Virus record (IMG/VR): IMGVR_UViG_3300033571_012802
Location: 1 to 57,304 of that record
DNA: 57,304 bases
Source: a virus
Strand: one strand, 5' to 3'
Shown in pieces: positions 1 through 57,304 of this stretch (position 1 is the stretch's first letter; every line of letters starts with the position of its first letter). The notes under the pieces are model-generated. The model searched no databases and was not told where the DNA came from. It was given only the letters and a program-made list of their open reading frames with translations. A program made the position numbers and the translations under genes.

Positions 1-1
1 G

Positions 2-754
2 AAGTTCGCCCCGATCCGCACTGCGGACGCGGTGGACGCGCTCCTCGACAACGGCTGGCAGATCCAGACCGCGAGCGTCGCCAAGACGCGCACGCTGGCT
101 CGTCAACCATTCGCCCGGCATGCAGCTACGCTATCGTTCCCGGACGATCAGTCGTCCGCTGAGTTCCGCCCGCAGATCCTGATCGTCAACAGCAACGACG
201 GAGGTTCAGCGTTCAAGCTCTTCGCTGGCATCTACCGATTCGTTTGCGCTAACGGCATCGTTGTTGGCTCGACCTTTGAGGGCATCTCGATCCGCCACAT
301 CGGCGAAGTCGATACCATCAAGGCTCGCATCGTCGATGGCGCTGACCGCATCCGCCGTGGGGCTCCCGTACTGGGAACCTTGGCCGAGCAGTTCCGCAAC
401 ACCAAGCTGAACCCGACTCAGATCTTGCAGTTCAACTCGGTCGCCGCTGGCCTTCGTTTCCCTAACCTCGGAGACCGACAGAAGCTCGCCAACCTCGCGC
501 TGCAGTTCGACGTAGTTCGTCGCCGCGAAGACCAGAACAACGACCTCTGGTCAACCTTCAACCGCGTGCAGGAGACCGCGATCCGGGGAGGCATCCAGAA
601 CGGACGTCGCCGCGTTCGTGGACTCTCCAGCATCGGTCGCAACGTCTCGCTCAATCGTTCCCTCTGGGATCTCGCGGTGGACACTCAGGAGGGACGTCTC
701 GACGAACGTTTCGACGCCTTCCAGAGCAGCATTCAGGACGCCGTATTAATCTAA
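2..754 (+). CDS. DUF932-like phage/plasmid protein (5' truncated by window edge)
   Basis: The reading frame is open to the window edge, so the true start lies upstream; a GTG at 32 is only an internal candidate. The visible 240-odd residues resemble the DUF932 phage/plasmid family. I see the block ICANG-type 'FVCANGIVVG' followed by 'FEGISIRHIGEV', and a charged helical C-terminal half ending 'FQSSIQDAVLI'. Members of this family occur in phage early regions and on plasmids; their biochemical role is unclear. A G/C-rich hairpin follows the stop codon. The family assignment rests on pattern recognition, not a search. Confidence 0.75.
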   Translation, partial: KFAPIRTADAVDALLDNGWQIQTASVAKTRTLARQPFARHAATLSFPDDQSSAEFRPQILIVNSNDGGSAFKLFAGIYRFVCANGIVVGSTFEGISIRHIGEVDTIKARIVDGADRIRRGAPVLGTLAEQFRNTKLNPTQILQFNSVAAGLRFPNLGDRQKLANLALQFDVVRRREDQNNDLWSTFNRVQETAIRGGIQNGRRRVRGLSSIGRNVSLNRSLWDLAVDTQEGRLDERFDAFQSSIQDAVLI

Positions 755-764
755 GGTTTAACTT

Positions 765-788
765 GGGGGCTCCCTCCGGGGAGCCTCC
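765..788 (+). terminator. Hairpin after the DUF932-like gene
   Basis: GGCTCCC (768-774) and GGGAGCC (779-785) pair perfectly around a TCCG loop, and GGG/TCC extend the base. No T-run follows, so it may be a weak terminator or an RNA-processing/stability hairpin. Confidence 0.55.
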
Positions 789-806
789 AAAACCATCATC
801 ATTTCA

Positions 807-1106
807 ATGAGTAACGAATTTATCAATACAATTACCGACGCAATCAATGAGCTTACTGGTAGCACGTCGATCAAGTTTCCCGAATCAGTGGATCAGAGCG
901 ACCCCGCGACAAGGCGTCATATTGCAGGACTAATAATTAGCAATCCTGAGAACTACAAAGTCTGTTGCGGGTGCGAGGGAATCATCCGGGAGCAGGCTGC
1001 GATTTGCCCGCAGTGCAACGCGTACCGCTTCGAGACTGATGAAAGCATCATCAAGGAGCAGGCGATCATCTTGGCCGATAAACTCCCTGATACTTGGTTA
1101 AATTAA
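807..1106 (+). CDS. Small zinc-ribbon protein
   Basis: A 99-residue protein with a central four-cysteine knuckle: 'VCCGCEG' about residues 52-58 and 'ICPQC' about 67-71, spaced as in a zinc ribbon. The N-terminus is a short amphipathic helix with Asn/Thr/Glu-rich sequence, and the C-terminus is acidic and helical. It probably binds Zn and may contact nucleic acid or protein; I cannot assign a specific function. It lies between a hairpin and a chain of small early genes, one base before the next start. Confidence 0.7.
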   Translation: MSNEFINTITDAINELTGSTSIKFPESVDQSDPATRRHIAGLIISNPENYKVCCGCEGIIREQAAICPQCNAYRFETDESIIKEQAIILADKLPDTWLN

Positions 1107-1107
1107 T

Positions 1108-1290
1108 ATGAGCTGGATAATCAGAACACCAATCTGGGGATCTTTAGAAGATCCACAACTCGACCCCATTGAAATTGACTTGGGTCTTGGGTTCCACAAC
1201 GGACGCCCGATTCTTACGTACGGAAACCGGGATACGGATTCGCTAGACTGCTTGAACGAAATTAGCAAAAAAACACGTAGCCATGAGTAA
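1108..1290 (+). CDS. Small hypothetical early protein
   Basis: This 60-residue acidic protein starts one base after the upstream stop and overlaps the next gene (ATG at 1283) by 8 bases. It contains no motif I recognise; 'IDLGLGFHNGRPILTYGNRD' reads as a short beta-rich segment. Support comes only from the tight co-directional packing, so the call is moderate. Confidence 0.5.
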   Translation: MSWIIRTPIWGSLEDPQLDPIEIDLGLGFHNGRPILTYGNRDTDSLDCLNEISKKTRSHE

Positions 1291-1555
1291 TCGAGTTGAC
1301 GAAATTTTAAAGGAGCTTGGCCTCCCGGTAAACAAGATGTACCGACCTCCTGAGCCTGAGCGCGAGAAGCGCGAGCGAGGGCCGTGCGGCAAGGTGTCTT
1401 TTTCTTCCGAGGGATCGGCCAAGCGTGGCGCTCGATCGCTGCTGCGTAGTGGGAGAACAAATACTTCTTTCCTTCGCACATACTTTTGCGATACATGCAA
1501 GGCTTGGCACATGTCGTCGAGCTACTTCGGAGATTTTGCCAAACCAACCAAATGA
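1283..1555 (+). CDS. Small Cys/His putative zinc-binding protein
   Basis: The protein has 90 residues with a highly basic middle (many Arg/Lys/Glu) and a C-terminal 'FCDTCKAWHMS' element (CxxC followed by His). With the earlier Cys in 'RGPCGKV' this gives a likely CxxC-H-type zinc site. It may be a small nucleic-acid-binding protein. It overlaps the genes on both sides (stop TGA overlapping the ATG at 1552), typical of translationally coupled phage genes. Confidence 0.6.
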   Translation: MSNRVDEILKELGLPVNKMYRPPEPEREKRERGPCGKVSFSSEGSAKRGARSLLRSGRTNTSFLRTYFCDTCKAWHMSSSYFGDFAKPTK

Positions 1556-1815
1556 TTATGACCCTGAACGAACTGATCGATTACATAGACACCAGCGACG
1601 AGCCGTTCCTGAAGCCTGACGGCTTCGAGGATTGCTTAGTCGGAATCGCGGAAGGCTTCGGAGGCGAAGAAACGCTCGTGTACGACAAGCTGAAAATTCT
1701 TGACAAGCTAGCCGATAGCATGTCGTACGAGGAGGCGATCGAGTACTTCGAGTACAACATCATCGGCGCGTACGTAGGACAGAAGACACCGATTTACATT
1801 ACCCTAATAAAATGA
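1552..1815 (+). CDS. Hypothetical acidic phage protein
   Basis: The start at 1552 overlaps the upstream stop (ATGA); a second ATG at 1558 is also possible. The 87-residue product is acidic. It has 'IEYFEYNIIGAYVGQKTPI' at the C-terminal end, a pattern I associate with widespread uncharacterised phage proteins that predict the presence of a downstream catalytic gene. Function is unknown. Its stop overlaps the start at 1812. Confidence 0.6.
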   Translation: MIMTLNELIDYIDTSDEPFLKPDGFEDCLVGIAEGFGGEETLVYDKLKILDKLADSMSYEEAIEYFEYNIIGAYVGQKTPIYITLIK

Positions 1816-2165
1816 TCACACCATCTCAGCAGGACAAGATCGAAGAGATCATGGACGAGTTCAACTTTCACCGAGTTCATCTCGTCATGGAGCACCTCGA
1901 ATGGAAGTGGTTCGATGCAAATGGAGTGCCTTCCCACGGAGACATCCGCCGAGCCGCTAGGGGGCTCCTAAACTCGCTCGCGTTGCGTCCGACTAAATCT
2001 GGGCCGTGGGAGCACGAGACGATGACTGGCGGGCTCTCTGCGAAGCGCTGGGGTAATACCGACGAGTACGGCGCGTGGGAAAACTTCTCTTTGGATTTCG
2101 TGCTGGAGCACTGGAGGACTGACGAGCCAGAGTGGAAAAAAGAAACTATTAATAAACTCTATTGA
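1812..2165 (+). CDS. Hypothetical phage protein (117 aa)
   Basis: A 117-residue, Trp-rich protein with an N-terminal helix containing 'FNFHRVHLVMEHLEWKW' and a central 'GPWEHETMTGGLSAKRWG'. Similar conserved hypothetical proteins occur in many tailed phages, but I know no established function. It starts in a 4-base overlap with the previous stop. A short TCCC/GGGA hairpin follows at about 2166-2176. Confidence 0.6.
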   Translation: MITPSQQDKIEEIMDEFNFHRVHLVMEHLEWKWFDANGVPSHGDIRRAARGLLNSLALRPTKSGPWEHETMTGGLSAKRWGNTDEYGAWENFSLDFVLEHWRTDEPEWKKETINKLY

Positions 2166-2199
2166 CTCCCAAAAGGGATTAGCTATAAAGTTGCGACTT

Positions 2200-2322
2200 G
2201 TGAAAAAACTACTATCCATTCTCGATAGAGATGTCTTCTTGTTTGCCTTCGTTTCGCTGGCATTCGTGTACATCTACAAACTCCTAAAACACGGATGCGA
2301 CGTCCTAGAGCTTCACGTATGA
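2200..2322 (+). CDS. Small single-pass membrane protein
   Basis: A 40-residue ORF with a GTG start (a TTG lies 9 bases upstream). It has a basic N-terminus (VKKLL) and one hydrophobic segment, 'VFLFAFVSLAFVYIYKLL', then a short polar tail with Cys. Its TGA overlaps the ATG at 2319 of the RuvC-like gene, which supports a real, coupled gene. The function is unknown. Confidence 0.5.
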   Translation: MKKLLSILDRDVFLFAFVSLAFVYIYKLLKHGCDVLELHV

Positions 2323-2798
2323 TTTACGGAATTGATCCCGGAAAGGGCGGAGCCATCGTTATGTTGAATAATGATGCTACCCTCAAAGCTATCGACCCCA
2401 TGCCTCTGGAAGACGCCGATCTCGGCGCGTACCTGAGTATGATTGTAGACGACTCGAAACTCGCTGACGTATGGGTCGAGCGCGTTCCTAAGTACGCGGG
2501 CAAGAATCAATCGGGATCTTCTGTAGCAACTCTGTTTGCTAACTACCGATACATCGTCGGATATCTCGAAGGCCGTGGAGTAGTAGTCAATCAAGTTATT
2601 CCACAAGTATGGATGAAGCCGTACCGCCTAATCACTCCAAAGTGGCAGGTTCTCACGTACCCCCAGAGGAAGAAAACTTTGCACGAGCTCGCTCTTGCTG
2701 AGTTTTTTACCGACAAGAGAACCTTGCCACGATGGGCTGCAGATGCAGCTCTGATCGCTTTGCACGGGCATACCGCCTGTGCTCTAACCACAAAATAA
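2319..2798 (+). CDS. RuvC-like Holliday junction resolvase
   Basis: The 159-residue protein has an RNase H/RuvC fold signature. 'YGIDPGKGG' at the N-terminus carries the first catalytic Asp (D6), 'VWVERV' carries Glu (E54) and 'WAADAALIA' near the C-terminus carries the last Asp (D142). The enzyme would cleave branched DNA during replication or before packaging. ATG 2319 is preferred over the upstream in-frame ATG at 2295 because the conserved beta-strand begins there and it overlaps the preceding stop by 4 bases. Confidence 0.85.
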   Translation: MIYGIDPGKGGAIVMLNNDATLKAIDPMPLEDADLGAYLSMIVDDSKLADVWVERVPKYAGKNQSGSSVATLFANYRYIVGYLEGRGVVVNQVIPQVWMKPYRLITPKWQVLTYPQRKKTLHELALAEFFTDKRTLPRWAADAALIALHGHTACALTTK

Positions 2799-2804
2799 AC
2801 TACC

Positions 2805-2990
2805 ATGGCAAAAGCAAACGTATCGTTGAAAGTCGGAACACCTGAAATCCGCGTCCCTCTTGACGCAGTCAAGAAGCCGAAGTCCTCCATGATGAAAGTT
2901 ACGGGCACCAAGAAAAGCCCGACCTTCACTAACGAGGCTTCGATGCCGAAGAACAAGAAGATGAAACTACCAAAGAGGGCCAAGCGCTAA
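2805..2990 (+). CDS. Small basic protein
   Basis: A 61-residue, very Lys-rich protein ('KNKKMKLPKRAKR' at the C-terminus) with no Cys or membrane segment. It could bind nucleic acid, but no family is recognised. It begins 6 bases after the resolvase gene, and its stop TAA shares a base with the ATG at 2990. Confidence 0.55.
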   Translation: MAKANVSLKVGTPEIRVPLDAVKKPKSSMMKVTGTKKSPTFTNEASMPKNKKMKLPKRAKR

Positions 2991-3082
2991 TGCATTCAAA
3001 TTCAAACTGGGTGGAACTTCTGTTGCTGATTTCAGCAATGCTGTTTTCCGCCTACGTAATTTGGACGACCAACCGCGATTAA
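2990..3082 (+). CDS. Tiny single-pass membrane protein (30 aa)
   Basis: This 30-residue ORF starts on the last base of the upstream stop (TAATG). It is polar for about 8 residues, followed by 'VELLLLISAMLFSAYVIW', a good single transmembrane helix, and ends 'TTNRD'. The overlap and composition support a real gene; no function can be inferred. Confidence 0.45.
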   Translation: MHSNSNWVELLLLISAMLFSAYVIWTTNRD

Positions 3083-3086
3083 TTTT

Positions 3087-3380
3087 ATGTCAGACACAAC
3101 AACACAAGAAAACGTGGTGCCCTTCGTTGCGGCACCAGAAACCCCGAACGTAGCCCCTGTTGAAGCACCAACCGACGTGCCCCCACCAACCGAGGCCAAC
3201 ACGATCGATCTCAACACAATCACTCATGAGGACGTTATTCAGCGCCTTATCGACGTGAACAAGCGCCTCACCTACGAGCTGCTCATTAGCCTCAAGCTGC
3301 ACGAGCACATCAGCGTTCGTGATAACCCGGAGCTCGCCGCTCAGGCCGAAGCTAATGCAGCTGGCACGAGCGAGGAATAG
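3087..3380 (+). CDS. Hypothetical protein with Pro/Ala-rich N-terminus
   Basis: The protein has 97 residues. Residues 1-40 are disordered and rich in Pro, Ala, Thr and Val; residues 45-85 form an amphipathic helix ('VIQRLIDVNKRLTYELLISLKLHEH'), probably a coiled coil or oligomerisation helix. Small proteins of this layout are common in phage early regions. The function is unknown. A strong hairpin follows the gene. Confidence 0.55.
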   Translation: MSDTTTQENVVPFVAAPETPNVAPVEAPTDVPPPTEANTIDLNTITHEDVIQRLIDVNKRLTYELLISLKLHEHISVRDNPELAAQAEANAAGTSEE

Positions 3381-3400
3381 GTTCTTGCCAGTATTTGAGA

Positions 3401-3427
3401 CTCTCTCCCGCCGCAAGCGGGAGGGAG
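3401..3427 (+). terminator. Strong G/C hairpin after gene 3087-3380
   Basis: An 11-bp stem: CTCTCTCCCGC (3401-3411) pairs with GCGGGAGGGAG (3417-3427) around a CGCAA loop, with one G-T pair. No T-tract follows at once. A terminator or transcript-end protecting hairpin is likely. Confidence 0.6.
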
Positions 3428-3503
3428 TTCCTCAACCAGCGAATAAGATTTTAAAGTCTCCAGAGACCAACAAAACAAAACCAAAATTAATCTTCAACAA
3501 AAT

Positions 3504-4133
3504 ATGATAACAGGAATGACATTCGAGCCGTTGACAGAGATTTCCCGACTCCGGGAAAAAGTTCTTAACCTAGAGCGTTTACTCAAACAGCCCAAACTTA
3601 TCGGCCTCGTTGGATGTGCTGGCGCTGGGAAATCAACCGTCGCAAACATTATCGAGAGCGACTACGGGTTCTCAAAAGTCAGATTTGCGAACGGCATAAA
3701 ATCCATGCTTCGTGCATTGCTTTTCGAGACTGGACTCGATCACGGGCGGATCCACGAAATGCTCGACGGCTCTTTGAAGGAGACCGCGTGCGACGAGTTG
3801 TCTGGAAAAAGTCCAAGGTATTGCCTGCAGACACTTGGGACAGAATGGGGGAGAGAGTTTATCTCTCAGAACTTCTGGGTAGATCTAACGATGCATGCGG
3901 TGGATAACCTGCTAGCCGTATCCGAGTCAGTCGTAATCGACGACGTGAGATTTCCTAATGAAGTCAAGGCCGTTAAGGATTCTGGCGGAAGAATATTCCG
4001 AGTGATGCGAGATCACGATCCAATACCTGAAGCCGGGCACAAAAGCGAAGGACAAATACTTGAATTCGACGCGTGCATTCTTAACAATGGATCAATCGCA
4101 GATCTTGAAGGTCAGATTGCGAGATTACTATGA
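3504..4133 (+). CDS. Deoxynucleoside monophosphate kinase
   Basis: A P-loop kinase of 209 residues. The Walker A motif GCAGAGKST lies at about residues 37-45. A later 'VVIDDVRFPNEV' has the Asp-Asp-x-Arg-Phe-x-Asn-Glu signature typical of phage dNMP kinases (T4 gene 1-like fold). The enzyme would phosphorylate dNMPs to feed phage DNA synthesis, matching the nearby dCMP deaminase and DNA polymerase. An ATG at 3519 would remove the first five residues. The preceding 120 bases contain a hairpin and A-rich DNA. Confidence 0.85.
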   Translation: MITGMTFEPLTEISRLREKVLNLERLLKQPKLIGLVGCAGAGKSTVANIIESDYGFSKVRFANGIKSMLRALLFETGLDHGRIHEMLDGSLKETACDELSGKSPRYCLQTLGTEWGREFISQNFWVDLTMHAVDNLLAVSESVVIDDVRFPNEVKAVKDSGGRIFRVMRDHDPIPEAGHKSEGQILEFDACILNNGSIADLEGQIARLL

Positions 4134-4300
4134 GCCAAACAATCAAATCAAATGAGTTCGGACATGGGGCGGGCAAGGGCGACGACGAGCGCCCCGTAGA
4201 CCGCATCAAGTACAGAAAAAATTACGACGCCATCAAAAAATTGGGACTCAAAGGTATGCCAGTTAAAAAGAAAGGTGGTAAGACAACCTACAAGTACTAG
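4130..4300 (+). CDS. Small basic protein (56 aa)
   Basis: This ORF overlaps the kinase stop by 4 bases (ATGA) and ends at TAG, where the helicase GTG start shares a G. The 56 residues are Lys/Gly-rich ('KKKGGKTTYKY' at the end). No family is recognised. The overlap on both sides makes it likely to be a coupled gene. Confidence 0.55.
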   Translation: MSQTIKSNEFGHGAGKGDDERPVDRIKYRKNYDAIKKLGLKGMPVKKKGGKTTYKY

Positions 4301-5646
4301 TGATAACTCTTCGTGAGTATCAAGTACGGGCCGTCGATGTACTTTCCAAGTCGATAGCTGACAACGGCGTCGCGGTAGACCTTTCGGACACGGGTCTAGG
4401 GAAGACGATGCACAGCTTGGGAACGGTTCAGCGATTTGGATCCGAGATTCAATTCATTGTGATATGCCGAGCTGTATCCCGGCACAAGTGGGAAAAGGCA
4501 GTTCGAGACTTCGGCCTGCAGGATCGCTGCATTGCGGTGGACAGCTACCAGAAGTTCACGAGCGGTCGTCACTACAAGGATCATGTGACGAAGATCAAGA
4601 CGCGGGGCGTAAAGTACGTATGGGCCGACCGGGAGGTGCCTATGATCGTGATCTTTGATGAGTGTCAGGACGCGGGCGGGCTCACCAGCCTGAACAGCCA
4701 GCTACTGATTGGATGTGGCGAGTGCACCGGGACGTTCCCGCTGTGCCTAAGTGCGACGGTCGCTGACAGCCCGCTGAAGCTCAAGGCGCTGGGGTTCTTA
4801 ACTGGCATGCACGACTTGCGGAACTACTACCAGTGGTGCCTGCAGAACGGATGTGGCAAGAGCCCGTTTGGATTCAACAATCTTTACTTCCGAAACTCCG
4901 ACCGAAAGGCGGTAGTCGGCAAGCTACACCAACATCTGAAGCAATACGGCGTACGTGTCAAGCGCGAGGAGGTGCTTGAGTACATGCCCGAAGAAACTAT
5001 CGAGGTAGAGCTCTGGGACGTCGGGAGCAGGCCAAAGTCTGGAGTCGTGGCCGACGCGCTTGAGATGCTGGAGCGTACGCGTGACGAGGATCTGGTGCGC
5101 CACGAGGAGGCGGTGCCCGGCGCGGTAGAGACCATGCGTAATCGTCAGGAGGCGGAGCTTCTAAAACTACCAGCACTGGCGCGTGAAATCATCGCAGCCG
5201 TCGAGGACGGACTCTACGTGCCCGTGTTCCTCAACTTCGTGAACTCGATCGACGCGCTCGTCTCGTTACTCGCGGGAGATGGCATCACTGCAGGCGTCTT
5301 CGATGGTCGCGATACAAAGAACCGCGATCAAACGCTTCAGGATTTCATGGATGCAAAGTTGCAGTGCATCATCCTACAATCTCAGGCTGGATCAGCTGCG
5401 ATTGATTTGCACGACGTAGTTGGAGGACGTCCACGCTGCACGTTCATCTGCCCTACTTATCACGCGGAAACCTTACTTCAGATGCTGGGACGTGCAACGC
5501 GTTTCGGTGCCAAGTCTCCAGTGCTTCAGCGCATCTGCTTCGCCGAAGGAACGATCGAGGAACGCGTGTACCGGGTCGCTGAAACCAAGTGCGAGAACAT
5601 ACGCGCAATGAACGACGGCGAGTGGACAAACGCTTTTGGCAATTGA
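4300..5646 (+). CDS. SF2 DEAD/DEAH-type DNA helicase
   Basis: A 448-residue superfamily 2 helicase. Motifs in order are Q-like 'LREYQ' at the N-terminus, Walker A 'DTGLGKT' (30-36), Walker B 'DECQ' (120-123), motif III 'SAT' (151-153) and motif VI 'QMLGRATR' (394-401). The two RecA-like lobes are compact and carry no extra nuclease domain. It probably unwinds or remodels DNA in replication and recombination. The GTG start overlaps the upstream TAG. It sits just before the Cas4-like nuclease and polymerase genes. Confidence 0.9.
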   Translation: MITLREYQVRAVDVLSKSIADNGVAVDLSDTGLGKTMHSLGTVQRFGSEIQFIVICRAVSRHKWEKAVRDFGLQDRCIAVDSYQKFTSGRHYKDHVTKIKTRGVKYVWADREVPMIVIFDECQDAGGLTSLNSQLLIGCGECTGTFPLCLSATVADSPLKLKALGFLTGMHDLRNYYQWCLQNGCGKSPFGFNNLYFRNSDRKAVVGKLHQHLKQYGVRVKREEVLEYMPEETIEVELWDVGSRPKSGVVADALEMLERTRDEDLVRHEEAVPGAVETMRNRQEAELLKLPALAREIIAAVEDGLYVPVFLNFVNSIDALVSLLAGDGITAGVFDGRDTKNRDQTLQDFMDAKLQCIILQSQAGSAAIDLHDVVGGRPRCTFICPTYHAETLLQMLGRATRFGAKSPVLQRICFAEGTIEERVYRVAETKCENIRAMNDGEWTNAFGN

Positions 5647-5647
5647 C

Positions 5648-5666
5648 ATCCCAATCCTTTTGGGAT
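5648..5666 (+). terminator. Hairpin after the helicase gene
   Basis: ATCCCAA (5648-5654) and TTGGGAT (5660-5666) form a perfect 7-bp stem with a 5-base loop, followed by a weak 'CATTCTT'. It may be a weak terminator or attenuator. Confidence 0.5.
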
Positions 5667-5680
5667 CATTCTTGTAGCTT

Positions 5681-5869
5681 ATGGACAATATCAATTTACC
5701 TAAAATGAAAACTAAAAAAGAAATCCCAGAATGCGTGCGCGAGTACTTGAGTGCGCTTGGTAAAAAAGGCGGAAGTGTGAGCAGCGAAGCGAAACGCGCA
5801 TCCTGCATAATCAATGGTTTGAAGGGCGTCGAAGCCCGCAGAAAGAAAAAAGAAAATTCTGCAGAATAA
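5681..5869 (+). CDS. Small basic 'LGKKGG' protein
   Basis: A 62-residue protein, or 54 residues if it starts at the ATG at 5705. It has 'LSALGKKGGSVSSEAKRAS', matching a small family widespread in bacteria and phages (LGKKGGxxxSxAK). The composition suggests DNA binding, but no function is established. It lies alone between a hairpin and the nuclease gene. Confidence 0.6.
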   Translation: MDNINLPKMKTKKEIPECVREYLSALGKKGGSVSSEAKRASCIINGLKGVEARRKKKENSAE

Positions 5870-5909
5870 AGGATTGACCGAATCTGGTTTGCTCTTTAAT
5901 CTTCGACCC

Positions 5910-7052
5910 ATGCCAACAAAACCGACACATCAACCAAAACCAATCGTTACCCATGCCGACTCCGAAACGCGCCCTCATCATCCCTACGGCCCATCGTCGC
6001 TTAAAAACTACGAGTGCTGCCCCAGCTACAAAAGCCGAGGCGGATCAAACCCCGTCGCAGAAGCTGGCACACGGATCCACAACGCGGTTGAAAAAGGGAA
6101 CCCAAGCCTCCTCATCGACGGCGAAGAACAAGCCCTCGCAGTCACTTGCTTGGACTTTCTTGATGACGTCAGACGAGCTCGCGCAGTCTCTGCAAATCTT
6201 GTCGCTAGCCATCAGGAAATCTTTTTTGAAATTGATCTTGGCGAGCATTCAACTTACGGGACGTGCGACTTGCTGGATATTTATGATGACGGTGATGCTA
6301 CGCTTTTCGACTGGAAGACGGGCTACGGATCTGTGGACGATGCTGAGTCTAACTCGCAAGGCATCGCGTATTGTCTGGGAGCATTTGCCGCTTTCCCAGA
6401 CATCAAAAGAATTCAAATCTACTTTGTCCTCCCTCGACGACACGAAATTTCCCTCGCTGAATTCACGCGAGAGGACATTCCTCGACTCAGTCTTAGACTA
6501 TCGACGATCATTGCTCGCGCAAAAGAGCTCGCTGGAAAAGAGTTTAATCCAACCGAAGGCGTCTGCAACTACTGCGCGTACCAAGGCTCCTGCAAGGCGC
6601 TCGCGGGCCGTGCGCTCGTAGTCGCTCAGAAAGCCGGGTTCGAGGTTCCATCCAACATCAGCGGAAATGGTTCTCCAGAGGAGAAGGCGCAGCTCTTGAA
6701 GCTAGCCAACATCCTCGCTGACTGGTGCGACGCCACGAAGAAGGAACTGCTACGTCAGGCGCTGGAGGAGGGAATTGAGATACCGGGCTACCGCCTAGAT
6801 CACCGCAAGACGCCGCGTGTCGTCGAGTCGCCACTGCTCGGCTTTGCAGCCGTAAGCGACATGATGACCTTTGAAGAATTTCTCGGAGCCTGCACCCGCG
6901 TAAGCGTGGTCGAGCTTGAGAAGATAGTCGCGGAGAAAGCAGACCGGGGTCAGAAGGGCAATGCCCGTCAGACCTTGGAGTGCCGACTACGTGACAAGGG
7001 AGCGCTGAAGGATGAAGGAATTATCCACATCCTGAAAGCTATCCGTAACTAA
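5910..7052 (+). CDS. Cas4/RecB-family PD-(D/E)XK exonuclease with probable Fe-S cluster
   Basis: With ATG 5910 the protein has 380 residues. It shows the RecB-like nuclease order: 'SSLKNYECCPSYK' at 29-41, His57 in 'GTRIHNAV', Asp120 in 'GTCDLLD', Asp134-x-Lys136 in 'LFDWKTG' and Gln150. Cys36/37 plus Cys219, Cys222 and Cys228 ('CNYCAYQGSC') match the split four-Cys pattern that binds [4Fe-4S] in Cas4 and AddB nucleases. It likely processes DNA ends in phage recombination. A TTG at 5874 would add 12 residues; ATG seems better because the extension is not conserved-looking. Confidence 0.85.
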   Translation: MPTKPTHQPKPIVTHADSETRPHHPYGPSSLKNYECCPSYKSRGGSNPVAEAGTRIHNAVEKGNPSLLIDGEEQALAVTCLDFLDDVRRARAVSANLVASHQEIFFEIDLGEHSTYGTCDLLDIYDDGDATLFDWKTGYGSVDDAESNSQGIAYCLGAFAAFPDIKRIQIYFVLPRRHEISLAEFTREDIPRLSLRLSTIIARAKELAGKEFNPTEGVCNYCAYQGSCKALAGRALVVAQKAGFEVPSNISGNGSPEEKAQLLKLANILADWCDATKKELLRQALEEGIEIPGYRLDHRKTPRVVESPLLGFAAVSDMMTFEEFLGACTRVSVVELEKIVAEKADRGQKGNARQTLECRLRDKGALKDEGIIHILKAIRN

Positions 7053-7080
7053 ACAACAAACCCAAAATACCATCCATACC

Positions 7081-7815
7081 ATGGCTACACTAACCCTAAC
7101 GCCGAAAGGCACCACGAAGCCCGCAACCGCTCCCGTCGAGATCATCGATGAGTCCAGCGAGCTTGTCACCACGCAGTCCGCTCTCGCGGCTCCAGTCAAG
7201 GTTTCTGCTTCGGGAATCGAAGGAGAGATCACCACGGCGGACGTAAACACTCCCCGCATCAACCTTGTCCAGAAGTCTGGTCAGCTGGTCGATAGCTTCA
7301 GCCCCGGCTCCTTCCTCCTCGTCAAGGAGGTCGTTCTCGCCAAGCCGAACGAGTCGTTCAAGTTCACACCGCTTCGCCTGAAGAAGTACTACCAGCTCAA
7401 GGTCGAGTTCGGTACGTCTCAGGACATGCCGCCCAAGTTCAACACCATGCAGGAAGTCATTGACTTCGGCGGGTCGTTGCAATACGGGGACGAGAAGTAC
7501 TGCGTCGAGATGGCAGATATCCTCATGGCCGTTGAACAGCCAGAGGGAGCTGACGATCAGCTCTTCCCGTACAGCGACGGCAAGAACAACTACGCGCTCG
7601 CCCTCTACACCGTCGGCAGCAGCTCGTACACGTCCCTCGCAAAGCGTCTCATCACGGACTCCGTAGGTCTCCTACGTAACGGCCTCTACACGGGCTGCTA
7701 CGAGATCCACAGCGAGCTGCGTAAGAACGCAATGAACAGCTGGTACGTGCCAGTCGCCAAGTTCCTCGGTAAGCACGAGGATCCTGAGTTCTTCAAGAAC
7801 ATCGCGGGTCTCTAA
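7081..7815 (+). CDS. Putative single-stranded DNA-binding / recombination accessory protein
   Basis: A 244-residue protein with a disordered Thr/Ala-rich N-terminus (1-60), then 'TPRINLVQKSGQLVDSF' and a beta-rich body. Proteins with this 'PRxxLVQKxS' block often stand between a Cas4-like nuclease and a family A polymerase in podovirus-like phages and are usually called ssDNA-binding proteins. The acidic tail of bacterial SSB is absent, so the role is inferred from context. A long hairpin follows. Confidence 0.55.
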   Translation: MATLTLTPKGTTKPATAPVEIIDESSELVTTQSALAAPVKVSASGIEGEITTADVNTPRINLVQKSGQLVDSFSPGSFLLVKEVVLAKPNESFKFTPLRLKKYYQLKVEFGTSQDMPPKFNTMQEVIDFGGSLQYGDEKYCVEMADILMAVEQPEGADDQLFPYSDGKNNYALALYTVGSSSYTSLAKRLITDSVGLLRNGLYTGCYEIHSELRKNAMNSWYVPVAKFLGKHEDPEFFKNIAGL

Positions 7816-7822
7816 GTTAATC

Positions 7823-7854
7823 GCGGCCCGTCGTTTTTTACAGCGGCGGGTCGC
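7823..7854 (+). terminator. Long hairpin between the ssDNA-binding candidate and DNA polymerase genes
   Basis: GCGGCCCGTCG (7823-7833) pairs with CGGCGGGTCGC (7844-7854): 11 bp including two G-T pairs, with a T-rich loop. 'ACTACTTTTG' follows. It is a probable partial terminator upstream of the polymerase, whose own SD-like AAGGA lies at 7867-7871. Confidence 0.6.
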
Positions 7855-7878
7855 ACTACTTTTGAAAAGGAATTTAAT

Positions 7879-9633
7879 ATGATTGTTGCTTTAGATACGG
7901 AAACCTATTACGACGACGAGGTCTCCATCAAGACGCTCGGAACGTGGCACTACTTGCGCCACCCCAAGGCCGACCTGTACTTGCTTTCTGTAGCTTCAGA
8001 CAACGGGCTCAGGTGGGTGGGTCATCCCAAGGATTTTGATTGGTCGCAGATTGTAGGGCCACACGTAACGTGGCTCTCGCACAACGTATCGTTCGACTCC
8101 ATGGTCATCGAGCGCCTGCAGGAGCTGGGACACGCCCCGGAGAGCATCGAGATCGCGGAGTGGGTATGCACAGCCGACATGGCCGCGTACCTAGGGCACA
8201 ATCGAAGCCTAAAGGAAAGCGCTAACAGCCTGCTGGGAGTCGAGATGACGAAGACCGTCCGAGACAACATGATGGGCCAGCGCTGGGAAGACATGGACGT
8301 GTTCTTTCGGGACGACGTGGTCAAGTACGCTCTGGACGACGCGGTTCATTGCCTCAACCTTTTCCTGCAGCACGGCGACAAGTTCGTGGAGCACGAGCGC
8401 GAGATCAGCGCCATGACTCGCACCATGTGCTCACGCGGAGTTCCGCTCGACGTGCCAGCTCTCGACAAGGCGATCACCAAGCTGCAGACAGCTATTTGGC
8501 AAGCCAAGCTAGACATCCCGTGGGCCGACCGAGAAGCCATCCTCTCCCCGCTGGCCGTACGTGCCGAGTGCGAGAAGGTAGGCATCTGGGCTCCAGCTTC
8601 ATTCGCCAAGGGCGACGACGAGGCGGAGCGCTGGGAGGACGAGTTCTCTCACCTGCACCCATGGATCAAGGCCGTACGTAACTTTAGGCGCGGAAACAAG
8701 CACCTGAGCACACTTGAGACCATGAGGAGTCGCTGCAGAGAAGATGGGACTATGCCCTACGGCTTGAAGTTCTTTGGAGCGCATACCGGGCGTGACAGCG
8801 GAGACGGCTCGTGGAACGCGCAGAACCTTCCCAAGGGCGAGGTCTTTGACGTCGATGTCCGCAGCATGATCAAAGCGCCAGCTGGGTACACGTTCGCAAT
8901 CGTTGACCTTAGTCAGATCGAGCCACGCGTTCTTCACTGGTTAGCTGGAGACACCAAGATGCTAGAACACATTCGCCAGTGCCCCGACTTCTACGAGGCT
9001 CAGGCGCGTGCCATGGGCCTCTGGAGCGGGGACGAGCCACTACGTACTGATCCCAAAAAACGCCACCTGATTAAGGGTTTAAATCTTGGCTTGGGCTATG
9101 GCATGGGCGCGAAAAAATTTGCTTCGGTCGCGGATATTCCTACAGACGAGGCGGAGCGCCTTACGCGCCTGTACCGCACCAAGAACCCTCTCGTAACTAA
9201 GCTCTGGAAAGACTTAGAGGAGGTACTACGTAGTACTGCGACAAGCAAGGACGACAAGAACGCAGAGATCGAGATGCCTTCGGGTCGCAAGATGACATAC
9301 CGAAACGTGTCAGTGGATCACGGCGGACTGACCGCGCAGATCCCGCGCCAAGGTAAGTTCATGCGCTTAGGATTCTGGGGAGGAGTCGTTACGGAAAACC
9401 TAGTGCAGGCAACGGCTCGCGACGTGTTTATGGATTGCTGCTTGCGTATCGAGGCTCAGGGCTTCCCGGTACTCATGAGGATCCACGACGAGGTCGTGTG
9501 TCAGGTGCCAGCGGGCGACGAGGGTAAGCGCTGCTTGGACGCCATCGTCGAGATCATGTCAACGGCTCCTGAGTGGGCCGAGGGACTTCCACTATCCGCA
9601 GAGGGATCACTATCCGACGTCTACAAGAAATAA
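7879..9633 (+). CDS. Family A DNA polymerase with 3'-5' exonuclease domain
   Basis: The protein has 584 residues. The exonuclease domain begins with DTE (residues 6-8), then 'LSHNVSFDSM' and 'YALDDAVHCLNLF'. The polymerase domain has motif A 'VDLSQIEPRVLHWLAGD', motif B 'LIKGLNLGLGYGMG' and motif C 'RIHDEVV'. There is no 5'-3' exonuclease domain, so the architecture is T7-like. It is the main replicative polymerase candidate, working with the helicase, primase-helicase and nuclease genes around it. An AAGGA Shine-Dalgarno-like sequence precedes the ATG. Confidence 0.95.
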   Translation: MIVALDTETYYDDEVSIKTLGTWHYLRHPKADLYLLSVASDNGLRWVGHPKDFDWSQIVGPHVTWLSHNVSFDSMVIERLQELGHAPESIEIAEWVCTADMAAYLGHNRSLKESANSLLGVEMTKTVRDNMMGQRWEDMDVFFRDDVVKYALDDAVHCLNLFLQHGDKFVEHEREISAMTRTMCSRGVPLDVPALDKAITKLQTAIWQAKLDIPWADREAILSPLAVRAECEKVGIWAPASFAKGDDEAERWEDEFSHLHPWIKAVRNFRRGNKHLSTLETMRSRCREDGTMPYGLKFFGAHTGRDSGDGSWNAQNLPKGEVFDVDVRSMIKAPAGYTFAIVDLSQIEPRVLHWLAGDTKMLEHIRQCPDFYEAQARAMGLWSGDEPLRTDPKKRHLIKGLNLGLGYGMGAKKFASVADIPTDEAERLTRLYRTKNPLVTKLWKDLEEVLRSTATSKDDKNAEIEMPSGRKMTYRNVSVDHGGLTAQIPRQGKFMRLGFWGGVVTENLVQATARDVFMDCCLRIEAQGFPVLMRIHDEVVCQVPAGDEGKRCLDAIVEIMSTAPEWAEGLPLSAEGSLSDVYKK

Positions 9634-9635
9634 TT

Positions 9636-9875
9636 ATGAAAAGAAAAACAGAAACACCAATAACAGACGCATCCGTATCGTGGGACGAATCCACCGAAAT
9701 GGAATATGTTCCAGCGGAAATTTGCCGAAGTCTTGAACTTCAAAATGCACAACTCCGAAAAAATGCTGAAGAGATTCAAAACTCTTTGAGAAAATCCTAC
9801 GAGCTGGTTGAAGAGATGAGGCGTCAGCGCGATAGCGCTACAGACCTCGCATGCATATTCATCGAAGACAACTGA
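9636..9875 (+). CDS. Small coiled-coil protein
   Basis: A 79-residue protein starting at ATG 9636, two bases after the polymerase stop. Residues 28-70 are a clear heptad-type helix ('LELQNAQLRKNAEEIQNSL', then charged). 'TETPITDASV' at the N-terminus resembles the TPxTD starts of other small phage proteins in this window (14360 and 14575). The function is unknown. The stop overlaps the next ATG at 9875. Confidence 0.6.
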   Translation: MKRKTETPITDASVSWDESTEMEYVPAEICRSLELQNAQLRKNAEEIQNSLRKSYELVEEMRRQRDSATDLACIFIEDN

Positions 9876-10168
9876 TGAGCTGCGCGAAGAAAAAAGTTCT
9901 CTGTTTCCTGATTTCCGAAGATTTTGAGGTTTTCATTGGAGAGAACAACTGCTTGAATCCCCAACCCGCTTGCCCGCGAGAGCACGGCGAGGGATACGAA
10001 AAATGCAAAACAATCTGCCAACAAACTGCCCACGCCGAGGTCAACGCAATCGCGCTGGCTGGAGCAAAGGCGCGGGGAGCAGATGCGTACGTGCTTCACA
10101 AGCGCGTGTGCTGCGATTGTCAGAACGCGCTCGATAGCGCAGGAGTAAAGTCAGTAACGCTAGTCTAA
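9875..10168 (+). CDS. dCMP/cytidine deaminase-like protein
   Basis: A 97-residue zinc deaminase. 'HAEVNAI' carries the Zn-ligand His and catalytic Glu, and 'RVCCDCQNAL' supplies the two further Cys ligands. The usual Pro before the first Cys of PCxxC is replaced by Val. The upstream 'ACPREHGEGYEKC' fits dCMP deaminases, which make dUMP for dTTP synthesis. It is shorter than typical (about 150 aa) but holds the whole active site. The start overlaps the previous TGA. Confidence 0.8.
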   Translation: MSCAKKKVLCFLISEDFEVFIGENNCLNPQPACPREHGEGYEKCKTICQQTAHAEVNAIALAGAKARGADAYVLHKRVCCDCQNALDSAGVKSVTLV

Positions 10169-10184
10169 ACACACACACACACAC
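10169..10184 (+). repeat. (AC)8 microsatellite before the primase-helicase gene
   Basis: Eight AC units form a purine/C, unstructured leader 9 bases before the ATG at 10193. Similar A/C-only leaders precede the genes at 12560 and 12774. Confidence 0.9.
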
Positions 10185-10192
10185 CGACATAT

Positions 10193-12373
10193 ATGAAGTT
10201 ATTCTCACTGAAGAACCTCGTCACACACGAGATTCTTGAAACCGACGACCAGTACCTAGCTGGCACCGAGAACCCACGCAACCTGCTGGACACTCCCCTG
10301 AAAACTAAAGAGGAGTACTCGCTCTGGTGCGCCGACGCCACGACCAACGGAGTCTTCCTATCAGCTGCAGAGGGCGTCAACCCTCACGATAGAGTGAAGG
10401 ATAGTAACCCGGCGAAACGGCTGCACGGCATCATCGGCGACTACGACGCGGAGACCGCGATGGACAACATCGACAAGCTATCGAAGAGCACCGCGTACAT
10501 GCCAGCGTACATCATAAGCACCTTTACGCCGGGCAAGGTTCGCCTGATCTGGGCCTTCGAGGCTCCAGTCAACGTGCTCAACGAGGCTATTACCGAGAAG
10601 TTCCTGCAGGAGCTGAACAAGGCCGTGCGTATCTCGTCGGCGCTTCCCGGCTTTGACAAGAAGAGCTTCGAGCTTAACCAGTACTTCGAGATGGGCACGC
10701 AGTGGAACGCGGTCACGATCGACGGCGCAGTTCCTTTCCTTCCATCAACGCTACTTGAGACCTGCCTGCTGCAGGGCGCAGAGAAGGCCAAGATACAGCC
10801 TACCGACGCTCCGCTGATCCCGATTGAGATCGTTGCAGCCGAGGTAGAGATCCAGTTCCCGAACCGCATTCAGGGCACCTTCGAGATTGGAAAGAAGCAG
10901 CCCCTGTTCTGGATCAACGACGGCATCGATCGACTCGCGTCCGTTGTCTCGGAGAACGGGATGGTCATTTACTCAGACCGCGAGGGCACCAACTTCAAGA
11001 CGTGGCGTCAGATCCTAGGCGGCAAGTTCGTCGAGCGGTTCGAGCAGGAGCAGACTGGCAAGGCCGCTGCCATGTTCTACTTCGACGGCAAGACCTATTG
11101 GACAAAGCACGACACCGAGAACTTTGTGTACCTGCAGAAGGAGGACGCCAAGCTGCACCTACGGGGTGCCGGGGTCAACGATCGCCCGCAGCGCGGACAG
11201 CAAGTCAGCGACGTGGAGCGCGTACTCATCCACGTTCAGACTCAGCGCCGTGTCGCAGCCGCAGTTCCAATCCTGTTCTGTCCAGACGAGACCGTCGATT
11301 TCGGAAGCGAGCGATACCTCAACATCAGCAACAAGCGCGTAACGCAACCCGCTGCCAGTGCGTCGGTGGATCAGTTCCCATGGCTGCACGAGTTCATCAT
11401 GAAGTCGTTCGACGGAGAGTTCGAGGGCGTGCCTGCTTACGAGTACTTCTTAGGATGGTTCAAGCGTTTCTACGAGTCAGCGCTCAAGTGCAGGCCGCTG
11501 CCCGGCCAAGTCATCATCATAGCTGGCGAGGCTCATACCGGGAAGAGTTTCCTGAACAAGTGGGTCATCGGCGAGGCGCTGGGTGGATCAGTTGACGCGG
11601 AGCCTCTTCTCATGAAGGAGACCAGCTTCAACAAGCAAGGTGCTGAGTGCGCTCTCTGGCGCTGCGACGACGCGGCAACGGACGGCAACTGGAAGACACG
11701 CGAGATGTTTACCAAGAGCCTGAAGCAGATGGCCGCGAACCCATCGCAGCTTTACCAGCCCAAGTTCCGAGACAGCGTAGAGCTTCCATTCCTCGGACGC
11801 GTCGTAGTCACCTGCAACACCGACCCGGAGTCGCTAAGAATCCTTCCAACGCTAGACGGAACGATTCGAGACAAGATCATGCTCTTCAAGCTGCGCGAGG
11901 GATTCAGGCCGCACTTTTTCAGCAACAACTACGACAACGAGCAGCGCGTGTGCAAGGAGCTCCCGTTCTTCTTGCGCTGGCTGCTTGACCGCGAGATGCC
12001 TGAGACCATCGTGGATCCAGTGTTTAAACGCTTCGGAGTGAAATCGTTTCACCACGCGGAGCTGGTAACCGTGGCGCAGACCACACAAAGCGAGTACGTG
12101 TTCTCGGAGATCCTCGACGCATGGCTCAACGCCAAGCGGGAAGAACGCGTCAAGGAGATCGAGGTCACTGCTACAGAGCTCAGGACGCAGCTAGCAGCGG
12201 TGCTGGGTCAGGGCGCGGATCTATCGAACTTCAAGACGGTGTCGATCGGAAAGCAGCTCAGTAAACTTATGGAGCAGCAGATGGTGCGTGAGCTCAAGGG
12301 CAAGCGTCTTCTGGACGGCAAGATGAAGTACAAATTCGTCTTCGGCGAGCCCATGGCGGAAGCTCCGTTTTAA
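10193..12373 (+). CDS. Primase-helicase (SF3-type AAA+, DUF5906-like)
   Basis: The 726-residue protein has two parts. The N-terminal half has 'GIIGDYDAE' and 'STFTPGKVRLIWAFE', resembling the acidic catalytic core of AEP-type primases. The C-terminal half is a helicase with Walker A GEAHTGKS (445-452), an acidic Walker B in 'WRCDDAATDG' (about 490) and a sensor-like 'VVVTCNTDPESLRILP'. It likely primes and unwinds at the phage fork. A terminator hairpin lies just downstream, closing the replication operon. Confidence 0.85.
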   Translation: MKLFSLKNLVTHEILETDDQYLAGTENPRNLLDTPLKTKEEYSLWCADATTNGVFLSAAEGVNPHDRVKDSNPAKRLHGIIGDYDAETAMDNIDKLSKSTAYMPAYIISTFTPGKVRLIWAFEAPVNVLNEAITEKFLQELNKAVRISSALPGFDKKSFELNQYFEMGTQWNAVTIDGAVPFLPSTLLETCLLQGAEKAKIQPTDAPLIPIEIVAAEVEIQFPNRIQGTFEIGKKQPLFWINDGIDRLASVVSENGMVIYSDREGTNFKTWRQILGGKFVERFEQEQTGKAAAMFYFDGKTYWTKHDTENFVYLQKEDAKLHLRGAGVNDRPQRGQQVSDVERVLIHVQTQRRVAAAVPILFCPDETVDFGSERYLNISNKRVTQPAASASVDQFPWLHEFIMKSFDGEFEGVPAYEYFLGWFKRFYESALKCRPLPGQVIIIAGEAHTGKSFLNKWVIGEALGGSVDAEPLLMKETSFNKQGAECALWRCDDAATDGNWKTREMFTKSLKQMAANPSQLYQPKFRDSVELPFLGRVVVTCNTDPESLRILPTLDGTIRDKIMLFKLREGFRPHFFSNNYDNEQRVCKELPFFLRWLLDREMPETIVDPVFKRFGVKSFHHAELVTVAQTTQSEYVFSEILDAWLNAKREERVKEIEVTATELRTQLAAVLGQGADLSNFKTVSIGKQLSKLMEQQMVRELKGKRLLDGKMKYKFVFGEPMAEAPF

Positions 12374-12404
12374 GAAAAAAAGTTTCGGTGTCGGTCGTGT
12401 GTGA

Positions 12405-12445
12405 GGGGCTCCAGTCGTCTACGGATGGCTGGAGCTCCTTTGTTT
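12405..12445 (+). terminator. Intrinsic terminator after the primase-helicase gene
   Basis: GGGGCTCCAG (12405-12414) pairs with CTGGAGCTCC (12429-12438) with one G-T pair, followed by TTTGTTT. This is a good Rho-independent terminator ending the replication operon. Confidence 0.75.
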
Positions 12446-12482
12446 ATGCGGGTCTAGGGGGCATGAAAATAATTAAAACTTT

Positions 12483-12511
12483 TTGTTGCAACCGAAGCGG
12501 ATTCGTATATC
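12483..12511 (+). promoter_or_regulatory. Candidate sigma70-like promoter
   Basis: TTGTTG (12483-12488), a 17-base spacer and TATATC (12506-12511) sit just after a terminator and about 50 bases before the ATG at 12560. It could start the small-gene operon 12560-15413. Confidence 0.5.
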
Positions 12512-12559
12512 TTCATTACCAGACAGCAACAACAACACACAACCAACACACACACGACC

Positions 12560-12763
12560 ATGACCAACAACACACAATCGATCGTCATCACGATCAACAC
12601 CACGAACCACGCGTTCCAGCCATCCCTAGACTCGGAGGTTTCAAGAATCCTCCGGGATTTAGCGGATCGCATCGACGACGGGCACACTCCCTCGTTCCTG
12701 TACGACGCCAACGGCAACGTAGCTGGTAACGTCGCCTGCTTCAACCAACCATCCAACATCTAA
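12560..12763 (+). CDS. Small hypothetical protein (67 aa)
   Basis: A 67-residue protein with a 'SEVSRILRDLADRIDDGHTPSFLYDANGNVAG' core (seen as two adjoining stretches). It resembles a common phage family whose members end in 'L.D.NGN.VG'. The function is unknown. The leader is an A/C-rich stretch ending ACACACGACC directly before ATG, with no Shine-Dalgarno sequence. Confidence 0.65.
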   Translation: MTNNTQSIVITINTTNHAFQPSLDSEVSRILRDLADRIDDGHTPSFLYDANGNVAGNVACFNQPSNI

Positions 12764-12773
12764 ACACACGACC

Positions 12774-13232
12774 ATGGGCTACACATCATATTATACATTT
12801 AACAGGGCCGCGCTGACGCCAGCGGAAATTGCAACGGGCTTCGCGCTCGCAGCCAAAGAGATCAAGCGCCTGAAGCAGTACCTGCCAAAGGACATCAAGA
12901 TCAAGGGTGGCCTAGGAACAGGCGCTGCAGTCATCAACGATGAAGAGATCTGGTTCAACGGCGACGCCAAGCACGGCCTCGACCACGAGACCTTCAGCGT
13001 GAAGCGCGACGCCGACCCGCTGTACCCAGAACGCAACTGGGAGTTCTGCAAGACCGCTCGCAAGCCCTACGACGTCCTCGTGTGCTGCGCGTTGATTAGC
13101 CTGAAGCGCCACCTGCCCGGTGCCTTCAGCTTCACCAGCGACGGCGATCGCAGCGACTGGGCCAGCGCCATTGCGTTCTACAACGCCAACACGGGCGGGC
13201 ACCACGGCACCAACAATACACTGCACCTATAA
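12774..13232 (+). CDS. Conserved phage protein, 'MGYTSYYTFN' family
   Basis: The protein has 152 residues. It starts 'MGYTSYYTFNR', has 'EIWFNGDAKHGLDHETF' in the middle and 'FCKTARKPYDVLVCCALI' near residue 95. This combination recurs in phage and giant-virus hypothetical proteins, where Cys-Lys-Thr-Ala-Arg-Lys-Pro-Tyr-Asp is a conserved block. No activity is established. The ACACACGACC leader repeats that of the previous gene. It ends at TAATG shared with 13232. Confidence 0.7.
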   Translation: MGYTSYYTFNRAALTPAEIATGFALAAKEIKRLKQYLPKDIKIKGGLGTGAAVINDEEIWFNGDAKHGLDHETFSVKRDADPLYPERNWEFCKTARKPYDVLVCCALISLKRHLPGAFSFTSDGDRSDWASAIAFYNANTGGHHGTNNTLHL

Positions 13233-13498
13233 TGAAAACCTACCCACCACTACTGCAGCAGGTGCTCGATGAGACCGCTGCAGAGCGCCAGCGCATCACC
13301 GAAGAGGTGAAGAACAAGTACCAGAACGAGGAACTCAAAGAGCTAGTGCGAAAACTTCGGATAGATTTGCTGGAGATCGAAGAACAACTCTTCAGTCATC
13401 CCGACCGAGACGTGGGAAACACCAAAGTCCACTACGCATGGCACAAAGCAAAAGCCGCAATCGCCAAGGCAGACGACAAACTATCAAAAATAAAATGA
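13232..13498 (+). CDS. Hypothetical helical protein (88 aa)
   Basis: A strongly charged, mostly alpha-helical protein with heptad-like spacing across residues 15-55. No motif is recognised. It overlaps both neighbours (stop/start sharing at 13232 and at 13495). Confidence 0.55.
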   Translation: MKTYPPLLQQVLDETAAERQRITEEVKNKYQNEELKELVRKLRIDLLEIEEQLFSHPDRDVGNTKVHYAWHKAKAAIAKADDKLSKIK

Positions 13499-13722
13499 AC
13501 CAGCCACCACTACACAAACGCGGAGACCTGAGCCCTTGTGGCACTCTTAGGTTCTTCAGCTACCAGTCCTACGTATCGAAGAAGACCGGGGAAAGATGTG
13601 AGAGATGGATACCAATCCATGTTTTTGAGGACTACAAGCGGAATGTAATACAAAGAAACCTGCAATCCAACGCCAGCGGAGACTTCATCCGAAGCCAACG
13701 AGCCAAAGTCAAGCAATCATGA
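13495..13722 (+). CDS. Small protein with the 'G-x-F-x-Y ... W' module
   Basis: A 75-residue protein starting in a 4-base overlap (ATGA). It has 'CGTLRFFSYQSYVSKKTGER' followed by 'CERWIP' and a basic helix. The same pattern (Gly, aromatic pair, Ser/Lys-rich loop, conserved Trp, basic helix) occurs at 15458-15760 and at the N-terminus of the endonuclease VII-like gene at 38384. It may be a small DNA-binding module; that is inference. Confidence 0.6.
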   Translation: MNQPPLHKRGDLSPCGTLRFFSYQSYVSKKTGERCERWIPIHVFEDYKRNVIQRNLQSNASGDFIRSQRAKVKQS

Positions 13723-13940
13723 GCCAACTCTGGGACACTATACGATCCCTAGAAGCCAAGCTCGTCATCGCCGAGTACGAAGCACGGGAAAAGATCTCAG
13801 CGCGTCAGGACGTAAGGGAAGCATTGCTTCAGCGTGCCATACGCATTGCAGAGAATGCAATTGACGCGCACAGCTGCAGCTGCTCAGTATGCAAAAAGGA
13901 TTTGCAAAACCTCAACAACCTCAAAGCAGAACTGCGCTAG
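13719..13940 (+). CDS. Small helical protein with CSCSVC motif
   Basis: A 73-residue protein with a long N-terminal helix and a C-terminal 'HSCSCSVCKKDL', a His/Cys cluster that could bind Zn. The start overlaps the upstream TGA by 4 bases. No family is assigned. Confidence 0.55.
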   Translation: MSQLWDTIRSLEAKLVIAEYEAREKISARQDVREALLQRAIRIAENAIDAHSCSCSVCKKDLQNLNNLKAELR

Positions 13941-13948
13941 CCATACCA

Positions 13949-14056
13949 ATGAAACCCAAGATCAAAGCCTCACTGCCAACGTGCGTCAAATGCGGATGCA
14001 AGGCACCCGTAAACGCGAAGACCAACAAGTGCATCAGCTGCGACACCTCGAAATGA
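13949..14056 (+). CDS. Tiny zinc-ribbon protein (35 aa)
   Basis: The 35-residue ORF has 'PTCVKCGCKAP' and 'NKCISCDTSK', two CxxC knuckles separated by about 14 residues, a complete minimal zinc ribbon. Its TGA overlaps the next ATG at 14053. It is too short for most gene callers, but the metal-binding pattern is convincing. Confidence 0.6.
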   Translation: MKPKIKASLPTCVKCGCKAPVNAKTNKCISCDTSK

Positions 14057-14169
14057 ACTGGATCCTCGCACTTGAATGCCTTGGAGTTGGAGCCGCCGGG
14101 GCGCTGATCGCGTTCCTTGTCATCTGCTTCATCCCGGAGATTGAAGAATTTTTCAGGAGTAAAAAATGA
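14053..14169 (+). CDS. Small single-pass membrane protein (38 aa)
   Basis: This ORF begins in an ATGA overlap with the zinc-ribbon gene. 'ILALECLGVGAAGALIAFLV' starts a hydrophobic membrane span that continues to 'ICFI', followed by an acidic then basic tail ('PEIEEFFRSKK'). Its stop overlaps the ATG at 14166. The function is unknown. Confidence 0.55.
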   Translation: MNWILALECLGVGAAGALIAFLVICFIPEIEEFFRSKK

Positions 14170-14363
14170 CAACCAACCACGACACACCAGTGCCACAAAT
14201 ACAATCAGCGTATCTTAACATCCTTATAGCGGTTGACGATGCTGACGATGCAAAAGACGCATGGGGGAGGGAAAGATGGGATCATGCTATCATGCACATT
14301 GACTTAGCAATAGAGCAACTCCAGTCAGCGAAATATAAAATTCAACACCATAAACAAAAATGA
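14166..14363 (+). CDS. Hypothetical protein (65 aa)
   Basis: An acidic N-terminal half and a helix with 'HAIMHIDLAIEQLQSAKYKI'. The pattern is one of a small all-helical protein. It overlaps the neighbours on both sides by 4 bases. No family is recognised. Confidence 0.55.
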   Translation: MTTNHDTPVPQIQSAYLNILIAVDDADDAKDAWGRERWDHAIMHIDLAIEQLQSAKYKIQHHKQK

Positions 14364-14578
14364 TAACAACCGACACCCCACGAACGGATGAAGTTCTTAT
14401 GCATTGCCCTAGTCATTTGCAGGAGGTGGCTCTTGCTAACTTGGCGCAGGATTTAGAAGCAGAGCTTGCCGAGTCTCAGGCCGAGGTCGAGAGGCTTCGA
14501 TCACTCTTAAGAGATCATGCAACTTACTTGCGTAAAAACGGATTTGACCATCAAGCAAACTTTTTAGATCCAAAATGA
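14360..14578 (+). CDS. 'TPRTDE' small coiled-coil phage protein
   Basis: A 72-residue protein starting 'MITTDTPRTDEV', with a coiled-coil helix 'DLEAELAESQAEVERLRSLL'. Small phage proteins with TPRTDE starts and a coiled coil are very common and uncharacterised. It is related to the next gene, which shares DTPRTE and EAEVERL. Confidence 0.65.
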   Translation: MITTDTPRTDEVLMHCPSHLQEVALANLAQDLEAELAESQAEVERLRSLLRDHATYLRKNGFDHQANFLDPK

Positions 14579-14844
14579 ACCACGACACCCCGCGAACGGA
14601 ATCGTCCGATAATCATCCGACTTTACAGCAGAAATCAACCGACACACCCAAACGATACGTCACAGTCGTCTATGAAATCCGTGATGAAACCGAATGGAGG
14701 AAAAAAAACCCATTGAGGTACGAACACAACGGACTCAGCGCAGTTACAGTTTCAGCATACGATGCAATCGAATTACTGGAGAAATCTGAGGCCGAGGTCG
14801 AGAGGTTGAAGGAATCACTCAAAGCGTGGACAACGATCGATTAA
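14575..14844 (+). CDS. Paralogue of the 'TPRT' protein with inserted beta segment
   Basis: An 89-residue protein that starts 'MNHDTPRTESS' and ends with 'KSEAEVERLKESLKAW', matching both ends of the upstream gene. A beta-rich segment ('RYVTVVYEIRDETEW') is inserted between them. The likely origin is duplication with insertion or recombination. The function is unknown. Confidence 0.6.
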   Translation: MNHDTPRTESSDNHPTLQQKSTDTPKRYVTVVYEIRDETEWRKKNPLRYEHNGLSAVTVSAYDAIELLEKSEAEVERLKESLKAWTTID

Positions 14845-14846
14845 TA

Positions 14847-15035
14847 ATGAAATACAGGATCATCAAGACAAAGTGCGGGAAGTATTTCATCAAGTACAAG
14901 TTCCTCGGCTTCTGGCTAACGCATCATCCCTTAAAGGGCCCGACGTACATGGATTCATTCCACCACGCCGAGCTAGAGCTCAAAGCCATCAAGCGGTACC
15001 TCTCATCAAAGAGAGAGATTGTCCACGAAGAGTAA
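14847..15035 (+). CDS. Small basic protein (62 aa)
   Basis: I chose ATG 14847 (MKYRIIKTKCGKYF...). The protein is Lys/Tyr-rich and beta-like in its first 30 residues, with a C-terminal helix. It starts 2 bases after the previous stop. No known family. Confidence 0.55.
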   Translation: MKYRIIKTKCGKYFIKYKFLGFWLTHHPLKGPTYMDSFHHAELELKAIKRYLSSKREIVHEE

Positions 15036-15045
15036 CCAACAACCT

Positions 15046-15210
15046 ATGAAAATAAAACTAACGATCGATCAGGAAGCAAAGATAGTTGCCGAGAGCCTGC
15101 AAGAGGCATTCGACCGCAACTATGGAATGGAGAGCGACCGCGATACCCTAGAGCTTCAAGAGGCTCTTCGCGTCGTGTTTCACTACTACACCGGGGAAGA
15201 AATAGAATGA
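15046..15210 (+). CDS. Small acidic protein (54 aa)
   Basis: ATG 15046 gives MKIKLTIDQEAKIVAESL..., an acidic helical protein ending 'YYTGEEIE'. It overlaps the ATG at 15207. The function is unknown. Confidence 0.55.
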   Translation: MKIKLTIDQEAKIVAESLQEAFDRNYGMESDRDTLELQEALRVVFHYYTGEEIE

Positions 15211-15413
15211 AAGCCACACTCACCTTCGACCTGCCTGAAGAGCAGTCAGAACACCTCGCCGCTGTCCATGGATCCGATTGGAAGCTCGTAGCTTGGCGCT
15301 TGAACGAGTTCCTTCACCGCTGCAGGAAAGACGATATCAATGCGTCAGTGCAGCAACTCTCAGATCACCTGCACGAGCAGATCGAGATGCTGGGCTTGTC
15401 TTTGGAGGATTGA
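15207..15413 (+). CDS. Small conserved phage protein ('TFDLPEE' type)
   Basis: The protein has 68 residues: 'KATLTFDLPEEQSEH' followed by 'WKLVAWRLNEFLHR' and a final acidic helix. Proteins with this beginning are common in phage early regions and uncharacterised. It ends the overlapping small-gene operon just before a promoter-like motif. Confidence 0.65.
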   Translation: MKATLTFDLPEEQSEHLAAVHGSDWKLVAWRLNEFLHRCRKDDINASVQQLSDHLHEQIEMLGLSLED

Positions 15414-15414
15414 A

Positions 15415-15451
15415 ATAAATGGTTGCATAGTTTTATGCATCCATATATTGT
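15415..15451 (+). promoter_or_regulatory. Candidate promoter with inverted repeat, motif shared with 22074
   Basis: TTGCAT (15423-15428), 17 bases, TATTGT (15446-15451). The start would fall on or beside the ATG at 15458, giving a leaderless mRNA. TGCATA (15424-15429) and TATGCA (15434-15439) form an operator-like inverted repeat over the -35. The first 21 bases match 18 of 21 at 22074-22094. Confidence 0.5.
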
Positions 15452-15457
15452 CGAGGT

Positions 15458-15760
15458 ATGACAACATACAACGACGAAAGAAAGTATAAGCAGGGCTTCG
15501 TTCGCGAGGACGGGAAAGTTTTTCATGGGTATAAAAGACGCATGGATGGATCTTTGAGCGAAACTTGGATGACGCCCGAAGCATTTACTAATTACCGATG
15601 TAAGACACGCGAATGGATCGAAAAAAACTATGATCGGCACCGGGAAAACGTGCGTCGAAGTATGGATAAACGGAACGCAAAACTATTTCCAGACAGCGAA
15701 GAAATCACGCGAAAGATCATCGAGATCAACACTCCGCTCAAATATCAATTCACTAACTAG
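15458..15760 (+). CDS. Small basic protein with the 'DGxxFxxY ... W' module
   Basis: A 100-residue, very basic protein. 'EDGKVFHGYKRRMDGSLSET' then 'WMTPEAFTNYR' matches the N-terminal module of the endonuclease VII-like protein at 38384 and the small protein at 13495. The rest is a basic helix rich in Arg/Lys. I infer a DNA-binding role or a remnant of a homing-type gene with its nuclease domain missing. It has its own promoter-like region and is the last gene before the repeat-rich non-coding DNA. Confidence 0.6.
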   Translation: MTTYNDERKYKQGFVREDGKVFHGYKRRMDGSLSETWMTPEAFTNYRCKTREWIEKNYDRHRENVRRSMDKRNAKLFPDSEEITRKIIEINTPLKYQFTN

Positions 15761-15826
15761 AAATAATACATGTTACATTGATTCAATGCGTCAGTGGTTC
15801 AGTGCATCAAAGTAACATCAATTAGC

Positions 15827-16140
15827 AAGTGGATTTAAGTGGAAGTGGGGGAGAAATAAATGGAGAAATAAAGTCCACTACAGCTAAAGCTATGAATTCA
15901 AATGACTTACGAACGAAAAAGTGGAGAAGTGTAGAAGTGCGTAAAAAAAAAACCTCCGCGGCGGCGGCGGCGGCGGCGGCGGCGTCTATTCTAACTACTA
16001 CTTTTTCTACAATATATAAATAAACTCCACTTCCTCCACTTCTACTGCCCTTCGGGCCTTTGTCTATGGGCTTGCGCGGCGGAGTGGATGTCGTTTTTTT
16101 AAATCCACTTGACCCCACTTGTCTCTGTACAACTCCACTT
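15827..16140 (+). repeat. Inverted clusters of AAGTGG iterons
   Basis: AAGTGG occurs at 15827, 15837, 15843 and 15919. The complement CCACTT occurs at 16027, 16036, 16105, 16115 and 16135. The two arms face each other across the CGG tract and an AT-rich stretch (ACAATATATAAATAAA near 16010-16024). This arrangement resembles initiator-binding iterons at a replication origin, or a repressor operator array. Confidence 0.7.
15959..15982 (+). repeat. (CGG)8 trinucleotide tract
   Basis: Eight CGG units follow an A10 run (15943-15952). They lie at the centre of the AAGTGG/CCACTT inverted clusters. Confidence 0.95.
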
Positions 16141-16483
16141 CCCGCGCTCGTAACTTGTCTCTGGTTTCTGTTGTATCAGTGTACCATGGTTCAGTGCTTC
16201 AGGGTAACAGAGTAGAACGCAGAACGCTTCTCTGTACAGGCGTCTCGATCGTGCGCTGGTCGCTTTCTCTGATCGCGTCGCTCCCTTCTGTGCCGCTTTC
16301 CCGCGCCGCTAGATACCATAGGAATCGTTTTCAGTGTCGCGCTGGTACATTGCGCCAAACTACTTGGAAACGGCGTTTAAATCGATCCTAGAGCGTTTTG
16401 TTTTCCTGCGCTGTAATTATATAAAGTTAAATGATGCATTGTCGCAGTGCATCGGTGTTGCATTGTTTCGGTGCCTAACAGCA

Positions 16484-16506
16484 CGTTAATGAATTAACGA
16501 TATAAT
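16484..16506 (+). promoter_or_regulatory. TATAAT box with adjoining palindrome
   Basis: CGTTAAT-GA-ATTAACG (16484-16499) is a perfect 7+7 inverted repeat, directly followed by a consensus -10 TATAAT (16501-16506). No good -35 is seen, so activation by a protein binding the palindrome is plausible. It would drive transcription toward the packaging genes. Confidence 0.4.
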
Positions 16507-16705
16507 GGTTAGCGATTTCCCCGCTTCGGTAACTCTGTCCGAACCTGATAACGCTCTATAACATCAGATAACCTTCGTCATCGATACTACTCCAATACCG
16601 ATACCACTATACCACTACTAACTACCTAAGTGCCTCACTGCTACATGGTTACCACATATCAGTGCATGGTGCTGCTTGGTGGACTGTCCGCTCGATCGGG
16701 CCGGG

Positions 16706-16752
16706 GGGTGGGGGGAGGAGGAGGGGGGGTGGCCGGGTGGGGGGAGGAGGAG
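16706..16752 (+). repeat. Duplicated G-rich block
   Basis: GGGTGGGGGGAGGAGGAG occurs at 16706-16723 and again identically at 16735-16752, inside a nearly all-purine stretch with seven-G and six-G runs. It could form G-quadruplexes. It lies about 150 bases upstream of the first late-type gene. Confidence 0.85.
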
Positions 16753-16898
16753 TGGGCCGGGCCGTCTCGCCCGCCCCCCACTCAAAAGGGAGGTAGCCAA
16801 ATTTTTAGAAATATTTTTTTTTTTAGTGGTAGTGGGAGTGCCATCGCTAAATTTATTTTCTTGCGTTGTCGTACAACTATCAATAGTTTTTGAAAATT

Positions 16899-17270
16899 AT
16901 GGGAGGAAGAACTAAAAATCCATACGGGCCATCTGCTACGACTGGCGGGTTGAATTCAAGCGTTGCTACTACACCAGTAGGACAACCAGCTTCGTTGGGT
17001 TTGAATAATCCGAATCTGAATACGAGCATGGCTATTCCCGGTGTGGTGAACAATTCAAGTACGAGTACGATGGGACTGAACACTCCTTCAATGCCTACCA
17101 ACCAAACACCACAAAAAATCGGCGGTTCCCAAATGAACATGCCTCGCGTACCCGCAATTGGTAAGTCGATTGCGGCGGCACCCCTTCCAAACATGGGTCA
17201 ACCAGCAGCCAGAAATACCAGATCACAAGTAATAGCACCCACCATGGGATCTATAAATGTGAGGCGCTAG
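16899..17270 (+). CDS. Low-complexity putative virion-associated protein
   Basis: A 123-residue protein starting 'MGGRTKNPYGPS'. It is rich in Asn, Thr, Ser, Pro and Met and repeats 'LNNPNLNTSM', 'GLNTPSMPTN'-like phrases; the C-terminus is basic. It has no catalytic motif. The MGG start and disordered composition resemble the internal virion proteins later in the window (25093, 49742, 50694), so a structural or packaging-associated role is possible. It ends 3 bases (TTT) before the terS start. Confidence 0.55.
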   Translation: MGGRTKNPYGPSATTGGLNSSVATTPVGQPASLGLNNPNLNTSMAIPGVVNNSSTSTMGLNTPSMPTNQTPQKIGGSQMNMPRVPAIGKSIAAAPLPNMGQPAARNTRSQVIAPTMGSINVRR

Positions 17271-17273
17271 TTT

Positions 17274-17828
17274 ATGCCTGTCTTAGAAAATCTCACACAC
17301 GAACGATTCTGTTCTCTCATCGCCGAGACTGGCGATACGGCTGCGGTTGCGTATGGGAAAGTAAACCCGACGGCCAAGGCTCCGAAGGTTTACGCAAGCA
17401 ACCTGATGAAGCGTACGGATATCATCTCGCGAATCGCGGAGATACGTACCGAGGTGGCTACCCGTAGCGTCGCCGTCATTGGCCGCAAGCGAGAGCTGCT
17501 ACGTCTCATGATCGAGGGAGCGGTTCCTACCAAGGTCGTCAACCGGGCGAACGGAGTGGAGGAGACCTACGACAAGCTCGCTGCCATGGCGCTGGACGCG
17601 AAACTTGCTGGAGAGCTTTCCGACAACATTAACCTTACGGCCAATAGCGAGTTGAAGTTGAACTTTACGGTTCGTGACCGGGACAGCAAAACCCTAGACG
17701 GATCAGGCGTCATGGACGCCGTACTCATTCCCGACGCAAACGAAGAGCCGCTAGCGCTTCCTGAGCCTGAGCCCGACGTTCAGTTCGCACACCTTGTAGA
17801 TGACGAACCCACAGACACCAGCGCGTAA
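17274..17828 (+). CDS. terS: Terminase small subunit
   Basis: A 184-residue protein with an N-terminal helix-turn-helix region ('FCSLIAETGDTAAVAYGKVNP' seen across residues 12-32, where alternate helices recognise DNA), a central helical part and an acidic C-terminus. The position directly before the large subunit, with a 29-base overlap, and the typical size support the call. It would bind the phage packaging site and recruit TerL. Confidence 0.75.
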   Translation: MPVLENLTHERFCSLIAETGDTAAVAYGKVNPTAKAPKVYASNLMKRTDIISRIAEIRTEVATRSVAVIGRKRELLRLMIEGAVPTKVVNRANGVEETYDKLAAMALDAKLAGELSDNINLTANSELKLNFTVRDRDSKTLDGSGVMDAVLIPDANEEPLALPEPEPDVQFAHLVDDEPTDTSA

Positions 17829-19680
17829 CGTAAGCCACGCCCTCAAGCTCGCGGAAGAGATTCGCAAGCAAGTCGATAGGGACGAGGAGAGGGGGATCCT
17901 CTACGGCGCTAGCCACATCCTTCGTCACGCTACGGCTAACGCCAACAACGTCGTACTCGACATCCCAAAGGCCAAGGCCGTTGTACTACAATTTGTGCAA
18001 CATCTGCTCGACAAGAATCAATTCGAGGCCGCAGCCACAATCCTATGGGGGTCGGAGGTGTACGACTGGAGGCCAGAGTCGGCGCGAGACACGTGGAGAT
18101 GTCTCTTCAAGTACGACAAGCTACTCATTCAGGGAGCGGGAGCCATGGGCAAGTCGTTCAACGGAGCTGCGTGGTTCTACCTCGATTGGCTGAGAGATCC
18201 TTTCTATACCTGTATCAAGGTCATCAGTCTTACACGCGAGCACGCGGAGCGAAATATCTACGCGCACATCAAAAATTTCCACCGATCGGCGCTAGTCAAG
18301 CCAGAGTTCCCGAAGGGCGAGGCGCTAGTCACATCGATTCAAGCCAACGAAGATTCAAAGCAGGGCATTCACCTAGTCGCTATTCCTCGCGGAGATAGCG
18401 GAGCTGGAACGCTACGCGGTTTCCACCCAGCACCGCGTTTCGGAAAAGCTCACCCAAGGTACGGACGCCTGTCTAGGATTCGCGTCGTTTTGGATGAGGC
18501 GGAGGAGATACCGGGAGGAGTATGGGAGGGCGTCAACAACATCGCGTCATCCATGGACGACGACCACTTTGCGGGACACATCAAGATTCTAGGAGCTTCT
18601 AACCCAAAAGATCGCACCAGCGACTTCGGAGCACGCTGCGAGCCCAAGAGCGGATGGGGGAGTGTCGATTGCGAGGAAGATTTCGAGTGGACAAGTCGCG
18701 ATGGCTTCAGGGTACTTCGCGTCGATGCATCAAAGTGCGAGAACGTCATAGAAAAAAAGATCGTGTATGCGGGCTTGCAGACGTACGACGGCTTCATGAA
18801 CTACGCGAATCGTGGTCACACGGCTGAGTACTTCACGATGGCACGTGGGTGGTTCCCGGAGGAGGGCATAGCCATGGCGGTAATGACCCCGTCAATGCTC
18901 GACAATGCCCTAGGAATGGTGCGATTCATCGGCCCGGTAGTTCCATTAGCCGCGTTCGATCTAGCGCTTGAGGGCAACGACAGCGTCGTCTGCAGCTATG
19001 GTAGGTTTGGTCTCTCAGACGGCTATACGCCGCAGTCAGGTCAGTTCATCCCGTACGAGAGCCCCAAGACCGTCCTTCAACTAGACTCACAGATCACGTT
19101 CCCCAAACGCGCCACACTCGAACAGACGACCGCAATCATCAAGTTCTGCCAAGACATGAAGATCAGTCCCAACTGGCTATGTGTCGATCGCACTGGCAAC
19201 GGGTCTGGAATTCACGACGGGCTATGCACACTCTTCGGGGAGGAGGTGATGGGGGTGAACTACTCGTGGGCGGCTACCGACTCGCGTATCCTTGGAGATG
19301 ACTCTCAGCAGGCGAACGAGCTTTACAGCGGAGTCGTTACCGAGCTGCTCTTCGGTCTCGCAAAGTACATCGAGTTTGGATACCTAAAAATTTCTCCCGG
19401 CTTCCGAACGGAAGATCTCATTCGTCAGGCTACGGGGAGGAGGTACAAGCAGAAGGGCAAAGGACTCGTGCGCGTGGAAGCAAAAGCAGAGTACGTCAAG
19501 AGAACCCGGAGCAAGTCACCGGATGCCTTAGACTCACTATCGTTGCTTGTCTATCTCATGCGGCAGCGCTCAGGCGTCGCAGCCGAGATGGTGACCGACA
19601 AGCCCAAGGAGAAGCGTGTGAGGGAGCGACGACTCGAAAGTTTGGTGGATGCAATGTCTTATGTTGACATGTCTGAATGA
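17800..19680 (+). CDS. terL: Terminase large subunit (packaging ATPase/nuclease)
   Basis: The 626-residue protein has Walker A GAGAMGKS (112-119), Walker B 'RVVLDEAEEI' with D232-E233, and an RNase H-like nuclease with likely metal ligands D387 ('AAFDLALEGND'), D463 ('CVDRTGNG') and D575/D578 ('SPDALDSL'). It translocates DNA into the prohead and cuts the concatemer. Its start overlaps the small subunit gene. The length is slightly above the T7/P22 range. It is followed by the tRNA cluster. Confidence 0.92.
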   Translation: MTNPQTPARNVSHALKLAEEIRKQVDRDEERGILYGASHILRHATANANNVVLDIPKAKAVVLQFVQHLLDKNQFEAAATILWGSEVYDWRPESARDTWRCLFKYDKLLIQGAGAMGKSFNGAAWFYLDWLRDPFYTCIKVISLTREHAERNIYAHIKNFHRSALVKPEFPKGEALVTSIQANEDSKQGIHLVAIPRGDSGAGTLRGFHPAPRFGKAHPRYGRLSRIRVVLDEAEEIPGGVWEGVNNIASSMDDDHFAGHIKILGASNPKDRTSDFGARCEPKSGWGSVDCEEDFEWTSRDGFRVLRVDASKCENVIEKKIVYAGLQTYDGFMNYANRGHTAEYFTMARGWFPEEGIAMAVMTPSMLDNALGMVRFIGPVVPLAAFDLALEGNDSVVCSYGRFGLSDGYTPQSGQFIPYESPKTVLQLDSQITFPKRATLEQTTAIIKFCQDMKISPNWLCVDRTGNGSGIHDGLCTLFGEEVMGVNYSWAATDSRILGDDSQQANELYSGVVTELLFGLAKYIEFGYLKISPGFRTEDLIRQATGRRYKQKGKGLVRVEAKAEYVKRTRSKSPDALDSLSLLVYLMRQRSGVAAEMVTDKPKEKRVRERRLESLVDAMSYVDMSE

Positions 19681-19755
19681 GGACAATACTTTTCAATACG
19701 CGTGGAGAAGCCTGCAGGCAAGTTGGGTCACTCCAACCCTCCACACCCAATTTAT

Positions 19756-19829
19756 CACAGGTTCGTCTAACGGTAGGATGTCGCCTTCATACGGCGAAGA
19801 TGAGAGTTCAATTCTCCCACCTGTCACCA
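19756..19829 (+). tRNA. tRNA-Met (CAT), with encoded CCA
   Basis: It folds as a 74-nt cloverleaf: D-stem GTCT with two wobble pairs, A14 and GG18-19, anticodon stem TCGCC/GGCGA, loop TTCATAC, T-loop TTCAATT, discriminator A and CCA. The first acceptor pair is a C-C mismatch. The initiator GGG/CCC anticodon-stem pairs are absent. CAT can read AUG, or AUA if C34 is modified to lysidine. Confidence 0.85.
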
Positions 19830-19840
19830 ACTAAAATTTA

Positions 19841-19916
19841 TACGGAGTAGCTCAATTGGTAGAGCAGCAGAATTTGGATCTGCTGGTTCTAGGTTCGAGT
19901 CCTAGCTCCGTAGCCA
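19841..19916 (+). tRNA. tRNA-Gln (TTG), with encoded CCA
   Basis: A 76-nt cloverleaf with all stems perfect: acceptor TACGGAG/CTCCGTA, D-stem GCTC/GAGC, anticodon stem GCAGA/TCTGC with loop ATTTGGA, T-stem CTAGG/CCTAG, discriminator G, CCA. It reads CAA codons and may support the Gln-rich internal virion proteins (49742-52946). Confidence 0.93.
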
Positions 19917-19964
19917 AACATTTTTACTTGTCTTGCAACTTGTAAGGCATTACAACAAGTTCAC

Positions 19965-20111
19965 ATGAAACAAGGACTATATTCCAACATCAACGCAAAG
20001 AAGAAACGCATCAAAGCCGGGAGCGGAGAACGCATGAGGAAGGCTGGATCTTCCGGGGCACCTACCGCAAAGGCATTCAAGCAGTCCGCCAAGACCGCGA
20101 AGAAGCGATAA
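19965..20111 (+). CDS. Small basic conserved phage protein (48 aa)
   Basis: 'MKQGLYSNINAKKKRIKAGS' then 'GERMRKAGSSGAPTAKAF' and a Lys-rich tail. This belongs to a widespread phage family with 'GLYxNIxAKRxRIKxGSGE' and 'GAPTAxAF' blocks, often found near structural genes. Its function is unknown. It ends at TAATG shared with the next gene. Confidence 0.8.
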   Translation: MKQGLYSNINAKKKRIKAGSGERMRKAGSSGAPTAKAFKQSAKTAKKR

Positions 20112-20353
20112 TGGAAAAGCGATTCACCAAGGTCGTAAAGAACGAGCAGACTGGCAGGACTAAGACGATTAAGTTTGGTCAAGCTGGCAAGGCTGCGGAC
20201 GGCAAGGATCGCATCAGGCCCTCCACGAAGAAGGCAGATAATTATTGTGCCCGATCTAACGCAATCAAGGGAGATTGGCGAGATGATAAAAACTCACCGA
20301 ATAACTTAAGTCGTCGCAAATGGAAGTGCATAGGAAACCGATCTAAGAGGTAA
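20111..20353 (+). CDS. Small basic protein whose C-terminus is duplicated downstream
   Basis: An 80-residue basic protein of the phage type with 'TIKFGQAGKAADGKDRIRPS', Cys-Arg and a C-terminal 'RKWKCIGNRSKR'. Related phage proteins usually end with a similar Trp-containing tail. The last 13 residues recur almost exactly as the end of the HNH gene at 21063. This suggests the HNH gene inserted here by duplicating the tail. Confidence 0.7.
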   Translation: MEKRFTKVVKNEQTGRTKTIKFGQAGKAADGKDRIRPSTKKADNYCARSNAIKGDWRDDKNSPNNLSRRKWKCIGNRSKR

Positions 20354-20400
20354 AAAAAAATGGCGTTGTAATGGATATAAATCTATGAGATGATTTACTC

Positions 20401-21063
20401 ATGGTTGATCATCAAAATCCCAACATCGTAGAAGGCCCAATAAAAGAAGGTGGAAGAACATACTACATTTGCAAGTGTCCATCTTGCGGGGATCTTAGAA
20501 AAGTCCGTAATGATTCCTTGGATAAAGTAAAAAGTTGCCATCCATGCCACCACAGAATAATCAGACCATTAAAACCAGATGGAGATTTTGAATGGTGCAA
20601 CAAATGCAAAAAATGGAAAGTAATAGGCGAATTTTGTGTTCGTTCTGACGGAAAAACTAGATCGTGTAAAGAGTGTGAAAACAATTATAGGCTGAACAAT
20701 CTTGAAAGAATTAATGAATACTCTAAAAAATACAGAGTAGACAATATTGAAAAGTCTATATTTTATGCGGCAACAGCAAGGGCTAAAGAGAACAATATTG
20801 ATTTTAATATTGAAACTAGCGATATAATCATTCCAGATAAATGCCCAGTTCTTGGTATTCAAATATCAACCTCTGGAGAAAAAAATAGTAGTCCTTCTCT
20901 TGATAGAATTATTCCAGAGTTAGGATACATTAAAGGAAATATAAGAGTGATTTCTTGGAGAGCCAACTGGATTAAAAACAACATGACACCCGAAGAAGTA
21001 GAAAAACTCTACAATGATTCTCGCAAGTGGAAGTGCATCGGCGGAAGAAGCAAGCGCGGATAG
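20401..21063 (+). CDS. HNH-family homing-type endonuclease with zinc-finger N-terminus
   Basis: The protein has 220 residues and is AT-rich compared with neighbours. The N-terminal half has CxxC pairs ('KCPSCG', 'SCHPCHH', 'CNKCKKW', 'SCKECENNY'), so probably two zinc ribbons. The C-terminal half has 'KCPVLGI', 'SLDRIIPELGYIKGNIRVIS' and 'ANWIKNNMTPEEVEKL', the signature of a phage HNH-like nuclease family. The tail 'RKWKCIGGRSKR' copies the preceding gene's end. A weak TTGTAA-type promoter lies 35 bases before the ATG. It is a likely mobile gene. Confidence 0.75.
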   Translation: MVDHQNPNIVEGPIKEGGRTYYICKCPSCGDLRKVRNDSLDKVKSCHPCHHRIIRPLKPDGDFEWCNKCKKWKVIGEFCVRSDGKTRSCKECENNYRLNNLERINEYSKKYRVDNIEKSIFYAATARAKENNIDFNIETSDIIIPDKCPVLGIQISTSGEKNSSPSLDRIIPELGYIKGNIRVISWRANWIKNNMTPEEVEKLYNDSRKWKCIGGRSKRG

Positions 21064-22068
21064 ATTAGATTGTGGTCTAATCTTTAGAGGATAAAATTAG
21101 ACTGCGGTCTACGATTGCTGATCTTTTTGCCGATCCAATCGGTAGTTGCCAACTTATCAGCTAGGCTTACAAGTTGCCGATTGACATCGCAATCTGCGAT
21201 ATCGAACAGAAGCTAAAGTTGCTTTTGTGAGACATTATTGCCGATAATGTAATCTATAGGCTACATAAACACAATATATGTAGCGCGAACACTACACGCG
21301 ACGAGTGTAGTATGCTTGCCGAGTTTATCATTAATGATAATTTGAGCAGTTATAACAAGTTTAGGGAGTTTATGTTGCGTGAAGCGGACATTGTTTACCT
21401 GAGAGGCTGGAACTGAAACGTAACTTCATTTATACACGCTGAGATAATCACCCATAAATAGATGTTACTATTCAAAAGTAATAAAAGGTGTTGATTACCA
21501 ACGAGTTATTTTTCAGGCATCTATTCATTTAATAGGAATCTATTCTTTTTATAAGGACACCTTTGTTAAAACCTGTCCCTTTAAAAAGTACACCCTATCG
21601 GGAGCATTATTTTTAGCTCACAGAGATGGTAGTCTTTTGCTATACGCCTAACGCATACTTTTGATCTATATGTCAACTACGTGATGAGTTCTCGACGGCT
21701 GGAAAGCGTTTTCGAGTGAAATCACTCATTATCCTGAGTTAACGGGGGTGATTTGATTGAAAAAGAAACAGGATCCGACTTAGAGGAATCAAAGCGTAAC
21801 GAAAGTCGAGTTAATCGATCGAGGCGGTCGCCAATAATTAACAGATCAGTTAAACTTCCCTATTTGATTAGATTCGGGTCGTGAAATCCCCTTATAGGGT
21901 CATTTCGACGCGCCAATCTAAACATTTTCTAGTGAATTTGTGATTGCATACCCCCAACCCGGTTGAGTATCTTATCCCCTCACCAAACCGTCGCCAGCAA
22001 TGGTCGCGGATTGGGGTTTGGGAAAACCACTCTCCTGCTTCCTATGAGGCAGGGGAGTTTTTCTTTTT
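21064..22068 (+). ncRNA. Candidate ~1-kb structured non-coding RNA (GOLLD/ROOL-like?)
   Basis: No gene is seen in this 1-kb interval. Perfect or near-perfect hairpins occur throughout: 21062-21083 (8 bp), 21186-21200 (6), 21232-21250 (7), 21260-21284 (8), 21291-21311 (7), 21325-21340 (6), 21868-21921 (three-tier), 21988-22009 (GCAA tetraloop). Long-range pairs include 21445-21450/21492-21497 and 21484-21491/21557-21564 (alternatives). A strong intrinsic terminator ends it. GOLLD and ROOL RNAs are large phage RNAs, and GOLLD is often near tRNAs, as here. The 5' end and class are not established. Confidence 0.6.
22029..22068 (+). terminator. Strong intrinsic terminator of the candidate large RNA
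   Basis: ACTCTCCTGC (22029-22038) pairs with GCAGGGGAGT (22049-22058) with one G-T; TT/AG extend the stem to 12 bp. TTTTTCTTTTT follows. This is the best terminator in the window and defines the RNA 3' end. Confidence 0.9.
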
Positions 22069-22073
22069 AAGGG

Positions 22074-22110
22074 ATAAATGCTTGCATCGTATTACAATGT
22101 TGAGTAATTT
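22074..22110 (+). promoter_or_regulatory. Candidate promoter of the portal/late operon, shared motif
   Basis: TTGCAT (22082-22087), 17-base spacer, TAATTT (22105-22110). It begins with ATAAATGCTTGCAT, matching the motif at 15415. The expected start is about 22117, so the mRNA would begin almost at the ATG (22119). It follows directly on the RNA terminator. Confidence 0.5.
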
Positions 22111-22118
22111 CCACGCAG

Positions 22119-22700
22119 ATGGCAAAACCCATTAACGGAATGATCCCACCCAACGGGTGGCATTACTATCAAAGTGATGTCAAACTAGAAGGAGCGTCGC
22201 TCGATGATTTGTATAAAGTCGTCGAGAATTTTCGTGCCGACAACTCGTACCCAGCTGGAGACGTGAAGGGCGATGTGGATGGATACATCTGCGGAAACTA
22301 TCCATCGTTCTGCCATGGAGTGGACGACGTAACGATCAACGTCTTGAGTAGACAAGCCGCCACCCGGTCTGGTGAGCTTCTGCAGGATGTCTCTGCATGG
22401 GCCAACAATGCGCTTCGATCCAAGGATCCAATCAAACTCGTTCAAGACGACGAGGCCGAGCGACGTGCTAAGATTTGCAAAGCGTGTCCGCACAACGCTA
22501 GCTGGAGATCGGGATGCATTTCATGTATCGTCACCGCTGACCGCATCAGTGCTTCAGTGCGTCAGGCGAGAGATACGGAGACTTCCAAGAAGCTGGGTGG
22601 TTGTCACTTACTCAGGCATGACAACAGGTCAGCTGTATTCTTTGAGAAAGAAAACCTTGCAACAACTGGCGATTTGCCTACTAATTGCTGGCTAAAGTAA
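22119..22700 (+). CDS. Conserved Cys-rich phage protein before the portal
   Basis: A 193-residue protein with an N-terminal 'GWHYYQSDVKLEGASLDDLY' and a C-terminal cluster 'CKACPHN' then 'SGCISCI', and later 'GGCHLL' and 'NCWLK', probably a Zn-binding domain. It recurs upstream of portal genes in podovirus-like genomes, but no function is known. Within the gene, the DNA near 22547-22565 contains TCAGTGCTTCAGTGCGTCAG, similar to repeats in the 16-kb intergenic region. It has its own promoter-like motif and no Shine-Dalgarno. Confidence 0.65.
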   Translation: MAKPINGMIPPNGWHYYQSDVKLEGASLDDLYKVVENFRADNSYPAGDVKGDVDGYICGNYPSFCHGVDDVTINVLSRQAATRSGELLQDVSAWANNALRSKDPIKLVQDDEAERRAKICKACPHNASWRSGCISCIVTADRISASVRQARDTETSKKLGGCHLLRHDNRSAVFFEKENLATTGDLPTNCWLK

Positions 22701-22704
22701 GACT

Positions 22705-25089
22705 ATGGCATCTGACATCAAACCACTTCCTCCGCGTATTACGGACGCCTTTGCAAACAAGTCGGCGCGTATCGACGACCAGTCGAAGCCAAGACTACTT
22801 GGTCTGGATGTAGTGAATGCTGACAACAGCACGAACGACACGGTTAACCCGGAGACGCTACAAGTACGTCGTACGTTCAAGGACTCACGTCAAGCTCACA
22901 GCGCTTACCGCAGGTTGAAGCAGCAGAATCTTGAGCGCAACCGCAAGAACCAGCTTATCCAAAAGAAATTGAATCTGGAACCCCCCTACCAGAACAAGAA
23001 GTTGGAGAGCATGGGTCAGAACTGGAGGAGCAATCGTCCTACCGGGTTTTTGTCTACCATGGTGAGCAGGATTCAACCTCCTTTCCGGGAGGTGATCGAG
23101 ACAGCTCCAACACTCACTTACAGCAAGTATCCATTGGAGTCTGTGGATTCCGAGAACAAGACAAAAGTTTTCCGCGAGGAGATTACAAAGACGATCCGCG
23201 CTTGGAAGGGGCACGACGATTTGCTTGCTCAGACGACGCACGAAAACACTTGCTTTGGTTTCTGCGGTTGGGTATGGGATGACATAAGAGATTGGAAACC
23301 TGAATTCCTAAGACAGGACTACACGTTCTTCTCAATCGAAACCCCACAAGTAACTGATGCAACACCTATTTGGGCTCGTAAACGTCGCTATCAAATCTCC
23401 GAATTGCTTCCAGTGCTTGAGAAGCCTGAAATATCCGCGCTGGCAGGATGGCACATCAACAACCTCGTCAAGTCTATCAACAATGCAATTCCTGCTGGAC
23501 GAACTCTGGACTCAAATGACGATGCTCGTAGGTACGAAGATTGGATTCGTGAAGGATCTTACGGCGCGGCTTACGAGAACGACGCGAAGTATGTTGAGCT
23601 AGGCGAAATTTTCGTAAAAGAGCCACACGGCAAGATCTCCCGATACTTGTTCGACGACAAGAGCGGAGACGAGATCTGTACGCAGGTAGATCGGTACAAT
23701 ACCATGTCCGAGTGCTTGGCACTCTTTTCGGTTGAAATCGGAAGTGGAAACCTCATGTCGAGCCGTGGAGCCGGGCGCGATCTTTACAACACGCACGTAG
23801 CGATCGAGAAAGCACGTAACCTTGTCATCGACAACGTCTATCTCAAGGGTCTTTTACTTCTCAAGAAGGGGCCGAATGCACGCCCCGATACCGCACCACT
23901 TTCTGTAGCGCATCCAGTAGCCTATATCTCGGATGGGTACGACGTGATACCGCAGCAGATTCCAGCGGACGTGGATGACTTTTTGAGGCTTGACCAGTTC
24001 GTCAGCGGACTAGCTGAGATTCAAGTCGGTACATTCCTTCCCGGTTCTGCTATGGAGTCTGGTGGTGGAAGAAAGACCGCGTCTGAGGTCAACCGCGTCG
24101 CTGCGATTGAGAACCAACTTCGTCAGGGAATTCTTATGCGCTGGTCTCGTCAGTATTCAAAGGGCATCGAGCGCATGCAACGCGGAATCTGTCACCCTGA
24201 ACACGTGAAGGCCGCTGCAGATCTTCATGGTATGTTGCAGCAGGTGCGTCAGGTAGATCCTTCTGCCATCTGGGCACGTAAAGAGGTAGTAGATGCCTTT
24301 GAGCGCTCTGGAATGGAGATGCCAAGGTTCCTTGTTCCTTTTGAGATCGATCAACACTTGGATGAGGACGCAGTATCGTGCTGCTTGGCGATGATGGATC
24401 GTAATTTACCGCCGTCCGACATCCTGCTCATGGCTTATAGTTCCGCTTCCGAGTTGCTTGTTGACGACACGCTTCAGATCAATCAGATGATCGACTTGGT
24501 CGTCCAGCGGTACATTGGAAACCAGAACATCAATCAGGACGAGCTGATGAAACTCGATCTTGCTTCTAAGGTCGGAGCTGCAAAGGCTAATGCCCTTGTT
24601 CTTCCGAAGGATCACGTCGAAGCGGTTGGCATTGAAGCAACTCGCCAGCAGGTCATTGAACTTCAGTCCATCATGGCTGGTCAGGACATCGGAGTGTCTC
24701 CTCGTGACAATGACGTCGTGCATCTTGAGACAATGACTCAGAGACTCATGCCACTCATTCAGCAAGCTCCCGCTGGATCACTTTCACCAGAGATCATGGG
24801 GCCGCTGCAGGCCGCTGTTCAGCACTACGCAAATCACATCAAGCAGGCAGATGCCAAGGGCGTGCATGGTCAGGTTACTGGGCCGTTCAAGAAGGCGCTC
24901 AACGCTGCGGTCAATCACCTCAGTGCAGGAGCGATCAAGAATGTACCTACGGACGTGGAACCAGCGGCTGCGATGCCGGGAATGGGTCGCTCGCGTGGGC
25001 CAGCGCCAGCTGAAATCGGAACACAAACTTCTCAGGCTGGAATCGTTCAAAGCATAGCGACACCTCCAAAACCCCCAACTGCGGGATAA
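22705..25089 (+). CDS. Portal protein
   Basis: A 794-residue protein in the normal portal position (after terminase, before scaffold and capsid). It has a basic N-terminal region, 'GFLSTMVSRIQPPFREVIETAPTL'-type wing segments, 'FGFCGWVWDDIRDWKPEFLRQD' and a Gln-rich C-terminal third with helical barrel features; the tail is Pro/Gly/Ala-rich. It would form the dodecameric DNA channel. Its length is in the range of podovirus portals (about 550-800 aa). I rely on size, order and style because portal sequences diverge strongly. Confidence 0.75.
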   Translation: MASDIKPLPPRITDAFANKSARIDDQSKPRLLGLDVVNADNSTNDTVNPETLQVRRTFKDSRQAHSAYRRLKQQNLERNRKNQLIQKKLNLEPPYQNKKLESMGQNWRSNRPTGFLSTMVSRIQPPFREVIETAPTLTYSKYPLESVDSENKTKVFREEITKTIRAWKGHDDLLAQTTHENTCFGFCGWVWDDIRDWKPEFLRQDYTFFSIETPQVTDATPIWARKRRYQISELLPVLEKPEISALAGWHINNLVKSINNAIPAGRTLDSNDDARRYEDWIREGSYGAAYENDAKYVELGEIFVKEPHGKISRYLFDDKSGDEICTQVDRYNTMSECLALFSVEIGSGNLMSSRGAGRDLYNTHVAIEKARNLVIDNVYLKGLLLLKKGPNARPDTAPLSVAHPVAYISDGYDVIPQQIPADVDDFLRLDQFVSGLAEIQVGTFLPGSAMESGGGRKTASEVNRVAAIENQLRQGILMRWSRQYSKGIERMQRGICHPEHVKAAADLHGMLQQVRQVDPSAIWARKEVVDAFERSGMEMPRFLVPFEIDQHLDEDAVSCCLAMMDRNLPPSDILLMAYSSASELLVDDTLQINQMIDLVVQRYIGNQNINQDELMKLDLASKVGAAKANALVLPKDHVEAVGIEATRQQVIELQSIMAGQDIGVSPRDNDVVHLETMTQRLMPLIQQAPAGSLSPEIMGPLQAAVQHYANHIKQADAKGVHGQVTGPFKKALNAAVNHLSAGAIKNVPTDVEPAAAMPGMGRSRGPAPAEIGTQTSQAGIVQSIATPPKPPTAG

Positions 25090-25092
25090 GTT

Positions 25093-25770
25093 ATGGGCGG
25101 AGCTAATACATCAGACCCCAATTTCCTGAAGTGGAAATCTCAATACGCCCCCAACGATTCTGGTGGTGATTATGATCTTGAAGGGGCATACAGGGCTGGA
25201 ATAAAGCCAGATTCCGAGAGCGGTCATTTTCCCGACACATTCAAGAAAACTAATCACCCGACTTTTTCAAACGAGTCCAAATACTCAACCCCAGAGACTC
25301 CGGGTGGTACATGGGAAGTAGATGCAAAAGGACGTAATATATTTACTCCTTCCCAATGGATGGCATCTGATGTTAATAGAATGTCTTCACTTCAGAAGTA
25401 TTTTTCTGAGCGCGAACCGAATGCGACTTTAATTTTACCAAACCAACAAACTACGACTATGGGCGGATCAAATCCAAATCCTCAAACACAAGTACCTTCT
25501 TCACCTATTGCTGACGCCGAAAAGGAAGCAGCGACTTACGCACGTCTTAAAAAGCAAGGCATGAGTGATCAGGGAATTGTGTCGTATCCAGAACTTAAAA
25601 AAGAAGTGGTCGATACCGCAAAAGAACTTGGATCCGCTATCAACAAAAAGATCGTCAAACCAATTGCTGAAGGAACTGCAAACTTCTTTGGACGCGATAC
25701 CAGCAAGCCCATGAGTGCTGATGACGAGATTGAGATGGAACTTCGCAAGAGTGAACTCGGTACAAAATAA
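25093..25770 (+). CDS. Conserved virion-associated protein ('YDLxGAY' type)
   Basis: A 225-residue protein starting 'MGGANTSDPN'. It carries 'SGGDYDLEGAYRAGIKPDSE' and 'GHFPDTFKKTNHPTFSNESKY'; this pair of blocks occurs in many phage virion or ejection-associated hypothetical proteins. The C-terminal half is low-complexity and helical. The function is not established. It starts 3 bases after the portal stop. Confidence 0.65.
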   Translation: MGGANTSDPNFLKWKSQYAPNDSGGDYDLEGAYRAGIKPDSESGHFPDTFKKTNHPTFSNESKYSTPETPGGTWEVDAKGRNIFTPSQWMASDVNRMSSLQKYFSEREPNATLILPNQQTTTMGGSNPNPQTQVPSSPIADAEKEAATYARLKKQGMSDQGIVSYPELKKEVVDTAKELGSAINKKIVKPIAEGTANFFGRDTSKPMSADDEIEMELRKSELGTK

Positions 25771-25773
25771 TTT

Positions 25774-26019
25774 ATGTGGACACAAACAGACGCGGTTAAT
25801 CTAAAAGAATATCTTGGTCACTCTAGGGCCAATCTGATTTTTCACCTCAAGGAAATTGTTCCTAAATTTTCCGTAGAGGTTGATTCAAAGGTAGAGGGAA
25901 TTGCCCTCCGGGGAGCCTACAAAGAGGGCTTTCTTTTAGCCATTCAGCGCATCGAAGAGATGTCTGTACCCACAAGCAAACAGGACGACGCTGCAACTAG
26001 CTCGTTCGCAGCCATGTAA
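25774..26019 (+). CDS. Small hypothetical head-region protein (81 aa)
   Basis: Mostly helical, with 'ALRGAYKEGFLLAIQRIEEM' near the C-terminus. It lies between a virion protein and the scaffold, separated from each by only TTT. No family is recognised. Confidence 0.55.
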   Translation: MWTQTDAVNLKEYLGHSRANLIFHLKEIVPKFSVEVDSKVEGIALRGAYKEGFLLAIQRIEEMSVPTSKQDDAATSSFAAM

Positions 26020-26022
26020 TTT

Positions 26023-27291
26023 ATGTCAAACGAAACAGAAAACGAAAACATAGTTCCAGAATCCAACGCCATCAATGGCATGCTTGGATCACCATCACTC
26101 GACGCAGATCCCGTTGAGTCAACCACGTTAGACCTCCTAGACTCTTTACTCGATAGCGCCGAGGGAGTCAGCACTGAGACCACTCCTGAAATTCCTGAAA
26201 AGATCGAAGAAGATCTCACCTTGGATGAGGTGGCGCCAGTTCCAGTTGAAGAAGTCATTCCTGAAGTGGCTCCAGAACCAATCGCAACACCTGAAGTTGA
26301 GATCGATCCTGAGATTTCTTCTATCCCGCAGCCTCGTAATCTTTCCGAGGCCAACCAGAACAACTGGAAGAAGCTGCAGGAGACCGCGACGAACTACAAG
26401 AAGCAAGCTGTGGAGGCCGAGCAGCTTCGTCAAAAGGTTCAAGAGCTTGAGCAACGCCCAAGTCAGATGCCCCCGGACTACGACGAACTCAAGAAGTTCC
26501 GCGCAATCTTCGATACCGAGAATGATCCAGAGTTCAAGAGCAAGTACGACGTGCCCATCGCTACTGCGAAAGAGAACATCTACAACATCCTTAAGAAGAA
26601 TGGAGCAAGCGACGACGTCATCAACTCCATTGAATCTGCTGGTGGCCCAGACAAAATCAGTCAGGAATGGTGGAAGAGCCAAGCCATCGACAAGCTACCA
26701 ATGATCGACGCGGAGCGCCTCAAGAAGGATCTCTTCAACGTTATCGACCTCAAGGAGGGACGCACAAAGGAGATCGGAGATACTGCTGAGAAGCGCGAAG
26801 AGTTTCTTCAGTCACGTCAGACCGAGCTTGTTGAGAACTTCAAGAAGCAAAACGAAGAAATCTACAGCCGCACCGACGAGTTGACCAAGGAGATTCCATG
26901 GGCTCGCTACAAGGATATCAATCCGAATGATCCACCAGAGATTCAGGCGGAGATCCAGAAGCACAACGCAACGGTTCAGGATCTTTCCTCAAAGTTTGAA
27001 GCCGCATTATGGCCCAAGACCCCGCAGGAACGTGCCGACGTAGCTGCTGCTGCGTCCGGGTTCCACGTCGTTGTTGGACAACTTCGCTACGAGCAGGAGA
27101 CCAAGCAGGCGATGCAGGCAAAGGTTGAGGCACTTACCAAGGAACTTACGGCGCTCAAGAATGCAGGTAGAATGCCGAAGGCCAATCCCACACCCGCGAA
27201 TGCCAAAATCGCTACCAACGTCCAAGACCGCATCAAGATGAATGCGTCCGACGCAATTGATCTTGGCCTCGATGAGGCTAGTGGTTTCTAA
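26023..27291 (+). CDS. Capsid scaffolding protein
   Basis: A 422-residue, very acidic N-terminus (1-95, Glu/Pro/Val-rich), then a long coiled coil from 'LSEANQNNWKKLQETATNYK' through 'EAEQLRQKVQELEQ', further helices, and a C-terminus ending 'SDAIDLGLDEASGF'. The layout (acid tail plus coiled coil plus basic C-terminal part) is typical of scaffolds placed before the capsid gene. Here a five-gene sugar-modification cassette intervenes. It is not expected in mature virions. Confidence 0.75.
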   Translation: MSNETENENIVPESNAINGMLGSPSLDADPVESTTLDLLDSLLDSAEGVSTETTPEIPEKIEEDLTLDEVAPVPVEEVIPEVAPEPIATPEVEIDPEISSIPQPRNLSEANQNNWKKLQETATNYKKQAVEAEQLRQKVQELEQRPSQMPPDYDELKKFRAIFDTENDPEFKSKYDVPIATAKENIYNILKKNGASDDVINSIESAGGPDKISQEWWKSQAIDKLPMIDAERLKKDLFNVIDLKEGRTKEIGDTAEKREEFLQSRQTELVENFKKQNEEIYSRTDELTKEIPWARYKDINPNDPPEIQAEIQKHNATVQDLSSKFEAALWPKTPQERADVAAAASGFHVVVGQLRYEQETKQAMQAKVEALTKELTALKNAGRMPKANPTPANAKIATNVQDRIKMNASDAIDLGLDEASGF

Positions 27292-27296
27292 ACTAT

Positions 27297-28304
27297 ATGC
27301 CTGATCCAATCATCACCCCCCTAGTCAATGTGACTGCTAGGGCGCTGGAGTCGTTCAACCCCATGGGAGGAACGATCGTAGACCAGCCGCTTTCTGCACA
27401 GAGGCTTAAACTTTCTCCGAAGGCCGAGGTTCCTGAAGTCGTTGAAGAGGAAGCTCGAATTGAAGTCGAAGAAAACGACTTCGAGTTTGATGCAATCGAA
27501 CCAGTCGTGGAAGAAGCCCCGGTAGAAGAGGTCGTTGTGGAGAAGAAAAAGCCAGCAAAGAAATCAAAGAATCCTATCGTCGAGACACGCTCTCAAGAGG
27601 GCTTGCCTTCGTATCGCTGCGAGTTTGAGGGTAGAGATATCTTCGTAGGTTTCCCCTGCTACAAAACAACAAATCCAGTTACCGCCTTTGCTCTTATTGC
27701 GATGGCACTAGATTTTGGCCGGGATAAAATCCGTTTTGACATGGCTATCGGCGACAGCAAGATCGAACACGCACGCAATCGACTTGCTCACAAGTTTCTT
27801 GAGACTGACGCCAAGTGGTTGTTGATGCTAGACGACGATATCATTCCATGTATCGGAAGACCCGAATGGTCAAGGTACTGGGTTCAGAATTTAAGGGGCG
27901 TACCTGATCTCCCACTAAAGCGTCACGTTCTTCATCGTCTAATGGGTGCTGGTAAGACACTTGTTGGTGCGTCTTACTTCGGTAGGCAGGAGGGCGGGGC
28001 ACTTATGGCTAGTGATCAGTCTCTTGCTCCTCGCGCACGTGCTTACGACGACGCTGTAGTTGAAGTGGATTGGGTAGCAACTGGCTGCATGTTGGTTCAT
28101 CGAAATGTGTTTGAAGACATTCGAGAGAAGTTCGGCGACGACTTAAAAATAAAAGTTCCCGATTACGACTACGATTATTTCCGACCATTCGACAGCGCGC
28201 ATGGCGAGGACGTTTCCTTCTGCAAACGTGCGAAGCAGGCCGGGCATCAACCTCACTTAGACTTGGGTCTTCCAGTTGCACACTTGGGATACAAGACATA
28301 CTAA
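27297..28304 (+). CDS. GT-A fold glycosyltransferase (family 2-like) with acidic N-terminal extension
   Basis: The protein has 335 residues. Residues 1-110 are an acidic, Val/Glu-rich disordered arm followed by a Lys cluster. The catalytic domain starts near 'FVGFPCYKTTNPVTAFALI', has 'DSKIEHARNRLAHKFLETDA' and 'WLLMLDDDIIP' (DDD nucleotide-sugar metal site), then 'DWVATGCMLVHR' and 'HGEDVSFCKRAKQAGH'. It would transfer a sugar, perhaps to a virion protein, DNA or a host glycan. It is the first gene of the cassette between scaffold and capsid. Confidence 0.8.
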   Translation: MPDPIITPLVNVTARALESFNPMGGTIVDQPLSAQRLKLSPKAEVPEVVEEEARIEVEENDFEFDAIEPVVEEAPVEEVVVEKKKPAKKSKNPIVETRSQEGLPSYRCEFEGRDIFVGFPCYKTTNPVTAFALIAMALDFGRDKIRFDMAIGDSKIEHARNRLAHKFLETDAKWLLMLDDDIIPCIGRPEWSRYWVQNLRGVPDLPLKRHVLHRLMGAGKTLVGASYFGRQEGGALMASDQSLAPRARAYDDAVVEVDWVATGCMLVHRNVFEDIREKFGDDLKIKVPDYDYDYFRPFDSAHGEDVSFCKRAKQAGHQPHLDLGLPVAHLGYKTY

Positions 28305-28305
28305 T

Positions 28306-28869
28306 ATGAAAAAGAAAATTTACGCGTACTACGAATCGATTCCTTCGATACGTCAAGAGGAGGAGTTTGCCTGCTCCAACCTTTGGAAAGGATCTTGGGA
28401 GAGCAACGGATGGGACTGCACAATGCTGAATAAGACCCATGCAGCAGTAAGTCCTTTGTTCCGGGATCTCATGGGTAGGTTTCTGAAGTACGAAGGTATC
28501 GCACCATCCGCCATGGCAAGATTTTCTAGGTGGTGTGCCTTGCACGCTGTGGGTGGAGGTTGGATGAGTGACTACGATGTTTTAAATTTAGGATTCACTC
28601 CTTCTCTGGCAACGGAGATTGAGTCTGTGCAGCAATTGCACATGGTGGCGGGGAAGCGTTCGTATATTTTTTATGCGACAAAAGAAAAGGCCGAAGAGGT
28701 AATTGGGAGCTTCATTGCAAAAGAAATACTTAGCAATGGGGCTCCCATTCCAGAATGCGACGTCTTTTCTAGTGGAGTATCCTTCCCGGAGTTGACGTAT
28801 CTTTTTCACCCAGACCGCGATGGAGAACTAACTCGATCGCAGCAGATGGCGGAAAAGATTTCTAACTAG
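28306..28869 (+). CDS. DXD-motif glycosyltransferase (GT32-like)
   Basis: ATG 28306, one base after the previous stop, gives 187 residues. 'ARFSRWCALHAVGGGWMSDY' runs into 'DVLNLGF', matching the Gly_transf_sug DXD region (aromatic-Gly-Gly-x-Tyr/Met-x-Asp-x-Asp). The N-terminus 'KKIYAYYESIPS' is the first Rossmann strand. It is shorter than cellular homologues. It likely acts with the other sugar genes here on one glycan. Confidence 0.75.
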   Translation: MKKKIYAYYESIPSIRQEEEFACSNLWKGSWESNGWDCTMLNKTHAAVSPLFRDLMGRFLKYEGIAPSAMARFSRWCALHAVGGGWMSDYDVLNLGFTPSLATEIESVQQLHMVAGKRSYIFYATKEKAEEVIGSFIAKEILSNGAPIPECDVFSSGVSFPELTYLFHPDRDGELTRSQQMAEKISN

Positions 28870-28884
28870 TTCCACGTAGAACCA

Positions 28885-29622
28885 ATGGACTCTCCCTTTA
28901 CAAGACAAGTGATAGTCCTTCACCAAGGTCATATTGGTGACATCGTTGCGTTTATACCTATATACAGGAAAATAGAAGCAACGAGGCTTTTAATTACCGA
29001 CGCATCGTGGGGAGCGCCAATGACCGGGTACAAGTACGACTCGTTAAAACCTCTACTTGATAGTCAAGGCATACCTTCTGATCTCAATATCACTAGGTTC
29101 AGCATCGATTACGACACGACCGACTGGAGAAAGTGCTACGAAGACCACATTTCTTTGATGGATTCTCAAGCGAGATACTTAAACTTGGTGGATAGAAAGA
29201 CGGGGCGCATGGAAATTACTGAGCCTTGGCTAAAAGTCGAACCAAATGAAGATTTACGTGGCAAAGTAGTGATGAATCGCTCTCACAGGTACAGGAACGA
29301 TAAATTTCCATGGGCAAAAGTTGTGGAAAGATATGGAAAGGACGCAGTATTTGTAGGAACAGATGAGGAGCACGATGATTTTGTTAGATCTTTCGGCAAT
29401 GTTGCCCGCTATTTGACAAAAGATTGCTTAGAAGTGGCTAGAGCGATCGCGGCCAGCAAATTATACGTCGGAAATCAGTCAAGCGCCTTCTGGATAGCCG
29501 CTGGATTGCGTGTTCCGCTGCTGCAAGAGGTCTACGAACCCGCTCCTAACAGCATCATACCTTACTCAGGCGCTATTTATTGTTTCGACGGCAACGTTGA
29601 CTTTGAATCCTTGCCAAAATGA
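28885..29622 (+). CDS. GT-B glycosyltransferase, heptosyltransferase (GT9)-like
   Basis: A 245-residue protein. 'VIVLHQGHIGDIVAFIPIYR' resembles the Gly-x-x-GD N-terminal loop of heptosyltransferases, and 'ASKLYVGNQSSAFWIAAGLR' matches their sugar-nucleotide C-terminal site (S-x-x-x-x-N-S-x-x-H/A-x-A-A). The middle has 'RGKVVMNRSHRYRN'. The donor and acceptor are unknown. The stop overlaps the next ATG. Confidence 0.75.
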   Translation: MDSPFTRQVIVLHQGHIGDIVAFIPIYRKIEATRLLITDASWGAPMTGYKYDSLKPLLDSQGIPSDLNITRFSIDYDTTDWRKCYEDHISLMDSQARYLNLVDRKTGRMEITEPWLKVEPNEDLRGKVVMNRSHRYRNDKFPWAKVVERYGKDAVFVGTDEEHDDFVRSFGNVARYLTKDCLEVARAIAASKLYVGNQSSAFWIAAGLRVPLLQEVYEPAPNSIIPYSGAIYCFDGNVDFESLPK

Positions 29623-30197
29623 AAGCTGTAATCGTTGCAGCCGAGAGGCAACACAAGGAAGTTGAGAATCTTGTCAACTACATCAAGCGTTTAGATGGAA
29701 CTGACGTTCTTGTGATCCCAGCGATTGACGAGACCAACGAGTACCCGGCAAGAAACAACTACGCGTTCCATCAAGCGGCACAAAAAATGAAGGGAGAGGC
29801 ATTCTTTTGGCTAGAACCTGACTCAACACCTCTTTGTGCCGGGTGGCTTGGTAAGATTGAGTCTGTTTATCAAGATTGTCACAAGCAATTCATGCTTTCT
29901 TCAGATAAAAATGCTCCGTTTGACTTGATTGGAGGAATTGGGGTTTATGGGCCGAGGACTATTGAGATCATACCGAAGAATATCGATGGGGATATGTATG
30001 GTCATGGCTGGGACATGTATATTTTGAAGAAACAAGTTAACATGGTCTTGTGGTCTGGACTGATCCAGCATAGCTATGGGATCTATGACAATCATGGAAT
30101 TGCTGAACCGCACAGATTCCCGAGAGATCAAAGCATGATACGCAATGATGCAGTAATCTTTCACCGCGACAAGTACCAAGACCTAATCCCCAATTAA
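29619..30197 (+). CDS. Glycosyltransferase-like protein
   Basis: A 192-residue protein with 'NNYAFHQAAQKMKGEAFFWL' and 'EPDSTPLCAGWLGKIES', similar to the metal-binding E/D-x-D element and acceptor strand of GT-A enzymes. 'GHGWDMYILKK' and 'HSYGIYD' follow. It overlaps the preceding gene by 4 bases, so it is translated with it. No close family is certain. Confidence 0.65.
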   Translation: MKAVIVAAERQHKEVENLVNYIKRLDGTDVLVIPAIDETNEYPARNNYAFHQAAQKMKGEAFFWLEPDSTPLCAGWLGKIESVYQDCHKQFMLSSDKNAPFDLIGGIGVYGPRTIEIIPKNIDGDMYGHGWDMYILKKQVNMVLWSGLIQHSYGIYDNHGIAEPHRFPRDQSMIRNDAVIFHRDKYQDLIPN

Positions 30198-30205
30198 AAA
30201 CCTAT

Positions 30206-30793
30206 ATGTGCCAAGAATCTTCAAAAGCAATGACCCGCAGGCTATCAGGAAGCGAAAAGCCATTCTGGGAAAAAGTATTTACTGGGAAAGGAATCGATAT
30301 CGGCGCTGGTGACGACCTGATAGCTATTAACGGCGTCGTTGGATTCGATGTTGAGGACGGAGACGCTAATAGGATCCATGACTATTTCCCCGCTAATTCT
30401 TTCGACTACGTCCACGCCTCGCAATGCCTAGAGCACATGCACGATCCTGTACAGGCGCTAAAATCATGGATGAGCATTCTGAAGCCGGGAGGATATGCAG
30501 TCGTGACAATCCCATCTTGGGAACTTTACGAGGGCATGGTCTGGCCATCGCGCTACAACCCCGACCACAAGAGCACGTTTTCGATGTGGCAGAAAGGATC
30601 CCCGGCACCAAACCACGTCCTGTTCCCCGATTGGTTGGAAGACAATTTTGGTGAGCACAAGGTAGAGATTTGTCGCCTTGTAGACACCAACTACAACTAC
30701 AAGCTAGGCACGTCCGTTGACCAAACTTTCAATAGAGAAAATGCAGTGGAAGCGTTCATCGAATTTATTTTAAAAAAAGATCTTGCGTTGTAG
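30206..30793 (+). CDS. SAM-dependent methyltransferase (type 11)
   Basis: A 195-residue class I methyltransferase. 'GIDIGAGDDLIAINGVVGFD' is the glycine-rich motif I region, 'DYVHASQCLEHMHDPVQAL' carries motif II/post II, and 'LKPGGYAVVTIPSW' is motif IV-like. It may methylate a sugar or protein in the same modification pathway. It ends the cassette right before the capsid leader. Confidence 0.8.
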   Translation: MCQESSKAMTRRLSGSEKPFWEKVFTGKGIDIGAGDDLIAINGVVGFDVEDGDANRIHDYFPANSFDYVHASQCLEHMHDPVQALKSWMSILKPGGYAVVTIPSWELYEGMVWPSRYNPDHKSTFSMWQKGSPAPNHVLFPDWLEDNFGEHKVEICRLVDTNYNYKLGTSVDQTFNRENAVEAFIEFILKKDLAL

Positions 30794-31026
30794 TACGCGT
30801 ACTAGTAAAAACAACTTAACTCGGCGTGCTTCCTCCGTATGGAAGTGACTTGGTAAAGGTCAAAAAAATTTACTGATCAGGCCGCAAACAAAAACTTCCA
30901 GCGTGCCGGGAAGTGACACAAAACCAAACTTCGTATCGAAAGCGCACGCGCCTTCCGTACAACTCTGCGGTTGTCACTTCCAAAATTGGACGAGGCGGCT
31001 ACAGGGAAAACAAAAAACAAAATCCC
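30794..31026 (+). promoter_or_regulatory. 233-nt structured leader before the capsid gene
   Basis: The palindrome TAGTACGCGTACTA spans 30791-30804. GGAAGTGAC occurs at 30841-30849 and 30909-30917, and its complement GTCACTTCC at 30973-30981, so alternative long-range hairpins are possible. Local CTTCC/GGAAG hairpins occur around each copy. The upstream frame is open from about 30913 but has no better start. A promoter or translational control element for the capsid gene is plausible. Confidence 0.5.
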
Positions 31027-32235
31027 ATGGCTTCTAATTGCATCGATCTGGCAACAGTCCAGAACTTCGCGTCTAAAGACACGAATCGTATCATTGGTCA
31101 AATCGCAAAGGTTCTTGCCCGCAAGAGCCCCTACATCAACTCCATCGATGGTGGAACTCTCCCCAACGTCTCTGACGTTGTGCGTTCCGTTGTTGAGGAA
31201 ATGGCCGTTCCTGCTTCTTCGCTGGCGTCCCCAACCTTCACTGCAGACATCAATCTCTGCGGTATCGGCGCGACTCCCGACCGCGTAGGTTCGACCGAGT
31301 ATCAGTTCCAGCTCGCCACTCTTCGTGGTGCTGGCCCACGCGTCTGCGTCAAGCAAGCCCGTACCGCCTTCAAGGGTTCATACCTTCAGGCACAGGTCTC
31401 ACTTGAGAAGACGATCCTCCAACTCATCAATGCTGATATCCGTTATCAGTTCCTGATCCAGTCTGGTATCAAGTACACCTGCTCCAGCACCAACACATTC
31501 ACCAGCAATTTGACTGGCGACATGCAGCAGATCAACACTCAGTTCGCTAACAACGTTGTTGATAGCCCTCTGAACTTCAAGACTCTCTACCGCATCGGTA
31601 GCTTCCTCCGCGAAGAGATGCTTGCCGAGCCCTTCGCATCGAAGGATGGTGAGTTCTTCCAAGTTCTCCTTGGTGCAGACGCCATCGAGAACCTTCGTAA
31701 CGACGCCGACGTTAAAGAGGATCTCCTCTATTTAACCGCTGGTTCGTTCAAGCTGGGCGAGGAGAGCATCTCCGGGTATCAGTTCATGGGCTATCGTGGG
31801 TTCGCCTTCGGTATCGATCAACAGCCTTTGCGCTCGACTGGTCTTGGTGGAGACGGCAACCTCGTCCTCGTCAATCCAATCATCGCCCAAGCCGTAACGA
31901 ATGGCTTCGGACAGCGCCGTAACCCAGCATGGGTGAACGCTCCTTACGAAGTTGGTTTCGTGATCGCAGGCGAGAGCTTCAAGCGTCTCGTTCCAGAGCA
32001 GTACGTTGGTGAGGGCACCTTCCGCTTCGCTCCTCAACTTAGCATGGGCGAGCTTGAGTGGACGTACTTCCGCGACAACGATTGCAACCTGTATGGTGAC
32101 TTCGGTCAACATATCTATCAAATCCAGCGTGCGATCCAGCCGATCCGCCCACAGAACGTGTGCGCGATCTTGTTCAAACGCTGCCCATTTGATGGTCAGG
32201 CGCTTCCTTGCTCGACCTCCACAACGGGTCTGTAA
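31027..32235 (+). CDS. Major capsid protein
   Basis: I chose ATG 31027 (MASNCIDLATVQ...), giving 402 residues, over an upstream in-frame start at 30913. The sequence is beta/alpha mixed with 'RTAFKGSYLQAQVSLEKTIL' and 'QLINADIRYQFLIQSGIKYT', and a Trp/Tyr-rich C-terminal third. The position after scaffold, the size, codon-optimised composition and the strong terminator behind it fit an HK97-fold capsid protein. The fold is inferred, not seen from motifs. Confidence 0.75.
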   Translation: MASNCIDLATVQNFASKDTNRIIGQIAKVLARKSPYINSIDGGTLPNVSDVVRSVVEEMAVPASSLASPTFTADINLCGIGATPDRVGSTEYQFQLATLRGAGPRVCVKQARTAFKGSYLQAQVSLEKTILQLINADIRYQFLIQSGIKYTCSSTNTFTSNLTGDMQQINTQFANNVVDSPLNFKTLYRIGSFLREEMLAEPFASKDGEFFQVLLGADAIENLRNDADVKEDLLYLTAGSFKLGEESISGYQFMGYRGFAFGIDQQPLRSTGLGGDGNLVLVNPIIAQAVTNGFGQRRNPAWVNAPYEVGFVIAGESFKRLVPEQYVGEGTFRFAPQLSMGELEWTYFRDNDCNLYGDFGQHIYQIQRAIQPIRPQNVCAILFKRCPFDGQALPCSTSTTGL

Positions 32236-32251
32236 TAGTTAGGTAGTTATC

Positions 32252-32287
32252 GGTGGCTAGTGTAAGATAATATTTACACTAGTCACC
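32252..32287 (+). terminator. Long hairpin after the capsid gene
   Basis: GGTGGCTAGTGTAA (32252-32265) pairs with TTACACTAGTCACC (32274-32287): 14 bp with one G-T, and an 8-base loop. There is no T-tract, but it is likely a processing or termination signal that sets capsid mRNA levels. Confidence 0.75.
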
Positions 32288-32310
32288 TCAACTGCTTAAA
32301 TAGTACTACG

Positions 32311-32877
32311 ATGACACCTCAAGAATACAAACTCACCTGCCGTTTGGCGTCTGGAAGTGCGACTTTCCCGGCATATATCCGCAATCTGGTTCAGAATCCT
32401 CAGATCGTAAACATTAACAACTTTGCGACATTTCATAGCACAATCGTTCAAGCGTCTGCTGGTATTACCGCTAAGAATCTAGTTCAAATCAATGGTGTTA
32501 CTACATCAAGTGGATTGGCTGTTGTAAACAACGCAGTGATTCCTTCAAACTCTGGAACCTACTTTATCAACACGCTTGGTCAGTTTAAGTTCACAGGCGG
32601 TGGAACAGGCGGGAATATTACCTTCTGGTACGAAATTAATGATGTTGCGCCAGCTAATTCAGCGGCTTCATTTTACCTCCCAACTTCAAACAATTACGAA
32701 ACATCTTCAAATGTTGAGGCGGTGTTGCCACTTAATGCTGGCGATAGGATCAAGTTTTACTGGTGGAGCGACATCAACCCTCCTGCAAACGTGACCTTGC
32801 ATTACACACCTGCAGGATCAAACCCAACAAGGCCAGCTTCACCTTCAGTCAACGTAACAATTCTGCAACTATCCTAA
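32311..32877 (+). CDS. Beta-rich virion structural protein (C1q/TNF-like?)
   Basis: A 188-residue protein with repeated short beta strands, 'TSSGLAVVNNAVIPSNSGTY', 'GNITFWYEINDVAP' and 'LPLNAGDRIKFYWWSDIN'. This resembles trimeric jelly-roll (C1q/TNF-like) knobs used in capsid decorations or spore and phage fibres. It directly follows the capsid terminator. The exact location on the virion is unknown. Confidence 0.55.
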   Translation: MTPQEYKLTCRLASGSATFPAYIRNLVQNPQIVNINNFATFHSTIVQASAGITAKNLVQINGVTTSSGLAVVNNAVIPSNSGTYFINTLGQFKFTGGGTGGNITFWYEINDVAPANSAASFYLPTSNNYETSSNVEAVLPLNAGDRIKFYWWSDINPPANVTLHYTPAGSNPTRPASPSVNVTILQLS

Positions 32878-32879
32878 TT

Positions 32880-33338
32880 ATGGATATTCCGGCCACACTA
32901 GATACAGCGAAGTTTAGACAGCTTGTATTACAGGGAATTGAATCGTTGAGTGGCGGTGGTGGTGGAGGCACTACCAGCACAAACTCAGCCGTAGGGCCAG
33001 ACGGAGTTACTAGGGTTCCGCTAAATGTTAACGCCGCCGGTGAGCTAAAGGTTAATGTGGAGGCTAGTATTGATGCTGATCTTGCACAGATCGAAGGCCA
33101 ACTAAACACGATTATTGGTATTGAGACACCGCAAGCGGCAGACGTAGCGGCTATTAAATCTTCAGCCGCTTCTATTGCAGGAATGGCGATTCCTCCGAAT
33201 GATTTTATTTCATTGAGCTACACAGGCGCAAACTTAACTGGTGTCGTTTATAAAACAGGGGGGAGTGGAGGCACAACTGTTGCGACCCTCACGCTTGCGT
33301 ATAGCGGGTCTAATCTCATCTCAGTCACTAAGTCGTAA
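32880..33338 (+). CDS. Small structural/appendage protein with Gly linker
   Basis: ATG 32880 starts 'MDIPATLDTAKFRQLVLQGI', followed by a six-Gly hinge and beta-rich sequence with 'GPDGVTRVPLNVNAAGELKV' and 'LTLAYSGSNLISVTK'. The N-terminal helix plus Gly hinge also appears in the protein at 35461 ('NLSTANYRASVLTLLQ' then poly-Gly), so both may share an attachment mode. It is probably a head or tail fibre component. Confidence 0.55.
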   Translation: MDIPATLDTAKFRQLVLQGIESLSGGGGGGTTSTNSAVGPDGVTRVPLNVNAAGELKVNVEASIDADLAQIEGQLNTIIGIETPQAADVAAIKSSAASIAGMAIPPNDFISLSYTGANLTGVVYKTGGSGGTTVATLTLAYSGSNLISVTKS

Positions 33339-33347
33339 TTCACGATC

Positions 33348-34883
33348 ATGGCCTACGTTTTTAACCCCATCACAGGTAAGCTGGACGATACAGGAACGCC
33401 TCAAGTCAACTCGGATTGGAATGCCACTTCAGGCGTGGAAGAGATCCTGAATAAGCCAACCATTCAGACATTTGACCAGTCGCTTAATACAACCGACGAT
33501 GTATCGTTTAATTCTGTCATTGCAACGGATTTAGTGCTTGCAAACAAACTGCGAGGAGGAACAACTTCTAACATTGGCGGCGAAGAAGCATTTCTTATTA
33601 AGAAAGAGCAGAATGCAAACGCAACTGGAGCCGCCGCCGTCATTGAACACGTTTGGGATAATACTACTTCTGGGGTTCCTAAAGCACTTGTCATTGAAGT
33701 CACAGGGCAAGCTGTCAACGGAAACGCTACGCTTTTTGAGGCTAATTATTTGGGGGTTCGTAAGTTTGCGGTTGATAAGAATGGGTTTTTGATTAGTGGG
33801 CAAGTTGGAGACAATTCGCTCTCGAATAACGTCCCCTTAAAAAACACAGCAAATACTTTTACGGCTGACCAGACATTCTCAGGAACCGCTAACACAGCCC
33901 CGAATCAGACTGCGGCTTCTGGCTCGTCGATCATGACTAGGGATCTGGTAGATCAACGCATGATCTTCGGTGGCCCATTTATTTCACCTCTAGCAACTAG
34001 CGGGTATAACACACCTACGGCTAGTGGTGGTGCAGTAAACAACTCAATAAGTGTGATTGGAGCAGGAAACGGAGCCACCCCAATAGCAGGTTCTGCGGCG
34101 GCAGTCACTCAAACAACAAATCAAGGATATCAGTTTATTTCGCCAGACAACGGAATAGGAGCCGTAAGTGCGACGGCTGGGAATGGTGGTGTCATTAATT
34201 TTACCCAACCATTCGCACTAGGATTCTTCATTGAGATTCGTGGTGGCCCGACGAACGCTCTTGATGTCATCTCGCGTGTGAGCCTCGGAGGTGTAACAAT
34301 CACAGCGGCTGTTATGGGAGTAATTAACAACGCAGGGTTTGGCGTGAGGATTTCAAGGGCGACATCCACCACATACGATGTCGCCATCTACGCTCGCACG
34401 ATTGCTACCACAAACACGAATATCACAGCGGCAACAAACGCAACCCCGATTGTTGTGACTAATACTGGTCACAATCTTCAGAACGGCGACCTTGTTGAGA
34501 TTACTGGAGTTCTAGGAAATACTGCGGCAAACGGCATCAGAACTGTCGCCAATCGAACGGCAAATACTTTTGAGTTATCTGGCATTGCTGGAAATGGGGT
34601 TTACATATCAGGAGGTGTGGCAAATAAAATCTCACCGCCGATACAGATACCTGCTGGAAGGGTACGCAGAATGTTTTTGTATAACCGTGGCAACGGAACA
34701 CTTGAGTTGCACTTAGGGTCAATAACCAACACGCCAGCTATTACGCTCACAGGAATGTCCGTGTATTCTGGCACACAACTTCCAACGCAAAGTGCGCCGT
34801 TTAGCCTTTCGCAACAAAGTGTTACGGATGCTACTGCGTTTGCAGGAACCTACGTTTCTAACATGATGCTCATTCAGCCATGA
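33348..34883 (+). CDS. Tail fibre/appendage protein
   Basis: A 511-residue protein starting 'MAYVFNPITGKLDDTGTPQV', the typical N-terminus of phage fibre proteins ('FNPxTGKLD'). It contains 'PVVVTNTGHNLQNGDLVEIT'-like carbohydrate-binding module sequence with 'TVANRTANTFELSG', and a C-terminal 'PAGRVRRMFLYNRGNGTLEL' beta domain. It likely contributes to adsorption. The 4-base overlap with the next gene supports co-translation. Confidence 0.7.
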   Translation: MAYVFNPITGKLDDTGTPQVNSDWNATSGVEEILNKPTIQTFDQSLNTTDDVSFNSVIATDLVLANKLRGGTTSNIGGEEAFLIKKEQNANATGAAAVIEHVWDNTTSGVPKALVIEVTGQAVNGNATLFEANYLGVRKFAVDKNGFLISGQVGDNSLSNNVPLKNTANTFTADQTFSGTANTAPNQTAASGSSIMTRDLVDQRMIFGGPFISPLATSGYNTPTASGGAVNNSISVIGAGNGATPIAGSAAAVTQTTNQGYQFISPDNGIGAVSATAGNGGVINFTQPFALGFFIEIRGGPTNALDVISRVSLGGVTITAAVMGVINNAGFGVRISRATSTTYDVAIYARTIATTNTNITAATNATPIVVTNTGHNLQNGDLVEITGVLGNTAANGIRTVANRTANTFELSGIAGNGVYISGGVANKISPPIQIPAGRVRRMFLYNRGNGTLELHLGSITNTPAITLTGMSVYSGTQLPTQSAPFSLSQQSVTDATAFAGTYVSNMMLIQP

Positions 34884-35221
34884 CGCTTATTTTCACCCCA
34901 TCATCGCTTACGAAGTTCGGCAAGAACGGAGCCTATAGCTACTCCCAAGACATACCTCTAACGGGCGATCTCGCTAGCGTCTCAACAACCCTCCTGACTT
35001 GGCTCAACGAGCAATTAGTATCTGGCGAGACCGTCTCGCAAATCGTGCTGGAATCAGGCGGATCAGTAACGATGGAGGATGAGACAACTCGCAACACGCT
35101 AAACGCCGCAGTCTCGGTCACCGCTACCGAGGGCGAGCGCACATTCTCACTCTCCTCAGAATCCCTCCCCGCCGATCTGAGGGACAGCCTCCTCGCAACT
35201 TGGGCAAGCCTAGACGCATAA
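34880..35221 (+). CDS. Hypothetical virion-region protein (113 aa)
   Basis: A beta-rich N-terminus ('FTPSSLTKFGKNGAYSYSQD') and a helical C-terminus ending 'DSLLATWASLDA'. It overlaps both neighbours, so it is probably translated with the fibre gene. It may be a fibre chaperone; that is only inference from location. Confidence 0.5.
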   Translation: MTLIFTPSSLTKFGKNGAYSYSQDIPLTGDLASVSTTLLTWLNEQLVSGETVSQIVLESGGSVTMEDETTRNTLNAAVSVTATEGERTFSLSSESLPADLRDSLLATWASLDA

Positions 35222-35445
35222 TGAAACTCCTCCACGACCTTTGGTTTCTAATTAAAGTATACCCACTAGCAAAGGCTAGTGTCTTATCGCATTCAGATAG
35301 CCAGTATATCGGCCCTGTCCGAATGCAAATAGCTTACAATGAGATTCGTACAGCTATCGTTAAGTCTGGCATTCGTGCAGAGAAAGACATTACTGGAGCC
35401 GTTATTTATCTTGCAATATCACTAGCTTATTTGTTAAACAATTAA
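35221..35445 (+). CDS. Small hypothetical protein (74 aa)
   Basis: ATG 35221 overlaps the previous stop. 'LWFLIKVYPLAKAS' and a C-terminal hydrophobic 'GAVIYLAISLAYLL' suggest a membrane-associated small protein. No family is recognised. Confidence 0.5.
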   Translation: MKLLHDLWFLIKVYPLAKASVLSHSDSQYIGPVRMQIAYNEIRTAIVKSGIRAEKDITGAVIYLAISLAYLLNN

Positions 35446-35460
35446 CCAACCAAAATTATT

Positions 35461-35835
35461 ATGTCTCAATTCCCTGAAATCGCATCCAATCTTTCGACCG
35501 CAAATTACCGGGCAAGCGTCCTTACCTTATTGCAGAGCGTGGCAGGAGGCGGAGGCGGATCTTCTGTATCAGTAAGTAATTTCCCTGCACTTCAGAATGT
35601 CTCTGACCATAACTCAGGGGCTAACGGAGGCAAGATTGTCCCTGCAACTACCGCTTCTGGATCTGGCACTTTTTACGCACTTCAGTTCGTAACTAGCGGA
35701 ACGCTTACTGCCTACGCTGGAAACATTACTGGAACTGTCACTGGCGTTACTTTCCCTGCTGGTTTCGTCCTTTACGGAAATACTACCAGCTTCACAACTG
35801 GCGCAGGAACTTCTGTAGTTGCCTACACATTCTAG
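35461..35835 (+). CDS. Small beta-rich appendage protein with Gly hinge
   Basis: A 124-residue protein: helix 'ASNLSTANYRASVLTLLQSV', a Gly5 hinge, then Gly/Ser/Thr-rich beta sequence ending 'GTSVVAYTF'. The layout parallels the gene at 32880. It probably caps or decorates the virion. No specific function is known. Confidence 0.55.
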   Translation: MSQFPEIASNLSTANYRASVLTLLQSVAGGGGGSSVSVSNFPALQNVSDHNSGANGGKIVPATTASGSGTFYALQFVTSGTLTAYAGNITGTVTGVTFPAGFVLYGNTTSFTTGAGTSVVAYTF

Positions 35836-35838
35836 GTC

Positions 35839-36690
35839 ATGCCGAGCCTGTCACTAAAGGCTAGTATAAATTGCCCGATTATTGGTGGATCTTCTGGATC
35901 TCCTTATGACCCAGACGCATTTGCATGGTTTAACGCAGTAGAGGCTACTGGCGCAAATTTTGGATCTTCACCAGCGTCCATTACCTCCAATAAAGAAGCG
36001 TTTAATACAGCATTCCTATCGCTAAAATCTGCTGGAGTTTGGAATTCCATACAACAGGCTTGTTTCCTAGTTGGGCCTTCCACGCTAGAAGGAGCTTTAG
36101 TGAATATCAAACTGACAGGAAATCCAGTAAACTACAATTTCACATCTGCATTTTATGATAAACTGACAGGATTGAGTGGAAGGCTTCCAAATTCTATTAG
36201 CAACACAACTAGATATTTAGATACTCTATTAAATGATTCAACCGATATAAATGGGTTAGATTTCCATATGTGCGTTCAAGCAACTAACAGCTTTACTATT
36301 CCTCTAAGTGCAACAGAAGCTATTTTTGGATCTAATAATGATGGAGCGCAAACGGGGGGCGACATTTTTATTGGCGAATCGGAAGGTGGTTACATTCTCA
36401 GTCCAAATTCATACGAATCATACGGATTTCAATCGAATGACTTATGTTTTTCTAGGCTTGATGGTGATGTTACATTTCCAAGGGCCGCTTTTGGGTGGGG
36501 CACTTATCCGATAGATTATGCTGATTATTTTTCAGGCAATAACTTTCTTTTGTTCAAAACGATTGGTAATATTAGCGCAAATAATCTATTGTATGATGGA
36601 AAAATCTCATTTTATAGCATTGGAACTAGCACAAATGTAGAAGCTATGGCTGGAATTATAAACCAACTTAAAAATTCACTTGTGAGTTAA
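35839..36690 (+). CDS. Putative virion/appendage protein (283 aa)
   Basis: It begins 'PSLSLKASINCPIIGGSSGS' and has 'DAFAWFNAVEATGANFGSSP' followed by a helical segment and a beta-sandwich-like C-terminal half rich in Gly/Ser/Phe/Tyr. This 'WFNAVxAxGxxF' segment is found in other phage fibre-region proteins. It lies between fibre-like genes and the lysis cassette. A receptor-binding or decoration role is inferred. Confidence 0.55.
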   Translation: MPSLSLKASINCPIIGGSSGSPYDPDAFAWFNAVEATGANFGSSPASITSNKEAFNTAFLSLKSAGVWNSIQQACFLVGPSTLEGALVNIKLTGNPVNYNFTSAFYDKLTGLSGRLPNSISNTTRYLDTLLNDSTDINGLDFHMCVQATNSFTIPLSATEAIFGSNNDGAQTGGDIFIGESEGGYILSPNSYESYGFQSNDLCFSRLDGDVTFPRAAFGWGTYPIDYADYFSGNNFLLFKTIGNISANNLLYDGKISFYSIGTSTNVEAMAGIINQLKNSLVS

Positions 36691-36691
36691 T

Positions 36692-36871
36692 ATGAGCGAT
36701 AACATTTCACAATCTGACGTAGGCCCAACAAGCGCAATCGTTTCGTTAGTTTCGCTTATTATTAGTTTCTTTGACGCAACCCATGTTTGGCTTCAGAACC
36801 TAACCTTGCTTGTGTCGCTATGTGCTGGTTTGATAGCAATCTACGCTGGTGTCAGGAAACTATTAAAATGA
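36692..36871 (+). CDS. Small two-TM protein, holin candidate
   Basis: A 59-residue protein with hydrophobic segments at about residues 13-27 ('AIVSLVSLIISFF') and 38-55 ('LTLLVSLCAGLIAIYAGV'), and a basic C-terminus (RKLLK). Its size and layout fit class II-type holins. It overlaps the spanin gene by 4 bases at the front of the lysis cassette. Confidence 0.55.
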   Translation: MSDNISQSDVGPTSAIVSLVSLIISFFDATHVWLQNLTLLVSLCAGLIAIYAGVRKLLK

Positions 36872-37233
36872 ACAAACTTCTTATTGTATTAGCGTCCATA
36901 CTTATTATTGGATGCGCCCATCAAGAGAAGCGTATTTATACTGCGCCTTCAGTAGTGGCCGTTAAAACGAGCGTGGAGAAAGTGCGTCAGTATGTGCGTC
37001 CAGAGGGTCACGCCGCAGTCAAGGAGCTTTCTGATGCCATTACGACCTACGAGACTCAGGTTCAAGATCAGTCATTGGCGTTGGCAAAGGCTCAGAATGA
37101 TGCAGTCTATTGGCAGAACAAGCACTCTGACGCTTTGAAGAGACTGTGGTTCTGGAGGGGAATCGCCCTTGTTTCAGTAGTCTGCGTTGTGGGATACATT
37201 GGGATTAAAACTTCATGGAAATTCCTCGTCTAA
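36868..37233 (+). CDS. Unimolecular spanin (u-spanin) candidate
   Basis: A 121-residue protein with a lipoprotein signal peptide, 'LLIVLASILIIGC', lipobox Cys at residue 16. A helical periplasmic coiled-coil region covers residues 35-90 and a C-terminal transmembrane helix ('GIALVSVVCVVGYIGI') covers about 97-113. An outer-membrane lipid anchor plus an inner-membrane helix in one chain is the defining u-spanin architecture (as T1 gp11), which fuses inner and outer membranes at lysis. It implies a diderm host. Confidence 0.7.
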   Translation: MNKLLIVLASILIIGCAHQEKRIYTAPSVVAVKTSVEKVRQYVRPEGHAAVKELSDAITTYETQVQDQSLALAKAQNDAVYWQNKHSDALKRLWFWRGIALVSVVCVVGYIGIKTSWKFLV

Positions 37234-37550
37234 ACAAAGTAGTATCGCAAAGGCTTATCGTTTCCCTTGTAGGGATTGGGTTGATTCAAGCCTCGTGGAG
37301 ATGGGCAATTGCTCATCTCTACACACTTCCAGATGTCGCTTTGGCCGGGTTTGTCACTATTACGACGAACTCAATGTACGTCACGGGTGCAATCGTTGTT
37401 TTTATGGTGACCGGGAGAATGGTTTACGATTGGAAAATGGGTACAAGTCAAGTACAAGAAGTTGTTTCCACCATAACCAAAGTTAAGCAAGATATCTCTG
37501 AAAAAATCACTCACAACGCCAAGGAGAATGATTATGAAACCTCCATCTAA
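37215..37550 (+). CDS. Two-TM membrane protein, second holin candidate
   Basis: The 111-residue protein has hydrophobic segments at about 11-25 ('RLIVSLVGIGLIQA') and 43-68 ('VTGAIVVFMVTGRM' region), then an amphipathic C-terminal coiled coil ('QVQEVVSTITKVKQDISEKI'). It overlaps the spanin gene by 19 bases and the endolysin start by 17. It is either holin, antiholin or regulator; its order next to endolysin favours holin. Confidence 0.55.
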   Translation: MEIPRLNKVVSQRLIVSLVGIGLIQASWRWAIAHLYTLPDVALAGFVTITTNSMYVTGAIVVFMVTGRMVYDWKMGTSQVQEVVSTITKVKQDISEKITHNAKENDYETSI

Positions 37551-38145
37551 AAGGGCTATAGACCTCATATTTGAGTACGAAGTCGGTGGAGGAGAGCAGT
37601 ACTACAACAAGTTTCTAAAGAGGTTCACGTGGCCGGGAGGAGCTTCTGGCCCAACCATTGGAATAGGAATTGATTGCGCCTACTACAGCCCCAAAGAACT
37701 AGCGAACTTGTTCTCATTCCTCCAATTTCAGCAAAGAAAACTAGTCGAAGACGCAAGTGGAAAGATGGGGATTGCCGGGAAGGAATACACAAAAGTTTTA
37801 CGGAAAGCAGGGATTGAGATGTCTTGGGAAGAGGCGCAGAAGATATTTATGACGACTACATGGCCGAAATTTGCAGGGCTTACCGATAGAACATTCCCGC
37901 AGGCGGATCAGCTCTGCGACTCGGCCTACGGGGCGCTCGTCTCGCTTATCTTTAACCGGGGAGGTAGTCTTTCGGGCAACTCAAGATCAGAAATGCGATC
38001 CATTCGAGAACTTGTTCCAACGAAAAACTACAACGCGATTGCTAAAGAAATCCGCCTCATGAAAAGAATTTGGGAAGGCAAGAATATGGAAGGATTGTTG
38101 CGTAGAAGAGACGCAGAAGCTGATCTAGTCGCCTCATGTGCTTGA
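37534..38145 (+). CDS. Endolysin, lysozyme-like muramidase
   Basis: A 203-residue protein with 'IFEYEVGGGEQYYNKFLKR' (catalytic Glu region), 'WPGGASGPTIGIGID' (glycine-rich T4-lysozyme/pesticin-type active-site strand) and 'GALVSLIFNRGGSL'. It should cut peptidoglycan. No signal peptide or SAR segment is seen, so a holin is needed for export. AAGGAG at 37521-37526 lies 7 bases before ATG 37534 and decides this start over ATG 37528. Confidence 0.8.
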   Translation: MKPPSKRAIDLIFEYEVGGGEQYYNKFLKRFTWPGGASGPTIGIGIDCAYYSPKELANLFSFLQFQQRKLVEDASGKMGIAGKEYTKVLRKAGIEMSWEEAQKIFMTTTWPKFAGLTDRTFPQADQLCDSAYGALVSLIFNRGGSLSGNSRSEMRSIRELVPTKNYNAIAKEIRLMKRIWEGKNMEGLLRRRDAEADLVASCA

Positions 38146-38157
38146 AATCGAATTACT

Positions 38158-38400
38158 ATGTCAAATAACCTCACAAAAAAGGCAGAAGTGATCAACAAGG
38201 CGATCACCTTCATCACCGAATTTTTAGACTCAGCAAATGTCTGTGTGTTCGTCAATTGGGTTGAGAACGGGGAGACTCTCCGAGCCGAGGTGATGCGTGG
38301 AAATCAATTTGCGCTGAAGGGGCACATTGAAAAATGGGCATGTGAAAACTTAAACGAGATCCAAGATGGATACTCACAGAGCAATGAAGTCCAAGACTAA
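38158..38400 (+). CDS. Small hypothetical protein (80 aa)
   Basis: Helical N-terminus and beta 'NVCVFVNWVENGETLRAEVM'. No family is recognised. It overlaps the start of the downstream endonuclease gene. Confidence 0.5.
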   Translation: MSNNLTKKAEVINKAITFITEFLDSANVCVFVNWVENGETLRAEVMRGNQFALKGHIEKWACENLNEIQDGYSQSNEVQD

Positions 38401-38941
38401 ATTCAAGTGTGGAGACACTAGAGCAGATGGATATCGTTTTTGGGGGTATTACTCTAGCACCTCAAAGTCTGGTGTTAAGCGTACCCTTGAAAAATGGGCT
38501 TCGCCTAGTGTGTATTTAAAAAGAAAAAAATCTAGCGCCGAAAGCTCGAAAAAGAGCAAGTTGAAGAACCCGGATAAGTATAAATCTCAGGCCAAACGCT
38601 GGAAGCAAAAGAACCCAGAAAAGACCCAAAATAATAGGTTAAAAAGTAGATTTGGAATCTCAATCCACGATTACAACAAAAAACTAGTCGAACAAAAAAA
38701 AGTATGTGCAATTTGTCGTAAATTGTGTGGTTTGGGGAGGAATCTTGCTGTTGATCATTGTCACGCAAGCGGTAAAATCCGTGGTCTCCTGTGTAGCAAG
38801 TGCAATTTAGGTCTTGGACTCTTTAAAGATGACACTATCTTACTTGCTACAGCTAAAAAATATCTGGAAAAACATAAAAAGTCGCCATGCGGAAAACAAA
38901 AAAAGTCTCCCTTGAAATCTCAGGCAAGAAGTGGACGATAG
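38384..38941 (+). CDS. Endonuclease VII-like (HNH) protein with N-terminal 'DGYRFWGY' module
   Basis: The N-terminal module 'TRADGYRFWGYY' and 'EKWASPSVYLKRKKSS' is shared with two other small proteins in the window. The middle is a Lys-rich basic linker. The C-terminal domain has 'VCAICRKLCG' and 'LAVDHCHASGKIRGLLCSKC' followed by 'NLGLGLFKDD', the recombination endonuclease VII zinc/HNH signature. It may resolve branched DNA or act as a free-standing mobile endonuclease; position between lysis and fibre genes favours the latter. An upstream ATG (38366) is possible. Confidence 0.8.
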   Translation: MKSKTKFKCGDTRADGYRFWGYYSSTSKSGVKRTLEKWASPSVYLKRKKSSAESSKKSKLKNPDKYKSQAKRWKQKNPEKTQNNRLKSRFGISIHDYNKKLVEQKKVCAICRKLCGLGRNLAVDHCHASGKIRGLLCSKCNLGLGLFKDDTILLATAKKYLEKHKKSPCGKQKKSPLKSQARSGR

Positions 38942-39168
38942 AATTCGGAAACCCCGGAAAGACTGGTGGAATCCCTGATGACGCCGTATGCCTCTACGAC
39001 GAGCGTAGGATCGTTCTTCGCAGAAAGGCAAAAGGAAGTGTTTTGAATTGTACCGCGCACGAAATAATTCACGCTAGGTGCCCGGATCTGGACGAAAGTG
39101 CTGTCCACGACTGCGGAGACCTCATAGACGAGGCGATGAACAAGATCCTAGAAAATCTAGTCGATTAG
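38887..39168 (+). CDS. Minimal HExxH zincin-like protein
   Basis: The 93-residue protein has 'VLNCTAHEIIHARCPDLDES' with the HEIIH zinc motif at about residues 58-62, preceded by a beta region 'KWTIEFGN...DERRIVLRRK' and followed by 'DLIDEAMNKIL'. It resembles a small phage zincin family ('LIHEMLHAxxxDLDExxV'). The third zinc ligand is not obvious; downstream Asp/Glu/His could serve. Substrate is unknown. It overlaps the endonuclease gene by 55 bases. Confidence 0.65.
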   Translation: MRKTKKVSLEISGKKWTIEFGNPGKTGGIPDDAVCLYDERRIVLRRKAKGSVLNCTAHEIIHARCPDLDESAVHDCGDLIDEAMNKILENLVD

Positions 39169-39215
39169 CGTTTTTCATCTTTACACTTCGTCTTACTAAC
39201 TCTATTTTTCAACCC

Positions 39216-40439
39216 ATGAGCTGCGATTGTAATTCTACCAACGGCAACACCTACGGAAACGTATGCCGCCAAGATATCCCCTATCCCAATATTTCCCACG
39301 AGTCGGTGCCGTCAATGATTGACAACCTCGTGTCTGCACTTTACGGAGTGTTTCCGAAGTCAGTTGTCAATGGTCGTATTGTTTGGAATATCCCGTGCGA
39401 TCCAGTCACTTCACCGGGTGAAATTTCATGGCTTCCTCGTGAACCGGGCGAGGGATTTCTTTGCTACATGCTTCGTGCGTTTAACGCCACATTCCCGGCT
39501 ACCGTCACTCTCGATGCAGTACAGACACTCACGAACAAAACCCTAACCTCGCCTGTAATCACAACTCCAACGGGTATTGTTGCTTCTGATATTGGAAGTG
39601 GAGCCTTTGGCGGATCCGTTACTCTTGATGCTACGCAACTCACTGGAATTGTCCCGAACGGAAACACCACGGCCACCAATTTAGCGTCTCCATCCACAAT
39701 CGTTCTTCGTGATGGTTCTGGAAACTTTGCAGCAGGCACAATATCCGCGAACGTCATAGGAAACGTTACTGGAACCGTCACCGGGAACGTAACAGGAAAC
39801 GTCATAGGCAACGTGACTGGAAACCTAACTGGAAACGCCACAAGCACGGGAACAGCAACGACTGCGGAGAATTTGAGTGGGGGAACTGCTGGTGGTATTC
39901 CCTATCAGTCTTCAATCGGAGTCACAGCGTTTCTAAATGCTGGAACTACTGGACAGATCCTGACTCAAGGAGCCAGCTTTCCCGCTTGGTCGAACTCATA
40001 TAAGGGCACCAGTACAAATGATTCGGCTCCCGCTGGGTACGTCGGAGAATTTGTAACAAGCACCTTGGCATCAGGAAGTGCTGTCACACTGACCACAGCA
40101 ACCACTGCAACCGTAACCAGTATATCTCTAACTGCGGGTGACTGGGATGTTTTTGGAAGCACAGGATTTTTACTCGTTGCAGCCACATCCGCCTTTGGAA
40201 ATCTTGGATTCATCGGAGGAATCAGTGCCACTGCTGCAACTTTAGGGACTCAGGATACGTACTTCAATTACCCCGTAGACCTAACCACAAAGACTGGTAC
40301 GCTTAATTTTACAAATCCTCAAGTGAGAATATCTATTTCTTCCACGACTACGATTTATTTGGTTAGCCAAGCTACTTTTTCCACTGGTGGAACTTCTGTT
40401 AAGGCATTCGGAACTATTTCCGCACGTCGAGCCCGTTAA
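39216..40439 (+). CDS. Tail fibre with repetitive shaft
   Basis: ATG 39216 gives 407 residues. The N-terminal 90 residues are Cys-containing and may be the attachment domain. From about residue 105 the sequence is beta-rich with 'LTNKTLTSPVITTPTGIVAS', a phage fibre shaft motif. A tetrapeptide repeat region ('GNVTGNV' style) is followed by 'NLSGGTAGGIPYQSSIGV' and a C-terminal beta knob. It would be trimeric and bind the host. A 12-base DNA repeat underlies the shaft. Confidence 0.8.
   Translation: MSCDCNSTNGNTYGNVCRQDIPYPNISHESVPSMIDNLVSALYGVFPKSVVNGRIVWNIPCDPVTSPGEISWLPREPGEGFLCYMLRAFNATFPATVTLDAVQTLTNKTLTSPVITTPTGIVASDIGSGAFGGSVTLDATQLTGIVPNGNTTATNLASPSTIVLRDGSGNFAAGTISANVIGNVTGTVTGNVTGNVIGNVTGNLTGNATSTGTATTAENLSGGTAGGIPYQSSIGVTAFLNAGTTGQILTQGASFPAWSNSYKGTSTNDSAPAGYVGEFVTSTLASGSAVTLTTATTATVTSISLTAGDWDVFGSTGFLLVAATSAFGNLGFIGGISATAATLGTQDTYFNYPVDLTTKTGTLNFTNPQVRISISSTTTIYLVSQATFSTGGTSVKAFGTISARRAR
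39747..39839 (+). repeat. Eight 12-bp units encoding the fibre shaft
   Basis: Units of the type GGAAACGTNACT repeat in frame, giving Gly-Asn-Val-Thr/Ile tetrapeptides. The last unit is partial. Copy number can change by slippage, altering shaft length. Confidence 0.9.
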
Positions 40440-40442
40440 TTT

Positions 40443-40859
40443 ATGAATATCATGTCCTACTCATCCAAACCAATTACTCTTCCTGAAGGTTTTTACGACC
40501 TCAGTGAAAAGATCAAAGAATATCCATTTATTGAAGGAATGGAAAAAGAGGAAGTTGAGATGGAGGATGAGAAAGTTCATTATCCATCGTTGTACTTCTC
40601 CAATGCCCCGGAAGGTCTTAAAGGTCTAGCAAAAGAAGGAACAGCAACCATTCACTTCAAGAAAGTAATGGAACGCACCACGAAGGTAGATCGTGATGGG
40701 AAGAGTGTCACCAACTACTGCATCGAACTTGAGATCCATGGAATTAAGCCCTCAAAGGACTCCGCTACTTACGACACCAAAGAAGTTGAACCCAACGATG
40801 AGGACGCCATCGAGAAGGGGCTAGAAGACGCGTCAGAAGAAACCTCAACCGAAGACTAA
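40443..40859 (+). CDS. Hypothetical virion-region protein, acidic (138 aa)
   Basis: The protein is Glu-rich, with 'YFSNAPEGLKGLAKEGTATI' and 'HFKKVMERTTKVDRDGKSV', a beta-strand-rich core and a disordered acidic tail. Similar small proteins are found near structural genes in related phages. Two in-frame starts, 40443 and 40452, are possible. The function is unknown. Confidence 0.5.
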   Translation: MNIMSYSSKPITLPEGFYDLSEKIKEYPFIEGMEKEEVEMEDEKVHYPSLYFSNAPEGLKGLAKEGTATIHFKKVMERTTKVDRDGKSVTNYCIELEIHGIKPSKDSATYDTKEVEPNDEDAIEKGLEDASEETSTED

Positions 40860-40863
40860 TACC

Positions 40864-41190
40864 ATGCCCTCAGACCCATCCATGCCTCCCACAGAGGCTC
40901 CTACCCCCTCTCCTATCCCAGCTGGAATGCCAGAGGGCATCCCCACTCCTGCACAGGGTGGATCCGTTATGATGCAGATGCCAAAAGATGCCTTTGATTC
41001 AATTCGAGACATTGTTATGCAACTTGCAGCTGCTCTTGATCAGGCTGGAAACCAAGTTGACTCAGAAGCAGCTCAATCCGAAGTCGCTCCAGAGGGAATG
41101 CTTCCAGAAGAAGTTCCCGCTGAAATGAATTCCGCCGACGAGCAGGATCTAGCTATGTTTGCCCAAGAACTCAGCAATCGTGGTAAGTAA
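40864..41190 (+). CDS. Pro/Met-rich small protein (108 aa)
   Basis: The first 40 residues are Pro/Ser/Thr-rich; a helix 'DAFDSIRDIVMQLAAALDQA' follows; the rest is acidic and Met/Pro-rich. No family is recognised. It is probably virion-associated from its composition and neighbours. Confidence 0.5.
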   Translation: MPSDPSMPPTEAPTPSPIPAGMPEGIPTPAQGGSVMMQMPKDAFDSIRDIVMQLAAALDQAGNQVDSEAAQSEVAPEGMLPEEVPAEMNSADEQDLAMFAQELSNRGK

Positions 41191-41202
41191 AATTTAAAAA
41201 CT

Positions 41203-44200
41203 ATGTTCGTCTCAGAAATCTTTAGCGAGGCGGCTGAGATTTTAGGAACAACCGACGAAGTTAGGGTTTTCCGAAAGCTCACTCAGGCCGTACAGGCTCT
41301 CATGGAGAGTGGACACTGGTTCCACACTACCCGTGAGGTTGACGTGTGTACTGGATGGGACGGGTTCACGGTTACGCTTCCAAAGGACATTGAAGTTCCT
41401 TTGGCGATCAATGTTGACGGGTCTCCCATGTACTTTCGTGGGAAACTTTTCCAGTATCACGTAAACCAAGGCGGTAGATTTGAGTCTGTAAATTGGGCTT
41501 GGGACGACCGAGGATTTGTTGCTACGCAGATGGACATTCGCCAGCCAGCTCAAGTGATTGCTGTAGCCGAGAGCGATGCTGATGTCGGCGCTACTCTTAG
41601 ACTCGTTGGAACTAATCAATGGAATCGCGATTTGCGATCTCAAACAGCAGATGGAATTGGAGTCGATGGAATTATCATTCCAATCCACAGCCTCAGTGAT
41701 TTTACTCGCGGAACTATTATCCCAGACGGCACTACGATCGTTACCCGCGAGGTGGCCGTTACTCCGATTACAAAATTTGTTTCATCGACTCCCCATCAAC
41801 TTGATTCTGGTCAGGGAGCAATTCTTTCTACGGTTTCAGGAACTACCCCAACTGGTATTACCGATTCAAACCAGTACTACGTTGGAGTGGTCAATCCTAC
41901 GACTATTCAATTGTACAACGATCCTCTCTACGCAAAGAGTGGCACGTATCCGATTGCTTTGTCAGATATTTCCAATGCAGGGACTTTGAGACTTACAGAT
42001 TCTAGGACTGCAAGATTAGTTACTTCTGTTCAGTTAGCACAATCACCTACAATTTCTATCGGTGTTGGAAATCCTGTGACCTTTACTGGAGCAATTCTAC
42101 CAAGCCCCTTGGTAGAAGGAGTCACATACTTTGTAAACTCTATCGACAGCACTAATTTACAAGTTTTCTTGAGTCTTTCTGACGCACAAACAAAGACTCG
42201 TCCGATCTATTTAACGGGTACTTCCTCCTCGTTTTCTATCTTCATCAGGGAACCAATTGCTCCGTTAACAAAACTCACATTTACTGTTCCTCACTACTAC
42301 TCCACTGGGGATTTGGTTCAAGCGAGCTCGAATGGGGGAACTCTTCCAGAACCACTTGTCTTATCTCAAAATTACTACGTGTACGTAATTGATGACTTCA
42401 CGGTTACTCTTCACATTTCAAATTCTGATGCCAGAACAGGATCCAATCCAATTGTCTTGACGACACCGGGTGTTGGTCAGAATTCTTTAGCAAAACTAAT
42501 CCCAGCAACAGTTGCTATCGGAAACACTAGCAACGTATTGGCAACAGGAGTTGGACTGATACCAGCTACTGGTTCTGGTGCTAGTATCCGGGCAAATGCA
42601 GTAGGCCCGATTACGAATATTACGGTCACAAATGCTGGTTCTAGTTACGAAAGCGCCCCACTAGTTACTTTTGATAGCACTGGAGGAACCGGGTACACTT
42701 CAACCCCAAGTGTTCAACTTGTTGGGGGTACTGGAGTTGGTGCGGTGTTTACCGCAAATATTGCTGGTGGGAAAATTACATCATTCACTCGCGTGTCTGG
42801 TGGAAGTGGATACACATTTGCTCCAGACGTAGTGATTACTAATGGTGGTGGATTTGGAGCTGCAGCACATGCAGTAGTTGTTGCAGGGGCGATCGATTCA
42901 ATTGTACTTGATCCTGTGGGATCTGGACTCACGGCACACGCTTTGATCAATTCGATTTCTGGACTAGTAACGAACATAGTGATCGATGATCCCGGACAAG
43001 ACTATCAATTTCCTCCGAGAGTAACTATATCGGGAGGAGGAGGAGCAGGAGCAACGGCTACTGCTACGTTGACAACATCATTTATTACAAGCTACACGGT
43101 TCTTTCTGGTGGATCTAACTATCTCTATCCACCAGCAATTTCTATTATTGGTGGAGGTGGAACTGGAGCAGTAGCAACTGCAGTAGTTCAAGGTGGCGCA
43201 GTGGTGTCCGTTTTGGTTGTCGCTGAAGGAACTGGATACGCAGGTGTTCCCAATGTAAATTTAGTATCCTCCACGGGCGCTTTTGTTCAGTTCACAAGTA
43301 CTGGAACTCTTCCAGCACCACTAGTTCAAGGAACAACCTACAGGGCTGAAGCTCCGTTGTCGGCCAATGGATTCACGGTTGTGAATGCTGATTTTAGTCC
43401 AATAAATATCACTTCCCTTGGGTCTGGAACTCTATACGTGGTAATCTCAAGATCATTTGGAGTTGCCTTTACGAATGATTGGACTGGAAATTTTTCATCT
43501 ACTCCTACTGGAACTGAAATTTATTTCGGTACTGATTACCTACTACCAGTAACCTCTCCTCCGATTGATTCTAGTACTCCATTCTGGATTAGAAGGTTAA
43601 CCAATGAAACGGCTCAAATTTACGACACCGAGGCCCATGCTAATGCAGGTGGTGCGACCGGGAAGATAACTATTACTGCATTCGGAACGGGACAATCGTA
43701 CTACGCAATTGAAGAAACCGCTCAAGCGGTTCCATACGACAACCAATTAGCACTTTCTACGATACAATACATCAATAACGGGGAACGCGTTAAAGTTTCG
43801 ACTACTGGAACTCTTCCTGTACCACTAGACGCAAACAACGAGTACATAGTCAAAATCGTCGATTCAAATATCCAGTTGTTCTTTGATGATCTGCTAGTTT
43901 CTTTCACATCTCTTGGAGTTGGAGAACTAAACGTAAATATCATAAGAGATTTTTCAGTAGTTCCAGCAACAACGATCACTCTAAACAATGCTTTTTACGC
44001 TACTGGGACTGAACTAATACCTAGAGCTTCTGAAAATGACGTTCTTCCAACTCCTCTCTTGCCGAATACTTCGTACTACGTGAGGTTTTTCGATAGGAAT
44101 GAAATCGAATTGTACGACACCCTAGCTCATGCAACGGGAACGGGAACGGCTGGTCGAATTTCGTATACAAATACTGGCAATTCGATTGATAGTACGTTCT

Positions 44201-44658
44201 TTGTTGATGCGGTAAATGAAGCAACTCTTGTGAAAGCTATCTACCACGTAGAAAAGCCAGTCACTCAAGGATACGTTAGCCTATACGCTTACGACTACGG
44301 ACGCAGCAACGACATGACATTGATCGGTCAGTACCATCCAACCGAAGTGAATCCCAAGTATCGCAGAGTACGTCTTGGATCCGCCTGTTCATGGGCAAGA
44401 ATCATTTACCGAGTGAAAGCTCCAAAGATCACTAGCATGTTCGACTACATTCCAGTTGAGCAGGAACGCGCTTTGATCGCAGCGGTTCACGCAGTCGATC
44501 TTGAAGACAAGGACTTCATGGAGCAGGCCGTGAAGTACTGGACGATGGCACTTAACTACCTCAAGAACCAACAAAACAGCATGGACGGCCACGCCTTTGT
44601 GCCCCCTCAAATAAATAATATTACCTACGGAGACGGCACAGATCCTGTGATGTTCTAG
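41203..44658 (+). CDS. Tail tube adaptor (gp11-like) with ~830-residue repeat insertion
   Basis: Of 1151 residues, the N-terminal 185 ('FSEAAEILGTTDEVRVFRKL', 'HWFHTTREVDVCTGWDGFTV') and the C-terminal 135 ('YVSLYAYDYGRSNDMTLIGQ', 'AWARIIYRVK'-like, 'YWTMALNYLKNQQNS') match the tail-adaptor/gp11 style. Between about 186 and 1010 lie repeated modules: 'LPxPL ... YYV ... L/Y ... A' units and 'GGTGxGAxxxAxVxxG ... GxGY' units. The repeat arm may protrude from the tail and bind host glycans. The gene is directly followed by the nozzle. Confidence 0.7.
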   Translation: MFVSEIFSEAAEILGTTDEVRVFRKLTQAVQALMESGHWFHTTREVDVCTGWDGFTVTLPKDIEVPLAINVDGSPMYFRGKLFQYHVNQGGRFESVNWAWDDRGFVATQMDIRQPAQVIAVAESDADVGATLRLVGTNQWNRDLRSQTADGIGVDGIIIPIHSLSDFTRGTIIPDGTTIVTREVAVTPITKFVSSTPHQLDSGQGAILSTVSGTTPTGITDSNQYYVGVVNPTTIQLYNDPLYAKSGTYPIALSDISNAGTLRLTDSRTARLVTSVQLAQSPTISIGVGNPVTFTGAILPSPLVEGVTYFVNSIDSTNLQVFLSLSDAQTKTRPIYLTGTSSSFSIFIREPIAPLTKLTFTVPHYYSTGDLVQASSNGGTLPEPLVLSQNYYVYVIDDFTVTLHISNSDARTGSNPIVLTTPGVGQNSLAKLIPATVAIGNTSNVLATGVGLIPATGSGASIRANAVGPITNITVTNAGSSYESAPLVTFDSTGGTGYTSTPSVQLVGGTGVGAVFTANIAGGKITSFTRVSGGSGYTFAPDVVITNGGGFGAAAHAVVVAGAIDSIVLDPVGSGLTAHALINSISGLVTNIVIDDPGQDYQFPPRVTISGGGGAGATATATLTTSFITSYTVLSGGSNYLYPPAISIIGGGGTGAVATAVVQGGAVVSVLVVAEGTGYAGVPNVNLVSSTGAFVQFTSTGTLPAPLVQGTTYRAEAPLSANGFTVVNADFSPINITSLGSGTLYVVISRSFGVAFTNDWTGNFSSTPTGTEIYFGTDYLLPVTSPPIDSSTPFWIRRLTNETAQIYDTEAHANAGGATGKITITAFGTGQSYYAIEETAQAVPYDNQLALSTIQYINNGERVKVSTTGTLPVPLDANNEYIVKIVDSNIQLFFDDLLVSFTSLGVGELNVNIIRDFSVVPATTITLNNAFYATGTELIPRASENDVLPTPLLPNTSYYVRFFDRNEIELYDTLAHATGTGTAGRISYTNTGNSIDSTFFVDAVNEATLVKAIYHVEKPVTQGYVSLYAYDYGRSNDMTLIGQYHPTEVNPKYRRVRLGSACSWARIIYRVKAPKITSMFDYIPVEQERALIAAVHAVDLEDKDFMEQAVKYWTMALNYLKNQQNSMDGHAFVPPQINNITYGDGTDPVMF
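41761..44240 (+). repeat. Protein-module repeats inside the tail adaptor gene
   Basis: About eight units of one beta module (with 'TGTLPAPLVQGTTYR', 'LPVPLDANNEYIV', 'LPTPLLPNTSYYV') and four to five units of a second (with 'VSGGSGYTFAPDVVI', 'LSGGSNYLYPPAISI') are seen in the translation. The repeat is at protein level; the DNA has diverged. Confidence 0.75.
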
Positions 44659-44662
44659 GCTT

Positions 44663-46792
44663 ATGAAATCACCAAACGTAACGCAAGGTAGAATCGAAAA
44701 GGTTACTGCTGGATGGATTCACGGCGTAAATAGCGTTAGGAATCCATGGAATCTCCCTGCTGATCAACTTAAGTGGGGTGTTAATGTAACCGTTCGAGGT
44801 GGGATAGTGCAAACAAGACCCGGCCAAGGCATGCAGTTGTCGCTTCCTCCCGGTAACTTGCAGGGTGGATGCTTCTTTGCGTCTAACAAGCAAGCCAAGG
44901 CCGCGAGTACTTCAGTCTCTAGTGGAACAACTTCAACCATTAGCGCTACCATCTACAACTATGATGGCACTACTTCGTTTGAGGAAGAATTGCCATATAT
45001 TCTATTTGCTGTTGGTGGATCTGTTTATTTCGCTCCATTCCCGCTTGTTCAACCGAAAGATTGGAACGACTACAAACTAACAAACATTTCTCTTAGTCCT
45101 GATGTGAAGGAAGTTGTCTTCTGCGTAGCAACTCAGACAGCAAGTCTTAGTGCTGGTGGAGATATAACCGTGACCCCCTCCAACCGAGTAGTAATCATCC
45201 AAGATGGAATTAGTGCTCCCGCGTACTGGGATGGATCTGACAAGCGCGGTGGTCAAGAAAGTAAAATACCAGTTGGATACTGGATGTCTTTCTCAGGCAA
45301 CAGACTTTGGGTAGCCGCTAGAAATATTGTCTTTGCTTCCGATATTGGAAATCCATTTTCTTGGATAGAACGAACTGAAGGCGCAGGAAGGGGGGACTTT
45401 TCATTTCCCCGAACAATCACCGCAATGGTCGATTACATCGGTCAAGATAATGACACCAAGTTGATTGTGTTCACCGATAGATCTACATACTCATTGTCTA
45501 GTGGAATTCTCGATAGATCTCAGTGGGCAAGCGCTGTAAATTTTCAAAAAACTCTTTATGCTACGATCGGCTGCGTAGCTGGGAAGTCGGTAGCATTTCA
45601 GGCGGGTCTGATGTGGTGGTACTCACGCGGCGGGCTAGTAAACGCAAACGTAGCTTCTGGAGCGTACGTTTCATCTCAATCACTATACAAGGACGTTGAG
45701 ATGGCTCGTGCGAAGAGATACATGCCATCCAACGTGTCTAGTATCTGCGCGACTTCATTTGAGAATTACCTTCTTTACTCCATCCCATACCTAGAAGCAC
45801 TGCCGAGTGCAACTATGGTACTCGATTACGCTGCAGCAAGTGAATTGAACCAGAGTGAGGTTCCAGCTTGGGCTGGTGTGTGGAACGGAACGCGTCCGAT
45901 TGAATGGGTGTCTGGAACCGTCGGTCAACAACCCCGGTTATTTCATTTTTCTGTCGATTACGTGCCCACCAATGATGGCTCGTACAATCATCTGTGGGAA
46001 TCTTTCCTTCCAGAACGCGTCGATAGCTATCTGCAGATCAATCCTGATGGATCAACAACTACAAAGTACTCCCGGATCTATAGTCAAGCTGAGACCGCAC
46101 TTATGGGCGACGGCATGGATCTAAAGCAGATCAAGTATGCGGAACTAGACTGCTCCCAGATTGGCGGAACGGTTGACCTTCGCGTGTCGTACCGGGGAAG
46201 CAAAGGGGCATACCAACCCATACTCAATACTCGTTTCCTCGCTGTTACGGATGAATATCAATTCGATAAGACCCCTCAAGCTGAAAAGATTGCCGAATAT
46301 GGAATTCTAAGGACGCAGCATCGAAGGGTATCTACCGAGTCAGTGCAGCGTTTAGACGTAAGCTCCTGCGAAACAAGATATTCTTCAGACGTGGACAAGG
46401 CTTTTAGTCTGCTCGTTGAGTGGTGCGGAGAACTCGGTTTGGAAGCAGTTCGTGTGTTCATGGATCCATGGCAAGAGATTTCTGTAGGAATTCCTCAGTC
46501 GGATGAAAAAGAATCCTGCATCATCCACGAGGATGGAACTTCAACACTCATTGCACTTGAAGAAAGCCCCTACGAGATTGCAAACTACAACGAACAATCG
46601 TGGTTTGCTACCGAGACACAAACAATCACTATACCCTGCACAAGTGGTATTGGATTTGATGTGTCAGCAACTGCTACAGCATCTGCGGAGTCATTCGTTT
46701 CCTTGGCAAATGCTACCCAAAAGGCAATAACCTTGGCATCGCAAGCAGCATCATCGGCTGCACAAAAGTATAGACAGCAAAACCCTTGCTAA
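44663..46792 (+). CDS. Tail nozzle / tail tubular protein B-like
   Basis: A 709-residue protein following the adaptor, as in T7-like tails. It begins 'GRIEKVTAGWIHGVNSVRNP' and contains beta-propeller-like strands ('YWDGSDKRGGQ', 'NRLWVAARNIVFASDIGNPF', 'LIVFTDRSTYSL'). The C-terminal 60 residues are Ala/Ser/Thr-rich. It should form the distal tail tube. The overall pattern (propeller segments with 'GNPFSW') matches this family well. Confidence 0.75.
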   Translation: MKSPNVTQGRIEKVTAGWIHGVNSVRNPWNLPADQLKWGVNVTVRGGIVQTRPGQGMQLSLPPGNLQGGCFFASNKQAKAASTSVSSGTTSTISATIYNYDGTTSFEEELPYILFAVGGSVYFAPFPLVQPKDWNDYKLTNISLSPDVKEVVFCVATQTASLSAGGDITVTPSNRVVIIQDGISAPAYWDGSDKRGGQESKIPVGYWMSFSGNRLWVAARNIVFASDIGNPFSWIERTEGAGRGDFSFPRTITAMVDYIGQDNDTKLIVFTDRSTYSLSSGILDRSQWASAVNFQKTLYATIGCVAGKSVAFQAGLMWWYSRGGLVNANVASGAYVSSQSLYKDVEMARAKRYMPSNVSSICATSFENYLLYSIPYLEALPSATMVLDYAAASELNQSEVPAWAGVWNGTRPIEWVSGTVGQQPRLFHFSVDYVPTNDGSYNHLWESFLPERVDSYLQINPDGSTTTKYSRIYSQAETALMGDGMDLKQIKYAELDCSQIGGTVDLRVSYRGSKGAYQPILNTRFLAVTDEYQFDKTPQAEKIAEYGILRTQHRRVSTESVQRLDVSSCETRYSSDVDKAFSLLVEWCGELGLEAVRVFMDPWQEISVGIPQSDEKESCIIHEDGTSTLIALEESPYEIANYNEQSWFATETQTITIPCTSGIGFDVSATATASAESFVSLANATQKAITLASQAASSAAQKYRQQNPC

Positions 46793-46794
46793 TC

Positions 46795-48168
46795 ATGCCA
46801 ACGATTCAAGATGCTAATACCAAGATTACAAATTTTCCCAATAAATTTGTAAGTCCTTTTGGTAACGAATCAGTCACACCATTCTACTCGTCAGTTCCAT
46901 TGAGGAGCCCGGTAGAAGGATGTTTGGAGTGCGTGGTGTGTGGATCTGTAGTCCAAAGAGAACAGATTATTTTAAACGATTCAATTGCTTCTCTTCCTAC
47001 TTCTATTACTTTAACCTCAGAACCCCCTATAATTAATTATCTAATCGTTGGAGGTGGAGGTGCTAGTTCTGGTGGGTATAATGCGGCGGGGGGTGGAGGA
47101 GGTGGAGGACAAGTTGTCTCTGGAATGATTACCATAGATGACGAAAAAACTTATAGCATTGTTGTTGGGCTTGGTGGAGTTGGTGCTGGCTATATTCAAA
47201 CTGGAACATCTGGTGATGCTTCTTCTTTTAATTCTATTTTGGCATTGGGGGGCATTCACGGAAATACAGCTGAAGTGGGATACGATTACGGCGCTACTTC
47301 TGGAAATGGAAATGCTGGTGGAATACCGTTCAATGGATCTTTCATTGCAAATGCTGGTGGTGGAGGTGGAGCTGGATCCATCGGTGGAAATGCTGTAAAT
47401 GGGCGCGCTGGAAATGGAGGTGCCGGGGTATATTCAAGCATAACTGGAACAAATCTTGCCTATGGTGGTGGTGGTGGTGGTGGAGCGTGGGGATATCATC
47501 CTAATCAAATGGCGGGAGACGGTGGGGTTGGCGGCGGCGGGGCTGGTAGTAATTTTTGGAATCCAGCAATTAGTCCACCAAATTCAGTAGGACAAAATGG
47601 ATTGCCAAATACTGGAGGAGGGGGTGGAGGAACGTCAGTTCCCGGAGGTTTAGATCCTTATGCTGGAAGTTCATCGGGAGGTTCTGGAGTCGTAATTCTT
47701 TCAATTCCTTCCTATAAATATTCGGGGCTTGTAACGGGAAGTGTTGTAGTAACAGATCTTGGAACAAGAAAGTTATTAACCTTTACGGGGAATGGAACCT
47801 ATCGAGCTTCACCACAGGCACCACTACCACCACCACCTAGCACTACTATAACATTTGAATTAGTGGGAGATTGTACTACAATTTCTAATTATCCTATTCC
47901 GCCAGTCCCATTTGAACTCCCCCTTGGAGTATCAGTAAATTCTTATTCTAATTTGGTTTCGGTACTAAATGATTATAGTCAAGATGGTGGAATCTATAAT
48001 GGGGGTGGGTGGAGTCTATTTCCCCCTTCTTATGAAGGTTCTTGCCCACAATTTGTATATTCTAAGGCCACCATTAATGAATATACAGCGTACACCATTG
48101 GTTATGATACCTACGGCCCCGTAGGGTCTGGTGGTGGTGAAGAGGGGTCTTGTGCTGGGTGTTCTTAA
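46795..48168 (+). CDS. Receptor-binding tail protein 1, Gly-rich
   Basis: A 457-residue protein. Residues 1-60 ('FVSPFGNESVTPFYSSVPLR', 'SPVEGCLECVVCGSV') are shared with the next gene. The middle is a Gly-rich region ('IVGGGGASSGGYNAAGGGGG' and similar) of the type found in phage adhesins, with a Pro-rich linker further on, and a C-terminal Ser/Tyr-rich domain. It should recognise the host surface. ATG 46795 is preferred. Confidence 0.7.
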   Translation: MPTIQDANTKITNFPNKFVSPFGNESVTPFYSSVPLRSPVEGCLECVVCGSVVQREQIILNDSIASLPTSITLTSEPPIINYLIVGGGGASSGGYNAAGGGGGGGQVVSGMITIDDEKTYSIVVGLGGVGAGYIQTGTSGDASSFNSILALGGIHGNTAEVGYDYGATSGNGNAGGIPFNGSFIANAGGGGGAGSIGGNAVNGRAGNGGAGVYSSITGTNLAYGGGGGGGAWGYHPNQMAGDGGVGGGGAGSNFWNPAISPPNSVGQNGLPNTGGGGGGTSVPGGLDPYAGSSSGGSGVVILSIPSYKYSGLVTGSVVVTDLGTRKLLTFTGNGTYRASPQAPLPPPPSTTITFELVGDCTTISNYPIPPVPFELPLGVSVNSYSNLVSVLNDYSQDGGIYNGGGWSLFPPSYEGSCPQFVYSKATINEYTAYTIGYDTYGPVGSGGGEEGSCAGCS

Positions 48169-48174
48169 AATTTT

Positions 48175-49335
48175 ATGCCGTCCATTCAAACAGCATCCAT
48201 ACCAGTGACCTCATTTCCGAATGAGTTCGTGTCGCCATGGGGCAATGACGAGGTGATTCCGCTTTACTCTTCAGTTCCTCTTAGGAGTCCAGTTGAGGGT
48301 TGTTTGCCCTGCGTGGTGTGTGGAAGTGTTATCGATAGAAGTGCAGTAATTGAAAAAGAACCTGATATAATTACTTTGACTCTTCAAGTACCACCACCGC
48401 CACCGCCACCACCTAAAACACCTGCACTAGTAACGAGTCTCCCGTATCAAGAAGTAGAATTTTCGGTTGTGGTATCGAACTATAGCGGGACAGAAAGATC
48501 TAATGTAATTGCATTCAATAATTTCGGAGGAGCTACGCTTATTGAATCTAACTACCCATACGTTGATGGTGGTTTTAATTTAGGGACTATTCTAGCGAAC
48601 TCTTCAGTAACTCTTGTGTATAAAACTCAGATGCCGTGGAACATGGTAGCTGATATTGTTGACGTCACTTCTATTCCAGATTTTGGCGACTACACCTCAG
48701 CCGTTAGTTTGCCTTTTGAACCTACTATTATATTCACTCCACCAGATCCAACTGGGTTTTTTGGCACTTATCAATGGAACAATCTTTCATACTGGTTTAA
48801 TCCAGATGGAACTCTTGCTAATAGAATTCCAAATTCATCGGACAATGTTATAACTCAAAATGCATCTTTCCCTATTGGAACTTCAACTCAAACAGATGTA
48901 GTAGTAAAAAATATGCTGATGGAGGTTATGCCGGGTAAACTTTCTCGCCTAAACAGATACTTCGGCTCAATAACTTGTAGTGAGAACATGTATTTGATGG
49001 GTAAAGACCTTACGGGAACTTTTCCGTTCACTTTCAGCATTGTTGCGGTAGAAACCTTGTCGGCACAAAATGTATTTTTGTATGGAAAATCGACTATTGG
49101 AAATTGCATTTCATGTTTTGGTTTTGTGTCTACTTGCAGCGGCAATTTTGAATTCAAAGACAAGTCCTCCGTTTTGGGTGGGGTTTACAATGGAAATTTT
49201 ACGCTTAGAGATGAGTCGTATATTTACTATCCAGACGAAACTACATTGAATGGAAATTTGGACGTCTATTCTCCAGTTAATCTACCCTTGAATGCAATTG
49301 TTGTTAATGGCACGACAACCTATCACGGGTACTAA
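48175..49335 (+). CDS. Receptor-binding tail protein 2, paralogue
   Basis: A 386-residue protein with the same N-terminal 60-residue attachment region as the preceding gene ('PVEGCLPCVVCGSV'), then a proline bridge (eight Pro) and an unrelated beta-rich body with 'YWFNPDGTLANRIPNSSDNV'. This looks like tandem receptor-binding proteins with a common virion socket and different heads. Confidence 0.7.
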   Translation: MPSIQTASIPVTSFPNEFVSPWGNDEVIPLYSSVPLRSPVEGCLPCVVCGSVIDRSAVIEKEPDIITLTLQVPPPPPPPPKTPALVTSLPYQEVEFSVVVSNYSGTERSNVIAFNNFGGATLIESNYPYVDGGFNLGTILANSSVTLVYKTQMPWNMVADIVDVTSIPDFGDYTSAVSLPFEPTIIFTPPDPTGFFGTYQWNNLSYWFNPDGTLANRIPNSSDNVITQNASFPIGTSTQTDVVVKNMLMEVMPGKLSRLNRYFGSITCSENMYLMGKDLTGTFPFTFSIVAVETLSAQNVFLYGKSTIGNCISCFGFVSTCSGNFEFKDKSSVLGGVYNGNFTLRDESYIYYPDETTLNGNLDVYSPVNLPLNAIVVNGTTTYHGY

Positions 49336-49352
49336 TCCCGCAGCAAAAATCT

Positions 49353-49736
49353 ATGAAATCCCAAGTAACCTACAAACTAGTCCCTCCCGGCACTCAGGAA
49401 TTCCAGCAACTCCAAACATTTGCCGAATCGTTCGATCATAAAATTGTCCCACATCCTCAAATAAATGTTTACGCGCACTACAGAGATGAGGTATGTTTTG
49501 GGTATTCTGACCACGTTTATATTCCAACCGTGTACCCTGCTTTCCATCCAGCTCTAACCAAGGCCAAAGACGTCATCCAAGTGATGTCGGACTGGCGTGC
49601 TCACGTGCAGCTTTCTGGAACTAACGGGTACATTGGAGTCCCCTCGCCAGATCACAGCGGACGCGCAAATTTCCCTCAATCCATCATGGAAAAACTAGGA
49701 CTCACTCGCTTGGAGCGCGAGGTCTACAGCCTCTAA
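49353..49736 (+). CDS. Hypothetical protein (127 aa)
   Basis: Mixed alpha/beta with 'NVYAHYRDEVCFGYSDHVYI' and 'PSPDHSGRANFPQSIMEKLG'. It resembles small tail-associated proteins in this position but no function is known. Confidence 0.5.
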   Translation: MKSQVTYKLVPPGTQEFQQLQTFAESFDHKIVPHPQINVYAHYRDEVCFGYSDHVYIPTVYPAFHPALTKAKDVIQVMSDWRAHVQLSGTNGYIGVPSPDHSGRANFPQSIMEKLGLTRLEREVYSL

Positions 49737-49741
49737 TTATC

Positions 49742-50614
49742 ATGGGCGGATCATCATCACCTTCAGCACCTCAAGTACAGGCACAAGATAACACACCTAT
49801 GTGGGCCATGCTGCAGATGCAGCAGAGTGGACAGAATCAGGCGATGCAAAATCGTGCTGACCTACTCAAGTACATGTCTCAAATTTCTCCTGCAGTCTCT
49901 TATACTGATGTCTGGGGACAGAAAGGAGCTGCAAATGTGGCGAAAGACGCTGCAGAGATCAACTACCGCAATCAGCAGTTAATGCAGAAGGCGCTTGATC
50001 CCCAAGGTTTCCAGATTGCCGAGGATACTCGCAACCGGGTAGCCCAGATGGTTAGTCCAGCTGCACAAAAGGCACTAGCCAATCAGCAGTTTGCCCAACG
50101 CACGTTGCCGGGGATGTACAGCACTGGTCTTAATCCTCGCTCCACGATTTATGGAAGTGGATTGTTCGATGCCAACACGCTTCAGGGTCTCCAACTTCAG
50201 CAACAACTTGTCAATATTGGACAAGGATACGGGGCCGCAAATCCAGCGCCGAAGGTTGGAATTGATCCCGGCATTGCCGCCTCAATTGCTTCTCAGGAAG
50301 GGGCACGTGCTGCTGATCGTGCGAATGCATTTACACAAAACCTTTTCCAAGGTGCTGGCAACCTTCAGCAGGGCTACGAGCAAGGAATGAACAGTCTCTA
50401 CAGCAACATGGGACAAGCGGTTCAAACTGATGCGGCCAACCAATTGGCATCTCGAAATGCAATGCAAGGACTAGGTGCTCAATCGTCTAGTAACCAATGG
50501 GGTAAAGCCGCTGCTGGCGCAGCTAGCGGTGCTGCCATGGGCACGATGGTTGCACCGGGATGGGGCACAGCCGTCGGTGGACTTGCTGGAGGTCTTGGAG
50601 GATATTTATCTTAA
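49742..50614 (+). CDS. Internal virion/ejection protein with membrane-like C-terminus
   Basis: A 290-residue protein, starting 'MGGSSSPSAPQVQAQDNTPM', Gln/Ala-rich helices, and a C-terminal 'AAAGAASGAAMGTMVAPGWG' Gly/Ala membrane-type segment. Layout and position parallel T7 gp14-like proteins that insert in the outer membrane during DNA ejection. Assignment is by analogy. Confidence 0.65.
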   Translation: MGGSSSPSAPQVQAQDNTPMWAMLQMQQSGQNQAMQNRADLLKYMSQISPAVSYTDVWGQKGAANVAKDAAEINYRNQQLMQKALDPQGFQIAEDTRNRVAQMVSPAAQKALANQQFAQRTLPGMYSTGLNPRSTIYGSGLFDANTLQGLQLQQQLVNIGQGYGAANPAPKVGIDPGIAASIASQEGARAADRANAFTQNLFQGAGNLQQGYEQGMNSLYSNMGQAVQTDAANQLASRNAMQGLGAQSSSNQWGKAAAGAASGAAMGTMVAPGWGTAVGGLAGGLGGYLS

Positions 50615-50693
50615 TTTGTTGTTGATAAAAAACTCAATTTGTCCTACAAATAATCACAACTTTAACAACTAACCCCTAACCAATTAAAATATC

Positions 50694-51215
50694 ATGGGCG
50701 GATCAAAAGGCGGAGGCGGAAACGATTATGCTTATCAGCAGCAACAGCTGCAACAGCAGCAACAAATGATGCAAATGATGCAGCGCCAGCAAGAGGCGGC
50801 TGCGGCTGCTGCTCGTGAAGCACAGCGTCAAGCTGCTATTCAAGCTCAAAATCAATCCAATCAGCAGATGGCTAATCAAAGCCAGCAGGCCGTTGGACAA
50901 TATTTGAGTCAGCAGAATCAACTTCAAAAAGGTCAAGATCTTGCTGCCACTCAGGCCGCTTCTCAATCAGCAGCGGGCGCTGGTGGAGCTGCTACTGGCG
51001 GTGGGTTTGACATCAACAAGTCCAAGGAGCAGGCGCTATCCAATCTCGGTGCAGGTTCAAGTGGAATGCCAACAACGGCAGCAAACCAAGTTGGTGGGGG
51101 TGGATCTACGATGAATCCCGCACTTGCTGGACAAGCCGCAATGGTCAATCAAGCCTCTCAAGCCAATCAGTTCACGATGCCTTCAATGGCCGGGATCACT
51201 TTCGGAGGATCCTAA
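50694..51215 (+). CDS. Gln-rich internal virion protein
   Basis: A 173-residue protein starting 'MGGSKGGGGND', then a Gln/Met/Ala coiled-coil (Gln-rich from about 14 to 75) and a Gly/Ser/Ala tail. It has no catalytic motif. Position and composition fit an ejection or core protein. A 79-base A/T-rich gap precedes it. Confidence 0.6.
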   Translation: MGGSKGGGGNDYAYQQQQLQQQQQMMQMMQRQQEAAAAAAREAQRQAAIQAQNQSNQQMANQSQQAVGQYLSQQNQLQKGQDLAATQAASQSAAGAGGAATGGGFDINKSKEQALSNLGAGSSGMPTTAANQVGGGGSTMNPALAGQAAMVNQASQANQFTMPSMAGITFGGS

Positions 51216-51227
51216 TCCCCTCCGTTA

Positions 51228-52946
51228 ATGGCTTTCGACACCTCTGGCTTTAACTTGAATCTAGGGCAGGAGCAGGCAATTGTGCCTTCTCTTGCTGGCC
51301 TAACTCCATACGCTCCCAACTTTCAGGGGCTAGCGTGGAAGCCTGCAGATATTAAGGTTCCTGAGTTGCCAGAAAAAGGAATTGGAGACGTTCTTCGAGA
51401 GATTGGATCTGGAATTTCCGTCGCCTACAAAGGCATGAAGGACGACAAGAAAGAAGCTGCTAGAAATGCCCTAGATCGTGCGAAGTTGGCGGCTACCGAG
51501 AGTAGGGATGCTGCTCGCGAAGCGAGGGCCGAACAAACTCATGCTGATTCCATGGCGATGCAGAGTGCAAACTTGGCCGTGTCTCAGGGTCAGTTAAGCC
51601 TAGCGCAACAAAGACAAGCCGATAAAATGGGTGGATCCGCTGATTACAGCGAGTATATTGAAAATACTGAAGTCGGGGACAGAATTAGAGATGTCACACC
51701 CAAAGCATTCCAAGAACAAGAAACTCCTCAGTACTTCCCCGGATCAAAACTTGAACTTGGTGCTCCAACTCCTCAAGTCGATGAACCGGGGGTCTCATTT
51801 GATGGCGGGAATAATCTTGGAGCTCTATCTGCTCCAGTAGTGATGCCTCCGCAGGAGGATCAACGATATGCCGCGTTGCGAGAGATGGGCGGAAGTGTTT
51901 CTCCTTTTAGCGTAGCTAGCACCGAGGGGGCTGGAGCGCCCGCACCAATACCAAGTCTTCCATACTCGTTGCAAGGCGGAGCGCCAAAGCCACTAGCTGA
52001 TGTACAGATTCCTAGCACGAGAGAGCTATACGCTGGGTCTGAATTCTCTCCAACGCCGATTCCAACTTACGGAAGCGCCGTACAAGAACCTTCTGCAGCT
52101 AGTGGCGCTGCGCCACAACCTTCAAGGTCTCCAATCGTAGCGTTTCCAATATCTGATCCCAAGGGGGGAGTTCTCGGCTACGCGTACTACGACAAGGTAT
52201 CTAGGAAGTTGATACCGGGTTCCTACGTCGCGGAGTCAAAACCTTCGACCGCACCCCTTGCTGATGCTGATATTCCACAAGGATTCCGACCTAAGTCGAT
52301 GTCTGTAAATGCAAAGGGAGAAAAAAGTTATACCTACGAGCCGAAAACAGCCGAGCTAAGTGAGGGACAAGCACGACTACTAAACTCATTGCGGGATGAC
52401 TACAAGTCAGACCCCTTCATCAAAGCAGCCCAAGATGCTGTTGGGTCTCAAGGAATCATTGAACAATCCCTCTCGGAACAGAATGGTTTTGGAGATATCA
52501 TGGCAATCAACGCCATGCAAAGGATGATTGATCCGGGAGTAGCCGTTCGTGAAGGTGACGTAAGACTGATCCAAGATGCAATCCCACGCCTAGAGCGCAT
52601 GGGCCTGAAAGCTAAGAATTGGTTCATCGGCGATCAGCTGACACCTGAAGTTCGTACTCAGATGATGACCTTGGCATCCAAGACTGCGGACAAGCGTTCC
52701 GCTCTAGCCAATGAAAGATCAATTCCAAAGTTCAAGCAATCAGCGGAGAAGATTGGGCTTGATTTCAATTTGGTAGGCGAAGATTTCCCTGTAAAATCAA
52801 AGAAATTCCAAAAAGACTACATAGCAAGACAAACGGAACTTGACTCGCTAATCAAAGAAATCGATTCTTCTAAGGATCAGAATTCCGCTGACATTCTTGC
52901 TAAGAAAAAGAAAGCGGAACAACTTTACCTCCTTCAAAAGAAATAA
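51228..52946 (+). CDS. Internal virion protein (572 aa)
   Basis: An N-terminal 'FDTSGFNLNLGQEQAIVPSL' segment, a coiled coil (residues 75-130, 'ALDRAKLAATESRDAAREAR'), a long Pro/Ser/Ala-rich disordered middle, and a helical C-terminal third with 'QSLSEQNGFGDIMAINAMQR' and a Lys-rich end. It would be an ejected core protein by position and layout. No enzymatic motif is recognised. Confidence 0.6.
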   Translation: MAFDTSGFNLNLGQEQAIVPSLAGLTPYAPNFQGLAWKPADIKVPELPEKGIGDVLREIGSGISVAYKGMKDDKKEAARNALDRAKLAATESRDAAREARAEQTHADSMAMQSANLAVSQGQLSLAQQRQADKMGGSADYSEYIENTEVGDRIRDVTPKAFQEQETPQYFPGSKLELGAPTPQVDEPGVSFDGGNNLGALSAPVVMPPQEDQRYAALREMGGSVSPFSVASTEGAGAPAPIPSLPYSLQGGAPKPLADVQIPSTRELYAGSEFSPTPIPTYGSAVQEPSAASGAAPQPSRSPIVAFPISDPKGGVLGYAYYDKVSRKLIPGSYVAESKPSTAPLADADIPQGFRPKSMSVNAKGEKSYTYEPKTAELSEGQARLLNSLRDDYKSDPFIKAAQDAVGSQGIIEQSLSEQNGFGDIMAINAMQRMIDPGVAVREGDVRLIQDAIPRLERMGLKAKNWFIGDQLTPEVRTQMMTLASKTADKRSALANERSIPKFKQSAEKIGLDFNLVGEDFPVKSKKFQKDYIARQTELDSLIKEIDSSKDQNSADILAKKKKAEQLYLLQKK

Positions 52947-52952
52947 TCAGTC

Positions 52953-55900
52953 ATGGGATTCCTCAACGAACTTGAAGACAAGCACTCTCAAGAGACTCCC
53001 AAGAAAGAAGATCCTGCAAAACCTGCATCATCTATCGGATTTCTAGGTGAGTTAGAGAGCAAGCATTCTGGAGAAGTAGCATCTGCTCCCTCATCCTTTC
53101 TCGGCGAGCTGGAACAAAAGAACGACACAGACCCAACATCTCTTCGAGAGAGAAAGTCGAGGGGCGAACCTCTTTCCACAGAACAGGAGCGAGTTGTATT
53201 TGATGCAGACCGAGCACGTAGTGCCGGGGAACAGGCTTCTGCAATAGGCAAGGGAGTCTTTACTAGCCTCAGTGAGATGGTTCCTCAAGCCTTTGAGGGA
53301 ACAAAGAAAATCATTGGCGCTAGCAAAGACTTGACCAAACAAATTGGAATCAAGTACCTAGATCTCAATCCAATTGTTCCTGAGATTGCAGTCAACTACA
53401 TTGCTGGCAATACCGCAGAAGAGCGAAAAGCAGAGCTAGAAAAAGCGGCCAAGAAAGAAGCTGACGTCGTTAGGTCGGCTGCGTCTGGCGCGGTTCAGGC
53501 TGGCGAAGAAGTAATTAACGAAGCTGCACGCGGAGCGTTCTTTGGCACGCCGCTTACAGATCTCATTCAGGAGTACCCCGCTGGCAAGTTTGCATTTGAA
53601 GCCATGAAGGCTGGTGGCCCGGTAGCACTAGCCAGTGAAGCACTTAGTGGAAAGATTTTTGGAGAGCCACTAGTTGACGTGCAGCCGATCACGAAGGACG
53701 AATCGTTCCAGAGGTCGTTGAATCGTGAAAGCATGCGTCAGCAGGAGCAGCAGGAGTACAAAGATTTACCCGAAAGAACTACCGCAGCATTGGTAAAGCT
53801 GGCTGAAAGTTCCGCTGGATCTCTGCTTGGAAAATCCTTGGGAGTTCCTTCCGACGAGCAGTTCCAGAAAGACCTTGTTCAGGAGTTAAAAAATAACGCG
53901 ATCGTTCCCGACAAAGATATCGCCATGATCGGCAATATGTTGAGCCCGCTGGATCCTACCTTTGTCTTGGCTGGGCCGTTGGCAAGGGCATCCTCAAAGG
54001 CATTCGACCTAGCGTCGCAAGCTGGCCTCCGAGCTCTTACTAAGCCAACTATTGCTGGAGTGAACCCTCTTGAGGGATTAGGAAAAGTGATACGATTCGG
54101 CGGAGAGGGAACACAAAAGGCAGCTAGAAAGTTAAGCGATTTCCTTACTGGATCTGAAGATAGCTTTATTGGAAAGCTAGCGGATCCAGTTGTGGCAGTC
54201 ACTCGACGCCCCGGAATGATAGTTGAGGGGGCTGGAAGGGCTCTTAGGGACATAGGACGTCAAATTGACGACGTTGGAATCCGCTCTCGCACAGGAATAA
54301 TTGAGAGGGCTGGACAGGACGTACGTTCTGGGGATTTCATGCGTACTGTCTTTGGCCCCGGCACCGAGAAGGCTCAAGCCAAAGCACTCAAAGCAGCCGA
54401 AAAACTTGCTGGGGAAGGTGAAGAGATGGGCGCGGCTGCACCAGCATCCATCTCAAAGCGTCGTGCAGCCGCTAGGACTGCGGACTGGGTATTCCGACAA
54501 GCCGAAGCCGTAGCACGTTATGGGACAAGCGGAGCGGCCATTGGAACCGCTCTCGGCCTGCCAGATATTGAGAACGCGGAGATGCTAGGACAGGTGGCAA
54601 CTACTGGAGCCATGGTCGGAACTATCGGGGCTGCTAGACTCGGAGAGAAAGGCGCTAAACTAGTCGATCCTAGGGTTTCGCTGAAAGGAAAGATCGACGC
54701 TATTTTAGCCGACGATCCTGTCTCAAGGCGAGCTGACGAAGACGCCGACATAGAGCGTTTCAGAAATACTGCTTCACCAGACATCATTAATAAGGCCGAC
54801 GAATTCGGAAACATTAATTCCGTTCTGCAATCTTTTGACGGCCATATCCAGAATCTAGTCGATCAACGCAACCAAGCAATTGCTCGTGGAGAGAACGACG
54901 TCGCAGCCGGGATGGATCTTGAAATTAAGAAGACCTCAGATAGCAAAGATGCAGTCTCAAAGATGACTCCAGACGCCATGAAGGAGTACCAACGCCGGGT
55001 TGACCTAACGCTCGCTGACGCGTTAGACCAAGCCAAAACTACTGGCGAGGCGGTGGGTCTCAACAACATTGAGATCAAGCTGCTCTCTCCAGTTGAGATG
55101 CTGGGACACCTTCGCGACAAGTGGGGCACAACCCTAACGAACGCCGAATACGTTTTGCAGTCGTTAGCTGGGAACAACGACCTGAGCGACGCGGATCAGC
55201 AGAAACTCAATCAGGCGACGGAGACCATCAACCAGTTCAACTCCATGTATCAAACCGCGATGGGACAGCGGGGATACGCCATGTCTGACAACACATATTC
55301 GGATAGCCCCATGCATTTGCGTCCAGCAAATCTAAAGACGCCTTCGGTTGTGATTAATTCTGAACTAGTCAAGAGTCAGCTCGGAAACAATCTGTACGCA
55401 ACCTTGACGCACGAGGTCAATCACGCACTGAGGAATTTCAAAGAAGTCAAATCCATGATGGCTCCGCTAGAGGAGTACTTGTTTGGCCGAAAGGTTCAGA
55501 ACGCTGATGGAAGCATCACCGAAATATCGAAAGGAATTTACGACGACGCTGCGATCGATCGCATGGGCGATTACTACGCGGAGCTCTTGGGCGGAGACAA
55601 GTGGAAGGCTGGGTTTGCTACCGAGGGACAGTTCAGGAATTACATCAAGGAAGAGATTCTTTCGGAAGCCGCTGGCTTGTCATCTAATACGGCTAACCTT
55701 CGCGCTGACTTGGATTCACCGGGTCAAGCCTTCGTCGATTGGGCTGCTACCTCGAACAAGAATACTTTGATCGGAAAGCTGCGTGATGCACTTGGTCTCA
55801 AGGGTGTCTTGTTAGACGACACGGGAAGGATCTCGGACATTCTGGGGGAAACAATCTCACCAGAAGTTCTAGCGCTTACTCGTCAGTTCCAGCGCCAGCT

Positions 55901-57304
55901 CAGAGACTACAACGGATCATTGTCGCAAGTCACTTCCGCTACCGGGCCAGAAGTTACGATCTCGGCTCCTGAGCTGCTATCGAGCAAAATTCTTCAGAAC
56001 AAATATCGTGGCCTAGACATCTGGCAAAAGGAGCAGGTGCTTACGATCAAGGACGACGAAGGAAACGTAGTCAACGAAATCGTGGTTCCTAAGTCCGCGT
56101 CTCTCGATCCGCTTGTAGGACAATATCGCCTCGAAGATGGCATGCTTGTGGATGAGAACGGCAACAAGATGCAGATCGCTCCTGAGATCGCTGCAGCTAA
56201 CCTTCCGAACAACACCAACATCTCCGTTGATCAAAGAATTGCTAGAAACCCGGACGGGTCTCCCAAGATCCTATCGAATCAAGAGATTCAGGCACGCGCT
56301 AGGAAGCGCGGAGAGGTGCTGAAAAATGCTATCGAGGGCGCTACGGAGGATGGATCGACAAACCGAGTTCGTCCTGTTGGAGATAACGAGTACGCTGGCA
56401 TCCTGAGCCCGACTCAGCTACAGGCGATCTTGGCGCTTCCTAATGACATCGTGGCTCCTGAGTTGAAGCGCAAGATTGCAGCCTTCAACGAGACAGCTCT
56501 ACGTAAGGACGGCACACGAATGATCGTCGAGTACCAAGCAGCGATGAAGGGCGGAAAGTACAAGGCGCTTGCACCCAAGATCCGTGACGTCGTGCCTTTC
56601 GGATTCCGCATCACGAAAGATGGTAACTTCCTAGCGACTACAATTTCTGTCAGCAGAATTTTCGACAAGATCAACGATTGGGCAAAGCCCAATAGAAACA
56701 GGCTGAACCTTTGGAACGGCGACACCAACGCGTTGTGGGAAGACATCCTGCACGTCCTTAAAAATCACCAGAAGGGCGAGCGCGGAGAAGTTGGATTGGA
56801 CGTTGATCCAGCCATGGCGATGCTCAAGAAGAATCGAATCAACGACATCTTCAATCTCTTCGACAAGGCTACTGAGTCGAAGAATCCCGATCGTTCCGTA
56901 AGCAAGACCCGGAAAGGTCAGGACTCCATCGACCGCGTGATCATGGGAATGAGGATGGATCGTGTGAACGACTTCCAGATTTCAAACGCTCAGAAGCTCC
57001 CCGTAGACTACGGCAAGATCAAAGAGAACTACATGCCGAACGTGCCTGTAGACGTCGTCCAGAATAATGTTGCCGAGGAAGGCGGCTTAGGTTATAAAGA
57101 ATCTCCAACCATTAAATATCGTGAACCAAAATACGAAACCACCAACCCCCCAAGACTGGGATACATCGATCCGCGAACTACAGAGGAAGGTCGAAGAGTC
57201 CTCAGCGAGAGTCCGATCCTCGCGCAAGCATACGACGCCCTTGAAAGAGCGTCTGAGGCTGGCGGAGATCAGCGCCCAACTTCAGGGTCTTCGGTAATAC
57301 CAGC
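52953..57304 (+). CDS. Giant internal virion protein with HExxH motif (3' truncated)
   Basis: The frame opens at ATG 52953 and stays open to the window end (1450 codons). Three N-terminal copies of 'FL[NG]ELExK[HN]' lie at residues 3-11, 30-38 and 49-57. Helical, Ala/Lys-rich segments follow, then 'TLTHEVNHALRNF' with HEVNH at 820-824, a zinc-peptidase motif. Later parts are mixed and may include further enzymatic domains beyond the edge. It likely enters the cell with the DNA, like the large ejection proteins of T7- or N4-type phages. Confidence 0.75.
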   Translation, partial: MGFLNELEDKHSQETPKKEDPAKPASSIGFLGELESKHSGEVASAPSSFLGELEQKNDTDPTSLRERKSRGEPLSTEQERVVFDADRARSAGEQASAIGKGVFTSLSEMVPQAFEGTKKIIGASKDLTKQIGIKYLDLNPIVPEIAVNYIAGNTAEERKAELEKAAKKEADVVRSAASGAVQAGEEVINEAARGAFFGTPLTDLIQEYPAGKFAFEAMKAGGPVALASEALSGKIFGEPLVDVQPITKDESFQRSLNRESMRQQEQQEYKDLPERTTAALVKLAESSAGSLLGKSLGVPSDEQFQKDLVQELKNNAIVPDKDIAMIGNMLSPLDPTFVLAGPLARASSKAFDLASQAGLRALTKPTIAGVNPLEGLGKVIRFGGEGTQKAARKLSDFLTGSEDSFIGKLADPVVAVTRRPGMIVEGAGRALRDIGRQIDDVGIRSRTGIIERAGQDVRSGDFMRTVFGPGTEKAQAKALKAAEKLAGEGEEMGAAAPASISKRRAAARTADWVFRQAEAVARYGTSGAAIGTALGLPDIENAEMLGQVATTGAMVGTIGAARLGEKGAKLVDPRVSLKGKIDAILADDPVSRRADEDADIERFRNTASPDIINKADEFGNINSVLQSFDGHIQNLVDQRNQAIARGENDVAAGMDLEIKKTSDSKDAVSKMTPDAMKEYQRRVDLTLADALDQAKTTGEAVGLNNIEIKLLSPVEMLGHLRDKWGTTLTNAEYVLQSLAGNNDLSDADQQKLNQATETINQFNSMYQTAMGQRGYAMSDNTYSDSPMHLRPANLKTPSVVINSELVKSQLGNNLYATLTHEVNHALRNFKEVKSMMAPLEEYLFGRKVQNADGSITEISKGIYDDAAIDRMGDYYAELLGGDKWKAGFATEGQFRNYIKEEILSEAAGLSSNTANLRADLDSPGQAFVDWAATSNKNTLIGKLRDALGLKGVLLDDTGRISDILGETISPEVLALTRQFQRQLRDYNGSLSQVTSATGPEVTISAPELLSSKILQNKYRGLDIWQKEQVLTIKDDEGNVVNEIVVPKSASLDPLVGQYRLEDGMLVDENGNKMQIAPEIAAANLPNNTNISVDQRIARNPDGSPKILSNQEIQARARKRGEVLKNAIEGATEDGSTNRVRPVGDNEYAGILSPTQLQAILALPNDIVAPELKRKIAAFNETALRKDGTRMIVEYQAAMKGGKYKALAPKIRDVVPFGFRITKDGNFLATTISVSRIFDKINDWAKPNRNRLNLWNGDTNALWEDILHVLKNHQKGERGEVGLDVDPAMAMLKKNRINDIFNLFDKATESKNPDRSVSKTRKGQDSIDRVIMGMRMDRVNDFQISNAQKLPVDYGKIKENYMPNVPVDVVQNNVAEEGGLGYKESPTIKYREPKYETTNPPRLGYIDPRTTEEGRRVLSESPILAQAYDALERASEAGGDQRPTSGSSVIP

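Follow-up and report, generated by a model that had tools for sequence, protein, structure and literature searches.

The phage-encoded noncoding RNAs GOLLD and ROOL, whose Rfam entries we take to be RF02032 and RF03087, respectively, are often located near tRNA genes. GOLLD is a single long RNA that often exceeds 800 nt and whose 3' domain is universally conserved. Much shorter is the oop RNA of phage lambda, a small RNA that has a promoter and an intrinsic terminator of its own and is antisense to a phage gene. In terminator-type riboswitches and attenuators, a structured domain is followed by an intrinsic terminator and is placed upstream of an ORF.

The DNA analysed here is an uncultivated virus record of 57,304 bases, referred to as the window in its whole length. 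A first-pass annotation had read about 1 kb of it (21064-22068) as a large phage RNA belonging to GOLLD or ROOL, or to a new class. Searching Rfam with the whole window at the gathering threshold gave no match for this stretch, and a search of 21000-22150 with expectation values up to 10 returned no GOLLD, ROOL or group I/II intron match and nothing credible, so that membership in GOLLD or ROOL was not upheld. Group I and group II introns were ruled out, since no Rfam intron model matched and the adjacent HNH gene does not lie within an intron-like fold. The stretch had no DNA match among GenBank phages, and no described element was recognised in titles and abstracts of the literature as the same as the island or the RNA described below. 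Our main reading, with a probability of about 0.72, is that the stretch is an island of accessory noncoding modules built by recombination, whose functional unit would be a promoter-hairpin-terminator small RNA, named E, predicted to act in trans.

The gene-free stretch and its folding

As listed in Table 1, the stretch follows the terminase gene, two tRNAs and an HNH gene. Its right-hand neighbour is an ORF starting at 22119, followed by a long ORF at 22705, which has no Pfam or PHROG match and whose position suggests the portal gene. The two tRNAs reported upstream are present, 1.15-1.3 kb away. The stretch had also been described as devoid of genes, and 21064-21943 indeed contains zero ORFs of at least 60 aa; hidden coding was ruled out, as a long ORF is absent and aligned relatives differ by block indels, not by frame-preserving change. 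The C-terminus of the HNH ORF (SRKWKCIGGRSKRG) is a copy of that of the preceding ORF 20111-20353 (RRKWKCIGNRSKR). The region 20111-21063 is one uninterrupted gene in relatives L002 and L006, and in L005 a different ORF is inserted ahead of the same gene. Elsewhere, the last 4.3 kb or so of the record (52946-57304) have no ORF exceeding 124 aa, and the longer ORFs there are mostly on the minus strand.

The minimum free energy (MFE) of the whole stretch is below that of dinucleotide shuffles (z -5.5 on the + strand and -4.65 on the - strand, from 20 shuffles only), which agrees with the dense folding first reported for it. The excess is uneven, and the description therefore suits the ends better than the middle: among 250-nt segments, 21014-21263 (z -4.2) and 22014-22263 at the terminator end (z -4.3) stand out, whereas those across 21264-22013 are ordinary (z -0.6, -0.1 and -0.6). 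The inner 831 nt taken alone reach z -3.1, and the same block in two relatives z -2.4 and -3.1. Two 250-nt segments elsewhere in the phage, in or near coding sequence, 12514-12763 (z -6.1) and 3264-3513 (z -4.7), are lower than any such segment of the stretch. The count of eight perfect hairpins was overstated, seven having a stem of at least 6; this is still above shuffles (mean 2.2, maximum 6), and four have a stem of at least 7, against 0.7 in shuffles. Comparison gave no support to the long-range complementary segments as they pair in the MFE fold, and no long-range covariation across the stretch was found in the upstream-block alignments.

Table 1. Coordinates of features at the locus and in related contigs (window positions unless a contig is named)
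Feature	Position	Strand	Remarks
Terminase large subunit	17800-19680		followed by tRNA-Met and tRNA-Gln
tRNA-Met	19756-19829		
tRNA-Gln	19841-19916		
HNH/endonuclease VII-like ORF	20401-21063	+	adjoins the gene-free stretch; not part of the RNA
Long imperfect hairpin	21066-21111	.	unmatched in relatives except a TTAGACTGC-GTCTAA remnant in L006
Module A2	21148-21262	+	in most relatives, immediately follows a tRNA on its 3' side
Module B	21285-21349	+	two hairpins on inverted TGTAGTG/CACTACA half-sites, fixed 4- and 9-nt spacers
Half-site recurrences	L186:450-480; L193:1580; window 21279-21312; L017:1777-1810; L023:9278-9311		sometimes overlap promoter-like pairs
Module C5	21393-21455	+	block present or absent among relatives
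Module C core (TTACTATTCAAAAGTAATA...)	21465-21506	.	belongs to a dispersed repeat family with tandem copies in L176 and L034
Module X	21662-21782	+	conserved block, hairpin GAGTGAAATCACTC; weak structural support
Module D	21864-21924	.	61-bp near-palindrome; no covariation; every copy matches its own reverse complement
E promoter	21944-21973	+	TTGCAT-18 nt-TATCTT; upstream regions of 17 members
Small-RNA gene E (predicted)	21980-22068	+	about 85 nt; predicted +1 about 21980-21982; predicted RNA end near 22066
E three-tier hairpin	21983-22014	+	CCAA/UUGG, A.A, CCGU/GCGG, C.C, GCCA-GCAA-UGGU; GNRA loop
E terminator hairpin and U tract	22029-22068	+	intrinsic terminator
Module F	L126:2237-2357; L002:5591-5709; L178:2469-2586; L066:1577-1694(-); L029:8516-8636; L086:2606-2724		
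Module G (examples)	L026:8483-8582; L012:8345-8440; L021:8944-9048; L002:5785-5868; L126:2464-2531		

The predicted small RNA E

The interval 21944-22068 forms a self-contained unit consisting of a promoter, a three-tier hairpin and an intrinsic terminator, with a short linker joining hairpin to terminator. Both the three-tier stem-loop with its GCAA loop and the textbook terminator had been noticed in the first-pass annotation and were confirmed. The terminator stem is kept in 17 of 17 members of the family and is followed by a U-rich tract. A P1 helix (UCCC/GGGA) suggested by single folds was dropped, as it lies partly upstream of the predicted +1 and its pairing is inconsistent. In most relatives, the promoter reads TTGATN-18-TATCTT or TTGACA-18-TATCTT/TATTTT. 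The -35/-10 pair has a constant position in 15 of the 17 members and ends about 7 nt before the hairpin, a distance that places the predicted +1 at the hairpin foot; 12 of these 15 combine 18-nt spacing with at least 8/12 matches to a sigma-70-like consensus. The window's own copy is a poor match (7/12, with 18-nt spacing) and was not listed by a generic promoter scan.

A covariance model, R1, was built on 12 members and found 17 distinct versions of E. Five of them were outside the training set, with rough expectation values from 1e-12 to 6e-9 (about 6e-9 for L005/L007-L009, and 1e-12 to 2e-9 for L186, L190, L191 and L193). Matches in L189/L192 (0.02-0.04), which have no more in common with the family than the terminator and a GNRA-capped hairpin, were not counted. 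Applied to 80 loci from a lax pattern search of bacterial genomes (about 118 chance matches), R1 found nothing significant.

In the alignment of 17 sequences, pairing is kept in 96.5% of pair cells, and seven pairs, comprising 19 cells, have changes on both sides. Shuffles gave means of 3.0 pairs and 4.5 cells and in 0 of 500 cases reached the observed 7 and 19, figures that are supportive, not exact, and overstate significance because the alignment was fitted to the model and the members are related. Slid controls yielded at most three double-change pairs, and paired cells fell to 37-61%. The versions outside the training set constitute a second subtype, CCA-A-GUAC-C-GC(GNRA)GC-C-GUAC-A-UGG, in which the helices are replaced and the architecture is the same, the A.A and C.C mismatch positions persisting in both subtypes. 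Support is modest when this subtype is left out (two pairs, 11 of 500 shuffles). Architecture, covariation, conservation of promoter and terminator, and independent occurrence at other loci are established at the level of sequence comparison. Taken as a structure, E is well supported as a new phage small-RNA family, with a predicted transcript, and the proposal that the stretch encodes a structured RNA outside Rfam was in this sense borne out.

E has a patchy distribution, with a single copy per genome and presence in 7 of 40 records. In L164-L166, its site is remote from the terminase, on the downstream side of homologues of the window genes 35200-37550, and the close relatives L003-L005 carry the second subtype and almost nothing else of the island. 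An ORF starts about 30-250 nt downstream in the members examined. This gene is of the 22119 type in the window and L194, of a type beginning MKQGLY in L037/L029, different again in L164-L166, and ParB-like in about ten of the 17 members. A conserved regulated gene downstream of E was not found, and the presence of at least four different genes in this position argues against a gene-specific leader role. Antisense action within the phage was rejected, as no perfect complement of E of at least 11 nt occurs elsewhere in the window. E is best read as a putative small RNA that would act in trans and have a host RNA or protein, not the adjacent gene, as its target, with an attenuator role as the main alternative.

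Upstream modules and their probable exchange among relatives

Scanning IMG/VR with short patterns and with the proteins of the flanks yielded about 25 contigs that contain parts of the region. The stretch is almost entirely lacking in L003-L005, which share 87-89% DNA identity with the window in the flanks, and in L006. Relatives differ in how the modules are combined, ordered and oriented, and tRNAs or HNH genes intervene between modules; L173 and L169 have HNH ORFs within the array, and L029 has a tRNA there. Modules A2-B-C-X are colinear in L173, L168, L172, L169, L178 and L126, and whole blocks are gained or lost. Module D follows X in the window and stands between C and X in L037; elsewhere, it is situated immediately before the start codon (ATG) of a ParB-like gene (L126, L167, L168, L169, L172, L173 and L178). 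In L066, the modules are on the opposite strand, upstream of the terminase.

The upstream 0.85 kb consists of repeats, palindromes and weakly supported hairpins, and is at most a candidate RNA. Compensatory changes in homologues, proposed as a test of the large RNA, were found in the last 0.1 kb and were absent across most of this upstream part. Modules X and A2 each show two double changes alongside some broken pairs. The consensus folds of module B have conserved hairpins and no double changes, and nearly all departures are G.U pairs on the + strand (27 G.U against 2 A.C cells). This bias favours a + strand RNA, on few independent changes and with a structure that was itself chosen on the + strand. 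In L186/L193, the TGTAGTG half-sites coincide with the position of the E promoter, which fits a putative operator; module B is a candidate for either a protein-binding site or hairpins of a + strand RNA. Inverted half-sites (TGTAGTG/CACTACA) at constant offsets of 11 and 16 bp also recur in intergenic DNA of the phage group (Table 1). Tandem or near-tandem copies of the module C motif TACTATTCAAAAGTARTATAAGT are present at L176:6982-7026 and L034:4519-4610. Module D was rejected as an RNA, being palindromic in DNA and without covariation.

Two further structured RNA modules of the relatives are absent from the window and were not listed by Rfam at gathering score. Module F has double changes in 12 of 25 consensus pairs (7 sequences). 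Module G is a terminator-like RNA with double changes in 7 of 14 pairs (15 sequences), in which invariant internal strands (GAGGG ... TAGCGACCT) are enclosed by a covarying outer stem. The fetched loci contain it at 32 places, of which several belong to copies of one contig, and L034 and L168 have two copies each; it is widespread in the phage group. The covariation of F and G supports the view that this position is an RNA island in these phages.

Alternative readings and comparison with known systems

In the favoured explanation, an accessory noncoding island would lie between two late-gene blocks, namely the terminase with its tRNAs and the portal operon, and would have been assembled by recombination from short exchangeable modules. 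E (about 21980-22066) would be transcribed from its own sigma-70-like promoter, end at its intrinsic terminator and target a host RNA or protein in trans, while the upstream modules, probably part regulatory DNA and part RNA hairpins, would be exchanged with other phages.

That 21064-22068 is one structured RNA some 1 kb long, either GOLLD/ROOL-like or of a new class, appears very unlikely. The modules have no fixed order, orientation, content or neighbourhood, as illustrated by the shifting place of D and the inverted block of L066; HNH genes and internal promoters and terminators interrupt the array; no Rfam model matches; the middle folds in an ordinary way without long-range covariation; and strong covariation is limited to the roughly 85 nt of E. 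These observations outweigh the folding of the whole + strand, the somewhat better than shuffled folding of the inner 831 nt, the colinear A2-B-C-X order, which in several relatives starts right after a tRNA, and the G.U bias of module B, which could make the upstream part RNA too. The tRNA inside the array of L029 also recalls GOLLD, whose linkers sometimes contain a tRNA (PMC12286853).

It is likewise improbable, if less so, that E is a cis-acting attenuator or riboswitch-like leader in which the tiered hairpin would be the sensor and the terminator the switch controlling the next gene. The order promoter-hairpin-terminator-ORF, the short distance to the ORF and the frequent ParB-like neighbour would suit such a leader, yet the downstream gene differs among members, the terminator is maintained in all of them and an alternative antiterminator pairing was not found. 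A mainly DNA-level island of repeat-derived palindromes, operators and iteron-like repeats, with hairpins as a by-product, is possible, albeit less than probable. It would account for the near-perfect inverted repeat of module D in every relative, the recurrent spacing of the module B half-sites and their overlap with the E promoter position, the tandem module C motif and the scarcity of compensatory changes in most upstream blocks, but it leaves unexplained E and, likewise, the covarying F and G. Rather doubtful, finally, is a modular noncoding RNA locus whose covarying domains (E, F, G, B and X, with tRNAs) would be swapped as cassettes to give a chimeric long RNA or co-expressed small RNAs; such a locus, set between late operons of the phages, would parallel a gene cassette array at the level of RNA.

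On the main reading, that of an accessory island with E as its functional unit, the guess of a giant RNA gives way to a defined small-RNA family that comprises 17 distinct members in two subtypes, can be searched for with a model and comes with a precise prediction of its transcript. Between the late operons, the noncoding gap would be an exchange hotspot for RNA modules, tRNAs and homing endonuclease genes in this phage group, and may offer a route to learning what such RNAs do during infection.

Compared with described systems, the stretch resembles GOLLD in its location near phage tRNAs (here tRNA-Met and tRNA-Gln). It differs in having no single large conserved domain, its 3' part being an independent unit and its upstream modules variable; the covariation-supported unit is about 85 nt, versus over 600-800 nt in GOLLD and ROOL. 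Like terminator-type riboswitches and attenuators, E is a structured domain followed by an intrinsic terminator with an ORF downstream; unlike them, it has neither a conserved downstream gene nor an alternative pairing that could be found. From lambda oop, E differs in its lack of a perfect complement in the window and in its conserved mismatch-tiered hairpin; as with that phage small RNA, E would be a short autonomous unit between late or regulatory genes, made of a hairpin and a terminator.
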